A stretch of DNA of 64,000 nt from Hymenobacter lucidus (GTDB lineage Bacteria; Bacteroidota; Bacteroidia; Cytophagales; Hymenobacteraceae): contig NZ_JAJADR010000001.1 in the NCBI RefSeq assembly GCF_020447265.1, positions 1,302,001 through 1,366,000 of the forward strand, in the 5' to 3' direction. The notes beneath the pieces are model-generated. The model ran no database searches, was not told where the DNA came from, and saw only the letters and a program-made list of their open reading frames with translations. Below, one piece after another: positions 1-64,000 of this stretch. A program made the position numbers and the translations under genes. Positions within the stretch are counted from its first letter, which is position 1; the number at the start of each line of letters is the position of its first letter.

Positions 1-122
1 GAGTGACAAGCTAGATTAAACGCACCAAAGCCCTTTACCACTGATGCGGTAAAGGGCTTTGGTACATTGGCAAGGGCTACAATGGGTGGAGAGGTAGGTC
101 CTTCGCAAAAGCTCAGGATGAC
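1..122. repeat. Dispersed intergenic element, copy 1 (truncated by window start)
   Basis: This is the right part of a composite element also found at 10410-10564 and 15933-16101. It has a central hairpin with 16-base arms (24-39 and 48-63), then a spacer, then an end reading GGTCCTTCGC..CTCAGGATGAC. The other copies carry the inverted form of that end (GTCATCCT..) on their left. The left end of this copy lies outside the window or is degraded. It lies just downstream of the minus-strand gene that ends at 150, so the hairpin probably also terminates that transcript. Confidence 0.75.
24..63. terminator. Bidirectional hairpin terminator
   Basis: Perfect 16-base arms (ACCAAAGCCCTTTACC and its complement) enclose an 8-base loop. 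The A-rich and T-rich flanks fit termination in either direction. It is the core of the dispersed element. Confidence 0.6.
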
Positions 123-149
123 AGAATAAACAACATCCGTCGTTCTGAT

Positions 150-1253
150 TTACCGCACGAAATTCGGCAGCCCCAGCTTACTGCGGCGGCCACCGAGCTT
201 CAGGCCGTCGTCCACATAGCCACAGGCTTTACCGGCTGCGTTGGGGCCTTTGATGACGCCCAGAAACGGGTTATCCTCACGAGCCACGTATATTTTACCG
301 TCGGGGCCCAGCTGCAGGGCGCCGATTTTGCGGTTGGCCGAGAGGCCCACTTTCACCGCGTTTTCCTTGCTTTTGGTTTTCAGATCGAATTGCCACACCT
401 CGGCCTGCCCGCCGCCCTTGCCATTGCAGGTGCCGTAGAGCTTCGAGCCGTCGGGCGAAAACTCGACCCCGTAAGCTTCCTCATAGGTACCGAACTGGCG
501 CGGGTTGCTCACTTTGCCAGTGGTATTGTCGAAGTCGAACACCTCAAACTTGTTGCTTTCCCGCCATAGGGCCGAGGCTATTTTAGTGCCATCGGGCGAA
601 AACTTGAGGCAGCCAATGGCGTTGCGGCCGGGGCCCGTGTTCATGCTACCCACGTTGCTCAGAATCGGCTTGGTTTCCACGCCGTCGGGCGTCACGAGGT
701 AGGTTACGAAGGCGTTGGAGTTCCAGCGGTGGCCCACCACCCAGATGTCGCGGCCGTTTTTGTGCTTCACGGCGGCCAGCTTTTCGGCTACGGGCGTGAT
801 GAGCAGCATATTGGCCCGGGGCACGTCGCCGAAGCCGCCTTCCCGGGTCATGTCCACCACCGAGTAGCGCATGCCGTTGCTGGTGCCCTGGGGCGCGGTG
901 GTGAAGATGTAGAACACGTTGGCGCTACCGGGGTCGGCTACAATCAGGGCGCTCTGGGCACTCGACTTGCTGCCCATTAGGCCTTTGCCATTTAGCATGG
1001 GCTGGTGCTTGCGGTTGTACACGGTTTCGCCGTCAGTATAGAACAGCAGCTGGCCCTGGGCGTTGGTAGCCACCGACGAGCCTTCGTAGGTGCTCATCTT
1101 GCCGTCGAGGAGCGGGGTAGGGGCGGCAGTACCGTTGAAGCGCAGGCCGGCCTGGCCGCCAAAATACCAGATAGATTGTTCGCCCTGAGCCTGCACGGCC
1201 GCCGGGGCGGCCACTGCGGCGAGGAACAGCAGAAAAAAGGAAATGCGTTTCAT
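150..1253 (-). CDS. Secreted beta-propeller (PD40/WD40-like) protein
   Basis: Predicted secreted protein of 367 residues with a Sec signal peptide (about residues 1-22, hydrophobic core then AQA-type cleavage). The mature part opens with IWYFGGQAGLRFN, a sequence typical of the propeller domain found at the start of many Bacteroidota surface proteins. It then has repeated blades of the type 'FSPDGTKIA' and 'FSPDGSKLYGT', and 'LGPDGKIYVA'. These are PD40/WD40-like propeller repeats that normally bind protein or glycan partners. I see no catalytic motif and no type IX C-terminal sorting domain, although relatives often carry one. The function is unknown beyond a propeller scaffold, likely periplasmic or on the surface. 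Confidence 0.8.
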   Translation of the reverse strand: MKRISFFLLFLAAVAAPAAVQAQGEQSIWYFGGQAGLRFNGTAAPTPLLDGKMSTYEGSSVATNAQGQLLFYTDGETVYNRKHQPMLNGKGLMGSKSSAQSALIVADPGSANVFYIFTTAPQGTSNGMRYSVVDMTREGGFGDVPRANMLLITPVAEKLAAVKHKNGRDIWVVGHRWNSNAFVTYLVTPDGVETKPILSNVGSMNTGPGRNAIGCLKFSPDGTKIASALWRESNKFEVFDFDNTTGKVSNPRQFGTYEEAYGVEFSPDGSKLYGTCNGKGGGQAEVWQFDLKTKSKENAVKVGLSANRKIGALQLGPDGKIYVAREDNPFLGVIKGPNAAGKACGYVDDGLKLGGRRSKLGLPNFVR

Positions 1254-1458
1254 ATACTTGGGGCTCTACGCAAACCGGTAGTGTGTAGCTGCGCGGCGGC
1301 AAAGTAAGAATTGAAATCCGTGCCAAACTGTGGTGGCGTGGCAACTGATGCATAGAGACGCAACCTTGCGGCTTGCCGTTGAACAACCTGGAATCAGCAG
1401 ACACCCTAACGTTAGCACCGATTGTGACGCAATTATGCGTCTCTACACTGGTATAGCC

Positions 1459-1998
1459 TTACACCGCCCACTCGCCGGCCAGCAGCCGGGCCACCAGGGG
1501 CTGAATAATGCGGTAGCTGGCGCCCCAGAGTTGGTATTGGCCTACCCGGTAGAAGTCGATGAGCACGGGCTGGGGCCAGCCGGGCAGCTGCCACCACTCC
1601 TGGGCGTGAGTGGCCGGGTCGGCCAGGGTGCGCAGGCTGATTTCGAGCACTTCGGCAATTTCGGGCTGCTGGCACCACCACACGGCCGGCCGCCGGATGC
1701 GGCCCAGAAACGGCGCAATGTGGTAGCCGCTCGTGAAGGTCGTCAGCTCGGGCAGCGTAGCCAGTATCTGCACGTCGGCGGCTAGTAGGCCCACTTCCTC
1801 CTCGGCTTCGCGCAGTGCCGTAGCCAGCAGGGAGGCGTCTTCCGGGTCGCGCTTGCCACCCGGAAACGCCAGTTGTCCACCGTGTATGCCCCGCTCCCCG
1901 CGCCGCACCAGCACCAGCTGCAGCTCGCCGGCCGCGTCGCGGTACACGGGCACCAGCACCGCCGACTGGCGCAGAATAGGTAGGGGAGCTTTTTCCAT
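1459..1998 (-). CDS. Nudix hydrolase, CoA pyrophosphatase (NudL-like)
   Basis: About 179 residues. The protein contains the UPF0035/CoA-pyrophosphatase signature: RRGERGIHGGQLAFPGG followed by KRDPED and the Nudix helix ALREAEEEVGLL. The acidic residues of the REAEEEVG segment bind the metal. Enzymes of this type cleave CoA or oxidised CoA to phosphopantetheine and 3',5'-ADP in the cytoplasm. I chose the ATG at 1998 because the protein then starts MEKAPLP shortly before the domain. An in-frame ATG at 2025 would add nine residues. The gene is divergent from the membrane protein starting at 2105. Substrate assignment to CoA rests on the family signature only. Confidence 0.85.
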   Translation of the reverse strand: MEKAPLPILRQSAVLVPVYRDAAGELQLVLVRRGERGIHGGQLAFPGGKRDPEDASLLATALREAEEEVGLLAADVQILATLPELTTFTSGYHIAPFLGRIRRPAVWWCQQPEIAEVLEISLRTLADPATHAQEWWQLPGWPQPVLIDFYRVGQYQLWGASYRIIQPLVARLLAGEWAV

Positions 1999-2104
1999 AA
2001 GGGCGGAAAGGTAAGGGCACCTCATTTGATACCCAACAATAACAGAACCCCGCTATATTTACCCGTAGCTCCCATTTTTTTCATTATTCCTATCCATTTA
2101 CTGC

Positions 2105-3544
2105 ATGATTCATTTTAGCCGCACCCGCAACTGGCGGGGGCTGATAGTATTGGCTCTGGCCCTGTTGTCGGTAAGCATTGCCCGGGCGCAGCAGCCGGTC
2201 ATCCAGCGCATCTACCTAACGGATACGCCTGGTCAGGACTCGGTTTTCAGGCTCGGCAACACTATTGCCTTGGAAGTAACCGGCCTGAACCGCTGGCTGA
2301 AGCTGCAGGAGTCACAGCTGATTTCGCAGGGCTTCGACCCGCAAAAAGCCCACAGCAAGGCCCGGGAGCTGGTACTGTACATCGATGATGCGCCCATTGT
2401 GGGCATGCCGCCACTGGCGCTCTACGTCGACGAATCGGGGGCCGATGAGGCTCTGACGGCGGCGGCCCGGCGCACTGCTCAGGCCCAGGCCGCCCACCCC
2501 GATTCGGCCGCTTCCCCCGCCGACCCCACCGCCAACCTGTCGTTTCTGCTCGATGAGTACCCGGTTGGCATTCCCGATAAGGTGATTTTCAAGCTGGAGC
2601 GCAATGTGAACAACTACCGCTACTGGGATGTGGTCTACGACTCGCCCTGGGACTATTACTACACCGGCAAAATCGGGCTGGGCTACGAAGACCGGGTCTT
2701 CACTAAGCTGCACCCAACCCGGACTAGCGACGAAATCCGCCTGGTGCTGATTCAGCCCCTCACCCTCTGGATTGCCGTGCTGGGCACCATTGCGCTGGGC
2801 CTGGGGCTGCTAGTGCTGGGAGCCCGCTCGTGGCTGCTACGCATTACGCTGCCGCGCGCTACTACTACCACCGCCATTCCTCCGGTGGCCGTGGCCCAGC
2901 CGCCCTTCAGCCTAGCCAAGGTGCAGATGGCGTGGTGGACGTTTATTATCCTGGGCAGCTTCCTGGTTATCTACTGCGTGTCGGGTGAGATGCCCGATAT
3001 TTCCACTACGTCGCTGGCCCTGCTCGGCATCAGCGGCGGCACCACGGCCCTGAACGGGCTGATTCCGCGCAATCCGCCGCCGGCCACGGCCACCACTGGC
3101 CCCTGGCTCAGCAGCCGGGGCTGGCTTCCCGATATTCTCTCCGACTCCCACGGCGTGAGCATGAACCGGCTGCAGCAGGTTGTTATTTCGCTACTGATGG
3201 GGTATTTCTTCGTGCGCACCGTCTACAACAGCGTAGCCATGCCTGTGTGGACCGACAACCAGATTCTGCTGCTGGCCGTGAGCAGTGCTACTTATCTGGG
3301 CCTGGAGTGGCAGGGCAACCGCGTCAGCGACGACCCAAATGCCGCCCCGGCCGGTTCCGTGGCCTACACCGCGCCGGCCTCGACGACTACGTTTGTGGCC
3401 CCGGTAGCGCCCGGGCCGGCGCCGGTAGTAGTGCCAGTCGTTGCACCCACCATTCCCACCGCCACCACCGATGCTGCGGCCTCTGATACCGCCGCCACTG
3501 ACGATACCGCGCCCGACGACCCCACACGGGCACCCAATGGCTGA
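2105..3544 (+). CDS. Secreted/membrane protein of unknown function, several TM segments
   Basis: 479 residues. A signal peptide (about residues 1-28, ending RAQQ) is followed by a soluble extracytoplasmic region to about residue 210. Next comes a strong membrane helix near 215-240 (LWIAVLGTIALGLGLLVLGA). Further hydrophobic stretches lie near 278-300 and 355-375 and probably near 385-400. The last 70 residues are low-complexity Ala/Thr/Pro/Val with an acidic end. I recognise no enzyme motif. The gene stands alone, divergent from the Nudix gene and convergent with the gene at 3691. A large palindromic terminator closes the transcript. Confidence 0.75.
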   Translation: MIHFSRTRNWRGLIVLALALLSVSIARAQQPVIQRIYLTDTPGQDSVFRLGNTIALEVTGLNRWLKLQESQLISQGFDPQKAHSKARELVLYIDDAPIVGMPPLALYVDESGADEALTAAARRTAQAQAAHPDSAASPADPTANLSFLLDEYPVGIPDKVIFKLERNVNNYRYWDVVYDSPWDYYYTGKIGLGYEDRVFTKLHPTRTSDEIRLVLIQPLTLWIAVLGTIALGLGLLVLGARSWLLRITLPRATTTTAIPPVAVAQPPFSLAKVQMAWWTFIILGSFLVIYCVSGEMPDISTTSLALLGISGGTTALNGLIPRNPPPATATTGPWLSSRGWLPDILSDSHGVSMNRLQQVVISLLMGYFFVRTVYNSVAMPVWTDNQILLLAVSSATYLGLEWQGNRVSDDPNAAPAGSVAYTAPASTTTFVAPVAPGPAPVVVPVVAPTIPTATTDAAASDTAATDDTAPDDPTRAPNG

Positions 3545-3607
3545 CCCATAGTGGCCCGCCGCAAGACAGAGTAGTGCGGGCTCAGGCAGATCGAAACCGA
3601 CAAGACG

Positions 3608-3678
3608 GAAAATACTAACGCCTCTTTACCGCAGCCGTGTGAATTTCACGGCTGCGGTAAAGAGGCGTTAGTATTTTC
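3608..3678. terminator. Bidirectional terminator, perfect 32-bp palindrome
   Basis: The arms at 3608-3639 and 3647-3678 are perfectly complementary over 32 bases and enclose a 7-base loop. The outer ends are GAAAA and TTTTC, giving U-runs in both directions. It sits between two convergent genes (ends 3544 and 3691). Confidence 0.85.
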
Positions 3679-3690
3679 GGAAATACGCTT

Positions 3691-4410
3691 TTAGCTACTG
3701 GCTACTGCCGGAGAGCGGCCCGCGTCGCGCACTATCAGGGTGAGGGTAGTGGCCACTGAACCGTTTTCCTGCGCGTGGTCGGTGTGGCCCAGCGCATCGA
3801 AGTCGCCGTTTAGGTCGGTGAAGCTGGTGACCTGGGTGAGTAGCGTTTTGTCTTCTGCCTCCGTCAGCAGCTTGGCTACCTCTGAGCCCAGTCGGAGCAG
3901 CAGGTTGGGGGCTTGCCCGGCTACGGTCAGGGCCCCGCCGGCCAGCCGGGCAGCCAGGCTTTGGTAGGGGGCACTGGCCTGAGCCTGGGTCAGCAGCGTG
4001 CCCGTATCGCGCAGGCGCTGTTTGCTTTTGAGCACCGATACCAGCACGTGTACCTGGCTGGGGGCCGTTTCAGCAGTTGGGCCCGGCTCCCAGAAATACA
4101 CCGTGCGGTCTATTAGCAGCTCTTCCTGGTCGTTGATGCCGGGAAAGCCGGTCAGCGTCACTTGGTCGTCGGTGAGCGGGCGGCCATCGGTAACGGCTAC
4201 CAGCAGATACAGGTTGGCCCGGCCCGGAAAAGGCCCTACACGGGCCGTGTGGTTGTCTTTGATAAACACCCGCGACAGGCGTACCTCCAGCCCCGTCAGC
4301 GTCTGCGACCCGGCCAGGGAGCGGAGGCTAGGTGCCGAAGTGTCGGCTGCCGTATTTGTCGTCGGCGACACCGTACTGAGGAGAGCATCTGCCGTTAAAT
4401 CAAGCGCCAT
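3691..4410 (-). CDS. Hypothetical protein
   Basis: 239 residues, no signal peptide and no convincing membrane helix. It opens with a Thr/Ser/Ala-rich segment, then has an alternating hydrophobic pattern suggesting a beta-rich fold (about residues 35-130, including NLYLLVAVTDGRPL and QVHVLVSVLKS), a helical middle and another beta segment at the end (SVATTLTLIVRD). I do not recognise a family. It follows the GH108 muramidase gene by 47 bases on the same strand, so the two may be co-transcribed. It might be a partner or an inhibitor of that enzyme, but nothing in the sequence shows this. Confidence 0.7.
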   Translation of the reverse strand: MALDLTADALLSTVSPTTNTAADTSAPSLRSLAGSQTLTGLEVRLSRVFIKDNHTARVGPFPGRANLYLLVAVTDGRPLTDDQVTLTGFPGINDQEELLIDRTVYFWEPGPTAETAPSQVHVLVSVLKSKQRLRDTGTLLTQAQASAPYQSLAARLAGGALTVAGQAPNLLLRLGSEVAKLLTEAEDKTLLTQVTSFTDLNGDFDALGHTDHAQENGSVATTLTLIVRDAGRSPAVASS

Positions 4411-4457
4411 AAGTCAGGTGTTGAAAAATGAAAACTAAAGCATTAGCCCGTGCGCTG

Positions 4458-5111
4458 CTAGGCCACGTAGGGAATAGCCGAAATACGGCTCAGCCACGAA
4501 TGCAGGTAGCGCTGCTCGTCCTTATTGGGTTTTACATTCACGGATTCCAGAAAGCTCACCACGCCGGGCGGCGCTATGGGAAGGCCGGCCCGGTACAGGT
4601 AGAAATCCCGCCGCAACGCCACCAGGGCATCGTAGTAGGCCTTGGCCGGCGCGGCATTGATGGCCGCCAGCGTGGCCGGGCCAATAGCTCCGTCGATGAC
4701 TCCGTGCCAGCCGAAGAAAGTGGCCAGCACGTATTGCGCCATGTGGCCCACCCGTCCCGTGCCGCTGTTCACGCCAATATCGCAGAGCTGACTGGCAATG
4801 CTCTGGTTGTTGACACCACTCAGATCCAGGCAATTCCAGTACTCGGGCAGGTAAAACGACTGCACCTCAGCGGCCAACTGCGGGTCTTTCTTCAGAATAT
4901 TCGTGGCCAGCTCGTTGCGCGGATATAGCCCGCAGTCGGTGGGCCAGTCGGATTTGGCCTTGTATTTATCTACTATAGTCCAGCCGGTCCAATGCGGATG
5001 ATAGTTCCGGGCCACGCCGCGCCAGGTTTCACCGCCTTGGTCGTGCGGGTCGAAGACGTAGCCGCCTTCATTTTCTACTAACAATGGAAAGTATTTAGCG
5101 AAATCTGCCAT
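4458..5111 (-). CDS. GH108-type N-acetylmuramidase (lysozyme-like)
   Basis: 217 residues. The N-terminus FPLLVENEGGYVFDP followed by GGETWRGVA matches the GH108 catalytic domain, in which the Glu of the E-GGY motif is the catalytic acid. The middle (about 100-165), containing DIGVNSGTGRVGHMAQ and IDGAIGPATLAAINA, matches the peptidoglycan-binding domain usually fused behind GH108. The predicted reaction is cleavage of the MurNAc-GlcNAc bond of peptidoglycan. There is no signal peptide, as in phage-type endolysins, so export would need another route such as lysis, a holin or contractile injection. No other phage genes are visible. The downstream neighbour at 3691 may be in the same operon. Confidence 0.85.
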   Translation of the reverse strand: MADFAKYFPLLVENEGGYVFDPHDQGGETWRGVARNYHPHWTGWTIVDKYKAKSDWPTDCGLYPRNELATNILKKDPQLAAEVQSFYLPEYWNCLDLSGVNNQSIASQLCDIGVNSGTGRVGHMAQYVLATFFGWHGVIDGAIGPATLAAINAAPAKAYYDALVALRRDFYLYRAGLPIAPPGVVSFLESVNVKPNKDEQRYLHSWLSRISAIPYVA

Positions 5112-5259
5112 AGGAAGCGGGTATAATAGGAAAATGAATGTATAGGGAAAAGTAATTATTTTTCCGGCATAGCTACTACTCCGGCTACCGGATAGAAGTA
5201 ATAGAGTATCCCGTTCGTAGCTCCCGGCTGTCTGTCTGCGTCGGAATGCTATCTGCTTT

Positions 5260-6000
5260 TTACTTCCCGACGGCTACCGCATATTGCCCGGTGGGCAGCA
5301 CGGCCACGGTAGGCAGGTCGAGGTGCTCGTCGAAATAGGTGAAGCCGGGCTGCAGGCTTTGCCAGAACCGATAGTGCGGGTTTTTCCCGTAGCGCTCCAT
5401 ATTTTGGGCGTTCATCTCGAAGGGAAAGATGTGAATCTGCATATCCTGCTGGCCGGCGCAGCGGGCTTCCAGGGCCAGCAGGTACACTTCCTGAATACAG
5501 TCGTCGGTGATGGGCAGGCAGCCTACCGTCACGTCGGAGCCGTGGACGAAGATGTGGCTGCCCGGGTTGGCCGCGCCCAGGGCCCGGTCGGAGGCATTGG
5601 GGTAGTCGAGGCCCAGCGACATGTAGTAGGTGCTGATGGGGTTGAACCGGTCGATGCGGTAGAAGCCTTCGGGCACCTGGTTGTCGCCCTCGGCGCGCTT
5701 GGGGCCCAAGCTGCCCGAGGTACCGGCCAGTGGGTAGGTACGCAGCAGCCGAAACGACGTTTCACCCTGGTTGCGGCCCCAGGCTTCGAGCCGCCGCCCC
5801 ACTTTGAATACCCGGAAAAATACTTCCAGCCGTGCCGGCTCAATGTTGCGGCTGCGTAACAGCGTTTGCAACTGGGGCCACTTACGGGAGTACGCCAGCT
5901 TCACCCGCGGGTAGGTAAGCTGATAGTTGCGCATAGCCGGATTGGGCGGGCACGCCGCGGCCAGCAGCAATAAGCTGGCGGCCAAAAGAAACATTCGCAT
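5260..6000 (-). CDS. L,D-transpeptidase (YkuD/YafK type) lipoprotein
   Basis: About 246 residues from the ATG at 6000. This start gives a lipoprotein signal MRMFLLAASLLLLAAAC, with Cys 17 as the likely lipidated residue. An upstream in-frame ATG at 6057 would spoil this signal and is disfavoured. The YkuD active site is present: HGSDVTVGCLPITDD, with the conserved His-Gly and the nucleophilic Cys in the order HG-x7-GC seen in the YafK/DpaA branch. PEGFYRIDRFNP is also characteristic. The enzyme would cleave or form L,D linkages to mDAP in peptidoglycan, or release tethered lipoproteins as E. coli DpaA does. It acts in the periplasm, anchored to a membrane. It lies near a muramidase gene on the same strand. 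Confidence 0.85.
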   Translation of the reverse strand: MRMFLLAASLLLLAAACPPNPAMRNYQLTYPRVKLAYSRKWPQLQTLLRSRNIEPARLEVFFRVFKVGRRLEAWGRNQGETSFRLLRTYPLAGTSGSLGPKRAEGDNQVPEGFYRIDRFNPISTYYMSLGLDYPNASDRALGAANPGSHIFVHGSDVTVGCLPITDDCIQEVYLLALEARCAGQQDMQIHIFPFEMNAQNMERYGKNPHYRFWQSLQPGFTYFDEHLDLPTVAVLPTGQYAVAVGK

Positions 6001-6237
6001 GAAATAGGAGCCCGAAAAAGCCGGCTGAAATAAGGCAGCGGCCGTACTGGAATACAAATAACGGCACTAAGCTGATTGGCAGTATACTATATAGCAGAGA
6101 AATAAAAGCATGGACGCATACCGGATTGAGGGCTATTTGTTGTGGTTTAAGTGCTAATTAATAGCAAAAAAGTGCGATATTAAATTTCTGCCGCTTTTCG
6201 GTCACCCGATTACATTATTTAGCAAAACCGCTGCCCA

Positions 6238-7206
6238 ATGGCTGACATACAGTACCAACCCGACCTGCTGGGGCCCGAATTCGAGCAGCATACCATTGCC
6301 CAGCCCGTCGACTACGAAGGCCCGGTAGTATGCACGCTAGTGCGGCTGCGCAAGCAGGCACCGGGGCCCAAGGCAGTGCTGTACGTGCACGGCTTCACCG
6401 ACTACTTCTTTCAGCGCGACATGGCCGCCGAGTACCGCCGCCACGGCTTCCGCTTCTACGCCCTCGATTTGCGCAAATACGGCCGCTCGTGGCTGCCTCA
6501 CCAAACGGCCAACAACGTGCGCAACCTGCGCGAATACTACACCGATCTGGACGCGGCCCTGGCCATTATGCAGCAGGAAGGCTGCACGAATATCGTACTC
6601 AGCGGCCACTCCACGGGCGGCCTCATCGTGGCCCTGTATGCCCACGATGGCAACCGGCGGGCGGCCATAGCGGCCCTGTTTCTGAACAGTCCGTTTTTCG
6701 ACATGCACCAAAACTGGCTTAACCGCCGGCTGGGCGTGCCGCTGGCGGCGCGGCTGGGCCGGTACGCTCCCGACTTCCGGATTCCGGCCAACCTGCCCAC
6801 CGAATACGGGCAGAGCCTGCACCAGCGCTATCAGGGCGAGTGGGACTATCATCTGCCCTGGAAGCCCATCGAAGTGTTTCCGGTGAACATGGGTTGGCTG
6901 CGCGCCATTCACGCGGGACACCGGCGCATTGCCCGGGGCCTGAGCATTTCGAAGCCGGTGCTGGTGATGCACTCCGACAAAACCGTGCGCCATGCAGGCC
7001 GCCGCGAGGAGTATGCCGAGGCCGACGGCGTGCTGAACGTGCGCCATATTCGGGAGCTGAGCCCGAGGCTGGGACCTAATGTGACGGTGGTAGCCATTCC
7101 GGGCGGCATCCACGATTTGGTATTGTCGCGGCCAGCCGTGCGGGCGGTAGTGTACCGGGAGCTGTTTCAGTGGCTGGCCGCTGTGTTGCCGCCCGGCGCA
7201 GCGTAG
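6238..7206 (+). CDS. Alpha/beta hydrolase (serine aminopeptidase S33 / lysophospholipase-like)
   Basis: 322 residues, cytoplasmic. The oxyanion-hole motif is VLYVHGFTDYF (about residue 50). The nucleophile elbow is LSGHSTGGLI, with Ser in G-H-S-T-G, near residue 124. The late acidic residue is in the VMHSDKTVR segment, and the catalytic His is in PGGIHDLVL near the C-terminus. This is the Hydrolase_4 (monoglyceride lipase/PldB) arrangement, so a lipid ester or a related ester is the probable substrate. Length is normal for the family. It is monocistronic or leads into the GDPD gene at 7295 with an 88-base gap, which would fit a phospholipid-turnover theme. Confidence 0.82.
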   Translation: MADIQYQPDLLGPEFEQHTIAQPVDYEGPVVCTLVRLRKQAPGPKAVLYVHGFTDYFFQRDMAAEYRRHGFRFYALDLRKYGRSWLPHQTANNVRNLREYYTDLDAALAIMQQEGCTNIVLSGHSTGGLIVALYAHDGNRRAAIAALFLNSPFFDMHQNWLNRRLGVPLAARLGRYAPDFRIPANLPTEYGQSLHQRYQGEWDYHLPWKPIEVFPVNMGWLRAIHAGHRRIARGLSISKPVLVMHSDKTVRHAGRREEYAEADGVLNVRHIRELSPRLGPNVTVVAIPGGIHDLVLSRPAVRAVVYRELFQWLAAVLPPGAA

Positions 7207-7294
7207 CCAGCCACCACTTGTTGAGCCCGGCAGCTGTTGGCAAACCAATCGGCTGGGGTCGAACACTTTGGGTAGCAGCTGGTTTTGCTAACGC

Positions 7295-8203
7295 ATGAAA
7301 AAGCACTACTGGTTTCTGCTGGCATTGGGCCTGCTGGCCACTACTGCCCGGGCGCAGGTGCCTGGTGGAGAGTCGTTGCGGCGCGCACCGGGGCAAATGG
7401 TGGTGGTAGGCCACGCCGGCTCGGGTTTTATTACGCCCCTGAACCCCTTTAACCCCTTGCCACCGAGTAGCCTGCGCAGCGAGCTGAAGGCGCTGGAAAA
7501 CGGTGCCGAGGGGTTGGAAATTGACCTGCAGCTCAGCCAGGACAGCGTGCCGGTGCTCTACCACGATACCACATTCGACACGATGACCAAGACCGGCCAG
7601 GGCTGCACCAACGAGTACCCCGCCGCCGTGCTCACCCGGCTGCGCTACCGCGGCGGCTGGCCCTACGACTGGTTTCAGCACGAGCGGCTGGTCACGCTCG
7701 ATACGCTGCTGGCGCGCTTGGCCCGGCGGCCGCAGTTTCCCTACCTCCACCTCGACCTGCACGAAAACCTGCCCTGTCTGACTGAGGCGCAGGCTCGCCG
7801 CAACTCGGCCGCCCTGGCCCGGCAGCTGGTGCTTCTGCTGCAGCGCTACCAAGTGCCTGCTGCCCGCTTGCTCATCGTGTCGGAAAACCTGGCTACGCTG
7901 CAGCACTTCCGCCACCTGTGGCCGGCGCTGCCCCTAGGCTACGAGGTAACCGCTCATTTCGGGGACAACCTGCGGGTGGCACAGGCGGAGAATCTGGAGG
8001 CCGTAGTACTGGGCAAACATCTGAACACGCCTGAAAATGTGGCGCAGGCCCATACCGCCGGGTTGGCGGTGGTTGCTTTCGGCGTTCGGTCCCGGCGGGG
8101 TATCACCCGAATGGCCGCCACCCACCCCGATGCCTACGAAGTCGACAATGTGGCTAAACTGCTCAAGGTGTTGGGCCGGTCCAGTGCCGCTGTAAAGCCC
8201 TGA
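7295..8203 (+). CDS. Glycerophosphodiester phosphodiesterase family protein (secreted)
   Basis: 302 residues. The signal peptide is MKKHYWFLLALGLLATTARA, cleaved before QVPGG. The GDPD domain is clear: VVVGHAGSGF carries the first catalytic His, EIDLQLSQDSVPVLYHD holds the metal-binding Glu and Asp and the second His, and FPYLHLDLHEN and the C-terminal EVDNVAKLLK segment complete the barrel. The HAG in place of the usual HRG at the first motif is a mild departure. The predicted reaction is hydrolysis of glycerophosphodiesters to glycerol-3-phosphate and an alcohol in the periplasm. It follows an alpha/beta hydrolase in the same direction. Confidence 0.85.
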   Translation: MKKHYWFLLALGLLATTARAQVPGGESLRRAPGQMVVVGHAGSGFITPLNPFNPLPPSSLRSELKALENGAEGLEIDLQLSQDSVPVLYHDTTFDTMTKTGQGCTNEYPAAVLTRLRYRGGWPYDWFQHERLVTLDTLLARLARRPQFPYLHLDLHENLPCLTEAQARRNSAALARQLVLLLQRYQVPAARLLIVSENLATLQHFRHLWPALPLGYEVTAHFGDNLRVAQAENLEAVVLGKHLNTPENVAQAHTAGLAVVAFGVRSRRGITRMAATHPDAYEVDNVAKLLKVLGRSSAAVKP

Positions 8204-8385
8204 GAAGCAATAGTCGCCAGTGGGTGGCGGCAGTTCAGATAGCAAATATTAGCGTTGGCAGATGAAAAGGAAGGGTTGAGCAAAATAGCCGGCAGGGTGC
8301 CGTAGCATTGCGTCTCTTTGAGAGAAAATAACGCCGGGCACCCCGGGCTTTACCCACCTTCTCTCATTCTCTTTCTGCTTCTGCC

Positions 8386-8586
8386 ATGCGTACTGCCACT
8401 TTCCGCCAGAGTTTTGCTTTCGTATTCGTTGTCCTGATGGTCTGCTCATCATTGGGCGCAATGGCCGGTACGCCTTACCAGCGGGCTTTGCGGCAGGGTC
8501 GCCGCTACGTGCATCGGCCCATCTACAAGCAGTACCAGCGCCCGGCCCACCGCAGCAGCCGTACGTTTAGCCTGTTTGGCCGCTAA
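8386..8586 (+). CDS. Small secreted basic peptide, unknown
   Basis: 66 residues: a clear signal peptide (about residues 1-28, hydrophobic FAFVFVVLMVCSSLGAMA) followed by a very basic tail rich in Arg, His and Tyr (RALRQGRRYVHRPIYKQY and more). No Cys remains after cleavage. It stands alone with its own upstream spacer. I do not recognise a family. The signal peptide, the ATG context and the GC-rich codon use like that of its neighbours are the reasons to call it real. Confidence 0.6.
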   Translation: MRTATFRQSFAFVFVVLMVCSSLGAMAGTPYQRALRQGRRYVHRPIYKQYQRPAHRSSRTFSLFGR

Positions 8587-8660
8587 GAAATAAAAAGCTG
8601 GGCTATAGGGGCATCAGGGCAGGTTCGCTATTTTGAGCCTTTCCCCGACCAACTCCAGCC

Positions 8661-9404
8661 ATGCAGGATTATTACCGTCTTCTGGGTGTGCCCCTCACGG
8701 CCAGTCAGCTCGATATTGAGCAGGCTTACCAGCGGCAGAAAGCGCGCCTGAGCCGGCGCACCGCCGACCCGGCCATGAAGGCGCGCCTGCAGGAAGTGAA
8801 TACCGGCTACGAAATCCTGGGCCACCCCGGCCGCCGCCTGGCCTACAACGTGCTGCTGGCCCAGGAACCCGCCCACGAGTTGCCCGCCGACCCAACGGAG
8901 GTGATGATGAGCCGCTACGCCCCGGCCGCCCGCTGGCTCAATGGCGCGCTGGTGGCCTTCTGCCTGCTATTGGCCCTCGACTGGGTTCTGCCGTTGCGCG
9001 AATACGCCGGGGAAGTAGTGCTGGTGCGGCAAATCGTGTCGGTGTCGTCTTCCGCCTCCGACCCGCAGATGGCCTACGACGTCACCACGCCGCGCACCGC
9101 GTTTCGGGTGCCCAGCCGCTTGGGGCACCGGGTGCGCAAAGGCCAGCGGCTTACGGTGGCCCAAACGCCACTGCTGGGCGTGGCGCGGCGCATCGTGGCC
9201 CCGCCTACTACGCCCGGCGAGTTGCCGTTCTTTAAGCCCTCTGGGGGGAACATCTACGGGGCCTTCAGTTTCCTGCCATTGGTGCTGCTCGTGGTAGCCG
9301 GGTTGGGACTATTGCCACGCCGCACGCCCGAAATGCGTGTGAATACGGCTGTGGTCGGGCTGTTGTTGGCCATCGTGACACTGGTGGTGCTGGTATGGTT
9401 TTGA
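8661..9404 (+). CDS. J-like domain membrane protein lacking the HPD motif
   Basis: 247 residues. The first 65 residues look like a J domain (DYYRLLGVP at the start, EVNTGYEILGHPGRRLAYN at the end, which matches 'AYEVLSDPEKRxxYD'). The HPD tripeptide between helices II and III is missing: the loop reads SRRTADPAM. It therefore probably cannot stimulate DnaK ATPase. A membrane helix follows near residues 95-110 (LVAFCLLLALDWVLPL), a soluble beta-rich segment of about 95 residues, and two C-terminal helices (FLPLVLLVVAGLGLL, AVVGLLLAIVTLVVLVWF). A hairpin terminator follows directly. Its role is unknown; it may be a scaffold at the membrane. Confidence 0.75.
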   Translation: MQDYYRLLGVPLTASQLDIEQAYQRQKARLSRRTADPAMKARLQEVNTGYEILGHPGRRLAYNVLLAQEPAHELPADPTEVMMSRYAPAARWLNGALVAFCLLLALDWVLPLREYAGEVVLVRQIVSVSSSASDPQMAYDVTTPRTAFRVPSRLGHRVRKGQRLTVAQTPLLGVARRIVAPPTTPGELPFFKPSGGNIYGAFSFLPLVLLVVAGLGLLPRRTPEMRVNTAVVGLLLAIVTLVVLVWF

Positions 9405-9430
9405 GCGGAAAACGGGTTTTACAAAGGCAC

Positions 9431-9468
9431 AAAAAAGCGGCTCCGTAGTACTGCGGAGCCGCTTTTTT
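9431..9468. terminator. Bidirectional intrinsic terminator
   Basis: Perfect 15-base arms AAAAAAGCGGCTCCG (9431-9445) and the complement (9454-9468) end in a run of six T. It separates the convergent genes ending at 9404 (+) and 9492 (-). Confidence 0.9.
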
Positions 9469-9491
9469 GATGCCAAAATGCCAAGCAAAAC

Positions 9492-10283
9492 CTAGCCGAT
9501 GCTGCGGATAATGCCGCCGTCGACCCGCACCGAGGCCCCGTTGGTGGCCGCTGCCAGGGGGCTGGCCAGGTAAGTTACCATCGTGGCAATTTCGTCGGTG
9601 GTGGCAAAGCGCTGGAGCAGTGACGAGGACCGGGCCGTCTGGAAAAAGTCGTGCTCGGCTTCCTGCTTGGTTTTTCCCTCGGCCGAGAGCTTGGCCATAA
9701 ATTCCTGCACACCCTCGGAAGCCGTGGGGCCGGGCAGCACTGAGTTTACCGTCACGTTGGTGCCTTTCGTCAGCTCGGCCAGGCCACGTGCTACGCCCAG
9801 CTGGGCGGTTTTGGTGGTACCGTAGTGAATCATTTCCTCGGGAATCTGCAGGCCCGATTCGCTGGAGATGAACAGAATGCGGCCCCAGTTCTGGGCCAAC
9901 ATCAGGGGAAAGTATTGGCGGGAAAGCCGCACGCCACTCAGCACGTTCACCTCGAAAAAACGCAGCCATTCCTCGTCGGTAATTTCAGCAAACGGTTTGG
10001 GCTCGAAAATGCCCACGTTGTTTACCAGAATATCCACCGTAGGCACTTCGCGCAACAGATTCTGCACCTCGTCGGCCTTGCCAAAATCAACGGCCACGCC
10101 GCGTACCTTGGCCTGGGGCGTGGCGGTCAGAATAGCGGCCCGGGCCTCGTCGATGCGGGCCGTGCTGCGGCCAGTCAGGATAACCTCGGCCCCTTCAGCT
10201 GCCAGCCGCTGGGCAATGGCCAGCCCGATACCGGCCGTGGAGCCCGTTACCAATGCCGTTTTATCAGTGAGTTGTAAATCCAT
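9492..10283 (-). CDS. SDR family oxidoreductase
   Basis: 263 residues with a classical short-chain dehydrogenase layout. The cofactor motif TGSTAGIGLA lies at about residue 13. Next come the NNVG motif near residue 88, the catalytic Ser in FISSESGL near 139, and Tyr/Lys in HYGTTKTAQ near 152-156. The C-terminus VRVDGGIIRSIG is typical of the family. The GRSTAR segment after strand 2 suggests NADP(H), which is an inference. The substrate is unknown. It is cytoplasmic and is transcribed alone: the next upstream stretch to 10612 is non-coding and holds a dispersed repeat. Confidence 0.85.
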   Translation of the reverse strand: MDLQLTDKTALVTGSTAGIGLAIAQRLAAEGAEVILTGRSTARIDEARAAILTATPQAKVRGVAVDFGKADEVQNLLREVPTVDILVNNVGIFEPKPFAEITDEEWLRFFEVNVLSGVRLSRQYFPLMLAQNWGRILFISSESGLQIPEEMIHYGTTKTAQLGVARGLAELTKGTNVTVNSVLPGPTASEGVQEFMAKLSAEGKTKQEAEHDFFQTARSSSLLQRFATTDEIATMVTYLASPLAAATNGASVRVDGGIIRSIG

Positions 10284-10409
10284 GGGAGAAGCGGGTTGAA
10301 AAAAGTAAATTCCCTTCTAAACCGCTCCGCGTGGATTTTGTCTTTGACCGTAGCTCAACATGGCTCAGTGAAATAGGTGGAGTTGCTTAACTGAGTCATT
10401 GTTAGAGCT

Positions 10410-10564
10410 GTCATCCTGCGCTTGCGAACAACCTTGCTCGTCTTGTCGATAAGCTTGATTCAACGCGAAAAGCCCTTTGCCATCAGCGCGGTAAAGGGCT
10501 TTTCTACACTTAAAATACTGCAGTGGGGTAGGGGAAGACGGTCCTTCGCTCTGCTCAGGATAAC
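10410..10564. repeat. Dispersed intergenic element, copy 2
   Basis: This 155-bp element fills most of the 329-base gap between two minus-strand genes. It starts GTCATCCTGCGC, has TTCAACGC before a central terminator hairpin (10467-10504), and ends CCTTCGCTCTGCTCAGGATAAC, an inverted version of its start. The rest of the gap (10284-10409 and 10565-10612) shows no gene. Confidence 0.8.
10467..10504. terminator. Hairpin terminator in element copy 2
   Basis: The arms GAAAAGCCCTTTGCC and GGTAAAGGGCTTTTC pair throughout with one G-U wobble. It lies downstream of the minus-strand gene that ends at 10613. Confidence 0.6.
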
Positions 10565-10612
10565 AGCCTAAACAACGTCAGCCCGCAACGCTTCTGTACG
10601 ACCTTCAGCCCC

Positions 10613-12235
10613 TTACCGCACCGTTACCAGCTGCGTGGTTACCTGCTGGTTGTGCTCCAGGTTCAGCACGTAGAGGCCACTGGGCAGACTGGAGGTATCG
10701 AATACGGTTTCGGTTTTGCCGGTAGCATTGCGCAGCGTCTGCTGGGCCACGATGCGGCCGAAGGGGCTGTAGAGCGTAGCTTTTACGGCTTGATCGGCTT
10801 GCGGGGCCTCGATGCGGAGCGTGAAGCGGCCTTGGGCCGGGTTGGGAAATATGCTTGTTTCCAGCGCCGCTGGCTGACTTTCGCGCCGGGCCAGGCCGGC
10901 CGCACCCAGCCGGGCCAGGTAGCAGCCCGTAGCTGTACCAGTGGTGGCGTAGGGGCCAAACTGGCAGCTGCCGGTGGCCGTGCCGGCTGTGTACACGTTG
11001 TTGCGCCCATCCAGAATCAGGCTACTGCCGGTGCTGTTGCCCGGGCCGCCCACCAGCGTAGTATGCGCTACCGCGCCATTGGCCTGCAACTGCGTAATGA
11101 AGGCCTGTCCGTTGCCCCGGGAGCCGGTGAGGTAAGCGCAGCCCGCTAGCTTATCCACGGCAATATCGGTGGGGAAATCGTAGTTGGCCCCGCCCATAGC
11201 CGTAGCCCATTCGGCTTGGCCCTGGGCGTTGTAGCGCGTAATAAAGATGTCGGCGCTGCCGGTGCTGGTGAGGGTTGTGGCCCCGAAAGTAGTAGTGCCG
11301 CTGAAGCTGTCGGCCAGATAAATCTTGCCGGCTGCGTCGGTGCCCAGGCTGCGGCCGTCGCCGGAGCCGGCCGGGGCCTTAGCCCACTGCAGCTGGCCCT
11401 GGGCGGTGCTAAAGCGCAAGAGGAACAGATTGCTGTCGGAGTTGGCGGGCACCAGCGTGGTGCCGTCGATGGTGAGGGAGGTGAAGAAGTTGCCGCTCAC
11501 GTAGCAGTTGCCGGCTCCATCTACTACGGTAGCGCGGCCGGTGCTGGGCGCGAAGGTTGTACCCGCGGGAGCATCCCACACCTTGGCCCAGCGCACGGCG
11601 CCCTGGGTAGAGTAGCTGGCCAGGAAGCTCTTATTCTGCCGGTTGCTGAAGCTCAGCGCGCCAAACTGCACGGTGCTGCCACTCACGCTGCCCGTCACGT
11701 AGCTGTTGCCGCTCTGGTCCACGGCCACCGCCCAACCCTTGTTCTGGGTGGCATACCGCTCGGGACCGGTGCTGCTGGCCTGCCGAACCCAGCTCACGCC
11801 GCCGCCCGAACCCAGCTTGACCAGCAGTACGTCGTCGGCATCGGGGCTTTGGGAGGTGATTTGGCCGTTGTTGCCGTAGCTGAGCGTACCCCGGAAAGAG
11901 CCCGTCACGTAGCAGTTGCCGCTCGGGTCTACGGCCAGGCTGGTAGGCAATACGTCTACGCTGACTTTAAGCTGGGTAACCTGCTGCACCCGGCCACTGG
12001 CATCGAGGCGGGCCACAAACAGGCAGCGGCCGGGGCTGGTAAGGCGGCGGTTGCCGAGTTGCAGGCTGTTGTCGAAGCGTCCGGTTAGGTAGAAGTCGCC
12101 GGTGGGGGCGCAGGCAATGTCGCTTAAGGAATTGACGCCTTCAATGGACTGCAGCCAGTTCCAGGTGGGGTTTTGAGCGGTGGTGGCCACAGAGGCCAGC
12201 AGAAACAGGGCGAAAGCAAGGAAAAGTTGTTTCAT
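10613..12235 (-). CDS. T9SS-sorted beta-propeller (SBBP-type) surface protein
   Basis: About 540 residues from the ATG at 12235. That start gives the signal peptide MKQLFLAFALFLLASVATTAQ; the longer in-frame opening to 12343 has no signal and is rejected. The body is a series of blades of the form 'DxxGNxYVTGSFxGT' (for example VDPSGNCYVTGSFRGT, VDGAGNCYVSGNF, TDAAGKIYLADSFSGT), which is the SBBP/NHL-like propeller repeat. The last ~85 residues form a type A Por sorting domain: SIFPNPAQGRFTLRI, LYSPFGRIV and LPSGLYVLNL. It should therefore cross the outer membrane through the type IX system and be attached or released. Binding partner unknown. Confidence 0.87.
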   Translation of the reverse strand: MKQLFLAFALFLLASVATTAQNPTWNWLQSIEGVNSLSDIACAPTGDFYLTGRFDNSLQLGNRRLTSPGRCLFVARLDASGRVQQVTQLKVSVDVLPTSLAVDPSGNCYVTGSFRGTLSYGNNGQITSQSPDADDVLLVKLGSGGGVSWVRQASSTGPERYATQNKGWAVAVDQSGNSYVTGSVSGSTVQFGALSFSNRQNKSFLASYSTQGAVRWAKVWDAPAGTTFAPSTGRATVVDGAGNCYVSGNFFTSLTIDGTTLVPANSDSNLFLLRFSTAQGQLQWAKAPAGSGDGRSLGTDAAGKIYLADSFSGTTTFGATTLTSTGSADIFITRYNAQGQAEWATAMGGANYDFPTDIAVDKLAGCAYLTGSRGNGQAFITQLQANGAVAHTTLVGGPGNSTGSSLILDGRNNVYTAGTATGSCQFGPYATTGTATGCYLARLGAAGLARRESQPAALETSIFPNPAQGRFTLRIEAPQADQAVKATLYSPFGRIVAQQTLRNATGKTETVFDTSSLPSGLYVLNLEHNQQVTTQLVTVR

Positions 12236-12889
12236 AGGAACGCGGAGCGGATGGGAATGATGGGAGATGGTTGAGAAAAAAAGAGGAATTGATGGAGGTC
12301 CGGACGCTATGCGGAGCCGCTGCAGCCAGCCCGCGCGCAGCATATAGACCAGGGAAAGACGAAAAAAGGGACTCCCGGCGGCCGGGGTGGGCTCAAGGAG
12401 AGAGAAAGAGGCGGGAAAACCACGGCGGGCCTTGGCAGACCAGGCCGCAGGCTATGAATCGATACGGTGGCTTGGTAGCGCCAGCCAGTATATACAACGA
12501 AGCGGCCGAAGGAGACGACCCGCTAACTGCTTACTAAAGAGTTATTAAACGTATTTCTGCCCAACTGCTGCCGGTAGAAACCCTACCAACTGCTAACCAA
12601 CCTCTTCCCACAAACCTAAAAAGAGGCCGGTACCACGATCCAACTGCTTATCCTAAAAATGAAATTATTAAATCTTATTTATAAAGTACATAGTCCTATA
12701 AAAAAAGAATTTTGGCCTGCCAGCTGTTTAGCCGTGCTACGGCTGTGCTTACTATATAGGAAAAGCCTGGTTAAAGCCCTGTTAGCCGTAAATACTTGAA
12801 GGTGAGAGTAGGGGGAATAAATCTTTGTTGGTTCCTGAATATTCTTTGCCGCCTGCCAGCGCCCCAAACGGCGCGGCAGTTATTCCATC

Positions 12890-13060
12890 GGTCATTGCCA
12901 GTGAATCGTGGCAATTCTTCCGCTGCGCAGTACGACCTGACCTTTTACCAAAAAGCCCTTTCCTGCTCACGCGGGAAAGGGGTTTTTACGCTGGTATGAG
13001 CTTCAATGGGTAGACAAGTAAGATCCTTCGCAAGGGCATACACCAGATCAAGCATGGCAG
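12890..13060. repeat. Degenerate dispersed element (copy 4)
   Basis: It begins with GTCATTGCCAGTGAATCGTGG, a worn form of the 'CATTGCGAGC..GAAGC' repeat seen at 48645. It then has a terminator hairpin (12950-12987), and ends with CAATGGGTAGACAAGT and TCCTTCGCAA, which match the right half of the 1-122 element. Confidence 0.55.
12950..12987. terminator. Hairpin, terminator-like
   Basis: AAAAAGCCCTTTCC (12950-12963) pairs with GGAAAGGGGTTTTT (12974-12987) with one mismatch. It resembles the core hairpin of the dispersed elements. Confidence 0.5.
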
Positions 13061-13123
13061 ACCAGCAGTTGGTATTGCACCCGAGATGCTTCGGCTGCTC
13101 CTCTGCATGCCCCGGACTCCCTA

Positions 13124-13861
13124 CTACTTTACGTATAAACCACCCAAATCCAGCGTTTCGCCGGCCTGCAGGACGTGTACTGTCACAGCATCAGCGGCTG
13201 TGAGGTGGGCTTGGAGCTGCTCGGGCGTGCCCACCAGGGAAGCAAATATGCCGTAGTGAAACGGCACCACATGCGGCACCCGTAGCAGGCGGGCGGCGTG
13301 AGCCGCTTCGCGCGGCCCCATCGTGTACCGGTCGCCGATGGGGAGCAGGGCTACGGTGGGGTGGTAAAGGTCGGCGAGCAGGCGCATGTCGCCGAAGAGG
13401 CCGGTGTCGCCGGCGGCGTAGAGCACCGTGTTATCCGAGAAAGCCAGGATGTAGCCCACTGCCTCGTGTCGGAAGCCGGTTTTGTGGCCCGGCAAATCGA
13501 CGTGGGCCGCGTGCTGGGCCACGGTCATCGTCAGGCGCAAGTCCAGCACGTCGATGCCGCCGCCCACGTTCATGGGCTCAAACTGCTCGGGTGGTATGCC
13601 CTGCTCGTAGAGGTAGAAGCGCACCGGCGCGGGTGCTACCACTTTGGCCCCGGTACGGGCAAGCAGCGCCGGCAGCTCGGGGTCGAAATGGTCGTCGTGG
13701 CCATGAGTGATGAGCACCAGGTCGGCGCGCTCGGGCTGGCGCAGGTCTTCGGGAATGAAGGAGTTGCCAGTTAGCCAGGGGTCGAGCAGGATAATGCGGC
13801 CCTCGGGCGTGGTAATGCGGAAGCTGGCGTGGCCGAGCAACTGGAGTTGGGTAGTAGGCAT
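13124..13861 (-). CDS. UPF0173-type metal-dependent hydrolase (MBL fold)
   Basis: 245 residues, cytoplasmic. The metallo-beta-lactamase motif THGHDDHFD lies at about residues 52-60. The protein starts TQLQLLGHASFRI, typical of the UPF0173/YtkL family. Further metal ligands sit in AQHAAH, AAGDTGLFGDM and PFHYG. Members are putative hydrolases of unknown physiological substrate. The length matches the family (about 225-245). It is unlike the second MBL protein at 15048 in detail, so the two are not recent duplicates. It is transcribed alone on the minus strand. Confidence 0.87.
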   Translation of the reverse strand: MPTTQLQLLGHASFRITTPEGRIILLDPWLTGNSFIPEDLRQPERADLVLITHGHDDHFDPELPALLARTGAKVVAPAPVRFYLYEQGIPPEQFEPMNVGGGIDVLDLRLTMTVAQHAAHVDLPGHKTGFRHEAVGYILAFSDNTVLYAAGDTGLFGDMRLLADLYHPTVALLPIGDRYTMGPREAAHAARLLRVPHVVPFHYGIFASLVGTPEQLQAHLTAADAVTVHVLQAGETLDLGGLYVK

Positions 13862-14005
13862 ACTGGGGCAGGGAATGAAACGGGCTATACCCTATAAAGT
13901 AAACGATGGGGCGGTAGCAGCGCTACTTCTCAGTTATGGCTCGGGTACTGCGACAACCTAAGCAGCGCAGGGCACTTGAACTGTCACCGCAGGTCAGCAG
14001 TCAGC

Positions 14006-14449
14006 CTACAGAATGCGGGTGACATCCAGGGCCGGGAGCCCGACTACCGCGCCCGGCAGCTGAGTGCGGCCCAGTAGCTGGGCTAGTTTCCGGGGCAGCT
14101 GGCTTACCAGCAGCGGCACCACCGGCCGGGCCACGAGGTGGTAGCGGGTGTCGGCGCGCTCGTGCAGGCGGGTTTTCTCGAAGGAGAACAGGCCGCGCCG
14201 GGCGTAGCGGGCAAAGCTCTGGTAGCTGCCGGCCTCGTCGGCTCCTTCTTCCACTTCCGCCGCTTCGGCGGCCGTGGTGTCGGGCAGGGTCAGGAAGTAC
14301 TGGTGCAGCTCGAGTAGCACCTCCTGGGAAGCCGCTACCGATTCGGGCAGAATACCGCCGCCCGAGGCTACGTGCAGAATGTAGCCCGCCGCGTCTACGG
14401 CAAACCAATCGATGTCGGCGTCTTCCTGGTCTTGTTCGTCGATGCGCAT
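14006..14449 (-). CDS. Hypothetical acidic protein
   Basis: 147 residues, soluble. The N-terminus is very acidic (MRIDEQDQEDADIDWFAVD). A helical middle carries a Glu/Ala-rich stretch, and a C-terminal basic segment contains PRKLAQLLGRTQLP. This frame was preferred to the overlapping 159-residue frame, whose product is a low-complexity Arg/Pro/Gly string. No family is recognised. It lies downstream of the HxlR regulator gene on the same strand with a 91-base gap. Confidence 0.65.
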   Translation of the reverse strand: MRIDEQDQEDADIDWFAVDAAGYILHVASGGGILPESVAASQEVLLELHQYFLTLPDTTAAEAAEVEEGADEAGSYQSFARYARRGLFSFEKTRLHERADTRYHLVARPVVPLLVSQLPRKLAQLLGRTQLPGAVVGLPALDVTRIL

Positions 14450-14540
14450 AAGAGGGCGAGAGAAGGGAGTGAAGCCGCAAAAGTAGCCCGAAAGTTTGGC
14501 CGCGCGGCTTGTGTGGCGCGGGCTGCGGCCTCAGGAGGCC

Positions 14541-14879
14541 TCAGGAAATCTGCACCACGCCTTCGATGTGGGTCACGGCCCATTGGTCGAGGCGGCGCAG
14601 GATGGGGGCCAGCGCGGCACCCTTGGCCGACAGCTCATAGGTGACTTCGGGCGGAAAGCCGTTGTGTACGGTGCGCGCCACCAGGCCACCCGCTTCCAGC
14701 TGCCGCAGCTGCTCCAGCAGCACTTTCTTGGATACCCGCGGAATGTCGCGCCACAGCTCACTGAAGCGACGGGGACCGGGAAATAGGTGGAAAAAGATGA
14801 TGGGCTTCCATTTGCCCGCGAGCAGGCTCAGCGCCACGCGGGTGGCGCAGAATTCGACATCGTGGTAGGTATGGCGCAT
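14541..14879 (-). CDS. HxlR-family winged-helix transcriptional regulator
   Basis: 112 residues, the usual HxlR/DUF24 size. The N-terminal Cys 11 (EFCATRVALSLLAGKW) is at the place of the redox-sensing Cys in thiol- or quinone-responsive members. The winged helix follows with GPRRFSELWRDIP, VSKKVLLEQLRQLE and the wing NGFPPEVTYELS. It is divergent from the MBL hydrolase at 15048 with 168 bases between starts, the standard layout for an HxlR protein controlling its neighbour. A palindrome in that gap (14913-14932) is the likely operator. The inducing signal is not visible. Confidence 0.9.
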   Translation of the reverse strand: MRHTYHDVEFCATRVALSLLAGKWKPIIFFHLFPGPRRFSELWRDIPRVSKKVLLEQLRQLEAGGLVARTVHNGFPPEVTYELSAKGAALAPILRRLDQWAVTHIEGVVQIS

Positions 14880-14912
14880 GGCAGGAACGCGGGAGAAAAC
14901 AAATAGGTGAAC

Positions 14913-14932
14913 AGGTTACCAGCCGGTAACCT
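14913..14932. promoter_or_regulatory. Putative HxlR operator
   Basis: Perfect 8-base inverted repeat AGGTTACC-AGCC-GGTAACCT. It lies 34 bases upstream of the HxlR start and immediately upstream of the likely promoter of the MBL gene, so one dimer could control both. Confidence 0.6.
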
Positions 14933-14933
14933 T

Positions 14934-14965
14934 CTTGGCCCAGGTCTGGGCCCGGCGTACTTTTG
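14934..14965 (+). promoter_or_regulatory. Promoter of MBL hydrolase gene
   Basis: A perfect Bacteroidota -7 box TACTTTTG (14958-14965) is preceded at a 20-base spacing by TTGG, a near match to the -33 element. It sits directly next to the palindrome at 14913-14932. Confidence 0.6.
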
Positions 14966-15047
14966 ACTCGTTCGGAATAGACCAGGGTAGGCATCGTTCG
15001 GCCCACTCCCGGCCAGTCCTCCGGCTGCAACTTAACCCGCTTTTGCC

Positions 15048-15809
15048 ATGCAAGTTCAACTTATTCGCAACGCCACGCTGCTGCTCAAGGTAGCCGGTAA
15101 AACCCTGCTCGTCGACCCGCTGCTGGCCCCACGCTTTCAGTACGACCCAATACCGCAAACGGCCAACCCGGTGCGCAACCCCACCGCCGACCTGCCCTTC
15201 CCGGTCTCCGAGCTGCCGGCGCTGGTAGCCTCCCTCGACGCGGTGCTGCTCACCCACACCCACCTCGACCACTGGGACGACGTAGCCCGCGAGCTGCTGC
15301 CTAAAGATCTGCCCATCCTCTGCCAGCCCGCCGATGTGGCTGCCCTGCAAGCCGCCGGCTTCACCCAGGTGCGGCCCATCGATACTGAGCTGGAGTGGGA
15401 AGGAATCCGCTTCTACCGCACCGGCGGGCAGCACGGCCGGGGCGAAATCGGGCGGCGGATGGGCACCGTATCGGGCTTCGTAGTGGAAGCCGAAGGCCAG
15501 CGCCTCTACGTGGCCGGCGACACCATCTGGTGCGAGGAAGTGCGCCAGGCCCTCGACCTCTACCACCCTAATACCATCATCGTAAATGCCGGCGCAGCTC
15601 AGTTCCTGCAGGGCGGCCCCATCGTGATGACGGCCGCCGACGTGGCCCAGGTAGCCCGGCACGCCCCACAAGCCACCGTGTATGCCGTGCATCTCGAAGC
15701 CGTAAACCACTGCGCCGAAGACCGCGCCACTACGAAAGCCTACTTGGCCCAGGAAGGTCTCACCGCGCGGGTCCACGTCCCCGCCGACGGCGAGTGGCTA
15801 AAGGTCTAA
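15048..15809 (+). CDS. MBL-fold metal-dependent hydrolase
   Basis: 253 residues. The zinc motif THTHLDHWDD lies at about residues 69-78. Other ligands are in the GGQHGRGEIG segment, VAGDTIWCEE and YAVHLEAVNHC. The overall plan resembles YtnP/UlaG-like or N-acyl-PE hydrolase-like MBL proteins. The substrate cannot be assigned. It is controlled, by context, by the divergent HxlR regulator, which suggests a role in response to a reactive or toxic compound. That is an inference from the usual biology of HxlR targets. Confidence 0.82.
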   Translation: MQVQLIRNATLLLKVAGKTLLVDPLLAPRFQYDPIPQTANPVRNPTADLPFPVSELPALVASLDAVLLTHTHLDHWDDVARELLPKDLPILCQPADVAALQAAGFTQVRPIDTELEWEGIRFYRTGGQHGRGEIGRRMGTVSGFVVEAEGQRLYVAGDTIWCEEVRQALDLYHPNTIIVNAGAAQFLQGGPIVMTAADVAQVARHAPQATVYAVHLEAVNHCAEDRATTKAYLAQEGLTARVHVPADGEWLKV

Positions 15810-15932
15810 CGGGAGGTAGAGACGCATATTTGCGTCTCGTCGTCCGCGCCCCCTGCGTAGCGCCGGACTACCAGCGTCTAGGCACACCACCAATCATTCA
15901 ACGCCGAACCCGCGGCTCTACCTCAGTCATCC

Positions 15933-16101
15933 GTCATCCTAAGCCCTGCGAAGGACCTTCCTCGCCTGTATAGCAAACCCCATTCAACGCACAAAAGCCC
16001 CTTACCACGCAAGTAGTAAAGGGCTTTTGTCACGTTGGTAGGAGCTACAGGGGGGTAGGTGAGGAGGGGCCTTCACGCCACTTCGTTCCGTTCAGGATGA
16101 C
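15933..16101. repeat. Dispersed intergenic element, copy 3
   Basis: This 169-bp element is the most complete copy. It starts GTCATCCTAAGCCCTGCGAA, carries CATTCAACGC before a central hairpin (15991-16030), and ends CCGTTCAGGATGAC, the inverted start. It fills most of the 314-base gap between the genes ending at 15809 (+) and 16124 (-). Confidence 0.8.
15991..16030. terminator. Bidirectional hairpin terminator in element copy 3
   Basis: ACAAAAGCCCCTTA (15991-16004) pairs with TAAAGGGCTTTTGT (16017-16030), one G-U wobble, between convergent genes. Confidence 0.65.
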
Positions 16102-16123
16102 AGGCGAGACGACGCCAACTGTG

Positions 16124-16828
16124 CTACGCCGCGCCGGCGCCCTTTCTGGCTTCCCCGGCAGGCGTGGGGGCGGCCAGGCGGTAGAGCTGCTGCTTGAGTG
16201 GCTCCGCAACAAAGGCCACTTTGGCGGCTTTGCTCAGCTGCTGGCCAAAGCTGTAGGCCACATTCTGGAGGCGCACGTAGTCGTCGGAGCCTTCGGTGTT
16301 GCTGCCTTTGCGCATTTCCTGGTCGGTATCGGCCCGGTCGAGGTCTTTGGCGAGTTGCTGGAGGGCGGCCAGCTTTTCGGCCCCGAAACCATGCTTGCTT
16401 AGCTCGGCCTGGTCGCGGGTGGCGCTGCCGATGGCGCCGGGCAACAGGGCGCGCATCTTGTCGTGCTTCTGCCGGGCCTGGGCGTACTGCTTTTTGCCGT
16501 ACTGGTCGAGGCGGCCGGCATTATTAGGAAAGGCCTGTTCCACATAGTAAAACAGCGCCTGCACCTGGGTGCGGGCCTGGTCCATGAGGGTCGTCACCTC
16601 CTGGGTGTCCTCTTTCAAATCGGAGCGCAGGGCCGTGCCCGAGGTAGCCGCATCGGCCGCTTCCAAAGCCGCCAGCCACTGCTGGCCGAAGGCGGCGGTA
16701 AAGGTGGGGTTGAAGGCCGCAAAAGCCGCCAGATCGTTGAGGTAATGCCCATGCATAGTGCGCATATCCTGGCGCATGACACTGTCGGGGCTGAGGTACT
16801 GCCGCGCCTCGGGTTTATTCTTTTTCAT
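16124..16828 (-). CDS. Hypothetical helical protein
   Basis: 234 residues, no signal peptide, predicted to be almost entirely helical. It contains long amphipathic stretches (residues about 30-110 and 120-215) and ends in a low-complexity Ala/Gly/Pro tail. The N-terminus is basic (MKKNKPEAR). No catalytic or DNA-binding motif is evident and I do not recognise a family. It is transcribed alone and terminates against the dispersed element copy 3. Confidence 0.7.
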   Translation of the reverse strand: MKKNKPEARQYLSPDSVMRQDMRTMHGHYLNDLAAFAAFNPTFTAAFGQQWLAALEAADAATSGTALRSDLKEDTQEVTTLMDQARTQVQALFYYVEQAFPNNAGRLDQYGKKQYAQARQKHDKMRALLPGAIGSATRDQAELSKHGFGAEKLAALQQLAKDLDRADTDQEMRKGSNTEGSDDYVRLQNVAYSFGQQLSKAAKVAFVAEPLKQQLYRLAAPTPAGEARKGAGAA

Positions 16829-16912
16829 AAGGATAGAAGGATGGGAATGAATACTATCCGTAACATTAGCTAAAGCCGGCTAAGCTGGCAATAGACTGCT
16901 AGCCAGCACAGT

Positions 16913-17308
16913 ATGCAAAGGCTTATTGCCGCTATGAACGGGAAGTACAGCGGTACAAACGCCCGTCACGCTGGCGTTAATGATCTTCTAAGCACCGTGC
17001 ACGACCTTCCAAGGGGTGTGAACGATCTTCTAAAGCCCGTGCACGACCTTCTAAGGGGCGCGAATGATCTTCTAAGCGGTGTGAACGATGTTCTAAGCGG
17101 TGTGAACGATGTTCTAAGCGGTGTGAACGATGTTCTAAGCACCGTTAACGTTCTTCTAAGGCCCGTGAAGCATCCTCTAAGCGCCGTGAATGATCTTCTA
17201 AGCAGTGTGAAGAAGCTTCGAAGTAGCGGGAGTAACCATAGGAGCGGCGGGGGCAGGGGAGAAACGGAACCGGCCCGCTGTGGGCGGCCCGGACTTAGTA
17301 ATGCTTAA
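16913..17308 (+). CDS. Doubtful ORF spanning a 21-bp tandem array (heptad-repeat peptide)
   Basis: 131 residues if translated. Residues 22-105 are twelve 7-residue repeats of the type VNDLLSG/VNDVLSG, because the 21-bp repeat unit is a whole number of codons. As protein this would be a regular amphipathic helix with V and L in register. Against coding: the flanks look non-coding, the repeat uses the CTA Leu codon in every copy although it is uncommon here, and a second frame through the repeat is also open. I list it as a possible gene only. Confidence 0.25.
   Translation: MQRLIAAMNGKYSGTNARHAGVNDLLSTVHDLPRGVNDLLKPVHDLLRGANDLLSGVNDVLSGVNDVLSGVNDVLSTVNVLLRPVKHPLSAVNDLLSSVKKLRSSGSNHRSGGGRGETEPARCGRPGLSNA
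16976..17227. repeat. Tandem array, 12 copies of a 21-bp unit
   Basis: Twelve head-to-tail copies of GTGAACGATSTTCTAAGCGG plus one base, from 16976 to 17227, with no spacing. Copies 6 to 8 (17081-17143) are almost identical; the outer copies have drifted, as expected when an array expands from its middle. The array lies in the 466-base gap between the genes starting at 16828 (-) and ending at 17295 (-). Confidence 0.9.
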
Positions 17309-17873
17309 TTTTAAAACTGTGCAAATAGCTTCTGACTTCACGCCGCTTGTTGACTCTCTTAGTAAAGTCAGCTTCTGGATCTACATATCCCTTGCTACGA
17401 ACTGCGCCGCCAACCACAATAACATCCGGACGGCACTTGTGCATACGAGTCGCTACTGTGTCAGCCTCGACAAATGGTAGCCCACCTCTAATGTCTAGAA
17501 CCCGAAGTTTAGGGAATTGACAAAACTCAAGTGGAGCAGTCTCAAAATTGTTGAATAAATAATACTCTCCTCCACCCCGACCCTGAAGATGCAGATATCC
17601 CCCTGCTGGCAGCTCTTTAAAGTGGAATTTGTATTTCCAGGCGCGGGGATAAAGCCAGAGGTTACGCAACTTCATGCCCAGCAAAATGACCTCTACATTT
17701 TGAATGTTATTTAATGAGGTCGGTAAGCTACCTAATTCTTGGCCACGTAAGTCAAGTACGCGCACTTTATCAGGTTCTTGAAGGGCAACTTCTACGTCGT
17801 CGTACACTCCCCGCCGTTGCGCCTGCAGGCCCAAGCAGGCAAAACAGCCTAAGAGCAATAGAAATACTTTCAT
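17295..17873 (-). CDS. Secreted leucine-rich-repeat-like protein
   Basis: 192 residues. A signal peptide MKVFLLLLGCFACLGLQAQ is followed by segments with leucine-rich-repeat character: VRVLDLRGQELGSLPTSLNN (about residues 36-55), VEVILLGMKLRNLWL, and later FPKLRVLDIRGGLPFVE. The C-terminus is basic. Such proteins usually bind other proteins. Base composition is noticeably AT-richer than the flanking housekeeping genes, as in the next gene at 17946, which suggests acquisition from elsewhere. No partner can be named. Confidence 0.7.
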   Translation of the reverse strand: MKVFLLLLGCFACLGLQAQRRGVYDDVEVALQEPDKVRVLDLRGQELGSLPTSLNNIQNVEVILLGMKLRNLWLYPRAWKYKFHFKELPAGGYLHLQGRGGGEYYLFNNFETAPLEFCQFPKLRVLDIRGGLPFVEADTVATRMHKCRPDVIVVGGAVRSKGYVDPEADFTKRVNKRREVRSYLHSFKIKHY

Positions 17874-17945
17874 CTTGGCATTGGGTTAAGCCGGTTGCCC
17901 AGCTTCGATAGAGTCAGTCTTGTACAGTCACTCGGCACAGCCAAG

Positions 17946-18395
17946 CTACTGCGAGATAATATGCTGCAAGAGGTTGCTGACCTCAGTAGTAAAGGTTTTT
18001 GTGTCAAAATCAGGGTACTTTTTCTGACCTAGGGCAATTAGCTCAAAAGAGGATAGCAACCTTTCAATTAGTAATTGATATAACAGTCCATTAGAAGCTT
18101 TTACAGCTTCTTGGTAAGGCAACGCTATATCATAAGTTAAATACTTCTCAAGAGTATAAGGCGCATAAGTACCCTTGTATGTACGCTTAGCTCTTTGATA
18201 ACGAGGTCGTCTGACCTTGAAGAAGGTATTGAACTCAGGAGATACGCAGATTACACCTATGCATAATTCCTGTATATCATTACCGTAGCTCTTATCTAAA
18301 AGCAACGATTTAAGGTCGGTATTTAATGCTGCTACTACAATATCGAGTCGGTTGCCCAATTGCCAACTGGTTTCTAGGCTTAAGAAGAACTTCAT
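17946..18395 (-). CDS. Hypothetical small protein, immunity-protein-like character
   Basis: 149 residues, soluble, alpha/beta. It starts MKFFLSLETSWQLGNRLD and has a helical C-terminal half (about residues 90-149). It is clearly AT-rich compared with the neighbours. Size, composition and the N-terminal strand are reminiscent of immunity proteins of polymorphic toxin systems, possibly the Imm44 group, but this is a weak impression and no toxin gene is visible nearby. It shares strand with the LRR gene downstream, so they may have been acquired together. Confidence 0.6.
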   Translation of the reverse strand: MKFFLSLETSWQLGNRLDIVVAALNTDLKSLLLDKSYGNDIQELCIGVICVSPEFNTFFKVRRPRYQRAKRTYKGTYAPYTLEKYLTYDIALPYQEAVKASNGLLYQLLIERLLSSFELIALGQKKYPDFDTKTFTTEVSNLLQHIISQ

Positions 18396-18476
18396 ATAGA
18401 AGAACCAAATAAAAAGAAGAGCAGTCGGACAAAAAGGCCGACTGCTCTTAAATATGAAATCTTATACCAGCTCTGC

Positions 18477-20729
18477 CTACTCCCCCAGCTTCCGCAGAAT
18501 CTCCTGGGCCGCTACGGCAATAACGGTTCCCGGGCCGTACACGCCGACGACGCCAGCGTTGTAGAGGAAGTCGTAGTCCTGGGCGGGGATGACGCCGCCG
18601 GCAATGACGAGAATATCTTCGCGGCCGAGCTGCCTCAGTTCCTGAATCAGCTGGGGAATCAGGGTTTTGTGGCCGGCGGCGAGGCTGCTCACGCCCACTA
18701 CGTGCACGTCGTTCTCGGTAGCCTGGCGGGCTACTTCGCCGGGGGTTTGGAACAGGGGCGCGATGTCCACGTCGAAGCCCACGTCGGCAAAGGAGGTGGC
18801 AATGATCTTGGAGCCCCGGTCGTGGCCGTCCTGGCCCATTTTGGCCACCATCATGCGGGGGCGGCGGCCTTCGGCGGCGGCAAAGGCATCGGCGGCGGCG
18901 CGGGCCTTGGCAAACTCTTCGTCGTAGTTCATCTCGGCCGAGTATACGCCCGAAATAGCCCGGATAGTAGCCTGGTGGCGGCCGTACACCACTTCGAGGG
19001 CATCGGAAATCTCACCCAGCGTAGCGCGCAGGCGGGCGGCGTTTACGGCTAGTTCGAGGAGGTTGGCGGCGGGACCCCATCCCCCGGCCCCTTCCCCTCT
19101 GGGAGAAGGGGAGCCTGACGATTCGGTTCCAGTTTCAGGCCCACTTGCGTCGGGCTCCCCTCCCTTGCGGGGAGGGGTTGGGGGAGGGGTGGCCCGGGCC
19201 GCATCCGTCAGGGCTTGCAGGGCGGCTTTCACCGCGTCATTATCCCGCTCGGCCTTGATCTTGTTGAGGCGCTCAATCTGGGACTCGCGCACGGCGGCGT
19301 TGTCGATATCGAGCACGTCGATTTGCTGCTCTTCGCCCAGCTGCCGGTCGGTGAGGCGGTACTTGTTGACGCCCACCACGGTTTCCTTGCCCGAGTCGAT
19401 GCGGGCCTGCTTGCGGGCCGAGGCTTCCTCGATGCGCATCTTGGGCAGGCCGGTTTCAATGGCCTTGGCCATGCCGCCCAGCGCTTCTACTTCCTGAATG
19501 AGGGCCCAGGCTTTGTCGGCCAGTTCGTGAGTGAGGCTTTCTACATAATAGGAGCCGCCCCAGGGGTCCACGACGCGGGTAATGTCGGTTTCGTGCTGCA
19601 GATACAGCTGGGTGTTGCGGGCAATGCGGGCCGAGAAGTCGGTGGGCAGGGCAATGGCCTCGTCGAGGGCGTTGGTGTGCAGACTCTGGGTGCCGCCCAG
19701 GGCCGCGGCCAGGGCTTCCACGGCGGTGCGGGCCACGTTGTTGAAGGGGTCCTGCTCGGTGAGCGAGTAGCCCGAGGTCTGGCAGTGGGTGCGCAGGGCG
19801 AGGCTCTTGGGGTTCTGGGGGTTGAACTGCTTCATGAGCTTGGCCCAGAGCAGGCGGCCGGCGCGCAGCTTGGCAATTTCCATGAAGTGGTTCATGCCGA
19901 TGGCCCAGAAGAAGGAGAGGCGGGGCGCAAACTGGTCCACGTCCATACCCACGGCCAGGCCGGCGCGCACGTACTCCAGACCGTCGGCCAGGGTGTAGGC
20001 CAGCTCGATATCGGCGGTGGCCCCGGCTTCCTGCATGTGGTAGCCCGAGATGCTGATGGAGTTGAACTTGGGCATATTCTTCGCCGTGTAGGCGAAGATG
20101 TCGGCAATGATGCGCATGCTCGGCGCGGGCGGATAGATATAGGTGTTGCGCACCATAAACTCCTTCAGAATGTCGTTCTGAATGGTGCCCGCCAGCTTCT
20201 CCGGGGCCACGCCCTGTTCCTCGGCGGCGGTAATGTAAAAGGCCATAATCGGCAGCACCGCCCCGTTCATGGTCATGGACACCGACATCTGGTCCAGCGG
20301 AATCTGGTCGAACAAGATCTTCATGTCCTCCACTGAGTCGATGGCGACACCAGCCTTGCCCACGTCGCCTTCCACGCGGGGGTGGTCAGAATCATAGCCC
20401 CGGTGGGTAGCCAGGTCGAAGGCTACGCTAAGCCCTTTCTGGCCGCCGGCCAGGTTGCGACGGTAAAAGGCGTTGCTTTCGGTGGCGGTGCTGAAGCCCG
20501 CGTACTGCCGGATGGTCCAGGGATTCTGCACGTACATCGTGGCGTAGGGCCCGCGCAGGTAGGGAGCCACGCCCGCGCCGAAGCCCAGGTGGTCGAGTCC
20601 GGCTACGTCCTGGGCCGAGTACTGGCTCTTGAGCGTGATGCCCTCGGGCGTAGTAGTGCCGGCGGTGGTGGGAGTAGCGGCAGGCAGGGGCGCGGCGTCG
20701 TAGGGAATGTGGGCGAAGTCGGGTTTCAT
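18477..20729 (-). CDS. mutB: Methylmalonyl-CoA mutase large (catalytic) subunit
   Basis: 750 residues, about 30-40 longer than usual. It catalyses the B12-dependent interconversion of methylmalonyl-CoA and succinyl-CoA. The substrate barrel (about residues 45-500) includes [19 protein letters not shown]. The C-terminal cobalamin domain carries the lower-axial-ligand motif [10 protein letters not shown] (DxHxxG) near residue 630 and the AGGVIP motif. The extra length is a Pro/Gly/Ser-rich insert at about residues 512-552, just between the two domains, encoded by a REP-like palindrome (19074-19193) that keeps the frame. It pairs with the small subunit at 22230, but the two are not adjacent: a plus-strand gene lies between them. 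Confidence 0.95.
19074..19193. repeat. REP-like palindromic element inside mutB
   Basis: The left arm begins CCCCATCCCCCGGCCCCTTC and runs to about 19119. The right arm (about 19150-19193) is its imperfect complement, with CCCCTCCCCGCAAGGG in the complementary strand, and both end at a ..GAGCC(T/C)GACG core. This is the usual look of a dispersed non-coding palindrome. Here it lies fully within the mutB reading frame. Confidence 0.75.
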
Positions 20730-20846
20730 CGGGGCAGGCAGAAAGGCGGAAAGGGCGCTAATGGGAATCGGAATGCGGCAGGCAAGATACTTGGTTTAGG
20801 CCGAAAGAATATTTCCAGGGAGGGTAGTAATCAAGGAGGAATATTC

Positions 20847-20854
20847 TATATTTG
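20847..20854 (+). promoter_or_regulatory. -7 box of barrel protein gene
   Basis: TATATTTG is a perfect match to the Bacteroidota -7 consensus TAnnTTTG, 36 bases before the ATG at 20891, in an AT-rich gap. Confidence 0.5.
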
Positions 20855-20890
20855 ACTATTATTATCCTTTACTCATTATTCACTATTTGA

Positions 20891-22156
20891 ATGAAACAAC
20901 AACTATCCTCCGTATTCTCGTGCGTGCTATTCGTGTTAGGAGCCGCCACTTTGCTGTTTTCCACTACCGCTCAGGCCCAGTCGGGGCCACAGCCGGGCTA
21001 CGTCGTGTCCCTGGCCGGCGACACGCTGCGCGGCACTATTAAACCGGGCCGGGCAGAGCGCAACGCCGTGCAGTGCGACTTCAAAGCCGCCGGCCAAACC
21101 GAAAGTAAGATATATAAGGTAGGGGAGCTGCGGGCCTACGGCTCTTCCGTGCTAGCCTACGAAAGCCACCCCGTGCCCCGCTCCGCCGATACGGCTACGG
21201 TGCTGGTGCCCCGGTACCTGGAAGTCGTTACCCGGGGCCCGCTCACCCTGTACGCGCTAAGCTACCAGAGCAAGCCCCGTTTCTTTATCAGCGGCTACCG
21301 GCCCGGCAAAGTGGTCGAGCTGATTCAGCGCACCAACACCGTACAGCGCGGCGCGCAGCAGTTCGTCGTTACCCAGCGTCTCTATCAGGACACGCTGACC
21401 AAGGCTTTTCAGGGCTGCCCGGAGGCATCCCGGCAGGCCAAGGTGGTTGATTTCGGCGTCAATGAGCTGGAAAAAGCCGTGCGCAAGTACAACGCCTGCG
21501 CGGCACCCGGTTCAGTCGTCAAAAAGAACTCTCACCACGGCAACATTGCCTTTGGCATCATCGGGGGAGTAGCGGTATTCAACCAGATGAACATGGGCAA
21601 CAACACCGGGGAGGACGAGCTGCACTGGCAATACGATGGGAATACGTACCTGACGGCCGGCCTGGAGGTCGTATTTACACCCGGCTTCAAAGGCGCCCCG
21701 TTCACTATTCACTCCGGCGTGCTGTACGAATCGGCGCGCACGTTCGAGTCGGACCACAACTTCTACCCCCTGCTGGCCTCTAAGCAGACGACCGAGCTCC
21801 AACTCAACTACCTGGTAGTGCCAGCCATGATTCGCTACTCCCTGGGCCACGGGCTGGTGCGTTTCTACGCCGAGGCTGGCCCCAGCGCCCGTTTTCTGGT
21901 GCACGTGAGCAAGGATGAGAAGATATACACGCCCACATTGGCCGGCAGCCCGCCAATTGTGCGGCCGTTGCTGGGGAGCTACAACAACCTCAACATCGGC
22001 TTGGGGGGCGGCCTGGGTTCTGAGCTGCATTTGCCCAACGGCCAGCAGATTTCCCTGGGCATGCGGGCCGAGAATGTCTTCGGGCCTTCCAACTACACCT
22101 CGGGTTCGGGCTTGCGCAGCGTCAATCTGCTGCTGGGCTACTTATTTACCAAGTAA
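20891..22156 (+). CDS. Outer-membrane beta-barrel protein (paralogue A)
   Basis: 421 residues with a signal peptide (about 1-30, ending AQAQ). A conserved N-terminal region starts PGYVVSLAGDTLRGTI. A region near residues 175-205 is followed by a C-terminal half of alternating strands typical of a PorT/OmpW-like barrel (for example VFTPGFKGAPFTIHSGVLYE) that ends in hydrophobic LLLGYLFTK. It is paralogous to the gene at 24187: both have the 'PGY-V-L-GDTLRG' opening, a 'FQ-CP' segment and a terminal barrel. It lies between mutB and mutA in the opposite direction. Function unknown. Confidence 0.75.
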   Translation: MKQQLSSVFSCVLFVLGAATLLFSTTAQAQSGPQPGYVVSLAGDTLRGTIKPGRAERNAVQCDFKAAGQTESKIYKVGELRAYGSSVLAYESHPVPRSADTATVLVPRYLEVVTRGPLTLYALSYQSKPRFFISGYRPGKVVELIQRTNTVQRGAQQFVVTQRLYQDTLTKAFQGCPEASRQAKVVDFGVNELEKAVRKYNACAAPGSVVKKNSHHGNIAFGIIGGVAVFNQMNMGNNTGEDELHWQYDGNTYLTAGLEVVFTPGFKGAPFTIHSGVLYESARTFESDHNFYPLLASKQTTELQLNYLVVPAMIRYSLGHGLVRFYAEAGPSARFLVHVSKDEKIYTPTLAGSPPIVRPLLGSYNNLNIGLGGGLGSELHLPNGQQISLGMRAENVFGPSNYTSGSGLRSVNLLLGYLFTK

Positions 22157-22178
22157 ATCAGGCTCATCAACCACAAGC

Positions 22179-22227
22179 AAAAACTCCCGGTGGAAGGCAG
22201 GCAAGCTGCTTTGCACCGGGAGTTTTT
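22179..22227. terminator. Bidirectional intrinsic terminator
   Basis: AAAAACTCCCGGTG (22179-22192) and its exact complement (22214-22227) lie between the convergent barrel gene and mutA. Confidence 0.85.
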
Positions 22228-22229
22228 GT

Positions 22230-24005
22230 TTAGCGGCCCTGCAGGCGGGCCAGCACATCTTCGGTGCTGTAGCCCTCCACGGTAAATTCCTTGAAGCCGA
22301 ACAGCGACACAGCCTCCTGCATTGTGGCCAGGTCTGCGGTGAGCAGGGTAGGGGGAATGAAGTCGGGCTCATCGACGGGCACACGGCACACGATGCGGGC
22401 AAAGTGGCCGAACTGGTCAGGGGTGGCATACATGAGCGTGGCGGCTTCGGGCGTCGAAAACAGCACCGACAACGTGCCTTCCGGATGACTAGCCTTCAGC
22501 GCCAGCCGCTCCTGAATCGGCAGCAGCCGCAGAAATGACTCCAGAATCACCTGGTTGGTATGGGTGCCTAGCAGCACTACGGCGGCGCGGCGGCGCTTTT
22601 TCTCGCGCCGCTGAAAGTGCAGGGCCGTAGCCAGGCGCAGCACTTCTGAGGGGTAAGCGGCCCGCGTCGAGTCGAATTCCTTGCTGCGCAACAGGCGTTT
22701 GGGGTTGTAGTCGAAGCTTTCCTGCGGGTTTTGAAACCGATTGGTGCCCACGATTACCTGCTCGCCGCTGGCAATGCGCTGAAATTGCGTTTGGGCCACC
22801 AGATGCAGCTCCTGCAGCACCATGCCAATGGCCGAGGGTAGGCCGCCGGCCGCTTCCACCCGCTGGAAAATGGCCCAGGCCTCACGGGCTACTTGGTCGG
22901 TAATGGTTTCGAGGTAGTAGGAGCCGGCGGCGGGGTCGGCCACACGGTTGAGGCCGGCTTCCTCGCGCAGAATCACGGGCAGGTTGCGGGCCAGGCGGCT
23001 CGAAAACTCGTTGGGACTCTGGTAGAGCCGGTCGAAGGGCGCCACGCTCACGGCATTGGCACCGCCGAGTACGGCGGCCATAGTTTCGGTGGTTACCCGC
23101 AGCAGGTTGGTATGCGGGTCGAGCGTCGTTTGGGACCAAGTGGCGGTAGCGGCAAAAATGCGCAGGTCCGCGGCAGCTTCGGCCGGTAGCCCGTAGGCGT
23201 GTAGCAGCGTGGCCCACAGGCGGCGCAAAGCCCGCAGCTTGGCAATTTCAAAGAAGTAGTTGGGATTCAAAGCAACCTGCACCTGAAACGCAGCAGCTAC
23301 CTGCGCCAGCGTAACCTCTTCCGAAGGCAGCTGCTCGAGGTAGGTAGCAGCGGCGGCCAGCACGAAGCCGATTTGCTGCGTGACGGTGCCACCGCGGTTG
23401 GCAAAAAAGGCCCCGTTAAGCGTCAGGGCCCGAAATTCGGGAAAGTCGCGGGTCAGGGTCAGGATTTTGCGCAGGTCGCTGAGTTGGCCGGCTAGGTCGG
23501 GTGTGTGGTCGGTGATGGGGTCGAAGCGCAGAAAGCCACGTAGCACCGGCGTGCCGGTAGCCAGCAGCCGCTCCACAAAGCCCGCCGCACCCATCCGGAT
23601 GGAATAGCCCAGGTAAGTAGTAGCCAGCGGCAGCTTGCGGCCCAGGTATTCCACATCAAAAGCCAGGGCATCGGTCAGCTCGAAGAAGATGCCATCGGCC
23701 CCCCGTTGCAGAGCATCGGCGGCCTGGTCGATGGCGTGGTGGCCCGTGTCGGCGGCGGCTACGGCGTAGGTCGGCACGTTAAGCCAGTCGGTAGTGGCAG
23801 CCCCCGTAAGGCCAGTGGCGGGCAGGCCGGCCAGCGCCTCACGGTGGTAAAACGGCTGCACCGTAATACCCTCGGTGGTGTGCCATTCCAGGGTTTCGGG
23901 GTCGGCGCCCTTCAGGTCGTGGCGGATGCGCTCCTGCCAGGCAGCGGTAGTAATAGAATCGAATTCAGAAAACGAGACAGGCGTAGAACGCGGTGCATCG
24001 GCCAT
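22230..24005 (-). CDS. mutA: Methylmalonyl-CoA mutase small subunit
   Basis: About 591 residues from the ATG at 24005 (MADAPRSTPVSF). The longer open frame to 24254 would add 83 residues that do not resemble the family and overlap the divergent promoter region. Typical mutase barrel motifs remain (EWHTTEGITVQPFYHRE, LNPNYFFEIAKLRALRRLWA, ADPAAGSYYLE). The C-terminal B12-like domain is degenerate and has no DxHxxG, as expected for the non-catalytic small subunit of the heterodimer. It forms the enzyme with MutB (18477), although the usual adjacent mutA-mutB operon is interrupted. Confidence 0.92.
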   Translation of the reverse strand: MADAPRSTPVSFSEFDSITTAAWQERIRHDLKGADPETLEWHTTEGITVQPFYHREALAGLPATGLTGAATTDWLNVPTYAVAAADTGHHAIDQAADALQRGADGIFFELTDALAFDVEYLGRKLPLATTYLGYSIRMGAAGFVERLLATGTPVLRGFLRFDPITDHTPDLAGQLSDLRKILTLTRDFPEFRALTLNGAFFANRGGTVTQQIGFVLAAAATYLEQLPSEEVTLAQVAAAFQVQVALNPNYFFEIAKLRALRRLWATLLHAYGLPAEAAADLRIFAATATWSQTTLDPHTNLLRVTTETMAAVLGGANAVSVAPFDRLYQSPNEFSSRLARNLPVILREEAGLNRVADPAAGSYYLETITDQVAREAWAIFQRVEAAGGLPSAIGMVLQELHLVAQTQFQRIASGEQVIVGTNRFQNPQESFDYNPKRLLRSKEFDSTRAAYPSEVLRLATALHFQRREKKRRRAAVVLLGTHTNQVILESFLRLLPIQERLALKASHPEGTLSVLFSTPEAATLMYATPDQFGHFARIVCRVPVDEPDFIPPTLLTADLATMQEAVSLFGFKEFTVEGYSTEDVLARLQGR

Positions 24006-24186
24006 AGAGAGGAAGATAAAGCCGGGAAACAGGGCCAGCGGCTGGAATGGGCTAAAGATACCGGATTGGGCGCATACCGTTGCCACATAGCCGCTGTTGG
24101 CACCAGGGAAGTTTGCCGTAGCTTTGTCGGCTATGGCCACACCTAGTAGTATGGTTTGGGCCATTATTTCTCTTTTTATCTTTTGT

Positions 24187-25470
24187 ATGAAGCACCGTTT
24201 ACTGCTGTTGTCCTGCTTGGCCCTATTGAGTTCTAAGAGTATAGCGCAAACCAATTTCCGGCCCGGTTACATCGTGCCTCTCTCCGGCGACACCCTGCGG
24301 GGTGAAGTCGATGCCCGCGGGGCCCAGCGGAACGCCCGGCTGAGCCGGTTCCGCTCATCGCCCACGGCACCCGTTGCCGAGTATCGGGCCACGCAGCTGC
24401 GGGGATATGGCTTCACCAACGACCGGGTATACCAGGCTGGCACGGTTACGCTGGCTGATTCGTCCTACCGCTCGCCCAGTGGGGAAATGCGGGCCGATAC
24501 AGTGCAGCGCGCCGCTTTTCTCGAAGTCGTGGTGCTGGGCCCAGCTAGTCTACTGTTTCTGCGCGATGAGAGCAGCAACGACCATTTCTACCTGCGGATG
24601 GCGGCCGGGCCAGTGCAGGAGCTGGTGCAATCGACGCAGCGCGTGAAAGTAAATGGCAATGTTTACCAGCAGAAAAACGAGGAGTTTCGAAAAACACTGG
24701 CTGCTTCATTCCAGGCGTGCCCAGCCGTGCAGCCCGGCATCGTCTCGCTGCGGCTGGGGCTGAATGAGCTGACCAAAGTGGTACGCCAGTATAACGAGTG
24801 CATCGGTACTGCGTCGGTAGCGCCGGCCAGCACCACGCGCCAGAATCGTCTGCGAATAGGCCTGGTAGCCGGCGGCGAAGCCAGCCGGCTTTCGTTGCAG
24901 AATACGGCCTCAACTCCGGCCACCGATATCAAAGCCAAATCGACGGTAGGGCCGGTGCTGGGTGTATCGTTGCAGCTGGCTTTGGCGGGCGTCAACCAAA
25001 CCATAGCGGTACGACTGGAAGCATTGGCTGAGCGCCAGGAATACGCCCATTCTACTAGTGCCGTCGATGCCAACGGCTTCGGTCCGCAGCAGGAGTTTCG
25101 CTTCAACTTGGCGAGTCTGCGCGTGCCGCTGCTGGTGCGCTATACGTTCCCGCGGGGCCAGATTCGGCCCTTTGCCCAGGTCGGCTTCGGCCTTAGCTAC
25201 TGGCTGAAAACCCAAAATGAGAGTCGGGCCCGCTACCTGTACGGCGCTACCAAGCCCGAATTCGCGGCCTGGGCTCCCATCGTGAAGGAGCCGCGCAAGC
25301 TGGAAGCCGGGCTCCTCGGTGGCCTGGGCCTGACGACGGCGCGGGCCGCAGGCCGCAATGTGGCGCTGGAGCTGCGCTACGAACAGTCGAACGGCTTCAG
25401 CGACGGAAGGGCCGTGCCGGTTCGTATCGGGCGGTACTTTCTGTTGTTAAGCTACGATCTGACCAAATAG
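24187..25470 (+). CDS. Outer-membrane beta-barrel protein (paralogue B)
   Basis: 427 residues from the ATG at 24187, which gives a signal peptide MKHRLLLLSCLALLSSKSIAQ. An upstream in-frame ATG at 24097 is rejected because it hides the signal. The mature start FRPGYIVPLSGDTLRGEV matches paralogue A at 20891. The same internal 'FQACPAV' and 'LGLNELTKVVRQYNEC' segments occur, and the C-terminal half is barrel-like and ends YFLLLSYDLTK. It is divergent from mutA. With paralogue A it brackets mutA. Function unknown; the family is common in Hymenobacter-like genomes as I remember it. Confidence 0.75.
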   Translation: MKHRLLLLSCLALLSSKSIAQTNFRPGYIVPLSGDTLRGEVDARGAQRNARLSRFRSSPTAPVAEYRATQLRGYGFTNDRVYQAGTVTLADSSYRSPSGEMRADTVQRAAFLEVVVLGPASLLFLRDESSNDHFYLRMAAGPVQELVQSTQRVKVNGNVYQQKNEEFRKTLAASFQACPAVQPGIVSLRLGLNELTKVVRQYNECIGTASVAPASTTRQNRLRIGLVAGGEASRLSLQNTASTPATDIKAKSTVGPVLGVSLQLALAGVNQTIAVRLEALAERQEYAHSTSAVDANGFGPQQEFRFNLASLRVPLLVRYTFPRGQIRPFAQVGFGLSYWLKTQNESRARYLYGATKPEFAAWAPIVKEPRKLEAGLLGGLGLTTARAAGRNVALELRYEQSNGFSDGRAVPVRIGRYFLLLSYDLTK

Positions 25471-25569
25471 GCCGGACCGGATGGGTCGGTTTTGGTGCCC
25501 GTTGAGCAGTACCAGGTATGCTAAACACCTCGGACAGGCGTTACCCTCACCAAATAACTCCAGCGGCGT

Positions 25570-25577
25570 TACCTTTG
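25570..25577 (+). promoter_or_regulatory. -7 box of 5'-nucleotidase C-domain gene
   Basis: TACCTTTG, a perfect TAnnTTTG match, lies 24 bases before the ATG at 25601. A clear -33 element is not seen. Confidence 0.5.
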
Positions 25578-25600
25578 CCTTCCGCCTATTCTCCTTTTGC

Positions 25601-26362
25601 ATGTTCTTCTCTCGTTCCCACTCTTCGGCTCTTGGCTTGCTGCTGGCAGCCACCCTCACTTTTGGCTGCCAGCGGGGCGGCTACCAGGCCAAGCCGGCCC
25701 TGGCGCCCATCACGGCCCAGCCCGTGGGCAAAACCCAACCCGAAGACCCCAAAGCCGCGGCCACCATTGAGCCCTACAAGCAGCGCGTAACGCAGCAGAT
25801 GAACGAGGTGCTGGGCGTAGCCCCGGTTGCCATTACCAAGAATGCGGGCGAGTCGCCGCTGGGCAATTTCGTGGCCGACATCCTGCGGGCGCGGGCCAAC
25901 CAGGCCGTGGGCCAGCCCATCGATATTGGAGTAATGCACAACGGCAGTCTGCGCACCAATCTGGCCGCCGGTCCGCTTACCATGGGCTCCGTGTTTGAGT
26001 TGATGCCCTTCGAGAATGAAGTAGTGGTACTCGAAGCACCCGGCCCGGTGATGCAGGAATTTTTCACCTACGCCGCCCGCATGCACATGGCCGTTTCGAA
26101 CGTGACCTACACCGTGGGGGCCGATAACAAGCCGGTAGACGTGCTCATCGGTGGCAAGCCCTTCGACCCGGCCCGCGCCTACACCGTGGCCATTTCCGAC
26201 TACCACGCTGGCGGCGGCGACCAGATGACATTCTTTAAGGCCCTCAAGCCCCGCGGTACTGGCATCCTGATGCGCACGGCCATCATCGACCATATCCGCA
26301 GCCTCACCAAGCAGGGCAAGCCCGTGGAGGCCAAGGTAGAAGGCCGGGTGAAGGCAATGTGA
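25601..26362 (+). CDS. 5'-nucleotidase C-terminal domain lipoprotein
   Basis: 253 residues from the ATG at 25601, giving a lipoprotein signal MFFSRSHSSALGLLLAATLTFGC with the Cys as lipidation site. The rest is the substrate-binding C-terminal domain of the UshA/5'-nucleotidase family: ESPLGNFVADILRA, MHNGSLRTNL, GSVFELMPFENEVVVLE and the AISDYHAGGGDQM segment. The catalytic metallophosphatase domain is absent here but is encoded by the next gene (26497). The pair is therefore a split version of a normally single ~550-residue protein. Together they would dephosphorylate nucleotides or related phosphates in the periplasm. Confidence 0.88.
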   Translation: MFFSRSHSSALGLLLAATLTFGCQRGGYQAKPALAPITAQPVGKTQPEDPKAAATIEPYKQRVTQQMNEVLGVAPVAITKNAGESPLGNFVADILRARANQAVGQPIDIGVMHNGSLRTNLAAGPLTMGSVFELMPFENEVVVLEAPGPVMQEFFTYAARMHMAVSNVTYTVGADNKPVDVLIGGKPFDPARAYTVAISDYHAGGGDQMTFFKALKPRGTGILMRTAIIDHIRSLTKQGKPVEAKVEGRVKAM

Positions 26363-26496
26363 GAAATGTGCTGGAATGTGTTTTGAATGTGGATAATGTG
26401 CTAATGTTCGTTTTCCATATTTCTCCCATTCTCCACATTAACGCTTGAGCTCATTTCTCCCATTCAACACATTTCCACATTCCTCACATTCATAAG
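26363..26496. repeat. AATGTG-type intergenic repeat with DnaA-box sequences
   Basis: The left half has repeated AATGTG words (GAGAAATGTGCTGGAATGTG), the right half the complementary CACATT words, making an imperfect palindrome. It contains TGTGGATAA at 26388-26396 (an exact DnaA box on the minus strand) and TTCTCCACA at 26429-26437 (one mismatch). The same GAGAAATGTGTTGGAATGTG sequence occurs at 48617. Confidence 0.6.
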
Positions 26497-27423
26497 ATGA
26501 ATCGTCGCGAGTTTCTCAAGCATACGTCCGTGGGTGCCGCCAGCCTGAGCTTGCTGGGGCTGAGCCTGCCTGCGGTAGGCCGCGATACTAAAAACGTGCG
26601 CCTCACCATTCTGCACACCAACGATATGCACTCGCGCATCGAGCCGTTTCCGGAGGGTAGCGCGCAGTGGGCCGGCATGGGCGGCATGGCGCGCCGGGCC
26701 AGCCTGATTGCGCAGATCCGGCAGCAGGAGCCCAACGTGCTGCTGCTCGACTCGGGCGACATCTGGCAGGGCACGCCGTATTTCAACTTCTTCAACGGGG
26801 AGCTCGAATACAAGCTCATGACCCAGATGGCCTACGACGCCAGCACCCTGGGCAACCACGACTTCGACAACGGCTTGGAAGGCCTGAAAAAGCAACTGCC
26901 CAACGCCGGCTTCCCCTTTCTGATTGCCAACTACGACTTCTCCCAGACCATTCTGGCGGGCCAGTTCAAGCCTTATAAGGTGTTCGAGAAAGGCGGGCTG
27001 CGCATTGGCGTGTTCGGTATCGGCATTGAAATGAGCGGCCTAATTGCCGACCGCAACATCGGGGGTACCAAGTACCTCGACCCCGTGGCTACGGCCCAGG
27101 CGATGGTAGCGCAGCTGCGCGGCCCCGAGCGGTGCGACATGGTAATCTGCCTCTCCCACCTGGGCTATAAGTACCAAAGCGCCAAAATTGACGACCATAA
27201 GCTGGCTGCGCAGGTGCCCGGCATCGACCTGATACTGGGCGGGCACACCCACACCTTCCTGGAAAAGCCCGACGTTATTGAGGGCCCCAACGGCCACCGC
27301 ACGCTCGTCAACCAGGTGGGCTGGTCGGGCATCAACCTGGGCCGCCTCGACTACAGCTTCGAGCATGGCACCAAGCGGCTGGCCGTGGCCAGCTCGGCCG
27401 TAGTGCCTGTAACGACGGCGTGA
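26497..27423 (+). CDS. 5'-nucleotidase catalytic (metallophosphatase) domain, Tat-exported
   Basis: 308 residues. The N-terminus MNRREFLKHTSVGAASLSLLG is a twin-arginine signal. The calcineurin-like di-metal site is complete: LHTNDMHSR, DSGDIWQGTP, LGNHDFDNG, CLSHLGYK and LGGHTHTF. It is the N-terminal half of a 5'-nucleotidase/UshA protein; the C-terminal substrate domain is encoded by the gene just upstream (25601-26362). The Tat route implies folding with metal before export. The partner is a Sec lipoprotein, so they would meet in the periplasm. Confidence 0.9.
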   Translation: MNRREFLKHTSVGAASLSLLGLSLPAVGRDTKNVRLTILHTNDMHSRIEPFPEGSAQWAGMGGMARRASLIAQIRQQEPNVLLLDSGDIWQGTPYFNFFNGELEYKLMTQMAYDASTLGNHDFDNGLEGLKKQLPNAGFPFLIANYDFSQTILAGQFKPYKVFEKGGLRIGVFGIGIEMSGLIADRNIGGTKYLDPVATAQAMVAQLRGPERCDMVICLSHLGYKYQSAKIDDHKLAAQVPGIDLILGGHTHTFLEKPDVIEGPNGHRTLVNQVGWSGINLGRLDYSFEHGTKRLAVASSAVVPVTTA

Positions 27424-27489
27424 GAAAAGCAAGGAAAACAGCGTTTTTTTGTATCCTGACTTTTCCACATTTTTGTCTCCCCCTAGAAA

Positions 27490-27513
27490 AAACGGGTCAA
27501 TAAAAACCCGTTT
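27490..27513. terminator. Hairpin upstream of dnaA
   Basis: AAACGGGT (27490-27497) pairs perfectly with ACCCGTTT (27506-27513). It could end the nucleotidase transcript or act in the dnaA leader. The T-run is short, so the terminator call is tentative. Confidence 0.4.
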
Positions 27514-27566
27514 GCTACCCTATTGTCCGCCCCGTAAGCACTTGTTGCTTTTGTCATAACTAATTG

Positions 27567-29060
27567 ATGCTGAAGGATTGCCGAACTGTATGGGCCAACT
27601 GTCTTCGCGTCATCAAGGCTAATATTGGTGAGCAAAGCTTCCGCACCTGGTTTGAGCCAATCGTGCCGGTGCAGCTCCACAATAACGTCCTGATCATCCA
27701 AGTGCCCAGCCAGTTCTTTTATGAATGGCTGGAGGAGCACTATGTCGATGTATTAAAGAAAGGTATCTACCAGGAGCTGGGGCCAGAGGGGCGGCTGGAA
27801 TACTCCATCGTGGTAGACCAGGGCAACAGCCAGAATAAGCCGCGCACCGTCAACATTCCGACTTCGCGCAAGGCTGCTGCGCCTACCCAGGCCGCCACGC
27901 CGGCCGCCGCCATTGCCGCCAGCGCCCTCACCGGCTCGGCCCGCAACGTGGCCGCCGCTGCCGCTGCCCCCGATACCAGCAACACCCTGCGCAACCCCTT
28001 CGAAGCCACCAAGGCCATCGACCGAAACTACGTGAAGTCGCAGCTGAACGGCACGTACTCGTTTGAGAACTACGTGGAAGGCGACTGTAACCGCCTGGCC
28101 CGCTCGGCCGGCCTCGCCGTAGCCAATAAGCCCGGCACCACCAGCTTCAACCCGCTAATGATATACGGCGGCGTGGGCCTGGGCAAAACCCATTTGGTGC
28201 AGGCTATCGGCAACCACATCAAGGCCACTTCGCCCGATAAGTTTGTGCTGTATGTGTCGGCCGAGAAGTTTACCAACCAGTTTATCGAGAGCCTGCGCAA
28301 CAATGGGGTGCAGGATTTCGCCAATTTCTACCTGCTCGTCGACATCCTGATTCTCGACGACGTGCAGTTCCTTTCGGGCAAGGATAAAACCCAGGAGATG
28401 TTCTTTCACATCTTCAACCACCTGCACCAGGCCGGCAAGCAAATCGTGATGACCTCCGATAGGCCCCCGCGCGACCTGAACGGGCTGGAAGACCGGCTGT
28501 TGTCGCGCTTCAAGTGGGGGCTGACGGCCGATTTGCAGAGCCCCGACTTCGAGACGCGTATGGCCATCATCCAGAACAAGATGGAGCAGGATGGCATCGA
28601 CATTCCGCCCCAGGTGGTGGAATACCTGGCCCACTCGGTGAATACCAACGTGCGGGAGCTGGAAGGCGTGCTGATTTCGCTGGTGGCCCAGTCAAGCCTC
28701 AACCGCCGGGAAATCGACCTGGAAATGGCCAAGCAGGCCCTGCGCCACATCATTGAGGAAGTGGAGGCCGAGGTAAACCTGGATTTCATCCAGAAAACCG
28801 TGGCCGAGTATTTCAGTATTTCCCTGGATTTGCTGAAAGCCAAAACCCGCAAAAAGGAAGTCGTGACGGCGCGGCAGGTGGCCATGTACTTCGCCAAGGA
28901 GCACACCAGCCACTCGCTCAAGAGCATTGGCTTCCACTTCGGCGGCCGCGACCATAGTACCGTCATCCACTCCGTCCAAACCGTTTCCGACCTGATTGAC
29001 AGCGACAAAAACTTCCGCAACACGATTGTGGACCTGCGCAAGAAGTTCGTGAAGAAGTAA
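27567..29060 (+). CDS. dnaA: Chromosomal replication initiator DnaA
   Basis: 497 residues from the ATG at 27567 (a TTG codon directly before it is not needed). DnaA binds DnaA boxes at the origin and melts DNA. Domain I is at 1-85 (VWANCLRVIKANIGEQSFRTWFEP). The linker is Ala/Pro-rich (about 90-150). The AAA+ domain has Walker A GGVGLGKTHL near residue 200 and Walker B LILDDVQFL. The C-terminal DNA-binding domain carries the signature GGRDHSTVIHS near residue 458. Length is usual. The box TTTTCCACA at 27461 (one mismatch) lies in its leader, which may allow autoregulation. Confidence 0.97.
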   Translation: MLKDCRTVWANCLRVIKANIGEQSFRTWFEPIVPVQLHNNVLIIQVPSQFFYEWLEEHYVDVLKKGIYQELGPEGRLEYSIVVDQGNSQNKPRTVNIPTSRKAAAPTQAATPAAAIAASALTGSARNVAAAAAAPDTSNTLRNPFEATKAIDRNYVKSQLNGTYSFENYVEGDCNRLARSAGLAVANKPGTTSFNPLMIYGGVGLGKTHLVQAIGNHIKATSPDKFVLYVSAEKFTNQFIESLRNNGVQDFANFYLLVDILILDDVQFLSGKDKTQEMFFHIFNHLHQAGKQIVMTSDRPPRDLNGLEDRLLSRFKWGLTADLQSPDFETRMAIIQNKMEQDGIDIPPQVVEYLAHSVNTNVRELEGVLISLVAQSSLNRREIDLEMAKQALRHIIEEVEAEVNLDFIQKTVAEYFSISLDLLKAKTRKKEVVTARQVAMYFAKEHTSHSLKSIGFHFGGRDHSTVIHSVQTVSDLIDSDKNFRNTIVDLRKKFVKK

Positions 29061-29082
29061 GCCCTACTATTGCATTGCCCAT

Positions 29083-29129
29083 AAACAGGAAGGTCCTGCC
29101 GAGCCACGCTCAGCAGGACCTTCCTGTTT
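29083..29129. terminator. Bidirectional intrinsic terminator after dnaA
   Basis: Perfect 17-base arms AAACAGGAAGGTCCTGC (29083-29099) and its complement (29113-29129), between convergent genes. Confidence 0.9.
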
Positions 29130-29146
29130 AAAAACGGATTTTGCCG

Positions 29147-29647
29147 TTATACCCGCGGGGCCGGGGCCGTTTCGCGGAGCGTGATGTTGTATTGGGCCGC
29201 AAACTGGCGGATTTCAGCGCGGAAATTCTCCCGGCGCTTGGGGCCTTTCACTTCGCGTAGGTTCAGGGTGTAGAGGTCGTTGGAGCGCAACCGGATGCGC
29301 AGCTGCATGGGCGCCAGGTCGATGGCCTCGATGTTTTCGGCGGCAAAAACCTGCTTGGGGCGAAACAAACCGCCTTTGTGCACGATGTAGCCGGGCGTAA
29401 ACTCCAGGTAGCTCTGCGTGCCAAATACCGGCGCATTGTGCACCAGCACGTAGCCCAGATACACGAGGCTGAACACCAAGAACACGTAGTGCAGGAAGTG
29501 GTAGTCCTGCATGCCCTGGTCGGAAATAATCAGGAACAGGGTGTAGGCAATCCAGAGGCCACCGATGAGCAGCTGGCCCCAGAACGGGACCTTGGAGGTG
29601 TCGGCGGGCCGCAGCCGGATGCGGGTGGTTTTGGTAGCGCGGGGCAT
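29147..29647 (-). CDS. Two-TM membrane protein with PH-like cytoplasmic region
   Basis: 166 residues from the ATG at 29647 (MPRATKTTRIR). The longer open frame to 29779 adds residues with no protein-like character. Two membrane helices lie near residues 22-42 (LLIGGLWIAYTLFLII) and 50-68 (HYVFLVFSLVYLGYVLV). The remaining part (about 75-160), including LEFTPGYIVHKGGLFRPKQVF and IRLRSNDLYTLNL, looks like the PH-type fold used by many small bacterial membrane proteins. It is 140 bases downstream of the OsmC gene on the same strand, so co-transcription is possible. Function unknown. Confidence 0.7.
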   Translation of the reverse strand: MPRATKTTRIRLRPADTSKVPFWGQLLIGGLWIAYTLFLIISDQGMQDYHFLHYVFLVFSLVYLGYVLVHNAPVFGTQSYLEFTPGYIVHKGGLFRPKQVFAAENIEAIDLAPMQLRIRLRSNDLYTLNLREVKGPKRRENFRAEIRQFAAQYNITLRETAPAPRV

Positions 29648-29787
29648 AGAAAGTAGAAGTCTGACCACAAAGTAAACGAAAAACCGGCAACGCGACGGGC
29701 GCGGCCGGTTTTCCATTACGGGTTGATTGGGAGAAGTTGATGGTTGGTAGTTGCACAAATAACAATCAACTCCCAACAATCAACAAT

Positions 29788-30216
29788 CTATTTCAGCGTC
29801 GCCGAGGCCAGTTCCATTTCGGGCACGGCGCTCAGCAAAGCCGAAATGGGACAGTGCAGCTTGGCGTTTTCGGCCTGCTTCTGGAATTCTTCCTGCGTGA
29901 TGCCTTCCACTTCGCCTTCGGTAGTCAGCGTGATTTTAACCACTTTGGGAATCTCGCCGGTGGTGTCGAGCGTCACTTTCGACTCGGTCCGGATCTGCTT
30001 GACCTGGGCCCCGGCTTTGGTGAGCTGCCCGGTGAGGAACATGGTGTAGCAGCCCGCGTGGGCCGCGCCGATGAGTTCCTCGGGGTTGGTGCCTTTCTCG
30101 CCGGCAAACCGGGCTCCCACCGAGTACGGGGCTTTTACCGTGCCGCTCTGGGTCGTGATTTCGCCGCTGCCTTTGATGTCGCCGGTCCAAACGGCATTTC
30201 CGCGCTGATTGATCAT
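29788..30216 (-). CDS. osmC: OsmC-family peroxiredoxin
   Basis: 142 residues, full length for OsmC. The two redox-active cysteines are in GAAHAGCYTM (peroxidatic) near residue 56 and in AKLHCPISAL near residue 122. NPEELIGAAHAGC is the family signature. It reduces organic hydroperoxides with thiol donors in the cytoplasm. It lies upstream of a small membrane protein gene on the same strand and is divergent from the gene at 30323. No regulator is seen nearby. Confidence 0.92.
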   Translation of the reverse strand: MINQRGNAVWTGDIKGSGEITTQSGTVKAPYSVGARFAGEKGTNPEELIGAAHAGCYTMFLTGQLTKAGAQVKQIRTESKVTLDTTGEIPKVVKITLTTEGEVEGITQEEFQKQAENAKLHCPISALLSAVPEMELASATLK

Positions 30217-30322
30217 AGTGCTGTTGGTGTAGTTGAGGTTGTGTAGCTGAATATACTGATTCCGGGCGGCGGAGTTGGTGCAATTCCGCTTTGTGTTCCA
30301 TCTTGCCTACTTTCCCGCCGCC

Positions 30323-30835
30323 ATGAACCCGTCTACTTCAACCCAACCTACTGCTTCAGCCCGCTTTAGGCTGCTCCTCATCGGGCTGGGCTGGCTGGGT
30401 CTGGTGCTGTTTGCGGTAGATTGGTTGGTAGACGGTTGGAAGTTTGAAACGACCAGTTACGCGCTACTGCGCGTTTTTGACTTAATCAAGAACGTTCTGT
30501 TTGCCCTGTGGCCCGTGGCCGTTTGGCTGCAGCTTAGCGCCCGAATCAGTGACGCCTGGCGCTTCTGGGCTGGTATTTTGCTGGTTCTGGTAACAATACC
30601 ATGCTGGCTGAGCTGTGGCTTTTTGCTCGTATTTGAGGACAGCGCGGTTTGGGAAGATGAAAAGGTGCAGTATGAGTCGGCCGACCCGCCCGTACGTATC
30701 GTGCAGCAGTACCGCGACACGTTTCCTACCAACCCCACCCAGTACCGGGTCGTAAAAATTACGCCGCTTTGGGGCCCTTGGCAGCACGTGGAGCCCGCCG
30801 ATTCGGCCCGCTTCCCCGAAGAGCACTACCGCTAG
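30323..30835 (+). CDS. Small membrane protein, unknown
   Basis: 170 residues from the ATG at 30323. Three predicted membrane helices lie at about 16-36 (LLLIGLGWLGLVLFAVDWLV), 52-72 (LIKNVLFALWPVAVWLQL) and 82-104 (AGILLVLVTIPCWLSCGFLLV). A soluble C-terminal region of about 65 residues follows, probably extracytoplasmic. No family recognised. It ends 57 bases before the GH3-type gene on the same strand, so they may form one transcript. Confidence 0.65.
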   Translation: MNPSTSTQPTASARFRLLLIGLGWLGLVLFAVDWLVDGWKFETTSYALLRVFDLIKNVLFALWPVAVWLQLSARISDAWRFWAGILLVLVTIPCWLSCGFLLVFEDSAVWEDEKVQYESADPPVRIVQQYRDTFPTNPTQYRVVKITPLWGPWQHVEPADSARFPEEHYR

Positions 30836-30891
30836 ATAGTACGCCTGCCGAACGACAACTTACCATTTTACCAACTTCACCATCTCCCCGC

Positions 30892-32382
30892 ATGGGTCTG
30901 AAATCTGCGCTGAGCCGCCCGCTGGCCGCCTATATCACCCACCGCTACCAGCAGTGGCAGCAAGACCCCATAGCTACCCAGCAGCGCGTGTTCCGGCAGT
31001 TGATCGACAAAGCCAAGAACACGGCTTTCGGGCGCGACCATGACTTTGCCGGCATCCGGACGCCCGCCGACCTGGCCCGCCTGGTGCCCGTGCGCGACTA
31101 CGAGGCCCTGGCCCCGTATTTCGAGCGGGTGAAGGCCGGGGAGGCCGACGTGCTCTGGCCCGGCAAGCCCGAATACCTGGCCAAAACTTCCGGTACGACT
31201 TCCGGCGCCAAGTATATTCCGCTCACCAAAGACAGTATTCCCAACCACATCAACGGGGCCCGGGATGCCCTGTTTCACTACATCCAGCGCACCGGCAAAA
31301 GCCGCTTTCTGGACGGCAAGCTGATGTTTTTGTCGGGCTCCCCGGCGCTGGAAACCGTGCATGGCATTCATACCGGCCGGCTCTCGGGCATCGTAAATCA
31401 CCACGTGCCGGCCTACCTGCGCCGCAACCAACTGCCCACTTACCGCACCAACGTCATCGAGGACTGGGAAACCAAGCTCGACCACATCGTGGAAGAGACG
31501 CTGCCCGAAAACATGACCCTGATTTCGGGCATTCCACCCTGGGTGCAGATGTACTTCGACAAGCTGACGCAGCTGACCGGCCGGCCCGTGAAGGATATAT
31601 TCCCGCAGTTCGACCTGTTTGTGTATGGCGGCGTCAACTTCGAGCCCTACCGGGCCAAACTGTTTGAAACCATCGGCCGGCCCGTGGACAGCATCGAACT
31701 GTTTCCGGCTTCCGAGGGATTTCTGGCGTTTCAGGACGAGCCCGGCAACCCCGGCCTGCTGCTGCTCCTCGACGCGGGTATTTTCTACGAGTTCATCCCC
31801 GCCGAGCGGTTTTTCGAGCCCAACCCGCCCCGCCTGACCATCGGGGAAGTGGAGCTGGACCAGCAGTATGCGCTGGTACTCAACTCCAACGCCGGCCTCT
31901 GGGGCTACAGCCTCGGCGACACAGTGCGCTTCGTAAGCAAAGCGCCATACCGCGTGGTGGTGTCGGGGCGCATTAAGCACTTTCTGTCGGCTTTCGGCGA
32001 GCATGTCATCGGTGAGGAAGTGGAGCAAACTCTGCGCGAGGCCATGAGCCGGTTTCCGGAAGTGGAAGTGGTGGAATTCACCGTGGCCCCGCGCGTAAGC
32101 TCCGACCCACAGCAGCCAAGCCGGCACGAGTGGCTCATCGAGTTTGCCCGCCCGCCTCACGAGCCTGCCGCATTTGCCGCCGCCCTCGACGCGGGCCTGC
32201 GCCGCCGCAACGTGTACTACGACGATCTGCTGACCGGCAACATCCTGGCCCCATTGCAGCTCACGGCGCTACCGGCCGGCGCGTTTCAGCGCTATATGAA
32301 AAGCCTGGGCAAGCTCGGCGGGCAGAACAAGGTACCCAGGCTGAGCAACGATAGGGGTATTGCGGAGGGGTTGTTACGTTAA
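30892..32382 (+). CDS. GH3 auxin-responsive-promoter family acyl-adenylating enzyme
   Basis: 496 residues from the ATG at 30892 (MGLKSALSRPLAAYITHRY). The longer open frame overlaps the previous gene and is rejected. The protein matches the GH3 family of ANL adenylating enzymes: the ATP-loop LAKTSGTTSGAKYIPLT near residue 100, YGGVNFEPY, EGFLAFQ, and SLGDTVRFVS followed by GRIKHFLSAFGEH. Plant GH3 enzymes join amino acids to acyl acids such as auxin and jasmonate. Bacterial members are widespread and uncharacterised. The substrate is unknown. The frame antisense to it is long but is a GC-codon artefact. Confidence 0.9.
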   Translation: MGLKSALSRPLAAYITHRYQQWQQDPIATQQRVFRQLIDKAKNTAFGRDHDFAGIRTPADLARLVPVRDYEALAPYFERVKAGEADVLWPGKPEYLAKTSGTTSGAKYIPLTKDSIPNHINGARDALFHYIQRTGKSRFLDGKLMFLSGSPALETVHGIHTGRLSGIVNHHVPAYLRRNQLPTYRTNVIEDWETKLDHIVEETLPENMTLISGIPPWVQMYFDKLTQLTGRPVKDIFPQFDLFVYGGVNFEPYRAKLFETIGRPVDSIELFPASEGFLAFQDEPGNPGLLLLLDAGIFYEFIPAERFFEPNPPRLTIGEVELDQQYALVLNSNAGLWGYSLGDTVRFVSKAPYRVVVSGRIKHFLSAFGEHVIGEEVEQTLREAMSRFPEVEVVEFTVAPRVSSDPQQPSRHEWLIEFARPPHEPAAFAAALDAGLRRRNVYYDDLLTGNILAPLQLTALPAGAFQRYMKSLGKLGGQNKVPRLSNDRGIAEGLLR

Positions 32383-32394
32383 CCATTCGACGTA

Positions 32395-32835
32395 ATGTTT
32401 AACTTTGAAAAGCAGCCAAGCCGAATCGTCTTTGCTGTCAGTATGGACGATGATTGGGACTGCACATTTGATGTGACGGTTGCCTACGGCACTATTGAAG
32501 CGCATATGCATTTCTATGGACAGCCTGATACGTGGAGCCAGTTTGGAAAGCAACTGCTTAACTTTCCGCGTAATCCTGCTGATAGTGCCGTATTTGAAGG
32601 GGGCGTCAATACAAAAGGCTACGACTTCATGTGCCTCAAAGCATATTGCTACGATGCCGGAGGACATACAGCCTTGAAAGTTATTATTGATAATAATGCA
32701 GAGGAGCCACGAGAGTGTCGGATCGAGTTTTCAATCCTCTCCGAACCAGCTTCTCTTACTCAACTAGGTCGCCTGTTGGCGGGCTGGGATGTCCGAACTG
32801 TTTCAGAAAGAATATGGGAAGCCCAAACGAGCTAA
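32395..32835 (+). CDS. Hypothetical protein, AT-rich
   Basis: 146 residues, soluble, mostly beta-strand (WDCTFDVTVAYGTIEAHMHFYG and ECRIEFSILSEPASL). No signal peptide. Clearly AT-richer than the genes around it, which suggests transfer. The stop codon lies 22 bases inside the following gene (start 32814), so translation may be coupled. No family recognised; size and composition resemble orphan immunity-type proteins but nothing proves that. Confidence 0.6.
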   Translation: MFNFEKQPSRIVFAVSMDDDWDCTFDVTVAYGTIEAHMHFYGQPDTWSQFGKQLLNFPRNPADSAVFEGGVNTKGYDFMCLKAYCYDAGGHTALKVIIDNNAEEPRECRIEFSILSEPASLTQLGRLLAGWDVRTVSERIWEAQTS

Positions 32836-33275
32836 AAGCAAGCCTCTACGCCCTCTGCGAGCAATACGCTCAGGACCGCCTCGACGCCATTCAGGCCGCT
32901 ATTCAGGCCGCTCAGGAGTCGGCCAACAGCGAAACCAAGAGCAGCGCCGGCGACAAGTACGAAACCGGCCGCGCCATGGCCCAGAATGAGCGTGACCGAA
33001 ACCTAGTGCAGCTTCAGCAGGGCCGGCAGCTCCAGGGTGAGCTGCAGCGCATCGACCCCGACCGCGCCTGCGACACGGTGCGGCCCGGAGCGCTGGTACG
33101 CACCAGCATGGGCTGGTTTTTCATCAGCATCAGCGCCGGCAAGTTCCCGGTGGCGGGTGTTGATTACTTTGCCGTATCGGCGGCGGCCCCGGTGGCGGCG
33201 GCGCTGAGCGGCAAGCGCGCCGGCGAGGAAGCCGTGTTTAACGGGAAGAAAGTAAGGGTGGAGGAGGTGCTGTAG
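32814..33275 (+). CDS. GreA/GreB-like elongation-factor C-domain protein
   Basis: 153 residues from the ATG at 32814, overlapping the previous gene by 22 bases. Residues 1-80 form a helical coiled segment with GDKYETGRAMAQNERDR, a sequence I know from the Bacteroidota group annotated as GreA/GreB-family or 'transcription elongation factor-like'. Residues 85-153 are the small beta-rich C-domain (GWFFISISAGKF to a final KVRVEEVL). It probably binds RNA polymerase, but the acidic coiled-coil tip of true Gre factors is not obvious, so cleavage stimulation is doubtful. Confidence 0.65.
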   Translation: MGSPNELKASLYALCEQYAQDRLDAIQAAIQAAQESANSETKSSAGDKYETGRAMAQNERDRNLVQLQQGRQLQGELQRIDPDRACDTVRPGALVRTSMGWFFISISAGKFPVAGVDYFAVSAAAPVAAALSGKRAGEEAVFNGKKVRVEEVL

Positions 33276-33849
33276 CCCGAAGCAGCTGCAAGCCAGTGCG
33301 CAGCCTGACTCCGTGGCTCAGCCGTTGGCCTGCTGTTGCGGTAATGCGTGGGTTACATATGGACTTACTTGAATATCTGGTAAGCTGAACAGTATCGTTA
33401 ATAGATATTGCTCAGCTTATTTTTAGTTCAGTGCTATAATTTCTTCGAAAAAGCGCTTAGTATTGTTAGCGCGACCAGCCTGCCGGTTTCGCCACTCCGC
33501 CCTTTCCACTCACACCTGTATTGCAAGTAGTATTTGTGCCGGCCGTTTCGACGGCCGGCCAGATAAGCGCATGCCTTTTCCTGGCTTCCAGTGTCGGCGA
33601 ATAGCAACAGGTATTTCTGTGCCTCCGAATGCCGTTGGCTCGGGCACCGGGCATCCTTACAGCGACTATTTTCTTATTCCGCAAAGCGGCTCAAGGCTGG
33701 TTTGCGACCCTGTTATCCCCGTGCGGGACGGCTATCTGCTAGCTGCCACCACTGCTGCTGCCCGCCGCTTTATCTGCCTTTATTTACCGGTTGGGCCGCT
33801 GCGCCCGCCCCGGGTTTTTCAATACCATTCACCAACTATTCCAAATCCA
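33276..33849. other. Long leader/intergenic region before the amine oxidase locus
   Basis: 574 bases without a credible gene. An open frame enters from 33463 in phase with the amine oxidase, but its 129 residues are not protein-like (no homology pattern, mixed Cys/Arg/Pro). The first third is AT-rich with a hairpin (TAAGCTGAACA..TGCTCAGCTTA, about 33390-33421). A UUCG-loop hairpin lies at 33538-33559. Confidence 0.55.
33538..33559 (+). promoter_or_regulatory. Stable hairpin with UUCG tetraloop
   Basis: The 9-base stem GCCGGCCGT / ACGGCCGGC closes a TTCG loop. There is no T-run behind it, so it is more likely an RNA-stability or leader element of the amine oxidase transcript than a terminator. 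Confidence 0.4.
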
Positions 33850-35583
33850 ATGAATCTTGATGTTGCCGTTATCGGTGGGGGAGTGTCGGGGGCGTACTGT
33901 GCCTGGCGCTTGCAGCAGGAAAAGGCTGGCAAAGCCCGCGTCGCCTTGTTTGAGTACAGCAACCGCATCGGGGGGCGGCTGTATTCGGTTACCATTCCCG
34001 GGATGCCCCACGTGAAGGCCGAAGTGGGCGGTATGCGCTACATTCCCGACTCGCACGTGACGGTAGCCAACCTGATTGACCACTTGGGCTTGCCCACCCA
34101 AAACTTTCCGATGGGTGCGCCCGCGCCGGTGGGAGCCAACTGCAACCTGTATTATCTACGTGGCAAGCACCTGCGCCTGCACGAGCTCACCGACCCGGCC
34201 AAGGTGCCCTACAACCTCTCGTGGGCCGAGCAGGGGCTAGGCCCCACCAACTTGCAGGTGCAGGTAATGAACGGCATCTACCCTGGCATGAGCGGCCTGA
34301 GCCTGAGCCAGCTGATGCAGCTCAACGCCTTCGGTAAGCCCATGTGGAAATACGGCTTCTGGAACCTAATGGCCCGCACGCTCAGCAGTGAGGGCTACCA
34401 GTTTATGAAGGATGCCGGCGGCTACGACGCCAACGTGGCCAATGCCAACGCCGTGACCCAGCTGCCCGCCACCGAATACAGCGACAAAACCGAGTTTCTG
34501 ACCCTGCGCGACGGTTACGACCAGCTGCCCATCACGCTGGCCAAGGAGTTCAACGATAAGTTTGCCGGCGCCATCCCCAAAGGCCAGCGCATTCATATGA
34601 ACCACCGGCTGGCCGAAATCATCATCGGTACCGGCGAGTACCCCTACACGCTGTACTTCGAGCCCACCGAAACCGACCAGAAGCAGTGCACGGTGGTAAA
34701 AGCCGCGGCGGAGCGCATCACGGTGCGGGCCAAAAAGGTAATTCTGGGTTTGCCTCGCCGCTCCCTGGAACTCATCAAGAGCAGCTTCTTCGAAGACCCC
34801 GAGCTGAAGAAGAACATGGGCTCAGTGCTCATTCAGAGTGCCTTCAAGCTGTTTCTGGCTTACGAGCGGCCCTGGTGGCGCGCCCTGGGGCTGGTGGCCG
34901 GCCGCTCCGTCACCGATTTGCCGGTGCGGCAGGTATTCTATTTCGGCACCGAGGCCGAGCAGCCCCACGGCCTGCCCTATATGAACTCGCTGATGATGGC
35001 CAGCTACAACGACATCAGCACCGTGCCCTTCTGGAAAGGACTGGAAAAAGGCAAGGAGTACCCCGGCTACATTCCCGCCTGCATAGAGCCCGGCGTGACG
35101 GACGTAATACCGGACATGGAGTTCCGGGCCACCGACGAGATGGTGCAGGCCGCCAACCGGCAGGTGGCCGAAGTACACGCCCTGCCCGAAATTCCGATGC
35201 CGTATTCGGCCGTGTATCACAGCTGGAACGAAGACCCCTACGGCGGCGGCTGGCACGAGTGGAAAGCTAACTACCGCCTCGACCAGATTATGCACCAGAT
35301 GCTGAAGCCCGTGGCCGACCAGGATATTCACATCGTGGGTGAGGCCTATTCCTACGACCAGGGCTGGGTGGAAGGCTCCCTCGATACGGCCGAGGCCATG
35401 CTCCAGAAGTACTTTCGGCTCGACCCACCCGCCTGGCTCGATGCCAGTGCCTACCCACTGCTGCCCGAGGCCAACCCGACGCCCACCGGCGCGGATACCC
35501 AGGCCTGCATCCCGTTTGAAGACGCTACCGACACGCTGGCCAAGATTACGCCTAGTTGCCTTGTGCCCGTGCAGCCCAGCTAA
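33850..35583 (+). CDS. Flavin amine oxidase (L-amino-acid oxidase-like)
   Basis: 577 residues from the ATG at 33850, placing the FAD-binding motif VAVIGGGVSGAYCAWRL at residues 5-21. The second dinucleotide-fold motif FEYSNRIGGRLYS follows, then GGMRYIPDSH near residue 60. The C-terminal FAD-closing segment is VGEAYSYDQGWVEGSLDTAE. This is the monoamine oxidase/L-amino-acid oxidase superfamily, which also includes tryptophan oxidases such as VioA and RebO. The product would be an imine or 2-oxo acid plus hydrogen peroxide. No signal peptide. It starts a run of nine same-strand genes and is followed after 44 bases by a 2-oxo-acid decarboxylase. Substrate not determined. Confidence 0.85.
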   Translation: MNLDVAVIGGGVSGAYCAWRLQQEKAGKARVALFEYSNRIGGRLYSVTIPGMPHVKAEVGGMRYIPDSHVTVANLIDHLGLPTQNFPMGAPAPVGANCNLYYLRGKHLRLHELTDPAKVPYNLSWAEQGLGPTNLQVQVMNGIYPGMSGLSLSQLMQLNAFGKPMWKYGFWNLMARTLSSEGYQFMKDAGGYDANVANANAVTQLPATEYSDKTEFLTLRDGYDQLPITLAKEFNDKFAGAIPKGQRIHMNHRLAEIIIGTGEYPYTLYFEPTETDQKQCTVVKAAAERITVRAKKVILGLPRRSLELIKSSFFEDPELKKNMGSVLIQSAFKLFLAYERPWWRALGLVAGRSVTDLPVRQVFYFGTEAEQPHGLPYMNSLMMASYNDISTVPFWKGLEKGKEYPGYIPACIEPGVTDVIPDMEFRATDEMVQAANRQVAEVHALPEIPMPYSAVYHSWNEDPYGGGWHEWKANYRLDQIMHQMLKPVADQDIHIVGEAYSYDQGWVEGSLDTAEAMLQKYFRLDPPAWLDASAYPLLPEANPTPTGADTQACIPFEDATDTLAKITPSCLVPVQPS

Positions 35584-35627
35584 ACCACTATTCTAAATTC
35601 AACCGCAGCTATTCTTTCAACTTCCTT

Positions 35628-37346
35628 ATGACCGTTTCCGACTACATCCTAGCCCGGCTCAAGCAGCTTGGGCTGGAACATATCTTTGCCGTGCCCGGCG
35701 ACTATGCCGGCCCTTTTCTCACGGTGCTCGACCAAACGCCCGGCATTATCCGGGTGCCCAACATCAACGAGCTGGGCTCGGGCTACGCCGCCGATGGCTA
35801 CGCCCGTTTCCGGGGCATCGGGGCCGCCTGCGTGCAGTATGGCGTGGGCACCTTCAGCCTGCTCAACTGCACGGCCGGCTCCTACGTGGAGCGGGTGCCG
35901 GTGGTGGTCATTTCGGCCAGTCCCAAAACCTCCGACCGTAAGCTGGAGCGCGAAAAAGGCATCCTGTTTCACCACAGCACCGGCAACCTGCGCGCCGACC
36001 AGCTGGTGTTTCAGAGCGTGACGGTAGCCTCCGAAATCGTGCGCGACGCCGCGGTGGCCCCCGCCCAGATTGACCGCGCCCTGACGCTGATGCTCACCCA
36101 CCAGCGCCCGGTGTACATTGAAGTGCTCAACGACGTGTGGGCCCAGGAGTGTGCCAAGCCGGTTGGAAGCTTGGCGGCCCAGCCCCCCGTCAGCGACCCG
36201 GCGGCCCTGGCGGCGGCCTTGGAAATGGCTTGGAACCGGATTCAGCAAGCCAAGCTGCCGGTGCTGTGGGCGGGCGTGGAAATTCAGCGCTACGGCCTCC
36301 AGGACACGTTGCAGAAGCTGGTGGATGTGAGCGGTATGCCCTTTACGACTACCAGCGTGGGCAAAACAGTGCTCGACGAAAGCCAGCCGCAGTTTATCGG
36401 CACCTACGCCGGCCCCGCTTCCCCGGCCCTGACGCGCGCCGTAATGGCCCAATCGGACTGCCCCATTGCCCTGGGTGCCATCATCACCGACGACTACCTC
36501 GACATCATGAAAGCCCCGTTCGGAACCATGATTGAGGTGACGGACGAGGAAACCCGCATCGGCTACCAGCACTACCCCTGCGTTACGCTCCCCGATTTTC
36601 TCCGCGGCCTGCTGGCCCGCTTCGAAGCCGCCGGCCCGAACCGGGTTTACGAGCTGCCCGTCGTAACGCCCGACGCGCAGCCGCCGCTCACCGGTCCGCT
36701 TACCTACAACACGTTCTATGGCGCGCTGAGCGGGTTTTTGCAGGCTCGGCAGCTCCTCAACGACACCGTGCTGGTGCTGGGTGAAAGTACTTCCCTGTAT
36801 GTGTTTGGCAACCTGATGGGGCTGCCGCGCAACAGCTTCGTGGCGCAGGCTGCCTGGGGCTCGTTGGGCCACGAAACGGGTTGCGCGCTGGGCGTGGCCC
36901 TGGGCAGTGGCAAGCGCCCCATCGTAGTGGCCGGCGACGGTGGCTTTATGATGGTGTGCCAGGAGTTGTCGAGCTTGGCCCGGCAGGGTTCCAACGCGGT
37001 GGTATTCGTGATGAGCAACCAAGGCTACGCCATCGAGCAGGCCTTCGTGGATATCAACGCCTTTAAACCCGGCCAGGAATTCGCCGAGTTCGACATGCTG
37101 CCGGCCTGGGACTACGGGGCCCTGGCCCAGGCGTTCCGGGTGCGCGGCTACCGCGCCGAAACCGTGGAGGAGCTACAGCGCCTGCTTCCCGAAATAATGG
37201 CTAATACGGATGTGCCCTGCTTGGTGGAAGTCGTGATACCCAAGCACGACCTGGCCCCGCAGCTGGCCCGCCTGGCTGGGGCGCCGGCCGCCACCGAGTC
37301 GCGGCAGCAGCACAAGCTGGCCCTGGCCGCTTCCCGACCCGCTTAG
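35628..37346 (+). CDS. TPP-dependent 2-oxo acid decarboxylase (pyruvate/indolepyruvate decarboxylase family)
   Basis: 572 residues from the ATG at 35628, which gives the standard start MTVSDYILARLKQLGLEHIFAVPGDY. The catalytic Glu of the cofactor site is Glu 48 (NINELGSGYAADGYAR). The His-His pair that defines the decarboxylase branch is at 115-116 (ILFHHSTGN). The TPP-Mg motif GDGGFMMVCQEL starts near 435 and ends at MSNQGY (a Q replaces the usual second N). It would convert a 2-oxo acid to an aldehyde, a fitting next step after the amine oxidase encoded just upstream. The substrate is open: pyruvate, phenylpyruvate, indolepyruvate or another. Confidence 0.88.
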   Translation: MTVSDYILARLKQLGLEHIFAVPGDYAGPFLTVLDQTPGIIRVPNINELGSGYAADGYARFRGIGAACVQYGVGTFSLLNCTAGSYVERVPVVVISASPKTSDRKLEREKGILFHHSTGNLRADQLVFQSVTVASEIVRDAAVAPAQIDRALTLMLTHQRPVYIEVLNDVWAQECAKPVGSLAAQPPVSDPAALAAALEMAWNRIQQAKLPVLWAGVEIQRYGLQDTLQKLVDVSGMPFTTTSVGKTVLDESQPQFIGTYAGPASPALTRAVMAQSDCPIALGAIITDDYLDIMKAPFGTMIEVTDEETRIGYQHYPCVTLPDFLRGLLARFEAAGPNRVYELPVVTPDAQPPLTGPLTYNTFYGALSGFLQARQLLNDTVLVLGESTSLYVFGNLMGLPRNSFVAQAAWGSLGHETGCALGVALGSGKRPIVVAGDGGFMMVCQELSSLARQGSNAVVFVMSNQGYAIEQAFVDINAFKPGQEFAEFDMLPAWDYGALAQAFRVRGYRAETVEELQRLLPEIMANTDVPCLVEVVIPKHDLAPQLARLAGAPAATESRQQHKLALAASRPA

Positions 37347-37357
37347 GCTCTGTGGTT

Positions 37358-38077
37358 ATGTCGTCGTCGACTTTCAATGGGGCTACTTTGCTCTCCTGTG
37401 CGGCCTTACCGCCGGTCGGGGTAATTCTGGTGGCCGATGCGGTTCCGCTGCTGCGGCAGGGGCTGGTGCAGGTGTTGGCGCAGGCCCATGCCGGCTACTG
37501 CCTGCTGCAGGCGGGCACTACGGCTGAATTGTTGCTGCTCACCCAGCAGCTCAGCCCCGCGCTGGTACTCACTGCCGCCGACCTGCCCGGCGCGCCGCCC
37601 CGGGCCGAAGGCCTGCTCACGGCGCTGCGGGAAATCAAGCCCGACTTGCCGGTAGTGGCGCTGACCGACCCCGTAGCCACACCCGAGCCGGACCTGCTGC
37701 GTCTGCTGCGGCACAACGTGAGTGGTCTTTTGGCGCGCTCCGCTTCCATTTCGGAAGTAAGTGAGATGGTGAGCAGCGTGCTGCAGCGGGGGCGTTTCTA
37801 CAATGAGGCCACCCTGCGGTTGCTGCAAAGCCAACTGGCAGGCCGGCCCCGGCCCGCCCGCCTGCGCACCGAGCTTTCGAATCGGCAGCTGGAGGTGTTG
37901 CAGCTTATTGCCGAGGAGTACTGCAACGAGGAAATTGCCGGCTTGCTCTCCACCAGTGTGCGTACCGTGGAATACCATCGTAGCCAGATGCTGCAGAAAA
38001 CCGGCACCCGCACCACGCTCGGATTGGTGCTGTATGCCCTGCGTCAAGGCGTGTTTGTCGATAAGGCGCTGAGCTAA
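37358..38077 (+). CDS. LuxR-family response regulator with atypical receiver
   Basis: 239 residues from the ATG at 37358. The C-terminal LuxR/NarL helix-turn-helix is clear (about residues 172-225): LSNRQLEVLQLIAEEYCNEE and LLSTSVRTVEYHRSQML. The N-terminal domain (about 18-140) has the receiver fold (VGVILVADAVPLLRQGL), but the phospho-acceptor position in LVLTAADLPG is Ala instead of Asp, and the usual late Lys is Arg (GLLARSAS). It probably works without phosphorylation. Two palindromes just behind its stop codon are the likely binding sites. It should regulate the operon beginning at 38212 and perhaps itself. Confidence 0.85.
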   Translation: MSSSTFNGATLLSCAALPPVGVILVADAVPLLRQGLVQVLAQAHAGYCLLQAGTTAELLLLTQQLSPALVLTAADLPGAPPRAEGLLTALREIKPDLPVVALTDPVATPEPDLLRLLRHNVSGLLARSASISEVSEMVSSVLQRGRFYNEATLRLLQSQLAGRPRPARLRTELSNRQLEVLQLIAEEYCNEEIAGLLSTSVRTVEYHRSQMLQKTGTRTTLGLVLYALRQGVFVDKALS

Positions 38078-38094
38078 CCGAAGCTGCTAAAATC

Positions 38095-38110
38095 CTAGTG
38101 CTGGTACTAG
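38095..38110. promoter_or_regulatory. Palindromic operator, site 1
   Basis: CTAGTGCTGGTACTAG is a near-perfect palindrome (one mismatched pair). With site 2 it repeats the consensus CTAGTGCYRGYACTA at a centre spacing of about 27 bases. It is placed just after the LuxR gene. Confidence 0.6.
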
Positions 38111-38121
38111 GACTCAAACTT

Positions 38122-38136
38122 CTAGTGCCAGCACTA
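38122..38136. promoter_or_regulatory. Palindromic operator, site 2
   Basis: CTAGTGCCAGCACTA repeats site 1 and lies 28 bases upstream of the candidate -33 element of the next promoter. Confidence 0.6.
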
Positions 38137-38163
38137 ACGCGGCGGGCCACTTTCAGTGACAGA

Positions 38164-38193
38164 TTTGTCAAGGGCTTTTCCCGCTAACCTTTC
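38164..38193 (+). promoter_or_regulatory. Promoter of the 38212 gene
   Basis: TTTG (38164-38167) is followed at 17 bases by TAACCTTTC, one base off the TAnnTTTG -7 consensus. The ATG at 38212 follows closely. The twin palindromes sit just upstream, as for an activated promoter. Confidence 0.5.
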
Positions 38194-38211
38194 TACTCTA
38201 CTTTTCCCCTC

Positions 38212-38646
38212 ATGGCTACTCCACTTACCCTTTACGTCCCCATCAAGCAGGATCAACTTTCACAGGCCGCCGCTGCATATGCCCAGGAGAACTTTGTGCA
38301 GAACGTGAAAGCCGGCCTCGACGCGTCGGGCATCGTGCACTACGCCCGCCTGTCGCTGATTCCGAACCCCTCCGGCAGCGGCACCCTGGGCATCCTGCTC
38401 GATACGGTATTCGATGGCCCCATGAATCCTTACCTCGACTACTTCTGGCAAAACGACGGCACCAAGACTGCTTTCCAGGGTATTGCCGCCATTGCTCTCC
38501 ATGCCCCTGAGCCGCCGGTAACCGACCAGACAGGCTTCGAGAACTTCATCGACAAAAATAACCTCAACAAGAAAGCCACTGACCTCTACCAGGCCTACGC
38601 GCTGACCGTCGAGATGATTGTGGGCTCACCGGAAGCGGGGGAGTAA
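38212..38646 (+). CDS. Hypothetical small protein of the redox locus
   Basis: 144 residues, soluble, no signal, no Cys. It contains a beta-strand segment (HYARLSLIPNPSGSGTLGILLD) and helical ends. I do not recognise a family. It is the first gene after the LuxR regulator and the twin palindromes, so it probably has the strongest regulated expression in the locus. An intrinsic terminator (38712-38745) lies between it and the peroxidase gene, which would make it more abundant than downstream products. The pattern of strands and its place beside DyP suggest an accessory or substrate-binding role, but that is a guess. Confidence 0.7.
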   Translation: MATPLTLYVPIKQDQLSQAAAAYAQENFVQNVKAGLDASGIVHYARLSLIPNPSGSGTLGILLDTVFDGPMNPYLDYFWQNDGTKTAFQGIAAIALHAPEPPVTDQTGFENFIDKNNLNKKATDLYQAYALTVEMIVGSPEAGE

Positions 38647-38711
38647 ACGGCCCGTTGCAACTGAGACCGGGCCGGTTTCGGCCGCTGCCCGCCGCGTTTG
38701 CCATTAGTCCG

Positions 38712-38745
38712 GAATCAGCCTGCCCGTCAGGCTGATTCTTTTTTT
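38712..38745 (+). terminator. Intrinsic terminator inside the locus
   Basis: GAATCAGCCTG (38712-38722), loop CCCGT, then CAGGCTGATTC (38728-38738) and seven T. It ends 24 bases before the peroxidase ATG, so read-through or an internal promoter is needed for the downstream genes. Confidence 0.9.
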
Positions 38746-38769
38746 GACCAGCCTTTTCGTCCGCCCTTC

Positions 38770-40305
38770 ATGACCACTGCCAGCCCTATCCCCAGTAAAG
38801 CCAATATTCAGGGCTTCATCGTCCGCGGCTACACGCACCCGTATTCCAGCCACCTGCTCTACCACTTCGGGGCGGCTGCCCAGACGGTCCCGTTCTTCAA
38901 GGCCCTCTGCGACCGGGGTATTCAGGATGCGCAGGACTGGGGGGCGAACAAGCCCGCCACCATCCTCAACCTCGGCCTGACGGCCACGGGACTGCTGCAG
39001 ACCGGCACCCTGAGCGTCCCCGACCTTCAGGACTTTCCGCCGTCCTTCCAGCAGGGGCCCGACTCCCAAGGGTCGCAGGCCTCCCTGGCCGATGTGGGCC
39101 CTAGTGCTCCGGACCAGTGGTGGTATCAGAACTTCAAGACCGAAGACCTGCACTGCATCGTGCACGTGTACGGCCTGACCGAGGCCGACCTGGCCGCGGC
39201 CGTGGGCTACGTGGCTACTGCGGCCACCGCGGCCGGCGTGACGGAGCTGTTTGCCGCCCGCGACAACAAAAGTCGCCTGAACCAGTACCCGCTGCCCGTG
39301 GATGAGATTCACTTCGGCTACCGCGATGGTATCTCCGAGCCCGCCCTGCACTGGCGCACCGACGCCACGCCCGGCCCGCTCGACTATAGCGACCTGAATA
39401 ACTTTCTGATCGGCTACCCACAATATGCCAAGCCCGGTCCCGGGCCCACCAGCCCCGGTAAGGCCGCCGACTTTGCCAAAGACGGCTGCTACAATGCCTT
39501 CCGGCTGCTGTACCAGGACGTGGCCGCCTTCAACACGCTCATCGAGTCGCAGGGAGCAGATAAGATGGAGTGGACGGCCGCCAAGCTGGTGGGCCGCTGG
39601 CGCAACGGCTCCCCGCTGATGCTGAGCCCCGACGCGCCCAGCCCGCTGACCCAGGACGCCGAGGACTTCCTCTACTATACCCCGGCCCCGGCCAACCCCG
39701 CCGACGCGGGCAATACCAGCAAGTGTCCGTTTTCGGCCCATACCCGCGTCACCAACCCGCGCGACCAGCAGATGGCGTCCTCGGAAGGCAAAACGCCGGT
39801 GCGCATTATCCGGCGCGGTGTACCCTATGGCGCGCCGCTGCCGCCCGGCTCCGCCGACGACGGCGTAGACCGTGGCCTGATCGGGCTGTTCTTCTGCGGC
39901 AACTTGGCCGCTCAGTTCGAGAAAATCAGCTCCTGGATGAACGTCAACAATTTCAGCACGAAGTTTCCGACGCCCCCGGTCCGGTCGTATCCTCAGGACG
40001 CCCTGCTTGGCAACCGCACGGTTCTTCCGAATGGAATACCTATCAATACCAGCTTTATCATCCCGCCGGCCACCCCGGGAAGCTGCCCGGTAACCACGCT
40101 CCGCAGCCTGCCCGAGCTGCTTATTACCCGCGGCTCGGCTTACCTGCTGCTGCCCAGCATCAGCTCTATCCGCCAGCTGGCGGGCCTGCCACCGCTGCCA
40201 GCGCTGCTGCGCGCCGCCAGTTCCGATACCGTATTTGGTCAGCCCCGCAAGCCCCGGCCGCTGCTGCCTATCGAAGATGACCACGTTGCCACCTCTCACT
40301 ACTAA
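38770..40305 (+). CDS. DyP-type haem peroxidase
   Basis: 511 residues from the ATG at 38770 (MTTASPIPSKANIQGFIVRGY); the longer frame would cross the terminator. The DyP motif GYRDG (residues 183-187) carries the catalytic Asp 186. The haem-ligand region is CPFSAHTRVTNPRD (319-332), with His 324 as the proximal ligand. Both are arranged as in the family, though the protein is somewhat longer than classic DyPs. There is no signal peptide. It would use hydrogen peroxide, which the upstream amine oxidase would make, to oxidise an unknown substrate. The ferritin-like gene follows after 12 bases. Confidence 0.88.
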   Translation: MTTASPIPSKANIQGFIVRGYTHPYSSHLLYHFGAAAQTVPFFKALCDRGIQDAQDWGANKPATILNLGLTATGLLQTGTLSVPDLQDFPPSFQQGPDSQGSQASLADVGPSAPDQWWYQNFKTEDLHCIVHVYGLTEADLAAAVGYVATAATAAGVTELFAARDNKSRLNQYPLPVDEIHFGYRDGISEPALHWRTDATPGPLDYSDLNNFLIGYPQYAKPGPGPTSPGKAADFAKDGCYNAFRLLYQDVAAFNTLIESQGADKMEWTAAKLVGRWRNGSPLMLSPDAPSPLTQDAEDFLYYTPAPANPADAGNTSKCPFSAHTRVTNPRDQQMASSEGKTPVRIIRRGVPYGAPLPPGSADDGVDRGLIGLFFCGNLAAQFEKISSWMNVNNFSTKFPTPPVRSYPQDALLGNRTVLPNGIPINTSFIIPPATPGSCPVTTLRSLPELLITRGSAYLLLPSISSIRQLAGLPPLPALLRAASSDTVFGQPRKPRPLLPIEDDHVATSHY

Positions 40306-40317
40306 CTCTTTCCTGCC

Positions 40318-41757
40318 ATGCCCAATCCTCTACAACTAGTCCCCAATGACCTCAAGGCCGCCATTCAGCAGGCCATTGAAGTGGAGCTCAGCACCATTCC
40401 GATTTACCTATACACTTACTATTCCATTAACCGGGTACCGAATCAGCAGGACATGATTGTCTCGCTGACCAAGCGGTATGAGCGCGAGGGTCTGAGTCCG
40501 GCCGAGGCGGCTAAAAAAGCCCAGGACGTATCGGTGCAGGTGATGGTGCACGCCAATAAGGCCGGAGCCATCATTATGAGTGTGGCCGTGGAGGAGATGC
40601 TGCACATGGGCTTGGCCTGTAACCTGAAGCGCGCCCTGGTGGGTATGCCGAAGCTGGTGGGCAAGTCGCCGGCGAAGTACCCGGCCCAGCTGCGCGGGCA
40701 CGTACCCGGTCTGTCGATTCCGCTGCGCCGCTTCGGCCTGGCCCAGCTCGACATCTTCAAGCAAATTGAGTTGCCGGCCAAGCCCGCCAAGAAGCTACTG
40801 ACGGCCGAGCCTGAGGAGCCCACCCAGGAGTGGACCTCCCTGGCTGACCTCTACGGCTGGGTCAGCAAGCAGATTACCAGCAATGTCACCCCGGTCGACT
40901 TCACCAAGTTTGCCGACTGCCCCCAGCTGGAGCCCAACCGCGACTATTACGCCACTAACAACGTTAATACGCTTTACTACGACAAGGACCACAAGCCCAA
41001 ATTCGTCAACAACGATGTGAAGCCCGGCAACCCGCACAGCGGCGGCGACCTGATCCGCATCGTGGACGTGAAAACGGCCCTGGCCGCCATCGACCTGATT
41101 GTGGAACAAGGCGAAGGACACGAAGACGAGCCCGCACCGCAGGCCACTGCCAACCGCCCCTGGAAAGGCCACGCCCACGCCGAAGCTGGCGAGCAGGCCG
41201 GTGAAGACCCCACCCAGGCTGAAAACGAGGATGACGACGCGGAAAAGTCGCACTACAAGAAGTATTGCGAGCTGCGCGACGAGCTGGCCGAGATGATCGG
41301 CGAGAAAGACGGCTCCCCGAATGCCTACATGCTCGACTACTTCGTGAAGCAGGTGCCCGACAACCCGACCACCGCCAGCTACCCCGCCGACGTGCAGACG
41401 ATGTCGAACCTGATCAACGCGGTGTATACCTACCTGTTTATGATGACTGAGGCCTGCTACCTGCACGACGTGCCGAAGCAGAGGGAAATCTTCAATTTCG
41501 GGATGCACAAGGGCATGATATTCATCCTGAGCACCCTCTGCGACCAGATGACCTACACCAAGCTGCCCGGTGGCGGCGTGGCGGCGCCCACGTTTGAGAA
41601 CTATGTGTTCCGCTCCGACAGCAGCCCCAAGGCCCAACTGCTGGAGCTCTACCACGCCATGCCGGCCAGCGTGAATCCCAACCCGAACGTGCTGGCCCGC
41701 ATGAAAACGCTGCCCGATATGGCCAACGTGACCGAGCGAGTGCTCAGCTTCGCATAA
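40318..41757 (+). CDS. Ferritin-like protein (VioB/RebD iminophenylpyruvate-dimer-synthase type)
   Basis: 479 residues. The N-terminal ~150 residues match the ferritin-like domain first described in VioB/RebD: AIEVELSTIPIYLYTYYSI (Glu 21/Glu 23) and AVEEMLHMGLACN (Glu 92/93, His 96) provide the expected di-iron ligands. A charged low-complexity linker at about residues 265-310 (many Glu, Asp, Lys) is followed by a second helical region containing LINAVYTYLFMMTEACYLHD. VioB and RebD also have a catalase-like N-terminal part, which is missing here. It is translationally close to DyP (12 bases) and the Cys-rich protein (30 bases). Reaction unknown. Confidence 0.8.
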   Translation: MPNPLQLVPNDLKAAIQQAIEVELSTIPIYLYTYYSINRVPNQQDMIVSLTKRYEREGLSPAEAAKKAQDVSVQVMVHANKAGAIIMSVAVEEMLHMGLACNLKRALVGMPKLVGKSPAKYPAQLRGHVPGLSIPLRRFGLAQLDIFKQIELPAKPAKKLLTAEPEEPTQEWTSLADLYGWVSKQITSNVTPVDFTKFADCPQLEPNRDYYATNNVNTLYYDKDHKPKFVNNDVKPGNPHSGGDLIRIVDVKTALAAIDLIVEQGEGHEDEPAPQATANRPWKGHAHAEAGEQAGEDPTQAENEDDDAEKSHYKKYCELRDELAEMIGEKDGSPNAYMLDYFVKQVPDNPTTASYPADVQTMSNLINAVYTYLFMMTEACYLHDVPKQREIFNFGMHKGMIFILSTLCDQMTYTKLPGGGVAAPTFENYVFRSDSSPKAQLLELYHAMPASVNPNPNVLARMKTLPDMANVTERVLSFA

Positions 41758-41787
41758 TCCCTTCCACCGCTTTTTGCTTTGCTACCA

Positions 41788-42378
41788 ATGGATACTCCTA
41801 ATACCACCCCGCCCGCCAACCAGGCCGGCAAAACGGGCGCTGAGAATGGCTGCGGCGCCCCGCCTACTCCCTTCGTGCCGTTGGAGCTGCACGCCTGCAT
41901 GGGCCTGAACGCCTGCCAGGGCCACGACCGGTTCGGGACCAACAGCTGCGCCGGCTCGGGCTCCTGCGCCACCACCGAGCACATCTGCCACTCGCTCAAC
42001 AACTGCCGCGGGCAGGGCGGCTGCGGCCTCTTCGGCAGTGCCGAGGAGCAGGACAAGCCCGGCATGAACGACTGCGCCTGGAAAGGCAGCTGCGCCACCC
42101 CGATTCAGGCGGAGCGCTTCAGCACCCAGGGTAGCAACAAGGGGCAAAGCGTGTGGTTGCGCGCCCGGCAGCTGTTCGAGGAGCGCCTGACCAAGGAACA
42201 CCGTGAGTTCATGCCGGCTCCCTTCCCCAAGGGCCCATCCACGAAGTGGCTGAATGAGCAGGGCCCATTCGACGGCTGCGGCTCCAGCGGCGACCCGGCC
42301 GGTACCTTCCAGAACGGTGGCAAGCCCCAGGGCGTCACCCCAGGCCAGTCGTTCCGGGCCGGCCGGAAAGAAGGCTAG
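41788..42378 (+). CDS. Cys-rich protein with five CX5C modules, candidate MNIO substrate
   Basis: 196 residues from the ATG at 41788. It has 11 cysteines, nine of them in CX5C spacing: 37/43, 54/60, 67/73/79 and 96/102, with sequences such as CMGLNAC, CAGSGSC, CHSLNNC and CRGQGGC. Cys 22 and Cys 164 stand alone. This CxGxNxC style recalls the bufferin-type precursors modified by DUF692 enzymes, and a DUF692 gene follows. Unlike bufferins it has no signal peptide and has a C-terminal extension of about 90 residues. It could also simply bind metal. It lies in the middle of a compact same-strand gene group. Confidence 0.75.
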   Translation: MDTPNTTPPANQAGKTGAENGCGAPPTPFVPLELHACMGLNACQGHDRFGTNSCAGSGSCATTEHICHSLNNCRGQGGCGLFGSAEEQDKPGMNDCAWKGSCATPIQAERFSTQGSNKGQSVWLRARQLFEERLTKEHREFMPAPFPKGPSTKWLNEQGPFDGCGSSGDPAGTFQNGGKPQGVTPGQSFRAGRKEG

Positions 42379-42434
42379 GCGCGACTCGGCGCCATAATAT
42401 CAAGCGCCGGGTCGAACAGCTTGCCCAAAAGCCT

Positions 42435-42461
42435 GTCATGCTTCGGCAAGCTTAGCATGAC
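42435..42461. repeat. Small dispersed hairpin repeat
   Basis: GTCATGCTTCGGCAAGCTT followed by AGCATGAC forms an 8-base stem. Nearly the same sequence occurs at 46637-46663. Here it lies in the 124-base gap between the Cys-rich gene and the DUF692 gene and could attenuate transcription. Confidence 0.6.
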
Positions 42462-42502
42462 GGTCTATATTGGTCGGTAATTCCCTTAACCAGAGTATTC
42501 GA

Positions 42503-43468
42503 ATGGACGCTACTTACTACCAGCAGCAGGTGCAAAAGCTGCCCAAGCTCGGCCTCGGGCTGGGTTTGCGGCACGCGCACTTCAACTACATTCTAGAGCA
42601 ATGGCCGGCGGTAGACTGGTTTGAAATCATTTCCGAAAACTTCATCGACTCCGGCGGGCGGCCCCGCTACGTACTCGACCAGCTGGCCGAGCGCTACCCG
42701 CTAGTGATGCATGGCGTGTCGTTGTCGGTGGGCAGTACCGATGCGCTGAACTTCGATTATCTGAGCCGGCTCAAACAGCTGGCCCGGGCCATTCGGTCGG
42801 CCTGGGTGAGCGACCATCTGTGCTGGACTGGGGCTATGGGCCTGAACACCCACGATTTGCTGCCCGTGCCCCTGACCGAGGAAACGCTGGCACACATCGT
42901 GGGCCGGGTGCGCGTGATTCAGGAGTTTCTGGAACGGCCCCTCATTCTGGAAAATCCCAGCACCTACCTCAGCTTCGCCCACTCCACCATTTCGGAGCCG
43001 GAGTTTTTGGCGCGGCTGGCCGAGGAAACCGGCTGCGGCCTGCTGCTCGACGTGAACAACGTGTATGTGACCTGCTTCAACAACGACCTCGACCCGCTGG
43101 CCTACATCGACGCGCTGCCCGCCGACCGTATCGTGCAGATGCACCTGGCCGGGCACCAGCACTGCGGCACCCACATCATCGACACCCACGACCGGGAAGT
43201 TTTGTCGCCGGTGTGGGCTTTGTTTCAGCGGGCCTGGCAGCGCACCGGCGGCGTGGCTACGCTATTGGAGTGGGACAGCCAGATTCCGCCCTTCCCTGAG
43301 TATCACGCCGAGCTGCTCAAGGCCCGGCAGTTTATGAACGAGCTGCCGCCGGCGCTGACCGCGCGGCCGGTGGTGGAGGCCGAAACGGGCGTGGTATCCA
43401 ATCCGCTGAGCTTTCTGACGCCCGGTATCATGACTGAAGAGCCGATAATTGCTTCTTCGCGTGGCTGA
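42503..43468 (+). CDS. DUF692 enzyme (MNIO, multinuclear non-haem iron oxidative enzyme)
   Basis: 321 residues from the ATG at 42503. The TIM-barrel metal motifs of the MbnB/TglH/BufB family are all visible: HGVSLSVG (His 70), SDHLCW (Asp 104, His 105), ENPSTYL (Glu 150, Asn 151), LLLDVNNVYV (Asp 183, Asn 185), QMHLAGHQH (His 214, His 218), IDTHDREV (Asp 227, His 229) and LLEWD (Glu 256, Asp 258). Such enzymes bind two or three irons and oxidise cysteines in peptides with O2, making thiazole, thiooxazole or related groups. The partner gene overlaps its stop codon and the Cys-rich candidate substrate lies just upstream. Confidence 0.93.
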   Translation: MDATYYQQQVQKLPKLGLGLGLRHAHFNYILEQWPAVDWFEIISENFIDSGGRPRYVLDQLAERYPLVMHGVSLSVGSTDALNFDYLSRLKQLARAIRSAWVSDHLCWTGAMGLNTHDLLPVPLTEETLAHIVGRVRVIQEFLERPLILENPSTYLSFAHSTISEPEFLARLAEETGCGLLLDVNNVYVTCFNNDLDPLAYIDALPADRIVQMHLAGHQHCGTHIIDTHDREVLSPVWALFQRAWQRTGGVATLLEWDSQIPPFPEYHAELLKARQFMNELPPALTARPVVEAETGVVSNPLSFLTPGIMTEEPIIASSRG

Positions 43469-44315
43469 GTCGGCGTTTACCCTGGCGCAGGTGCAGCACT
43501 GGATGCAAACGGTGCTGACAGATTCGGCCGGGCTGGGCGCGGCCATGCGCGGCGCGGCGGCCCAGGCGGTGCTGCCGCTGCAGCCCGCCGATATCGAGCA
43601 GCTCATTGCGCCTTCGAGCCGCATGAGCGGCGGGCAGCGGCTGGCAGTGTACCAGCGCGGCTACTTTGCCCGGCTGCTGGAGTGCATGGCCGGGCAGTTT
43701 CGGGTGCTGAAACAGGCGCTGGGCGAGGAGCTGTTCGAGGATTTTGCCCGCGAATACCTGGCCGTATATCCATCTGAAACTTATACCCTGGGCGAGCTGG
43801 GGGCACGTTTCGCGCAGTTTCTGGCCGAAACCCGCCCCGACCTTGACGCCCCGCCGGAAGAGCGCGAAGCCTGGCCCGACTTCATGATTGACCTGGCCCG
43901 GCTGGAGCGCGCCGCCTTCGTAGTTTTCGACGCGCCCGGCAGTGAACAACAACCGGCAGTGGATTGGTCAGCGGTGGCCGACGCGGCGCTGCGGCTGGCT
44001 CCGGGCTGCGAGCTGCTCCGCTTCCGCTACCCCGTGAATGGCTACTACCAGGCCGTGTACCGGGGCGAAAACCCGCCGCTGCCGCCGGCTCAACTCAACT
44101 TTTTGGCCATTACCCGCGTGAATTTCCAGTTGGTAATGTTCGAGCTGCAGCCGCTGCAGTTTCAGTTTTTGCAGCAGCTACAGCAGGGTCGCACCGTGCA
44201 GGAGGCCGTGGCAATGCTGGCTACACAGCTGGAAATGGGGCAGGTGCCGGCCGAGGTGCTGTGGCGGATATGGCGGGCAAAATGGCTGCCACGGGGCTTT
44301 TTTGTAGCCAGTTAA
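43461..44315 (+). CDS. DUF2063 protein, MNIO partner (substrate-recruiting)
   Basis: 284 residues from a GTG at 43461; a TTG at 43449 would add four. The frame overlaps the DUF692 stop by eight bases, so translation is coupled. The N-terminal ~110 residues form the helical DUF2063 domain (LQPADIEQLIAPSSRMSGGQ and LAVYQRGYFARLLECM). The C-terminal part resembles the MbnC-like partner that presents the peptide to the DUF692 enzyme. It contains DFMIDLARLERAAFVVFDAP. It ends the gene run; a minus-strand gene begins 18 bases later. Confidence 0.88.
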   Translation: MAESAFTLAQVQHWMQTVLTDSAGLGAAMRGAAAQAVLPLQPADIEQLIAPSSRMSGGQRLAVYQRGYFARLLECMAGQFRVLKQALGEELFEDFAREYLAVYPSETYTLGELGARFAQFLAETRPDLDAPPEEREAWPDFMIDLARLERAAFVVFDAPGSEQQPAVDWSAVADAALRLAPGCELLRFRYPVNGYYQAVYRGENPPLPPAQLNFLAITRVNFQLVMFELQPLQFQFLQQLQQGRTVQEAVAMLATQLEMGQVPAEVLWRIWRAKWLPRGFFVAS

Positions 44316-44333
44316 TAGTTTCTTGCTACTGGG

Positions 44334-44813
44334 CTAAGCTATTCGGAACTCGCCGCCGCCCGCCAGATCCTCATCAACTTCAGAAGTATTGAAGTACCAT
44401 AGGTGACCTGCATAGTCAGCTACCAGAGTTTCCCATCTGTTGATGCGGACAAACCACGCGGGTTGGTGCTCCAGACTTTCTACCAAATCATCGTAGCTAA
44501 ATTTAGCCGCAACCTCGAAGAAAACGGCTGTATCGACTACCAGGATAAGCCCGGTATCGGAGCAGAACTGCTGCAGATTGTCTGTTGTGTTTTCGGCGCT
44601 GTCGAAATAGTGGATTCGGGCCACATCAAAGTCTTCCGTATCAGCCGTGAAGAGTGCGTACGGAATACTGGTGTCGGGAAAAATTATCCTCCTTAAGGCA
44701 GTTAAATCCCGACTTGCCAGTGTGGATGCGGAAGCTTCGGTGAAGTCACTGACGTACAGCGAATCGATAAAAATATACGTCTGGCCGAGCGTAAGCTTTA
44801 AGTGGCGTGGCAT
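44334..44813 (-). CDS. Hypothetical protein
   Basis: 159 residues, soluble and acidic (pI low: many Asp and Glu), with an alternating strand pattern (LTLGQTYIFIDSLYVSD, RIHYFDSAENT, GLILVVDTAVFFEVA). Only 18 bases from the convergent DUF2063 gene. AT-richer than the neighbouring genes. No family recognised. Confidence 0.6.
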   Translation of the reverse strand: MPRHLKLTLGQTYIFIDSLYVSDFTEASASTLASRDLTALRRIIFPDTSIPYALFTADTEDFDVARIHYFDSAENTTDNLQQFCSDTGLILVVDTAVFFEVAAKFSYDDLVESLEHQPAWFVRINRWETLVADYAGHLWYFNTSEVDEDLAGGGEFRIA

Positions 44814-44832
44814 AGTATCACAAGTAGCTTGC

Positions 44833-45318
44833 CTACAGCTTCGGCAGCAAGCCCGAAATGCCCTTTATGTTGAGCCGCACAAAGCTCTTCACGCGGCCGA
44901 ATTTGGCGGTAGTTTCTTCCAGCTCCTCATCTTTCTCCAGCTTGCTGGGCCGGTGCGTATCGAGCAGGCTAAAGATGGAATCGGCAATGTCGATATAGCC
45001 CAGAATCATCAGCAGCAGCAGTTTCTTCTCGTCTTCCTGGTAGCTTTTGGTGCGTACGGCCTTTACCAGACTGTCAAGCTGGTTGGTTTCGTCGATGAAC
45101 AGGTCGCGCAAGTACAGGCGCTGCTGCTGGTAGTCAGCCAGGATTTCGGGCTCTACCTGGGCGGCCGAAAACGGGAAAGAGGTGGTGAAGGCCGTGGCGG
45201 CGCGAAAGTCCTTTTCGGCCGCGTATACGGTTTCAAGGTGCTTCTGCAGGCTGGCCCAAAGCCCGTTGCGGGCTTTGTCGAAGGCGGAAGGAGTAGCGGC
45301 GGGAGTTGGGTTTTCCAT
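44833..45318 (-). CDS. Hypothetical helical protein
   Basis: 161 residues from the ATG at 45318 (MENPTPAATPSAFDK); an ATG at 45342 would add eight but lies inside the promoter box. It is soluble and mainly helical, with DLFIDETNQLDSLVKAVRTKS and KKLLLLMILGYIDIADSIF. No family recognised. It is divergent from dxr. A perfect -7 box lies just upstream. Confidence 0.65.
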   Translation of the reverse strand: MENPTPAATPSAFDKARNGLWASLQKHLETVYAAEKDFRAATAFTTSFPFSAAQVEPEILADYQQQRLYLRDLFIDETNQLDSLVKAVRTKSYQEDEKKLLLLMILGYIDIADSIFSLLDTHRPSKLEKDEELEETTAKFGRVKSFVRLNIKGISGLLPKL

Positions 45319-45339
45319 AATGAGGTAAGGATACGTGGG

Positions 45340-45347
45340 CAAAAGTA
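45340..45347 (-). promoter_or_regulatory. -7 box of the 45318 gene
   Basis: On the minus strand it reads TACTTTTG, a perfect consensus match, 21 bases before the ATG at 45318. CAAA at 45363-45366 (TTTG on the minus strand) could be its -33 element, though the spacing of 15 is short. Confidence 0.55.
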
Positions 45348-45401
45348 CGCTGTTGCGCCGCCCAAAGCCGCCGTCCGCCGCTGCAAACTGAAAGTTCGGC
45401 T

Positions 45402-45409
45402 TACTTTTG
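45402..45409 (+). promoter_or_regulatory. -7 box of dxr
   Basis: TACTTTTG, a perfect -7 match 40 bases before the dxr ATG at 45450. Confidence 0.5.
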
Positions 45410-45449
45410 TCTAAGGCCGCCCCACCGCGCCCCGTAGCTGTACCTCTCC

Positions 45450-46616
45450 ATGTCTTCTCTCCCCAAACGCGTTACCCTGCTGGGCTCTACCGGCTCCATC
45501 GGTACCCAGGCCCTCGACGTTATCCGGGCCCACCCCGGCCGCTTTCAGGTAGCGGCGCTGTCGGCCCACGCCAACGCCGAGCTGCTGATTCAGCAGGCCC
45601 GCGAGTTTCATCCCGCCGTCGTTGTCATCGGCGACGAGCAAAAATACGAGCTGGTAAAAACGGCTCTGGCTGGGCAGAACACGGACGTGCTGGCCGGTAG
45701 CGCCGCCCTCACCGAAATTGCCGGCCGCCCCGATACCGATATCGTGCTGACGGCCATGGTCGGCTACTCGGGCCTGCTGCCTACGGTGGCCGCCATCCGG
45801 GCCGGCAAGGACATTGCCCTGGCCAACAAGGAAACCCTGGTGGTAGCCGGCCAGCTCATTACCCGCCTCGTGAAAGAGTACGGCGTGGGCCTGTACCCCG
45901 TCGACTCCGAACATTCGGCCATTTTCCAGTGCCTGGTAGGAGAGGAGCGCAACCCGATTGAGAAAATCATCCTCACCGCTTCCGGCGGTCCATTCCGGGG
46001 CCGCACGGCCGAGCAACTGGCTACCGTTACCAAAGCCCAGGCCCTAAAGCACCCCAACTGGGATATGGGCGCCAAAATCACCATCGATTCGGCTTCCCTG
46101 ATGAACAAGGGCCTGGAGGTAATTGAGGCCAAATGGCTGTTCGGACTCAACGACGACCAGATCGACGTAGTGGTGCACCCGCAAAGCATCATCCATTCGC
46201 TGGTGCAGTTTCAGGATGGCTCGTTGAAAGCCCAGCTGGGACTGCCCGATATGAAGCTGCCGATTCAGTACGCACTGGGCTTTCCCGAGCGGCTGCCGTC
46301 CAGCTTCCCGCGCTTTTCCTTCCTCGATTATCCGCAGCTTACCTTCGAGCAGCCTGACCGTGCTACCTTCCGCAATCTGCCGCTGGCGTTTGAGGCCATG
46401 CGCCAGGGCGGCAACGCGCCGTGCGTGCTCAACGCGGCCAACGAAATAGCCGTGGCGGCCTTTCTGCGCGACGAAATCGGGTTTCTCGAAATGCCGACCT
46501 TAGTGGAAAGCTGCCTCACGAAGGTTTCGTACCTTGCCGAACCGTCGCTGGACGACTACGTGCAGACCGACCAGGAAACGCGCCGCGTGGCGCACGAACT
46601 GGTTGGCCGCCTGTAA
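45450..46616 (+). CDS. dxr: 1-deoxy-D-xylulose 5-phosphate reductoisomerase
   Basis: 388 residues, normal for Dxr (IspC). This cytoplasmic enzyme makes MEP from DXP with NADPH in the non-mevalonate isoprenoid pathway. The NADPH fold starts at VTLLGSTGSIGTQALDVI (residues 8-25). The metal and substrate region includes LANKETLVVAGQL, VDSEHSAIFQCL and TASGGPFRG, then MGAKITIDSASLMNKGLEVIEA and VVHPQSIIHSLVQF. All catalytic motifs are intact. It is followed by rseP, a common Bacteroidota pairing, with an intergenic repeat hairpin between them at 46637. Confidence 0.97.
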   Translation: MSSLPKRVTLLGSTGSIGTQALDVIRAHPGRFQVAALSAHANAELLIQQAREFHPAVVVIGDEQKYELVKTALAGQNTDVLAGSAALTEIAGRPDTDIVLTAMVGYSGLLPTVAAIRAGKDIALANKETLVVAGQLITRLVKEYGVGLYPVDSEHSAIFQCLVGEERNPIEKIILTASGGPFRGRTAEQLATVTKAQALKHPNWDMGAKITIDSASLMNKGLEVIEAKWLFGLNDDQIDVVVHPQSIIHSLVQFQDGSLKAQLGLPDMKLPIQYALGFPERLPSSFPRFSFLDYPQLTFEQPDRATFRNLPLAFEAMRQGGNAPCVLNAANEIAVAAFLRDEIGFLEMPTLVESCLTKVSYLAEPSLDDYVQTDQETRRVAHELVGRL

Positions 46617-46636
46617 GTGTTGTCTGGCGTAAGAAC

Positions 46637-46663
46637 GTCATGCTTCGGCAAGCTCAGTATGAC
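46637..46663. repeat. Small dispersed hairpin repeat, second copy
   Basis: GTCATGCTTCGGCAAGCTC followed by AGTATGAC matches the repeat at 42435-42461 with few changes. Confidence 0.65.
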
Positions 46664-46705
46664 GGACCCTATAATTTCCCTTTCTACCCAATACCAAGTT
46701 TCGCT

Positions 46706-48046
46706 TTGGAAGTATTAATCATGGCCGGCCAGATGTTGCTGGGCCTTTCTATTCTGGTGGGTTTGCACGAGTTCGGGCACTTCGCCGCCGCCAAGTACTT
46801 CAAGATCCGCGTCGATAAGTTCTACATCTTCTTCGACTTCCTGTTTCCGATGCCGGGCGTGATGAACTTCGCTCTGTTCAAGAAAAAAATTGGGGAGACG
46901 GAGTACGGCCTGGGCTGGTTTCCGCTAGGTGGCTACGTGGCCATTCACGGCATGATCGACGAAACCACCGACGCCGACCAATTGGCTTCCGAGCCCCAGC
47001 CCAACGAGTTTCGCTCGAAGCCGGCCTGGCAGCGCCTCATTGTGATGCTGGGCGGCATCATCATGAACGTCATTACCGGCATCGTCATCTTCTCGGTTCT
47101 GACCTTCAACTACGGCGAGAAATACCTGCCCGCTTCCGAGGCCCGCTACGGCGTGGTGCCCAACAAGCTGGGTGAGGAAATGGGCTTCCGCACCGGCGAC
47201 AAAATCGTCAAGATCAACGGCCGGCCCTTCACCGAGTTCGACGAAGTGTACAGCACCGACGTGATGCTGGGCACCAACAGCTACTACACCGTAGACCGCA
47301 ACGGGCAGATCCTGGACATTCCAATTCCCAAGAATTTCATGGACCGGCTGTCTGATAAGGACCAGACGCCGTTTGTGCTGCCCCTGAACCCATTTGTAGT
47401 AGACCAGGTGGTGGCGGGCAGCGGCGCGGCCAAAGGCGGTTTGCAAACCAACGACCGGATTCTTTCCGTGGCCGGCAAGCCCACCCAGTTCTTCCCCGAG
47501 CTGCAGGAAGCCCTGAAAGCCAATGCCGGCAAAACCGTACCGGTGCAGGTGGTGCGCAACAATCAGCCCACCACCCTGCAGATTGCCGTCGACGAGGAAG
47601 GCCACATCGGCTTTATGCCCAAGTCATTGCTGAAGGAAGCTACCCGCACCTACAGCTTAGGTCAGGCTATTCCGGCCGGTACCAAAAAGGCATTCGGCGT
47701 GGTAACGACCCAGATGAAAGCATTTGGTAAGATTTTCCGGGGCGAGGCTTCGGCCCGCAAGTCGCTGGGTGGGCCCATGGCCATTGCCCAGCAGTACGGC
47801 GGCGTGTGGGACTGGATGCGGTTCTGGACCCTGACCGGTATGCTCTCGATGGTGCTGGCCTTTATGAACCTGCTGCCCATTCCGGCCCTCGACGGCGGCC
47901 ACGTGCTGTTCCTGCTCTACGAGATGGTAGCCGGCCGCAAGCCCTCCGACTCGTTCCTCGAAAACGCCCAGAAAGTGGGTATGGTCATGATTCTGGGTTT
48001 GATGGTCTTCGTTATCTTCAACGACTTCTTCAAGCTGCTGTTCTAA
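46706..48046 (+). CDS. rseP: RIP metalloprotease RseP (site-2 protease)
   Basis: About 446 residues. An inner-membrane zinc protease that cuts anti-sigma factors and signal remnants within the membrane. The active site is GLHEFGHFAAAK (HExxH) near residue 20, and the C-terminal partner motif is PIPALDGGHVLF (LDG) near residue 397. Membrane helices lie near 5-25, 105-130, 370-395 and 425-445, with PDZ-type regions between (GSGAAKGGLQTNDRILSV). I start at TTG 46706 because MEVLIMAGQMLLGLS matches the common N-terminus MEVLVMAGQ of relatives. The next possible start is ATG 46721. Confidence 0.92.
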   Translation: MEVLIMAGQMLLGLSILVGLHEFGHFAAAKYFKIRVDKFYIFFDFLFPMPGVMNFALFKKKIGETEYGLGWFPLGGYVAIHGMIDETTDADQLASEPQPNEFRSKPAWQRLIVMLGGIIMNVITGIVIFSVLTFNYGEKYLPASEARYGVVPNKLGEEMGFRTGDKIVKINGRPFTEFDEVYSTDVMLGTNSYYTVDRNGQILDIPIPKNFMDRLSDKDQTPFVLPLNPFVVDQVVAGSGAAKGGLQTNDRILSVAGKPTQFFPELQEALKANAGKTVPVQVVRNNQPTTLQIAVDEEGHIGFMPKSLLKEATRTYSLGQAIPAGTKKAFGVVTTQMKAFGKIFRGEASARKSLGGPMAIAQQYGGVWDWMRFWTLTGMLSMVLAFMNLLPIPALDGGHVLFLLYEMVAGRKPSDSFLENAQKVGMVMILGLMVFVIFNDFFKLLF

Positions 48047-48060
48047 GCAGCCTACTGAAC

Positions 48061-48098
48061 GAAAAAGCTCCTGTCTTACTTAAGGCAGGAGCTTTTTC
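48061..48098. terminator. Intrinsic terminator after rseP
   Basis: GAAAAAGCTCCTG (48061-48073) and CAGGAGCTTTTTC (48086-48098) pair perfectly. Confidence 0.9.
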
Positions 48099-48118
48099 AT
48101 TTCGCCTGTTCTCGCGCT

Positions 48119-48613
48119 ATGCGTCGATTATTCTTTATTCTGGCCGGCTGCCTGCTTAGCCTCGCCGCCGTGGCCCACGCCTACCACGCCAGCATTATGG
48201 AGGTGCGCTACAACGCGCCCAAGCAACAGCTGGAAATAGCGCTGAAAGTTTTCACCGACGATTTTGAAAAAGCTCTTTCTGTTGGCCAGCCCCGCCCCAT
48301 CAGCTTCGAGCAAACGCCCAAAACTCAGGTAACCCAGCTCACCACCGAAATGCTGCGCAAGTCTCTGGCCTTTGGCACCAAGCCCGGCGAAACGCTGCCG
48401 CTGCAGCTCATCGGCTTCGAGAAAGACCACGAAGCGCATTGGCTCTACCTGTCGGTGAAGCTGCCCAAACCCACCAATACCCTCGTGCTGCGCCACAAGC
48501 TGCTCGTAGCCACCTTCGCCGACCAGATGAACATCGTGAACCTCGATGCCGGCGGCAAAAAGCAAAGCGCCCTGTTCCGGGAAGGAAACGAGGAGCAGAA
48601 ACTGGTGTTTTAG
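48119..48613 (+). CDS. DUF6702-type secreted protein
   Basis: 164 residues with a signal peptide (about 1-21, ending VAHA). The start YHASIMEVRYNAPKQQLEIALKVFTDDFE is typical of a small secreted Bacteroidota family annotated DUF6702. The rest is a beta-sandwich-like pattern ending NIVNLDAGGKKQSALF. No catalytic residues are evident. It stands between two terminator-bearing gaps and is transcribed alone. Function unknown. Confidence 0.75.
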   Translation: MRRLFFILAGCLLSLAAVAHAYHASIMEVRYNAPKQQLEIALKVFTDDFEKALSVGQPRPISFEQTPKTQVTQLTTEMLRKSLAFGTKPGETLPLQLIGFEKDHEAHWLYLSVKLPKPTNTLVLRHKLLVATFADQMNIVNLDAGGKKQSALFREGNEEQKLVF

Positions 48614-48616
48614 ATG

Positions 48617-48838
48617 TGAGAAATGTGTTGGAATGTGGAGAATGTGTCATTGCGAGCAGCGCGAAGCAATCCGTCCTCTGAAATGTGCTGAGCCTCCTAA
48701 TGTGAAAAGCCCTTTCCCGTCGCAACGAGAAAGGGCTTTCTGGTAAAAGAGCGCTGGTCGCTAGCAGAGGACGGATTGCTTCGCGCTGCTCGCAATGACA
48801 CGTTGGGCATTAGCCTATCAGCACATTCCCCACATCAG
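48617..48838. repeat. Nested symmetrical intergenic repeat
   Basis: From outside in, left side: AATGTG words (48617-48650), then CATTGCGAGCAGCGCGAAGC (48650-48669 region) with ATCCGTCCTC, then a central hairpin (48706-48739). The right side mirrors them: GAGGACGGAT and GCTTCGCGCTGCTCGCAATG (about 48769-48798), then GCACATTCCCCACAT. It occupies the gap between convergent genes. Confidence 0.8.
48706..48739. terminator. Hairpin terminator in nested repeat
   Basis: AAAGCCCTTTC (48706-48716) pairs with GAAAGGGCTTT (48729-48739). It belongs to the same 'AAAGCCCTTT' hairpin class as the elements at 1, 10410 and 15933. Confidence 0.6.
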
Positions 48839-48844
48839 CCAACC

Positions 48845-50872
48845 TTACTTCCAGTCCAGAGTGCCGTCGGCGGGCTTTTTGTCGTCGCCGGGCTTGGGCT
48901 TGTCCTCATCGGGCTTGATGAGGCGGAACTCCACACGGCGGTTGATGCGGGCGTCTTCCTCGGTTACTTCCTCTTTCAGCGGCTGCGTGCTGCCGTAGCC
49001 CATACTTTCGATGCGGTTGGGCTTGAGCTTGCCTTTTGTCTCAATGTAGTGCCGGATGGCCTCGGCGCGGTCTTTCGACAGGGTTTCGTTGAAATCCGGG
49101 TCGCCCTTGGAGTCGGTGTGGCCCTTGATGCTGAGCCGGAACGTGGGATGGTCGACCATAAACAGCGCAATGCGGTCCAGAATCGGGTGCATGGCCGCGC
49201 GGATGTTGGCCTTGTCCTGGTCAAACTCGATGTTCTTGAAAATCAGCGGCAGGCCGTAGTCGATGGAGTTGGTTACGAGCTTCATCACCGTGTCTCCTTT
49301 TAGCTCAAACTGCTTTTCCACCGTGAAATAGTCCGGGCTCTGGATCAGGATAACGTAGTGTGAGCCTTCAATCAGGTCGAAGTCGAAAGTGCCATCGGGG
49401 CGCACGTACTTGCTGGCCACCTCAATGCCGTTGTCGGTATCAATGACGCTCACGATGCCGTTGAGCGGCTTGCTGCTCACCGAGTCTACCAACGAGCCTT
49501 CGATGTGCGTGGTAGCCAGCGGCTGGGCTTCCATGGGCAGCGGGAAGGAGTAGAGGTCCAGGTTTTTCATGTCCTTCTGCTCCGAGCGGGCATAGTACAG
49601 ATTTGTCGATTCGGTATCAATCGTGAAGTAGTATTCCGAGCCTTTGCCGTTCACCAGCGGCCCGATGTTGCGCGGCTCCTGCCAGCGGCCCCGCACGCGG
49701 TAGGTTTTGTAGATATCGAAGTCGCCGTAGTTCAGCAGCTGGCCCCGCGAGGAGAAGTACAGCACGTTGTAGAGCGGGTGGTAGTAGGGGCTCACCTCAC
49801 TTTCGCGGGTATTTACCACCGGCCCCAGGTTCTGGGCTTTGGTCCACTGCCCGGCCTTGTTTTTGGCCGTGTACCAGATATCCGACAAGCCGAAGCCGCC
49901 GAGCCGGTCGGAGGCGAAATACAGCGTGTCCTCGTTGCGCGACAAGGTAGGCTGCGAATCCCAGGCCGGGGAGTTTACCGTGCTGCCCAGCGTTTTGGGT
50001 ACCGTCCACTGCCCGTCCTTGAATGAGGATACGTACAGGTCGCAGTTGCCGTGGCACGTCGGGCACTCGCAGCGGGCGAAATACAGCGTTTTGCCATCCT
50101 TGCTCAGGCAGGCCGAGCCCTCGTTATACTGCGAGTTGATGGGCTTGGGCATGGGCTCGGCATCGGCCCACGACACGCCTTCCTTGCGCGAGGTGTACAA
50201 GTCCTCGTCCACGGCATCCTGAATGCCCCGGGTTTTGCGCTTCGAGGAGAAAATCAGCTGGTCGGCACCAGTACTCAGAGCGGGACCGTAATCCTCCACT
50301 TTCGAGTTGATAGCGTCGCCCATACTCGTGTACACACCCTTGGGCGGGTGAAACGTGGCAATGCTCTTGCGGTACTCCACGATGTCGTAGTACACCTTCA
50401 GCGGCACGTAGAGGTCGGCGTCTTTCTGCTCGAGCGAGTCGTAGTAGAGCTGAATCTTGCGCACGTCCTGGCGGTGATGCTTCAGGGCGAGGCGGTAGTA
50501 AGCCTTGGCTTTTTCCTCGTTGCCGGCCTTTTCCCAGAGCTGGGCCAGGCGCCAGAGCAGGGGCGTATCCTTGGCAAAGTTTTGAATGCCGAACAGCGAC
50601 ACGTAGGCTTCGAGCAGGTTGCGGGCCTGGTTGTAGTTGCGGCGCTTTTCAGCCTTCTGAATGGCTTTCAGCGCCTTTTTATCCTGGAAGTACGCCAGCT
50701 TGTTGACGTTGATAAAGTCGGGGGTGCCGTCAGGGCGCACCCGCAGCTGGCGCGTCACTTTGCCCGTGAGCTTGCGCGTCGGAGGGGGCGAGTTTTTTTG
50801 TTGGGAATGCCCCGTCCCGGTGAGAATAACGACGAGCAAGAGGGTGAGGAGTGGGCGTAGAGAGCGGAGCAT
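48845..50872 (-). CDS. OmpA-family protein with TPR and propeller, PorE-like
   Basis: 675 residues. The layout is a signal peptide (1-23), TPR-like helices (about 65-150), a PD40-type propeller (about 190-440, with DQLIFSSKRKTRG and EDTLYFASDRLGGFGLSDI), a carboxypeptidase-regulatory-like domain (about 450-545), and an OmpA peptidoglycan-binding domain (about 555-665, including FDQDKANIR, GHTDSKGDPDFN and LSKDRAEAI). This is the domain order of PorE, which anchors the type IX secretion system to peptidoglycan. Known PorE is a lipoprotein. Here the signal has no lipobox Cys, so the role is uncertain. Many genomes encode several OmpA proteins of this layout. Confidence 0.85.
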   Translation of the reverse strand: MLRSLRPLLTLLLVVILTGTGHSQQKNSPPPTRKLTGKVTRQLRVRPDGTPDFINVNKLAYFQDKKALKAIQKAEKRRNYNQARNLLEAYVSLFGIQNFAKDTPLLWRLAQLWEKAGNEEKAKAYYRLALKHHRQDVRKIQLYYDSLEQKDADLYVPLKVYYDIVEYRKSIATFHPPKGVYTSMGDAINSKVEDYGPALSTGADQLIFSSKRKTRGIQDAVDEDLYTSRKEGVSWADAEPMPKPINSQYNEGSACLSKDGKTLYFARCECPTCHGNCDLYVSSFKDGQWTVPKTLGSTVNSPAWDSQPTLSRNEDTLYFASDRLGGFGLSDIWYTAKNKAGQWTKAQNLGPVVNTRESEVSPYYHPLYNVLYFSSRGQLLNYGDFDIYKTYRVRGRWQEPRNIGPLVNGKGSEYYFTIDTESTNLYYARSEQKDMKNLDLYSFPLPMEAQPLATTHIEGSLVDSVSSKPLNGIVSVIDTDNGIEVASKYVRPDGTFDFDLIEGSHYVILIQSPDYFTVEKQFELKGDTVMKLVTNSIDYGLPLIFKNIEFDQDKANIRAAMHPILDRIALFMVDHPTFRLSIKGHTDSKGDPDFNETLSKDRAEAIRHYIETKGKLKPNRIESMGYGSTQPLKEEVTEEDARINRRVEFRLIKPDEDKPKPGDDKKPADGTLDWK

Positions 50873-51142
50873 AATTCAATAAGGCACAATGGCCGGTCCG
50901 AATGGCGCGGCGAAGATTCAAAAATAAGGATTTTCTCCGCTACGCAATGCGGCGGCCCGGCTGCCGGACTGGCGTGCTGTTGTGCCGCCTTGGCTGGTTT
51001 CACTCTCGTAAATTACCTTTTGGCGGCCGTGGCATAGCACTTGACAAAGACGTATATTCGGAAGCTCGCTCGCTTCGTCCTGCGTGTTGCCTGCTTTTGC
51101 TGTCATTCTGGCACCGCTTTCCCCTTTCCGACCCTCCTCTTT

Positions 51143-53644
51143 ATGAGTTCATACGATCCGCGCAAGCCCAAAACGACCACCCTGCTCATGACCGAGGACC
51201 CCGCCGAAATGGTGTCCATCGTGGCTGCCGACCCGGATCAGCCCTTGTCGGAGCAGGACTCGCCGGATGTGCTGCCGCTGCTGCCCGTGCGCAATACCGT
51301 GCTGTTTCCTGGTGTGGTGCTGCCCGTTACGGTTACCCGCAAGAAAAGCATCCGACTGGTGCGCAAAGCGTATCGGGGTAATAAAATAGTGGGCGTAGTG
51401 GCCCAGAAAAACACTTCCAGCGACGACCCCACCCTGTCCGACCTGTTTGAGGTGGGCACCATGGCGCGCATTCTCAAGCTGCTGGTGCTGCCCGATGGCA
51501 ATACTACCATCATCATTCAGGGCCAGAGCCGGTTCCGCATCGAGGAGCAAACCCAGGACACGCCCTACCTCACGGCCCGCGTGAGCTATTTCCCCGAGGC
51601 ATTTCCCAACAAGACATCCAAGGAAGTAAAGGGTTTGGTATCGTCGCTGAAAGACGCGGCGGCCAAGATGCTCAAGCTCAACCCCGAAATTCCGCAGGAA
51701 GCCCAGGTGGCGCTGGATAATATTGAGTCGCCGGCTTTTCTGACCCACTTTCTCTCGTCTAATATCAACGTAGAAGTGGGCTTGAAGCAGAAATTGCTCG
51801 AAATCAACGACGGCGTGGAGCGTGGTACCATGCTGCTGGAGATGATGATGAAGGAGATTCAGCTCCTGGAAATCAAGCACGAAATCCAGACCAAGGTCCA
51901 CACCGACATCGACCAGCAGCAGCGCGACTATTTCTTGCGTCAGCAAATTAAAGTGCTGCAGGACGAACTGGGCTTCGATGGGCCCGATCAGGAAATTGAG
52001 AAGTTCCGGCAGTTGGCCAAATCCAAAAAGTGGCCCGAAGCCGTGGCCAAGCATTTCAATAAGGAGCTCGAAAAGCTGGCCCGGGTAAACCCGCAGGCGG
52101 CCGAGTTTCCGGTGAGCGTCAACTACGTGGAGTTCCTACTCGATTTGCCCTGGGCCGAGTACACCAAGGACAACTTCAACCTGAAGCGCACCAAGAAAAT
52201 CCTCGACCAGGACCACTACGGCATGGAAAAGGTGAAGGAGCGCATCATCGAGTACCTGGCCGTGCTCAAGCTCAAAAACGACCTGAAAGCCCCGATTCTG
52301 TGCCTCTACGGTCCGCCCGGTGTGGGTAAAACCAGCCTGGGTCGTTCCATTGCCAAGTCGCTCGGCCGCAAATACGTGCGCATGAGTCTGGGCGGGGTAC
52401 GTGATGAGGCCGAAATTCGGGGGCACCGCAAAACCTACGTGGGCGCCATGCCCGGCCGCATTATTTCCCAGATCAAAAAGGCCGGGGCTTCCAATCCGGT
52501 GATTGTGCTCGACGAAATCGACAAGATTGCCTCCGACTTCCGCGGCGACCCTTCCTCGGCCCTGCTCGAAGTGCTGGACCCCGAGCAGAACTCGACCTTC
52601 ACCGACAATTACCTCGAGGTGGAGTACGACCTGAGCAAAGTCCTCTTCATTGCCACCGCCAACTCGCTCGATACCATTCAGCCCGCCCTGCGCGACCGGA
52701 TGGAAATCATTGACCTGACGGGCTACACGCTGGAGGAGAAAACCCAGATTGCCAAAAAGCACCTCTGGCCCAAGCAGCTCGCCGAGCATGGCCTGAGCCA
52801 AAAGGACGTGACCATCACTACGCCCTCCCTGCAGCGCGTCATCGACGACTACACCCGCGAGAGTGGCGTGCGGAGCCTGGAGCGTAAGCTGGGGGCCGTC
52901 ACGCGCAATATTGCCAAGCACAAGGCCATGAAAGAGGCGTTTCCGGAGACGTTGGAGCCCAAAGACATCAGCCGCATCCTCGGGGCCGCCATCTTCGACC
53001 GGGACCTGTATCAGGACAACGAAACGGCCGGCGTGGTCACGGGCCTGGCCTGGACAAGCGTCGGCGGGGATATTCTCTTCATCGAAAGCCTGCTGAGCCG
53101 GGGCCGGGGCAAGCTCACGCTCAGCGGCCAGCTCGGCGACGTGATGAAGGAATCGGCCATTACGGCGCTGAGTTACCTGCGCAGCCGGGCCGAGGAGCTG
53201 GGCATCGATTACCGCGTCTTCGACCAGTACGACCTGCACATTCACTTCCCCGAGGGCGCGGTGCCCAAGGACGGCCCCAGCGCCGGTATTGCCATCTTCA
53301 CCAGCATTGCATCGGTCTTTACCCAGCGCAAAATCCGCAGCCATTTGGCCATGACGGGCGAAATAACCCTGCGCGGCAAGGTGCTGCCTGTGGGCGGCAT
53401 CAAGGAGAAGATTCTGGCCGCCAAGCGGGCCGGTATCAAGGATGTGATTCTCTGCGAAAAGAACCGTAAGGACATCAACGAAATACCCGCCGATTACCTC
53501 AAAGACCTGACCGTGCACTACGCCGACCGGGTGGATGACGTGCTAAAAGTAGCCTTGCTGGACGAGCAGGTGGCCCACCCCATCAAGCTCATCGTGCGCG
53601 ACGAGCCGGCTGCTGCCGCCCTACCCAGCGTGGAAGTGGCTTAA
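51143..53644 (+). CDS. lon: ATP-dependent protease Lon
   Basis: 833 residues from the ATG at 51143 ([16 protein letters not shown]); the longer open frame to 51041 adds a non-family N-terminus. Lon degrades misfolded and regulatory proteins in the cytoplasm as a hexamer. The N-domain starts with [22 protein letters not shown]+ Walker [18 protein letters not shown] lies near residue 390, and Walker B is IVLDEIDKI. The Ser-Lys protease site is [12 protein letters not shown] (Ser near residue 711) with [11 protein letters not shown] (Lys near 754). All motifs are intact. The gap behind it holds a palindromic array. Confidence 0.97.
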
Positions 53645-53714
53645 ATCGGGGCTCTGCTGAGTTCTGCTGTACCTGTGGGGAGGCTGGGAATAACTCCCTG
53701 GCCTTCCCATAAGT

Positions 53715-53940
53715 GTTTTAGGGCCTTGAGTAAATCCTCAACGCCTGAAAACAAATGTTTTAGTGCCTTGGGACTTCCTCAACGTCTGAAAACAAATGTT
53801 TTAGCTCCTTGAGGCTTCCTCACTGCCCGGAAATAATCGTTTTAGAGCCTTGAGGACTTCCTCAAGGTCTAAAAACAGATGTTTTCGGGCAGTGAGGACG
53901 CCGCACTGCCTCCAAACGATTATTTCCGGGCAGTGAGGAG
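53715..53940. repeat. Tandem palindromic array, about 41-bp period
   Basis: Units start at 53715, 53757, 53798, 53839 and 53881, with a partial one at 53918. Each opens GTTTTAG/GTTTTCG, has a CCTTGAG..CTCAA core and closes ..GAAAAC or similar, so each unit can fold on itself. The fifth and sixth units contain an inverted copy of the third/fourth junction (CGATTATTTCCGGGCAGTGA). The 376-base gap between lon and porQ holds nothing else I can identify. Confidence 0.85.
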
Positions 53941-54020
53941 TTCTTCTGGCGGGCGATACAATAAAGGGAACTGGCCGGGCGTCTTACCCAGGATGCTCCC
54001 CAAACAACTATCTTAGAGGT

Positions 54021-55085
54021 ATGAATCGACTGCTACGCCGCCCGGCTTTCATCTGCTGTACTTTGTTGGGGGCCGGCTGCCTGCTGGCCCGGCCCGCAGC
54101 CGCCCAGATTGGCGGGCAGCAGGCCTTTTCCTTTCTCAACCTGCCCCCCAGCGCCAAGCTGGCGGGTTTGGGGGGCGTCAACGTGTCGTCGCGCGATGGG
54201 GATGGGACGATGCTGTATGGCAACCCCGCGCTGCTCAACAGCGAAATGGACGGCCGCCTGGCCCTGGGCTACGTCGATTTCCTGGCCGACATCAAGCAAA
54301 GTACCGCTTCCTACGTGTTCAATACTGAGCGGGCGGGCCGCTTCGGCATCGGCCTTACCTACCTCGATTACGGCAAGTTTGAGCAGTTCGACGCGGCCGG
54401 CAACAGCCAGGGAGAGTTTGCGGTAAGCGAGTATGCCCTGGGCGTGTCGGATGCCTACACGAGCGGCAACTTCACGCTGGCCGGTACACTCAAACTCGCC
54501 TTGTCGGGCATTGCCGGCAACCACTCGGTGGCTACGCTGGCCGATGTGGGCGCCCTGTTTAAGCACCCCACCCAGGATTTCAATGTGGGCCTGGTGGTGC
54601 GCAACGCTGGTATTCAACTTAAATCCTACGCCGGGGCCGAGCGGGAGCCAATGCCGCTCGACGTGCAGATCGGTACTTCCTTCAAGCCCGAGCACATGCC
54701 GCTGCGCATTTCCGTGACGGCCCACCACCTGCAGCAGCTCGATATCGTGTACCTCGACCCTAACGTGCGCGGGCAGCTCGATGAAAACAACCAGGAAATA
54801 AAGCCCAAAAAGAGCCTGGGCGACAAAATTGCCCGCCATTTCGTGGTCGGCGGCGAGCTTATTCTGGGCAAAAACCTGAACGTGCGCCTGGGCTACAACC
54901 ACCTGCAACGCCGCGAGCTGCGCCTCGACAACACGGCCGGGGGCGCAGGTATCAGCTTCGGGGTAATGCTGCGCATCAGCCAGTTTCAGCTCGACTACAC
55001 CCGGGCCGGCTACCATGCCTCGGGGGCAGCCAACTACTTCACCGTGGCCCGCAACATCGACACGTTGTTTAAAAAGTCCGAATAG
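54021..55085 (+). CDS. porQ: Type IX secretion system protein PorQ
   Basis: 354 residues with a signal peptide (about 1-29, ending AAAQ). The mature start IGGQQAFSFLNLPPSAKLAGLGGVNVS followed by NPALLN is the PorQ/PorV-like barrel signature. The remainder is an outer-membrane FadL/PorV-type barrel ending in FTVARNIDTLF. PorQ belongs to the outer-membrane attachment complex of the type IX system, which handles cargo such as the T9SS-sorted protein at 10613. It stands alone between the palindromic array and an inverted repeat. Confidence 0.92.
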   Translation: MNRLLRRPAFICCTLLGAGCLLARPAAAQIGGQQAFSFLNLPPSAKLAGLGGVNVSSRDGDGTMLYGNPALLNSEMDGRLALGYVDFLADIKQSTASYVFNTERAGRFGIGLTYLDYGKFEQFDAAGNSQGEFAVSEYALGVSDAYTSGNFTLAGTLKLALSGIAGNHSVATLADVGALFKHPTQDFNVGLVVRNAGIQLKSYAGAEREPMPLDVQIGTSFKPEHMPLRISVTAHHLQQLDIVYLDPNVRGQLDENNQEIKPKKSLGDKIARHFVVGGELILGKNLNVRLGYNHLQRRELRLDNTAGGAGISFGVMLRISQFQLDYTRAGYHASGAANYFTVARNIDTLFKKSE

Positions 55086-55097
55086 GGGCCCAACTTT

Positions 55098-55174
55098 AGT
55101 AGCGCGAACTTTGTAGTTCGCGTCCCCGGACGACCTAATTGCGCGGGGGCGCGAACTGCAAAGTTCGCGCTACT
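55098..55174. repeat. Long inverted repeat between porQ and hslU
   Basis: The left arm AGTAGCGCGAACTTTGTAGT.. (55098-55127) and right arm (55146-55174) are complementary over about 29 bases with one mismatch and one extra base. Each arm itself repeats GCGCGAACT and AGTTCGCG. It may serve as terminator or RNA-stability element. Confidence 0.75.
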
Positions 55175-55202
55175 GCTCTTCCTCTCTCTTCTCCCTCCAC
55201 CT

Positions 55203-56618
55203 ATGCTTGATTCTGCCACGTTTCTTACTCCGGCCCAGATTGTGGCCGAACTCGATAAGTACATCATCGGCCAGCACGATGCCAAGCGCCACGTGGCTAT
55301 TGCCCTGCGCAACCGCTGGCGTCGCCTGCACGCCCCGCTCGATATGCAGCGCGAAATCGTGCCCAACAACATTTTGATGATCGGCTCAACAGGCGTGGGC
55401 AAAACCGAAATTGCCCGTCGCCTGGCCAGCATTGCCGGCGCCCCCTTCACCAAAGTTGAGGCCTCCAAATTTACGGAAGTAGGCTACGTGGGCCGCGACG
55501 TGGAAAGCATGGTGCGCGACCTAGTAGAGCAGTCGGTGAACATGGTGAAGCAGCGCCGCAAGGAAGAGGTGAAAAGCCGCGCCGCCCAGGCCGTGGAAGA
55601 CATCATTCTCGACGCTCTGATACCGCCCGTAACGGGCAGTGGCCTCGCCACGGCCAAACCCTCGCTGGGCTTCGGCACCGACACCACCGGCGTACCCGAG
55701 TCGGACTACGAGCTGAACGAGCGGACCCGCGAGAAATTCCGCCTCAAAATCCGCAGCGGCGAACTGGACGAGCGCAAAATCGACATTCAGGTGCAGCAGC
55801 ACGGCACGCCGGGCATCGGCGTAGTAGGCGGCCCCGCTGGCCTCGACGATGCTTCGTTGGCGGGCCTGCAGGACATGCTGGGCTCGATGATGCCCAAGAA
55901 AACCCGCAAACGGAAAGTCACCATTGCCGAGGCGCGCAAGATTCTGCTGGACGAGGAAGCGGCCAAGCTCATCGATATGGATGAGGTGAAGGACGAAGCC
56001 ATCCGGCAGGCTGAAAACGCCGGCATCATCTTCATCGACGAAATCGACAAGGTAGCCAGCCGCGCCGGCAAGGGTGGGGGAGGTGGCCCCGATGTGAGCC
56101 GCGAGGGAGTGCAGCGCGACCTGCTGCCCATCGTGGAGGGCTCGGCCGTGAGCACCAAGTACGGTATCATCCAAACCGACCACATCCTGTTCATTGCCGC
56201 CGGGGCCTTCCACGTCGCCAAACCCTCCGACCTTATTCCGGAGCTACAGGGCCGTTTCCCGATTCGGGTGGAGCTACAGAGCCTGACCAAGAACGACTTC
56301 TACCGCATCCTGAAAGACCCCAAAAACGCCCTCACCAAGCAGTATGAAGCCCTGCTGCAGGCCGAAGACGTGCAGCTGTCTTTCGACGACGCGGCTCTGG
56401 AGCGGCTGGCCGAAATTGCCTTCGAGGTCAACGAAGAAGTGGAGAACATCGGGGCCCGGCGGCTGCACACGGTTATGAGCCGCCTGCTCAACGATATTCT
56501 CTTCGACGTACCCGACGTTATCGGGGCCCACGCCCACATTCAGATAACCCGCGAACTGGTCGAGGAGCGCCTGCGTGACATGGTCCGCAACCGTGACCTG
56601 AGCCAGTACATTCTCTGA
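55203..56618 (+). CDS. hslU: HslU, ATPase subunit of the HslUV protease
   Basis: 471 residues. HslU is the AAA+ unfoldase ring that feeds proteins to the HslV peptidase. The N-terminus LTPAQIVAELDKYIIGQHDAK is typical. Walker A is MIGSTGVGKTEIARRLA near residue 62. The intermediate I-domain spans about residues 110-230. Walker B is IIFIDEIDKVASR near residue 280. The C-terminal tail NRDLSQYIL is intact, as needed to dock into HslV. No hslV gene is present in this window, although the two are usually neighbours. Confidence 0.96.
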   Translation: MLDSATFLTPAQIVAELDKYIIGQHDAKRHVAIALRNRWRRLHAPLDMQREIVPNNILMIGSTGVGKTEIARRLASIAGAPFTKVEASKFTEVGYVGRDVESMVRDLVEQSVNMVKQRRKEEVKSRAAQAVEDIILDALIPPVTGSGLATAKPSLGFGTDTTGVPESDYELNERTREKFRLKIRSGELDERKIDIQVQQHGTPGIGVVGGPAGLDDASLAGLQDMLGSMMPKKTRKRKVTIAEARKILLDEEAAKLIDMDEVKDEAIRQAENAGIIFIDEIDKVASRAGKGGGGGPDVSREGVQRDLLPIVEGSAVSTKYGIIQTDHILFIAAGAFHVAKPSDLIPELQGRFPIRVELQSLTKNDFYRILKDPKNALTKQYEALLQAEDVQLSFDDAALERLAEIAFEVNEEVENIGARRLHTVMSRLLNDILFDVPDVIGAHAHIQITRELVEERLRDMVRNRDLSQYIL

Positions 56619-56637
56619 GTTGGCGAGGCAGCAGGCA

Positions 56638-56745
56638 GTGAAATAGTGAGTGCCGCTTAACGGTAGCGGGTTTCCCCACGTAATCTGTGTGGGAGGCCTG
56701 CTGCCGCTAAGCGGTACTTCCCGTTTTACCACCTCACTATCTCAC
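56638..56745. repeat. Large imperfect inverted repeat
   Basis: The outer arms GTGAAATAGTGAG (56638-56650) and CTCACTATCTCAC (56733-56745) pair with one mismatch. Inner segments GTGCCGCTTAACGGTAGCGG and its counterpart near 56700-56720 pair imperfectly, and CCCCAC..GTGTGGG lies in the centre. It fills the gap between hslU and the SDR gene. Confidence 0.65.
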
Positions 56746-56749
56746 CCGC

Positions 56750-57478
56750 ATGCATTATTACATCATCACCGGCGCTAGCCGCGGGCTGGGCCGGGCCTTG
56801 GCCGAAGCCGTATTGCGTCAGCCGGGCACCACCGTCATCGGCGTGTCGCGGCACGCAGCCATCGAGCACCCCCGCTACACCCACCAGCCCCTGGACCTGT
56901 CGGATATCATGGCCGTCGAAAACAACCTGTACAAGGTGTTTCCGCGCTGGACCGATGCGGCCAGCATCACGCTCATTAATAATGCTGCCGTAGTGGGCGA
57001 AATTGGCTATGTGGGCGAACAAACCAATGAGCACTTCAACTTCGTGTTCGATATAAATCTGGTAGCCCCGGCCATGCTGATGAATACTTTCCTCAGTGCC
57101 TATTCCGGGCTGAGTGTTCCGCGCACCATTCTCAACATCAGCAGCGGGGCCGCCCAGCGCCCTGTCGATGGCTGGGCTGCTTACTGCGCCTCCAAAGCCG
57201 CGCTGGAAGCCCTGACGGCCACTGCCCACAAAGAGCAAAGTCTGCGGGCCTCCGGTGTCCGGATTCGCAGCCTTTCGCCCGGGGTAATCGACACCTCCAT
57301 GCAGGAGCACATTCGGGCGGCCGATGCGGCCAGCTTTAGCGAAGTTGCCCGCTTTGTCGATTCGCATGCCCAAGGCAAGCTGGCCGCCGCCGAAGAGGTA
57401 GCCGGCCAAATCGTGCAGTGGCTACAACGCCCTGGTGCGGCCCAGGAACCAGTAACCTTGCGCTTAGCCGATATTTAG
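56750..57478 (+). CDS. SDR family oxidoreductase (benzil/sepiapterin-reductase-like)
   Basis: 242 residues. The cofactor motif ITGASRGLGRALAEAV lies at residues 6-21. NNAAVVGEIG is near residue 77, and the catalytic Ser in LNISSGAAQ near 133 is followed by YCASKAALEAL with Tyr and Lys near 146-150. SPGVIDTSMQ follows. The arrangement resembles the benzil reductase/sepiapterin reductase branch of SDRs. The substrate is unknown and the cofactor is probably NADP(H), judging from the Arg after strand 2. It is transcribed alone and ends at a strong terminator. Confidence 0.85.
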   Translation: MHYYIITGASRGLGRALAEAVLRQPGTTVIGVSRHAAIEHPRYTHQPLDLSDIMAVENNLYKVFPRWTDAASITLINNAAVVGEIGYVGEQTNEHFNFVFDINLVAPAMLMNTFLSAYSGLSVPRTILNISSGAAQRPVDGWAAYCASKAALEALTATAHKEQSLRASGVRIRSLSPGVIDTSMQEHIRAADAASFSEVARFVDSHAQGKLAAAEEVAGQIVQWLQRPGAAQEPVTLRLADI

Positions 57479-57489
57479 ATTCGTAACAA

Positions 57490-57522
57490 AAAAAGCCCCG
57501 ACCAGAATGGCCGGGGCTTTTT
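57490..57522. terminator. Bidirectional intrinsic terminator
   Basis: AAAAAGCCCCG (57490-57500) pairs with CGGGGCTTTTT (57512-57522), between the convergent SDR gene and the SusD gene. Confidence 0.9.
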
Positions 57523-57541
57523 GTATGCACAGAAGCTCGGA

Positions 57542-59188
57542 TTAATAGCCGGGGTTCTGCTGGTCTTTCAGCGTGGGGTTATTGGCAGTTTCCAGGGACG
57601 GAATAGGCCACAGGAACAGGAAGGACGTAGCGTCGCCAGTCATGGGCACTGCTTTGGTACCAGGCGTAGCAATGGCACCTTTGCAAACGTAAGCCGCCGT
57701 TGCGATTTGCGCCGTGGTGTACTTGGCAGGAATACCGCCACCGGGTACGGGGCTGTAGGTCTTCTCACCCGACAAACGGTGGATATCGTCCCAACGGAAG
57801 CCTTCGGCCACAAATTCAATCCGGCGCTCGTTCAGGATAGCTCGAATCAGAGCATCACCGGTGAGGGAGCCGGGAGCATATTGATCGGCTGCCGCCACAG
57901 CACGGTTACGAACGGCGTTGAGCAAGGAGAGACCTAAGTCATTGTTGCCCAGGCGAGCAGCTGCTTCAGCCTGGTTCAGAATTACTTCTGCGTAACGGCT
58001 GATAGGAGCAAAGTCAGTGCTGGAGGCAGCATCCTTATACTTACGCGTTACGATGCGGGTAGCGTCCAGCTGCATAAGCTGGGTACGGCGCAAGTCGTCG
58101 CAGGTAAAGAAGGGGGCATTGTAGAGAATGGGGCTGATGGCCAACAGGGCACGGCCGGCACCGGCTGTGTTCTGGGTAGCAATGCGGGAGCCAAATACGT
58201 TGGGCAAGCCACCGTTTACACCGGGGTTATCATCCGCACTGTTTTCAATAGAGAAGATATTCTCGGCTACAACGGTAGTGCCACCCGGGAAAACGGCCTG
58301 AGGCGTTGGCATCAAAGCATAGCCACCAATGGGGCTGGTGAAAGGAGCCGCAGCGCTAACCAGCTTATTGCCTTCCTCTATTACTTTAGCCCAGTTGCCC
58401 TGGTGCTGCCGCAGACGCTGTTTCAAGGCAATAGCCGCGCCCTTGGTAGCTCTGGTCACCCGCAGGTTGCCCGAGCGGGTTACTGGCAAATTAGCCTCAG
58501 CCTTATCCAGGTCAGCCAGCATCTTATCGTACACATTCGCTACCGTGCCGCGGCCAGCGGCACGGGCCAGGGCTACTGCTTCTTCTGTGCTAATAGCCGA
58601 CTCACGGTAGGGTACACCAGGGCTGGTGCCGTTGTTCAGCGTATACGGCTGCGAGAAGTGCAGCACCAGCTGGTGGTGCGATAAAGCACGCAGATACAGC
58701 AGCTCGCCCTCGTAAATAGCGGCCTGCTCGGCCGTAATTACGCCCGCCGCCGCCGCCGACCGAACGCCCGCCATGGTTACGTTGGCTTGGTTGATGACCG
58801 AGTAGCAACCGCTCCAGATGTTCACCAGGTTGGGGCTGGCAGGAGTAATGGAGTTGCCGTACACGATGAGGAAGAAGCCTGCCATATCAACGACATCTTC
58901 GCCGCGTACATCGTCTAGCTCCGTAGCTGCCGCACCGAAGGGATACCCCCGCGTTTGTAGCGCGCCACCTGCCAGTGCATCATAGAAGCCCGACTGAGCT
59001 GCGTTGTATACGCCCGTTACGGCCAGCGCTACCCGGGCCGGGTCGCCAAACACTACGTCTTCCCGCAGCGCATTCTTAGGGGCCAGATCAGTTACCTCGC
59101 AAGAGCTCAAGCCCAGCGTCATGGTCAGGCTGGTTGCCAGCGCCAGTGAACGGAAAGGAGTGCTTCTTATGGAAAAGAAATTAGTCAT
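57542..59188 (-). CDS. SusD/RagB-family outer-membrane nutrient-binding lipoprotein
   Basis: 548 residues. The lipoprotein signal ends TLGLSSC, with Cys 30 as the lipidated residue. The SusD fold is recognisable: helical TPR-like N-terminal half (LAVTGVYNAAQSGFYD, YEGELLYLRALSHHQLVLHF) and a C-terminal part with RYAEVILNQAEAAARLGN, LLNAVRNRA, ILNERRIEFVAEGFRWDDI and the closing FLFLWPIPSLE. It caps the SusC transporter encoded 21 bases upstream and binds the nutrient on the cell surface. The ligand (glycan or peptide) cannot be told; no carbohydrate enzyme is visible nearby. Confidence 0.93.
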   Translation of the reverse strand: MTNFFSIRSTPFRSLALATSLTMTLGLSSCEVTDLAPKNALREDVVFGDPARVALAVTGVYNAAQSGFYDALAGGALQTRGYPFGAAATELDDVRGEDVVDMAGFFLIVYGNSITPASPNLVNIWSGCYSVINQANVTMAGVRSAAAAGVITAEQAAIYEGELLYLRALSHHQLVLHFSQPYTLNNGTSPGVPYRESAISTEEAVALARAAGRGTVANVYDKMLADLDKAEANLPVTRSGNLRVTRATKGAAIALKQRLRQHQGNWAKVIEEGNKLVSAAAPFTSPIGGYALMPTPQAVFPGGTTVVAENIFSIENSADDNPGVNGGLPNVFGSRIATQNTAGAGRALLAISPILYNAPFFTCDDLRRTQLMQLDATRIVTRKYKDAASSTDFAPISRYAEVILNQAEAAARLGNNDLGLSLLNAVRNRAVAAADQYAPGSLTGDALIRAILNERRIEFVAEGFRWDDIHRLSGEKTYSPVPGGGIPAKYTTAQIATAAYVCKGAIATPGTKAVPMTGDATSFLFLWPIPSLETANNPTLKDQQNPGY

Positions 59189-59209
59189 GTCTGTTTGAGT
59201 AAAATAAGC

Positions 59210-62200
59210 TTAGAACGACACGTTCAGACCGGCCATGATAACCCGCTGCTGTGGGTTGCTGTTGTTGTCGATGCCCGACTGGTTGTTCGACGTGTTACCC
59301 TGAGTAGCGGTAATGTTCGAGTTTACTTCCGGATCCACACCTTTGTACTTGGTGAAAGTTACGGCGTTCTGAATCTGGCCATATACCCGAACACGGCTCA
59401 AGCCCGTCAGGCCCAGTACGTTCTTTGGCAGGGTATAACCCAGGGTGATGTTCTGAATCCGGATGAAGTCACCTTTCTCCACAAAGCGCGTCGATGCGGC
59501 GTTGTTTTGGTTGGTGAAGTCCGAGTTGCCCTGGATAATGCGGGGCGTGCTGGTATTCGTGTTCGTCGGCGTCCAACGGTCCAGAATTTCGGTGCTGTTG
59601 TTCACAAAGTCCAGACGCAGCAATTGCTGACGCGTAACGTTCATGATTTTGTTGCCACCCGAGTAACGGGCAAACACCTCAAAATCGAAGCCTTTGTAGG
59701 TCACCGTGTTGGTCAGACCGCCGAAGAAGGTTGGGTTCGAGTTGCCTAGAACCTTACGGTCGGTAGCGGCGCTCAGCGTAGCAGCCTGGCTTACATCACC
59801 GGGGTTAGCGGGATTATACAGCGCGTAGCTGCGCGTATCCAGGTTGCCCTGTACCAGCGTGCCGGCCTGGTCCTGCTTACGGTAGATTGGGTTACCGTTG
59901 GCGGGGTTTACTCCTTCAAACTGATAGCCGTAGATAGCGCCGATTGGCTCACCTACCCGGGTCACGTTGTAAGGGTTCAGGATATCCTCGTTGCCATTGG
60001 CCAGGCGAGTAATTTCCGTGTTGTTGGTCGAGAAGTTGAAGTTGGTGCTCCACGAGAAGTCTTCCGTCCGGATATTCTGCGTGTTCACCGTCAGCTCGAA
60101 GCCCTTGCTGATCATGGCACCTACGTTGGCGTTGTAGCCATTCAAAGGAACCCCCAGGCTGATAGGCGTACGAACGAACAGGATCAGGTCGTCGTTGTCG
60201 TTCTTGTAGTAGTCAGCCGTTACCGTAATGCGGTTGTCCAGGAAGCCTAAGTCGATACCGAAGTCAGTTTTCTTCGAGTTTTCCCACTTCAGGTTCAGGT
60301 TACCAAACTGGCCGCTGGTGTTGTAGCCAATACCAGATTGGGAGCCATATTTAGCGGCACCAAACAAAGGCGCATAAGGATAGTCGCCAATCTCCGTGTT
60401 ACCTACCACGGCGTACGAACCCCGCAGCTTCAGGTCAGATACGAAGCTGATACCAGCACTCTTGAAGAAAGGCTCTTCCGATACGCGCCAGCCCAGCGAG
60501 CCACCGGGGAAATAACCCAGCTGGTTGTCTTTGGGAAGCGACGAGATTTTATCGGCACGAACAGTAGCCGACAACAGGTAGCGGTCTTTGAAAGAGTAGT
60601 TAGCCCGACCGAAGTACGACTGATACCCACGCTCGTTGAAGTCACCGAAGATGTTGGGCGTGGTAATCGTGCCCGAGATGATGCTGTTCGAGCCGAAGTA
60701 CAGGTCAGACAGACCCTGGCCTTGAGCCGTGAAGTACTGCTGACGCGACTTCTGCCACTCACCACCAACTACGGCGTTGATTTTGTGGTCGGTGCCCAGC
60801 GTGCGCTGGAAGGTTGCCGTTGCCTGGGAGTTCCAACGTACGTTAGGAGCCTGGCTTTGCAGTACAAGGCCATTAGCGCCGCGGCCGTCACCCTGGCGAG
60901 GGTCCCAGAACTGGAAGTCGTCGTTCAGGTTGGTGTCGGTACCAAACTGGCCCCGCAGCCGCAGCCCTTTTAGGGGCTCGATTTCACCGTAAACGTTACC
61001 CAGCAGGCGGTAGCTCAGGTTCCGATAAATGTTGTTCTCCAGCTGGAAAAGGATGTTGGGGTAGGCAAAGGAAATCGGAATGGTGTTGTTGCCTTGGCCC
61101 AGAGCACCCGAAGCAGGGTCAGAGTAGGGCGAGCCATCAGGGTTACGGGCCGGCACGTTCGGGAAAGCCGAAAGAGCGTTGGTAATGTTGCCCGACAAGC
61201 CGGCAGCAGACGTGTTCAAGCCGTTGGTTTCCGTACGGCTGGCACCCAGGTTAAATCCAACCCGGAACCAGTCTTTCACTTGCTGGTCAAGGTTTGAGCG
61301 GAATGAGAAACGCTTCAGGTCGTTGGCAATAGCTACACCTTTCTGGTTGGTATAACCACCCGAGAAGTAGTAGTTGGTTTTATCAGTTGCGCCGGATACC
61401 GACAAAACGTGGTTCTGCTGGAAGCCGGTGCGGAAGATGGCATCCTGCCAATCGGTGCTTACGGGGCTACCACCTTCCAGATAAGGGAAGGCAATGCCGG
61501 TAGAAGCCGGGTTGGCATTCTTGGCCTTCTCGTTGCTGATGGTAATGAAGTCTTCGGCACCCAGCACTTCGTACCGCTTCAGGGTTTTGGCCCAGCCAAA
61601 GTACGTGTCGTAGTTCACCTGGGCGCGGCCCAGCTTGCCTTTCTTGGTCGTAATCAGGATTACGCCGTTGGCAGCCCGCGAACCATAGATAGCCGAGGAA
61701 GAACCGTCTTTCAGGACTTCATAGCTCTCAATGTCGTTGGGGTTGATGTCAGCCAGGGGGTTGTTGGTGAAGCCCGAGCCAAGCTGGCTCTGGTTACCCG
61801 TGAAAATCGGAATACCATCCACTACAATCAGAGGGGTCGTACCCGACGAAATCGAGTTAACGCCGCGGATCAGGATGCGGGGCTGCTGACCCAACAGGCC
61901 CGAAGGCGTCGTGATGGTCACACCAGCGGCGCGGCCAGCCAATTGCTGCGCAAAGCTGGGCGAGGCGAGGTTCGCAATGGATTCACCCTTTACCGAGGCA
62001 ATAGAGCCCGTTACATCCCGCCGCTCCTGCGTGCCGTAGCCAGTTACAACTACTTCACTCAGCTGCTTGCTGTCAACAGCCAGGCCCATGTTGAGCTGGT
62101 CTTCGGAGCCAATTGGTCGTTCGGTTTGAATGAAACCGATGGAGCTAAACACCAAGGTGCCACCAGTGGCGGGCACACTCAGCGTGTAAGTGCCATCAGA

Positions 62201-62368
62201 GTTGGTCGATACTCCATTGGAGGTGCCCTTAAGCAGTACGGTAACGCCTGGTAGGCCTTCACCGGACTGGCGGTCTGTTACCCGGCCGGATATATTCCGG
62301 TTCTGGGCTGTCACCTGTTGTAGCAAGGTGAACATGAGCAGAAAACTCATGAATAGAATTTTTTTCAT
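59210..62368 (-). CDS. SusC/RagA-family TonB-linked outer-membrane transporter
   Basis: 1052 residues. Signal peptide (1-21), then the carboxypeptidase-like domain ISGRVTDRQSGEGLPGVTVLLKG cut to motif size here as SGRVTDRQSGEGLPGVTV (about 28-100). Next come the TonB-box-like EVVVTGYGTQERRDVTGSI (about 105-125), the plug (RILIRGVNSISSGTTPLIVV, about 165-190; GSSSAIYGSRAANGVILITT) and a long 22-strand barrel to the end at LNVSF. It imports nutrients with TonB energy together with the SusD lid encoded next (57542). Its promoter must lie in the 306-base gap upstream. Confidence 0.95.
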   Translation of the reverse strand: MKKILFMSFLLMFTLLQQVTAQNRNISGRVTDRQSGEGLPGVTVLLKGTSNGVSTNSDGTYTLSVPATGGTLVFSSIGFIQTERPIGSEDQLNMGLAVDSKQLSEVVVTGYGTQERRDVTGSIASVKGESIANLASPSFAQQLAGRAAGVTITTPSGLLGQQPRILIRGVNSISSGTTPLIVVDGIPIFTGNQSQLGSGFTNNPLADINPNDIESYEVLKDGSSSAIYGSRAANGVILITTKKGKLGRAQVNYDTYFGWAKTLKRYEVLGAEDFITISNEKAKNANPASTGIAFPYLEGGSPVSTDWQDAIFRTGFQQNHVLSVSGATDKTNYYFSGGYTNQKGVAIANDLKRFSFRSNLDQQVKDWFRVGFNLGASRTETNGLNTSAAGLSGNITNALSAFPNVPARNPDGSPYSDPASGALGQGNNTIPISFAYPNILFQLENNIYRNLSYRLLGNVYGEIEPLKGLRLRGQFGTDTNLNDDFQFWDPRQGDGRGANGLVLQSQAPNVRWNSQATATFQRTLGTDHKINAVVGGEWQKSRQQYFTAQGQGLSDLYFGSNSIISGTITTPNIFGDFNERGYQSYFGRANYSFKDRYLLSATVRADKISSLPKDNQLGYFPGGSLGWRVSEEPFFKSAGISFVSDLKLRGSYAVVGNTEIGDYPYAPLFGAAKYGSQSGIGYNTSGQFGNLNLKWENSKKTDFGIDLGFLDNRITVTADYYKNDNDDLILFVRTPISLGVPLNGYNANVGAMISKGFELTVNTQNIRTEDFSWSTNFNFSTNNTEITRLANGNEDILNPYNVTRVGEPIGAIYGYQFEGVNPANGNPIYRKQDQAGTLVQGNLDTRSYALYNPANPGDVSQAATLSAATDRKVLGNSNPTFFGGLTNTVTYKGFDFEVFARYSGGNKIMNVTRQQLLRLDFVNNSTEILDRWTPTNTNTSTPRIIQGNSDFTNQNNAASTRFVEKGDFIRIQNITLGYTLPKNVLGLTGLSRVRVYGQIQNAVTFTKYKGVDPEVNSNITATQGNTSNNQSGIDNNSNPQQRVIMAGLNVSF

Positions 62369-62674
62369 GCAGAAAAAGGTTTGGGTTGGAACATTAAGCG
62401 GGGGCGAAATAACCGCTTTAACTTTTTAAAAATACTGACAGTTAGCCGAAACTAAATTCGTTCCGAGGGTTTTTTTCCAAGAATAACCTGGCTGATGCTA
62501 TAAGTTAGTTATTTGTATATATAAATTATTCTTGTCTAATAGTCGAGTTTAATTAATTGTACAGAATATGCAAAATTTCGCCACTGCAGCAAGTATATTC
62601 TCCACTCTAGGGCAATAAAAAAGTGCTGACCCGATAAGGAGTCAGCACTTTTCAAGTAATGCCGGTAGGGTTGT
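62369..62674. other. Leader/promoter gap of the SusC-SusD operon
   Basis: 306 AT-rich bases with no gene. It holds the promoter of the minus-strand SusC gene, although I find no perfect TAnnTTTG box, and at 62619-62652 the terminator of the upstream lipoprotein gene. Confidence 0.6.
62619..62652. terminator. Intrinsic terminator of the lipoprotein gene
   Basis: AAAAGTGCTGAC (62619-62630) pairs with GTCAGCACTTTT (62641-62652). On the minus strand it lies 23 bases beyond the lipoprotein stop codon. Confidence 0.88.
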
Positions 62675-63268
62675 CTATGGCAGTGGCTTGCGGAATACCG
62701 CAATGGCCGCATAGGGGGGCAGGGTCTGAGTGCCGGTAGGAGCGTTAAACTCATTTAGAGACGTGAGCATAATACGCCGGCCATCCGTTACCACAATGTC
62801 GAAAGTGAATACAATAGCATCACCTGCTAGCAGAAGATTGTTGAAGGCATTCGGATTTGTTGGTCGAACAGCAAGCAATTTGCCATCTGACAAGCGCTGC
62901 AGCCCTACCAGCACATCTTTACTGTTGATAGTAATAGTAGCCGGAAAGGAGCTGTAGTCACCTACTTTCACTCGCGGGCCTACTACGGAACCCCGCCGGT
63001 AGCTCTTGAATACTTCAACATGGTCGATCTTCAGGTCGCGGTCCTGGCCAGGATTGATCGTGAATTCGAACACCGGCTGGTTGCGGACACTAGACGGAAC
63101 CGCCTTTGTGGTATCTACATTATAGAAATCTTTGCCGGGAGTAAGCTGGGGAAAAATAGCCGGTACGCTTTCAGCGGCCGGTGCGGGAAGCAGGCTTTCT
63201 TCTTTGCAGGAGGTGAGGGCCCCACCAGATGCAAGGAGTAGAAACAAGCCAAAAACTATTCTTTTCAT
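62675..63268 (-). CDS. Lipoprotein of unknown function, SusD-associated
   Basis: 197 residues from the ATG at 63268, giving the lipoprotein signal MKRIVFGLFLLLASGGALTSC; the ATG at 63304 would hide it. The mature protein is beta-rich (FEFTINPGQDRDLKIDHVEVF, IVFTFDIVVTDGRRIMLTS), like an immunoglobulin-like surface domain. It starts 38 bases after the SusD-type gene at 63307, so they form one operon, and it takes the place of the SusE/SusF-type surface lipoprotein. No closer family recognised. Confidence 0.75.
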   Translation of the reverse strand: MKRIVFGLFLLLASGGALTSCKEESLLPAPAAESVPAIFPQLTPGKDFYNVDTTKAVPSSVRNQPVFEFTINPGQDRDLKIDHVEVFKSYRRGSVVGPRVKVGDYSSFPATITINSKDVLVGLQRLSDGKLLAVRPTNPNAFNNLLLAGDAIVFTFDIVVTDGRRIMLTSLNEFNAPTGTQTLPPYAAIAVFRKPLP

Positions 63269-63306
63269 GGAAGTCGGAGTTGTGATTGATGAGCAACAGC
63301 GCAAGC

Positions 63307-64000
63307 CTAGTTTACGTCCCAGAAAATCCGGTCTGTATACACGTTTGCCTGCGCCGGCGCATTGGGGTTAGACGTCAGGTCATCCTGCCGGTAAGGCAGG
63401 CGAATCGGATAATCTCCGGTCAGGCGCGTGTTTGGCTCTTTCGGGCTACCAGGCAGGGTAATAGCTGGGTAGCCCGTCCGGCGGTAGTCCGTGTAGATAT
63501 CTTCGCCAAAGCCAAAGCCTGCCTTGTACTTCTCCTGCATGATAATGCGGAGTTTGCCTGCTACCGACGCTTCGGCATCGTAGCGCGCCAATACGGCCGT
63601 GATATAGCCTTCAATGGTTTGCGGACCTGACGCCGGACCCGTAGCCGGTATAAGCGGGCTGCCATCAGTAGTGGCAATTTCATTTACCTTGGCAAAGGCG
63701 GCTTTCATCCCCAGGTCCAGGGCCGTGCGGGCTGCCGTGGGGTTGTTCAGGATCATCAGTCGGGCCTCCGCCTCGGTAAAGCGCCGGCTGGCATAGGTCA
63801 GGAAGCGCTGGGCCACTATGCCCTTGCCGGAGTTTACATCAGCAATACCACCGGTGCCGTTGTCATATTTGCCCCCTACCGGATAAAGACCAGGCAGCGT
63901 ACGGAAGGTGGAGTTAGCCTGGCTTTGGTTTGGACCGAAGCTGCCCACAAGAACCGTGATAAACCGGCCCAGCTGAAAGTCGGCCAGGGGGTTGGCTGCG
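63307..64000 (-). CDS. SusD/RagB-like lipoprotein, C-terminal part (runs off the window)
   Basis: At least 231 residues are seen; the reading frame stays open to the window end, so the N-terminus lies beyond 64000. Features of the SusD-like group include FTEAEARLMILNNPTAARTA, a long helix pair, MQEKYKAGFGFGEDIYTDYRRTGYPA and PIRLPYRQDDLTSNP. It precedes the lipoprotein gene at 62675 on the same strand. A SusC partner is expected just outside the window. The ligand is unknown. Confidence 0.85.
   Translation of the reverse strand, partial: AANPLADFQLGRFITVLVGSFGPNQSQANSTFRTLPGLYPVGGKYDNGTGGIADVNSGKGIVAQRFLTYASRRFTEAEARLMILNNPTAARTALDLGMKAAFAKVNEIATTDGSPLIPATGPASGPQTIEGYITAVLARYDAEASVAGKLRIIMQEKYKAGFGFGEDIYTDYRRTGYPAITLPGSPKEPNTRLTGDYPIRLPYRQDDLTSNPNAPAQANVYTDRIFWDVN

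Follow-up and report, generated by a model that had tools for sequence, protein, structure and literature searches.

Nine genes follow one another on a single strand at positions 33850-44315 of the window (the whole 64,000-nucleotide stretch of Hymenobacter lucidus DNA that was analysed). Do they form one pathway, and what do the proteins do? A sequence-only reading had listed nine same-strand genes and treated them as one redox and peptide-modification system. The gene list proved correct: open frames and family matches place every gene where it was called and support the identities given (Table 1). The frames are separated by gaps of 44, 5, 134, 123, 12, 30, 124 and -8 bases. The PME start was set at the GTG at 43461; its open frame extends back to 43449. 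The window contains no RNA element at gathering score and no tRNA predicted by ARAGORN. The nine genes are a four-gene core with two interchangeable modules, not one nine-gene pathway.

Table 1. Genes of the locus, with coordinates in the window
Gene	Coordinates	Strand	Description	Unit
AOx	33850..35583	+	flavin amino-acid oxidase, L-arginine-oxidase-like	accessory module 1
TPP	35628..37346	+	2-oxo-acid decarboxylase, indolepyruvate/pyruvate decarboxylase type	accessory module 1
LuxR	37352..38077	+	response-regulator-like transcription factor	accessory module 2
SU4	38212..38646	+	small protein, family-less	accessory module 2
DyP	38770..40305	+	DyP-type haem peroxidase	accessory module 2
FerL	40318..41757	+	PF12902 ferritin-like protein, 479 aa	core
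CysR	41788..42378	+	196 aa, five CX5C motifs, predicted MNIO substrate	core
MNIO	42503..43468	+	multinuclear non-haem iron oxidative enzyme, BufB type	core
PME	43461..44315	+	DUF2063 partner protein (PME-type 1); 8-base overlap with the MNIO gene	core

The four-gene core

A survey seeded with CysR alone yielded 80 public bacterial loci that were kept. All 80 have the order FerL-CysR-MNIO-PME on one strand, three of them clipped by contig ends. MNIO is present in 80, FerL in 79 and PME in 78. FerL is missing in L091 because the contig begins just before CysR, and PME is missing in L037 and L071 because both contigs end within MNIO. FerL and CysR are a single open reading frame in seven of the 80 loci (L064, L076, L079, L080, L081, L083 and L093). 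A divergent eighth fusion occurs in a related genus (L104), and MNIO and PME then follow. On a quick MNIO tree (85 rows) the fusion state changes at least five times. Mean identity over 3003 pairs is 0.611 for the CysR core, 0.620 for MNIO, 0.437 for FerL and 0.403 for PME. The CysR core is nearly as conserved as MNIO; such constraint is strong, and not what a diversifying product peptide would show.

The core often stands by itself, with no same-strand open frame chained within 300 bases upstream in 47 of the 80 loci. Across these 80 loci, the only core neighbours seen to recur in several lineages were AOx, TPP, DyP and a haem-binding barrel, and the neighbours of standalone core loci showed no recurrent functional theme. 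Plasmid carriage was dropped as an explanation, as none of 72,556 plasmid records has a CysR match at 1e-5; FerL has matches in 76 of these records, all below 60% identity.

FerL matches PF12902 with 124 bits (cut-off 22.3). Its predicted di-iron ligands are E23, E93xxH96 and E309xxH312, plus E151/E266/H397; of 80 aligned proteins, at least 78 retain these residues. The top fold match is 3hl1, found with a structure model of the L081 fusion protein (Collimonas humicola); by sequence, solved structures match FerL or CysR only at chance level. Other PF12902 proteins have GMC or amine oxidases nearby but neither CysR nor MNIO (L103 and L105 by profile, L130 and L133 by annotation). A PF12902 gene near an amino-acid oxidase gene is also described for fungal LodA-like quinoprotein oxidases (PMC4417212), which differ from AOx in oxidase family; the main text of that paper does not contain the term "DUF692".

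CysR has ten cysteines that are invariant in 81 of 81 aligned sequences, and a C-x-G-x-N-x-C motif. A search restricted to 0.55-1.75 of the query length found 530 relatives at E 0.001, and the best 120 of these have 11-21 Cys and 153-276 aa. CysR lacks a signal-peptide-like start as judged by hydropathy only: within the first 40 residues the 11-residue mean exceeds 1.6 in only two of the 120 best-listed relatives (118 are under the threshold), and reaches 1.19 in the window CysR. AF2 models give no confident CysR fold, with pLDDT below 50 over residues 28-77 and block means of 79-87 over 111-160.

Most of what is known of MNIO chemistry comes from small peptides that are exported or bear a leader. 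The MNIO of the locus matches PF05114 with 357 bits and the BufB model NF050167 with 351.9 bits, over the cut-off of 310. PME matches PF09836 (DUF2063) with 65 bits, and this domain is present in all 78 partner proteins of core loci that were scanned. In the published MNIO survey, precursors with signal peptides go with the DUF2063-type PME (Antoine et al. 2025, PMC12452194).

Possible roles of FerL and CysR

The fixed gene order, the fusions, the invariant cysteines, the conserved Glu/His residues and the DUF2063 partner suggest that FerL and CysR are likely two parts of an intracellular redox protein. MNIO-PME would modify the CysR cysteines chemically, oxidising them into metal-binding groups, probably heterocycles of the bufferin kind. 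FerL would be a di-iron oxidase or oxygenase, and what is matured would be a working protein, not a secreted peptide. From sequence comparison we give this reading a probability of about one half. Against it, AF2 leaves the Cys-rich part unstructured, as expected of a free peptide substrate, and the fusion could also be an enzyme carrying its own substrate, borosin-like. Borosins are enzymes fused to their own substrate.

CysR could instead be an intracellular metal-buffering peptide of bufferin-like type, perhaps an adjamnio-I, that is modified by MNIO-PME while FerL handles iron or copper with no further catalysis. We consider this rather unlikely. Bufferin clusters (BufA1/BufA2-BufB-BufC, NF050166/NF050167) share with this locus a Cys-rich protein, a BufB-type MNIO above the cut-off, a DUF2063 partner, the A-B-C order and the C-x-G-x-N-x-C motif. 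Similarity to BufA2 is weak and widespread: 22 of 23 aligned CysR relatives match the model at E 0.01 or better, and the window CysR scores 23 bits, below the curated cut-off of 60. Bufferins are, however, said to act in the periplasm, and CysR has no signal-peptide-like start by hydropathy. CysR also has an extra conserved C-terminal region, is preceded by FerL in every locus whose contig extends far enough, and is fused to FerL in some loci. No BufA2 above the cut-off was found in 148 Bacteroidota genomes, the window's own included.

The survey gives adjamnio-I proteins 8-21 Cys and 122-293 aa (PMC12452194), and the best 120 CysR relatives fall within these ranges. Both are described as lacking a signal peptide, rich in Cys and encoded directly before MNIO. 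The survey assigns adjamnio-I clusters to PME-type 2, with no DUF2063 signature, whereas all 78 scanned CysR loci have a DUF2063 partner. CysR and the putative adjamnio-I precursors may be the same proteins, judging by the published description. The words "ferritin" and "peroxidase" are absent from the survey's main text.

The sequence-only reading knew of no described system with this combination, and our literature search, over search listings and passages from papers, likewise found no published account combining an MNIO cassette with a PF12902 protein.

The same reading had named FerL as VioB/RebD-type and saw a likeness to violacein and rebeccamycin biosynthesis. The amine oxidase and PF12902 assignments hold; the VioB type does not. 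The likeness to VioA/VioB and RebO/RebD consists of an amino-acid oxidase with a PF12902-containing protein. A VioA/VioB pathway was rejected on model scores far under the cut-offs (AOx, 89.7 bits against 600 for VioA; FerL, 19.8 against 1250 for VioB). No MNIO or CysR is known from the violacein and rebeccamycin pathways. In another reading FerL is a second tailoring enzyme acting on CysR, with a natural-product peptide released. Ferritin-like VioB/RebD enzymes are part of natural-product pathways, FerL precedes CysR wherever both are present, and oxidase genes lie nearby. Yet the CysR core is frozen over phyla and no recurrent protease or exporter was seen, in a set where non-core neighbour clusters reach at most 12 of 80 loci and a minority of neighbours were named by family. 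We regard a released peptide as improbable.

Accessory modules

The flanking modules may feed or protect FerL-CysR. From L-arginine or another amino acid, AOx is predicted to form a 2-oxo acid with release of ammonia and H2O2. TPP would decarboxylate that acid, giving an aldehyde, and peroxide would be consumed by DyP. FerL-CysR may act on a product of the oxidase pair, with the aldehyde, an imine and peroxide as candidates. The amino-acid oxidation and decarboxylation suggested by the sequence-only reading remain plausible, as does its O2-dependent modification of Cys.

AOx matches PF01593 with 85.7 bits. Its closest PDB entries (8t8a/8jt7, E 2e-216, residues 3-568 of 577) are PT-AROD, the L-arginine oxidase of Pseudomonas sp. 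TPU 7192 (PMC11694665), with near full-length homology. As described for that enzyme, the lid loop and both mutated residues are identical in AOx: the ATEYS loop at 207-211, Q329 and E470 align with ATEYS, Gln350 and Glu493 (hand count on the alignment). The activity of AOx is predicted from this match. AOx is replaced by other oxidase types in other loci. The AROD-type motifs were found in the window AOx, L018 and L096, and are missing from Flavobacterium oxidases of types B and C; arginine is therefore not a substrate common to all of these oxidases. The nearest PDB entries to the type B oxidases are 7x7i-k. A defence or phage origin was rejected: of eight proteins compared with PADLOC only AOx matched, weakly, a flavin model with a desaturase name (23.6 bits), and three proteins of the locus had no PHROGs match.

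TPP carries PF02776, PF00205 and PF02775, and matches PDB 8zk6 at E 3e-70. It scores 294.7 bits against TIGR03393 (cut-off 946) and only 147.9 against a 5-guanidino-2-oxopentanoate decarboxylase model (cut-off 500). AOx and TPP adjoin the core in eight of 80 loci, and L017 has TPP with another oxidase. The proposed feeder is thus optional, since the other 71 have no strong AOx or TPP relative next to the core. In other loci the core is flanked by pairs with different types of flavin oxidase, and oxidase-decarboxylase pairs lie beside it in Flavobacterium as well.

The LuxR protein has a PF00196 HTH domain (44.4 bits) and a receiver-like domain (Response_reg, 24.6 bits, below the cut-off of 30.2). 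SU4 has no match in Pfam, NCBIfam, PHROGs or PADLOC, and its only relatives among the mapped loci are in L016/L097, both from one species. DyP scores 62.6 bits against TIGR01413 (cut-off 100.5) and has no Pfam match. It does have the haem motifs GxxDG (GYRDG at 183) and HxRxxNPR (HTRVTNPR at 324), and matches DyPs in the PDB at E 6e-28.

Within Hymenobacter, AOx-TPP and LuxR-SU4-DyP are gained and lost separately. Genome G166 has AOx-TPP and the core without LuxR-SU4-DyP. H. persicinus (L016/L097) has LuxR-SU4-DyP and the core without AOx-TPP, and its genome has no AOx match at 1e-30. Genome G365 (L126) has AOx-TPP without the core and no close FerL anywhere. One dedicated pathway of all nine genes, suggested by the tight co-directional spacing and by the recurrence of the AOx-TPP and DyP modules each beside the core, is largely refuted by these three genomes, each without one part, and by the restriction of the full set to the window among mapped loci, and we think it very improbable.

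The sequence-only reading had named, as evidence against itself, halves found apart with no preferential co-occurrence. Separation is what G365 and H. persicinus present; a preference for co-occurrence nevertheless persists, with AOx-FerL adjacency and the Flavobacterium pairs. Among 200 genomes of the family, close AOx relatives (at least 76%) occur in three, close FerL in five and both in two, where they are adjacent. Matching contigs by length across the three lists of best 120 relatives, three of 63 AOx contigs longer than 8 kb are also FerL or CysR contigs, by a method that is weak because it recovered the practically always linked FerL-CysR pair in just 17 of 79. On this basis AOx relatives may mostly be without the cassette.

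Implications for MNIO enzymes

Taking FerL-CysR as an intracellular redox protein one step further, the MNIO pair might build a Cys-derived cofactor in a permanent CysR subunit or domain of a cytoplasmic ferritin-like oxidase. This would be a new enzyme class, found in at least three phyla, with a protein-derived metal site made post-translationally. We propose it tentatively, at somewhat less than even odds. The fused FerL-CysR gene would allow a direct test with one protein and two helpers. If true, the CysR cassette would be an exception to the correlation between DUF2063 and signal peptides in the published survey, and would suggest that enzymes can carry cofactors made by MNIO. The products of MNIO enzymes would then go beyond secreted metallophores.

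A four-gene cassette and its fusions

The nine genes of the window were confirmed to lie on one strand. The sequence-only reading had taken them as one redox and peptide-modification locus; across genomes we find a strict, conserved four-gene cassette, in places with FerL and CysR fused, and modular neighbours. The cassette encodes FerL (ferritin-like, PF12902), CysR (rich in CX5C), MNIO (PF05114) and PME (DUF2063). An alignment made up solely of 23 CysR relatives (A1) was used to scan 84,980 species, each represented by a single genome; 183 pattern matches gave 168 confirmed loci. The analysis uses the 80 best of these, a set therefore biased to near relatives. Among these best 80 of 168, MNIO is present in 80, FerL in 79 and PME in 78, and the three missing genes all fall at contig ends (L091, L037 and L071). 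The core genes present share a strand and stop in the order FerL, CysR, MNIO, PME in 80/80 loci.

The reverse search recovered full-length FerL relatives (E < 1e-60) in 5/296 Bacteroidota and 5/200 family genomes, together eight distinct genomes, all with the whole cassette; two appear already within the 80 loci (G481 ~ L016, G099 ~ L062). CysR and MNIO are absent within the 14-18 kb mapped around weaker PF12902 matches in G166 (a second copy), G365 and G210, and both lie alongside the weaker match in G301. The 85 rows of the MNIO tree are the window, six further genomes and all examined loci except the truncated L037 and L071 (78/80); by record title, 47 are Bacteroidota, 26 Pseudomonadota, four Acidobacteriota and one an Actinomycetota bin, and seven rows carry no title. 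The window genome is Hymenobacter-like, and G481 is placed in the same genus.

FerL and CysR form a single open frame, in that order, in 7/80 loci: L081, from the named strain Collimonas humicola, and six bins (L064, L076, L079, L080, L083, L093). A divergent fusion in another genus of the same family (L104, in G301; FerL 164 bits, CysR 61 bits) is followed by MNIO (432 bits) and PME (157 bits). Minimum changes on a quick MNIO tree are five for fusion, four for the oxidase AOx, three for the peroxidase DyP and eight for a haem-binding neighbour; these counts are rough, given good support for just 28/82 inner branches and the long branch of L104.

Accessory oxidases and other neighbours

Among the Hymenobacter genomes, the window carries both accessory modules, AOx-TPP (flavin amino-acid oxidase and 2-oxo-acid decarboxylase) and LuxR-SU4-DyP. 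Directly upstream of FerL, G166 has AOx-TPP only (no DyP match at 1e-10 in its genome) and H. persicinus (L016) has LuxR-SU4-DyP only (no AOx match at 1e-30). Two more loci of the upstream AOx-TPP type come from G174 and G202, and in G365 AOx-TPP occurs without the core. In 8/80 loci, all Flavobacterium, the core has TPP and a strong AOx relative next to it (upstream in six, downstream in two). This count excludes weak AOx-like genes located away from the core, which score 80 bits in L025, 23 bits in L034 and, for a second gene of L095, 84 bits. In the gammaproteobacterial bin L017, TPP (51% identical to that of the window) accompanies a berberine-bridge-type flavin oxidase.

Type A oxidases include those of the window, L018 (71% identical to it) and L096 (91%); type B is ~36% identical over 199 residues and type C 21%. 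Compared with the window TPP, the identity of the TPP partner is 69-86% for type A, 48% for type B and 32% for type C. Since different oxidases, each paired with a decarboxylase, adjoin the same core, we argue for a functional link, limited by the absence of such a pair from 71/80 loci and the restriction of the eight AOx-TPP loci to one genus. With each list limited to its best 120 contigs, matching by length linked 3 of the 63 contigs that are >8 kb and carry a close relative of AOx to FerL or CysR contigs; this matching misses most true links, as it recovered just 17/79 FerL contigs among CysR contigs. AOx may be a common enzyme in itself.

Type A AOx matches PT-AROD, the L-arginine oxidase of Pseudomonas sp. 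TPU 7192 (E 2e-216), with the lid loop and both mutation-tested residues conserved; these motifs are absent from the aligned type B and C oxidases. An arginine route is likely for AOx. TPP gives that route no specific backing because the 5-guanidino-2-oxopentanoate decarboxylase model scores just 147.9 bits (cut-off 500); its top models are indolepyruvate decarboxylases, below their cut-offs.

Near the core, 12/80 loci encode a haem-binding-barrel-like protein, as do L099 and L100; a scan of three such proteins gave PF08768 matches below cut-off for two and no match for the third. The DyP relative of L070 and L087 is near a protein resembling SU4 by eye, and the SU4 profile gave no match there. 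Scans of the whole window gave no Rfam match at gathering scores and no tRNA. Plant relatives of the upstream GH3-family gene couple amino acids to auxin. The TAADLPG motif of the LuxR-type regulator presumably occupies the site of the expected phospho-Asp loop, and its receiver-like domain may therefore lack phosphorylation.

Features of the window and of mapped loci
Locus	Coordinates	Strand	Content
Window	33850-44315	+	Nine-gene locus
Window	30892-32382	+	GH3-family gene (PF03321, 129.8 bits), ~1.5 kb upstream of AOx
Window	37352-38077	+	LuxR-type regulator; TAADLPG in receiver-like domain
L070 (also L087; Sphingomonas)	4366-7941		DyP relative on opposite strand upstream of core
L127 (G488)	5755-10720		Consecutive haem-binding barrel relative, 638-aa protein and amine oxidase; FerL absent
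L103 (G365)	2749-7552		Amine oxidase, 633-aa unknown protein, canonical PF12902 in a row, without CysR/MNIO
L105	6644-11723		GMC oxidoreductase, PF12902 gene directly after; weak relative of haem-binding barrel protein
L130	4002-7092		GMC oxidoreductase, PF12902 gene directly after
L133	4352-7005		GMC oxidoreductase, PF12902 gene directly after
L106 (G166)	5379-11261		PF12902 after large unknown protein at ebo-gene edge, by eye
L131 (Aureibacter plasmid)			Same ebo-edge arrangement, by annotation
L132 (Mycetohabitans plasmid)			Same ebo-edge arrangement, by annotation

Predicted function of the core

Nine FerL residues (E23, E92, E93, H96, E151, E266, E309, H312 and H397) are conserved in at least 78/80 aligned proteins and include two ExxH motifs and further Glu, a pattern we take to be that of di-iron ferritin-like proteins. 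The best fold match is 3hl1 (E 1.5e-6), a Caulobacter protein titled just "ferritin like". Ten Cys are invariant in 81/81 aligned CysR proteins; in the window, CysR contains 11 Cys and matches CX5C five times. The CysR core has a mean pairwise identity of 0.611, against 0.620 for MNIO (3003 pairs), and exceeds FerL in 2992 pairs and MNIO in 1329. The AF2 model of the window CysR has mean pLDDT 56 (<50 over residues 28-77, with blocks of 79-87 over 111-160); that of fused L081 averages 74.5, FerL mostly confident and the Cys-rich part mostly <60.

The BufA2 model weakly matches 22/23 CysR relatives. DUF2063 was matched in 78/78 PMEs scanned, including the window and two near-certain duplicates (L097 with L016, L098 with L062); the scan covered the 85 frames from L016 onward apart from six of unusual length and L099 and L101. 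Antoine et al. 2025 (PMC12452194) describe a correlation: precursors with a signal peptide pair with DUF2063 (PME-type 1) and those without do not. CysR, which may belong to the same family, falls within the length and Cys-count range given there for adjamnio-I, which is listed with PME-type 2, whereas cassette PMEs are DUF2063. "Adjamnio" appears in no other paper in the literature searched. Among the listed work joining MNIO/DUF692 and ferritin, mostly outside subscription journals, no title or abstract opening describes the cassette.

Cysteine modification, metal binding, di-iron catalysis and the substrate are all predicted. We favour, at about even odds, a FerL-CysR redox protein that would be matured by MNIO-PME. 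The main rival, an intracellular metal buffer, seems less likely.

The wider PF12902 family

Other PF12902 proteins adjoin a GMC oxidoreductase (L105, L130, L133), lie one gene away from an amine oxidase (L103) or are located at ebo genes (L131, L132; L106 by eye). Profile searches of L103, L105 and L106 detected neither CysR nor MNIO; L130-L133 were assessed from annotation. The L103 row is possibly another oxidase-ferritin pathway. Fungal PF12902 genes have been described near lodA-like genes (PMC4417212). Because of this proximity and the GMC and amine oxidase neighbours, our best guess is that the wider family acts as an oxidase partner.
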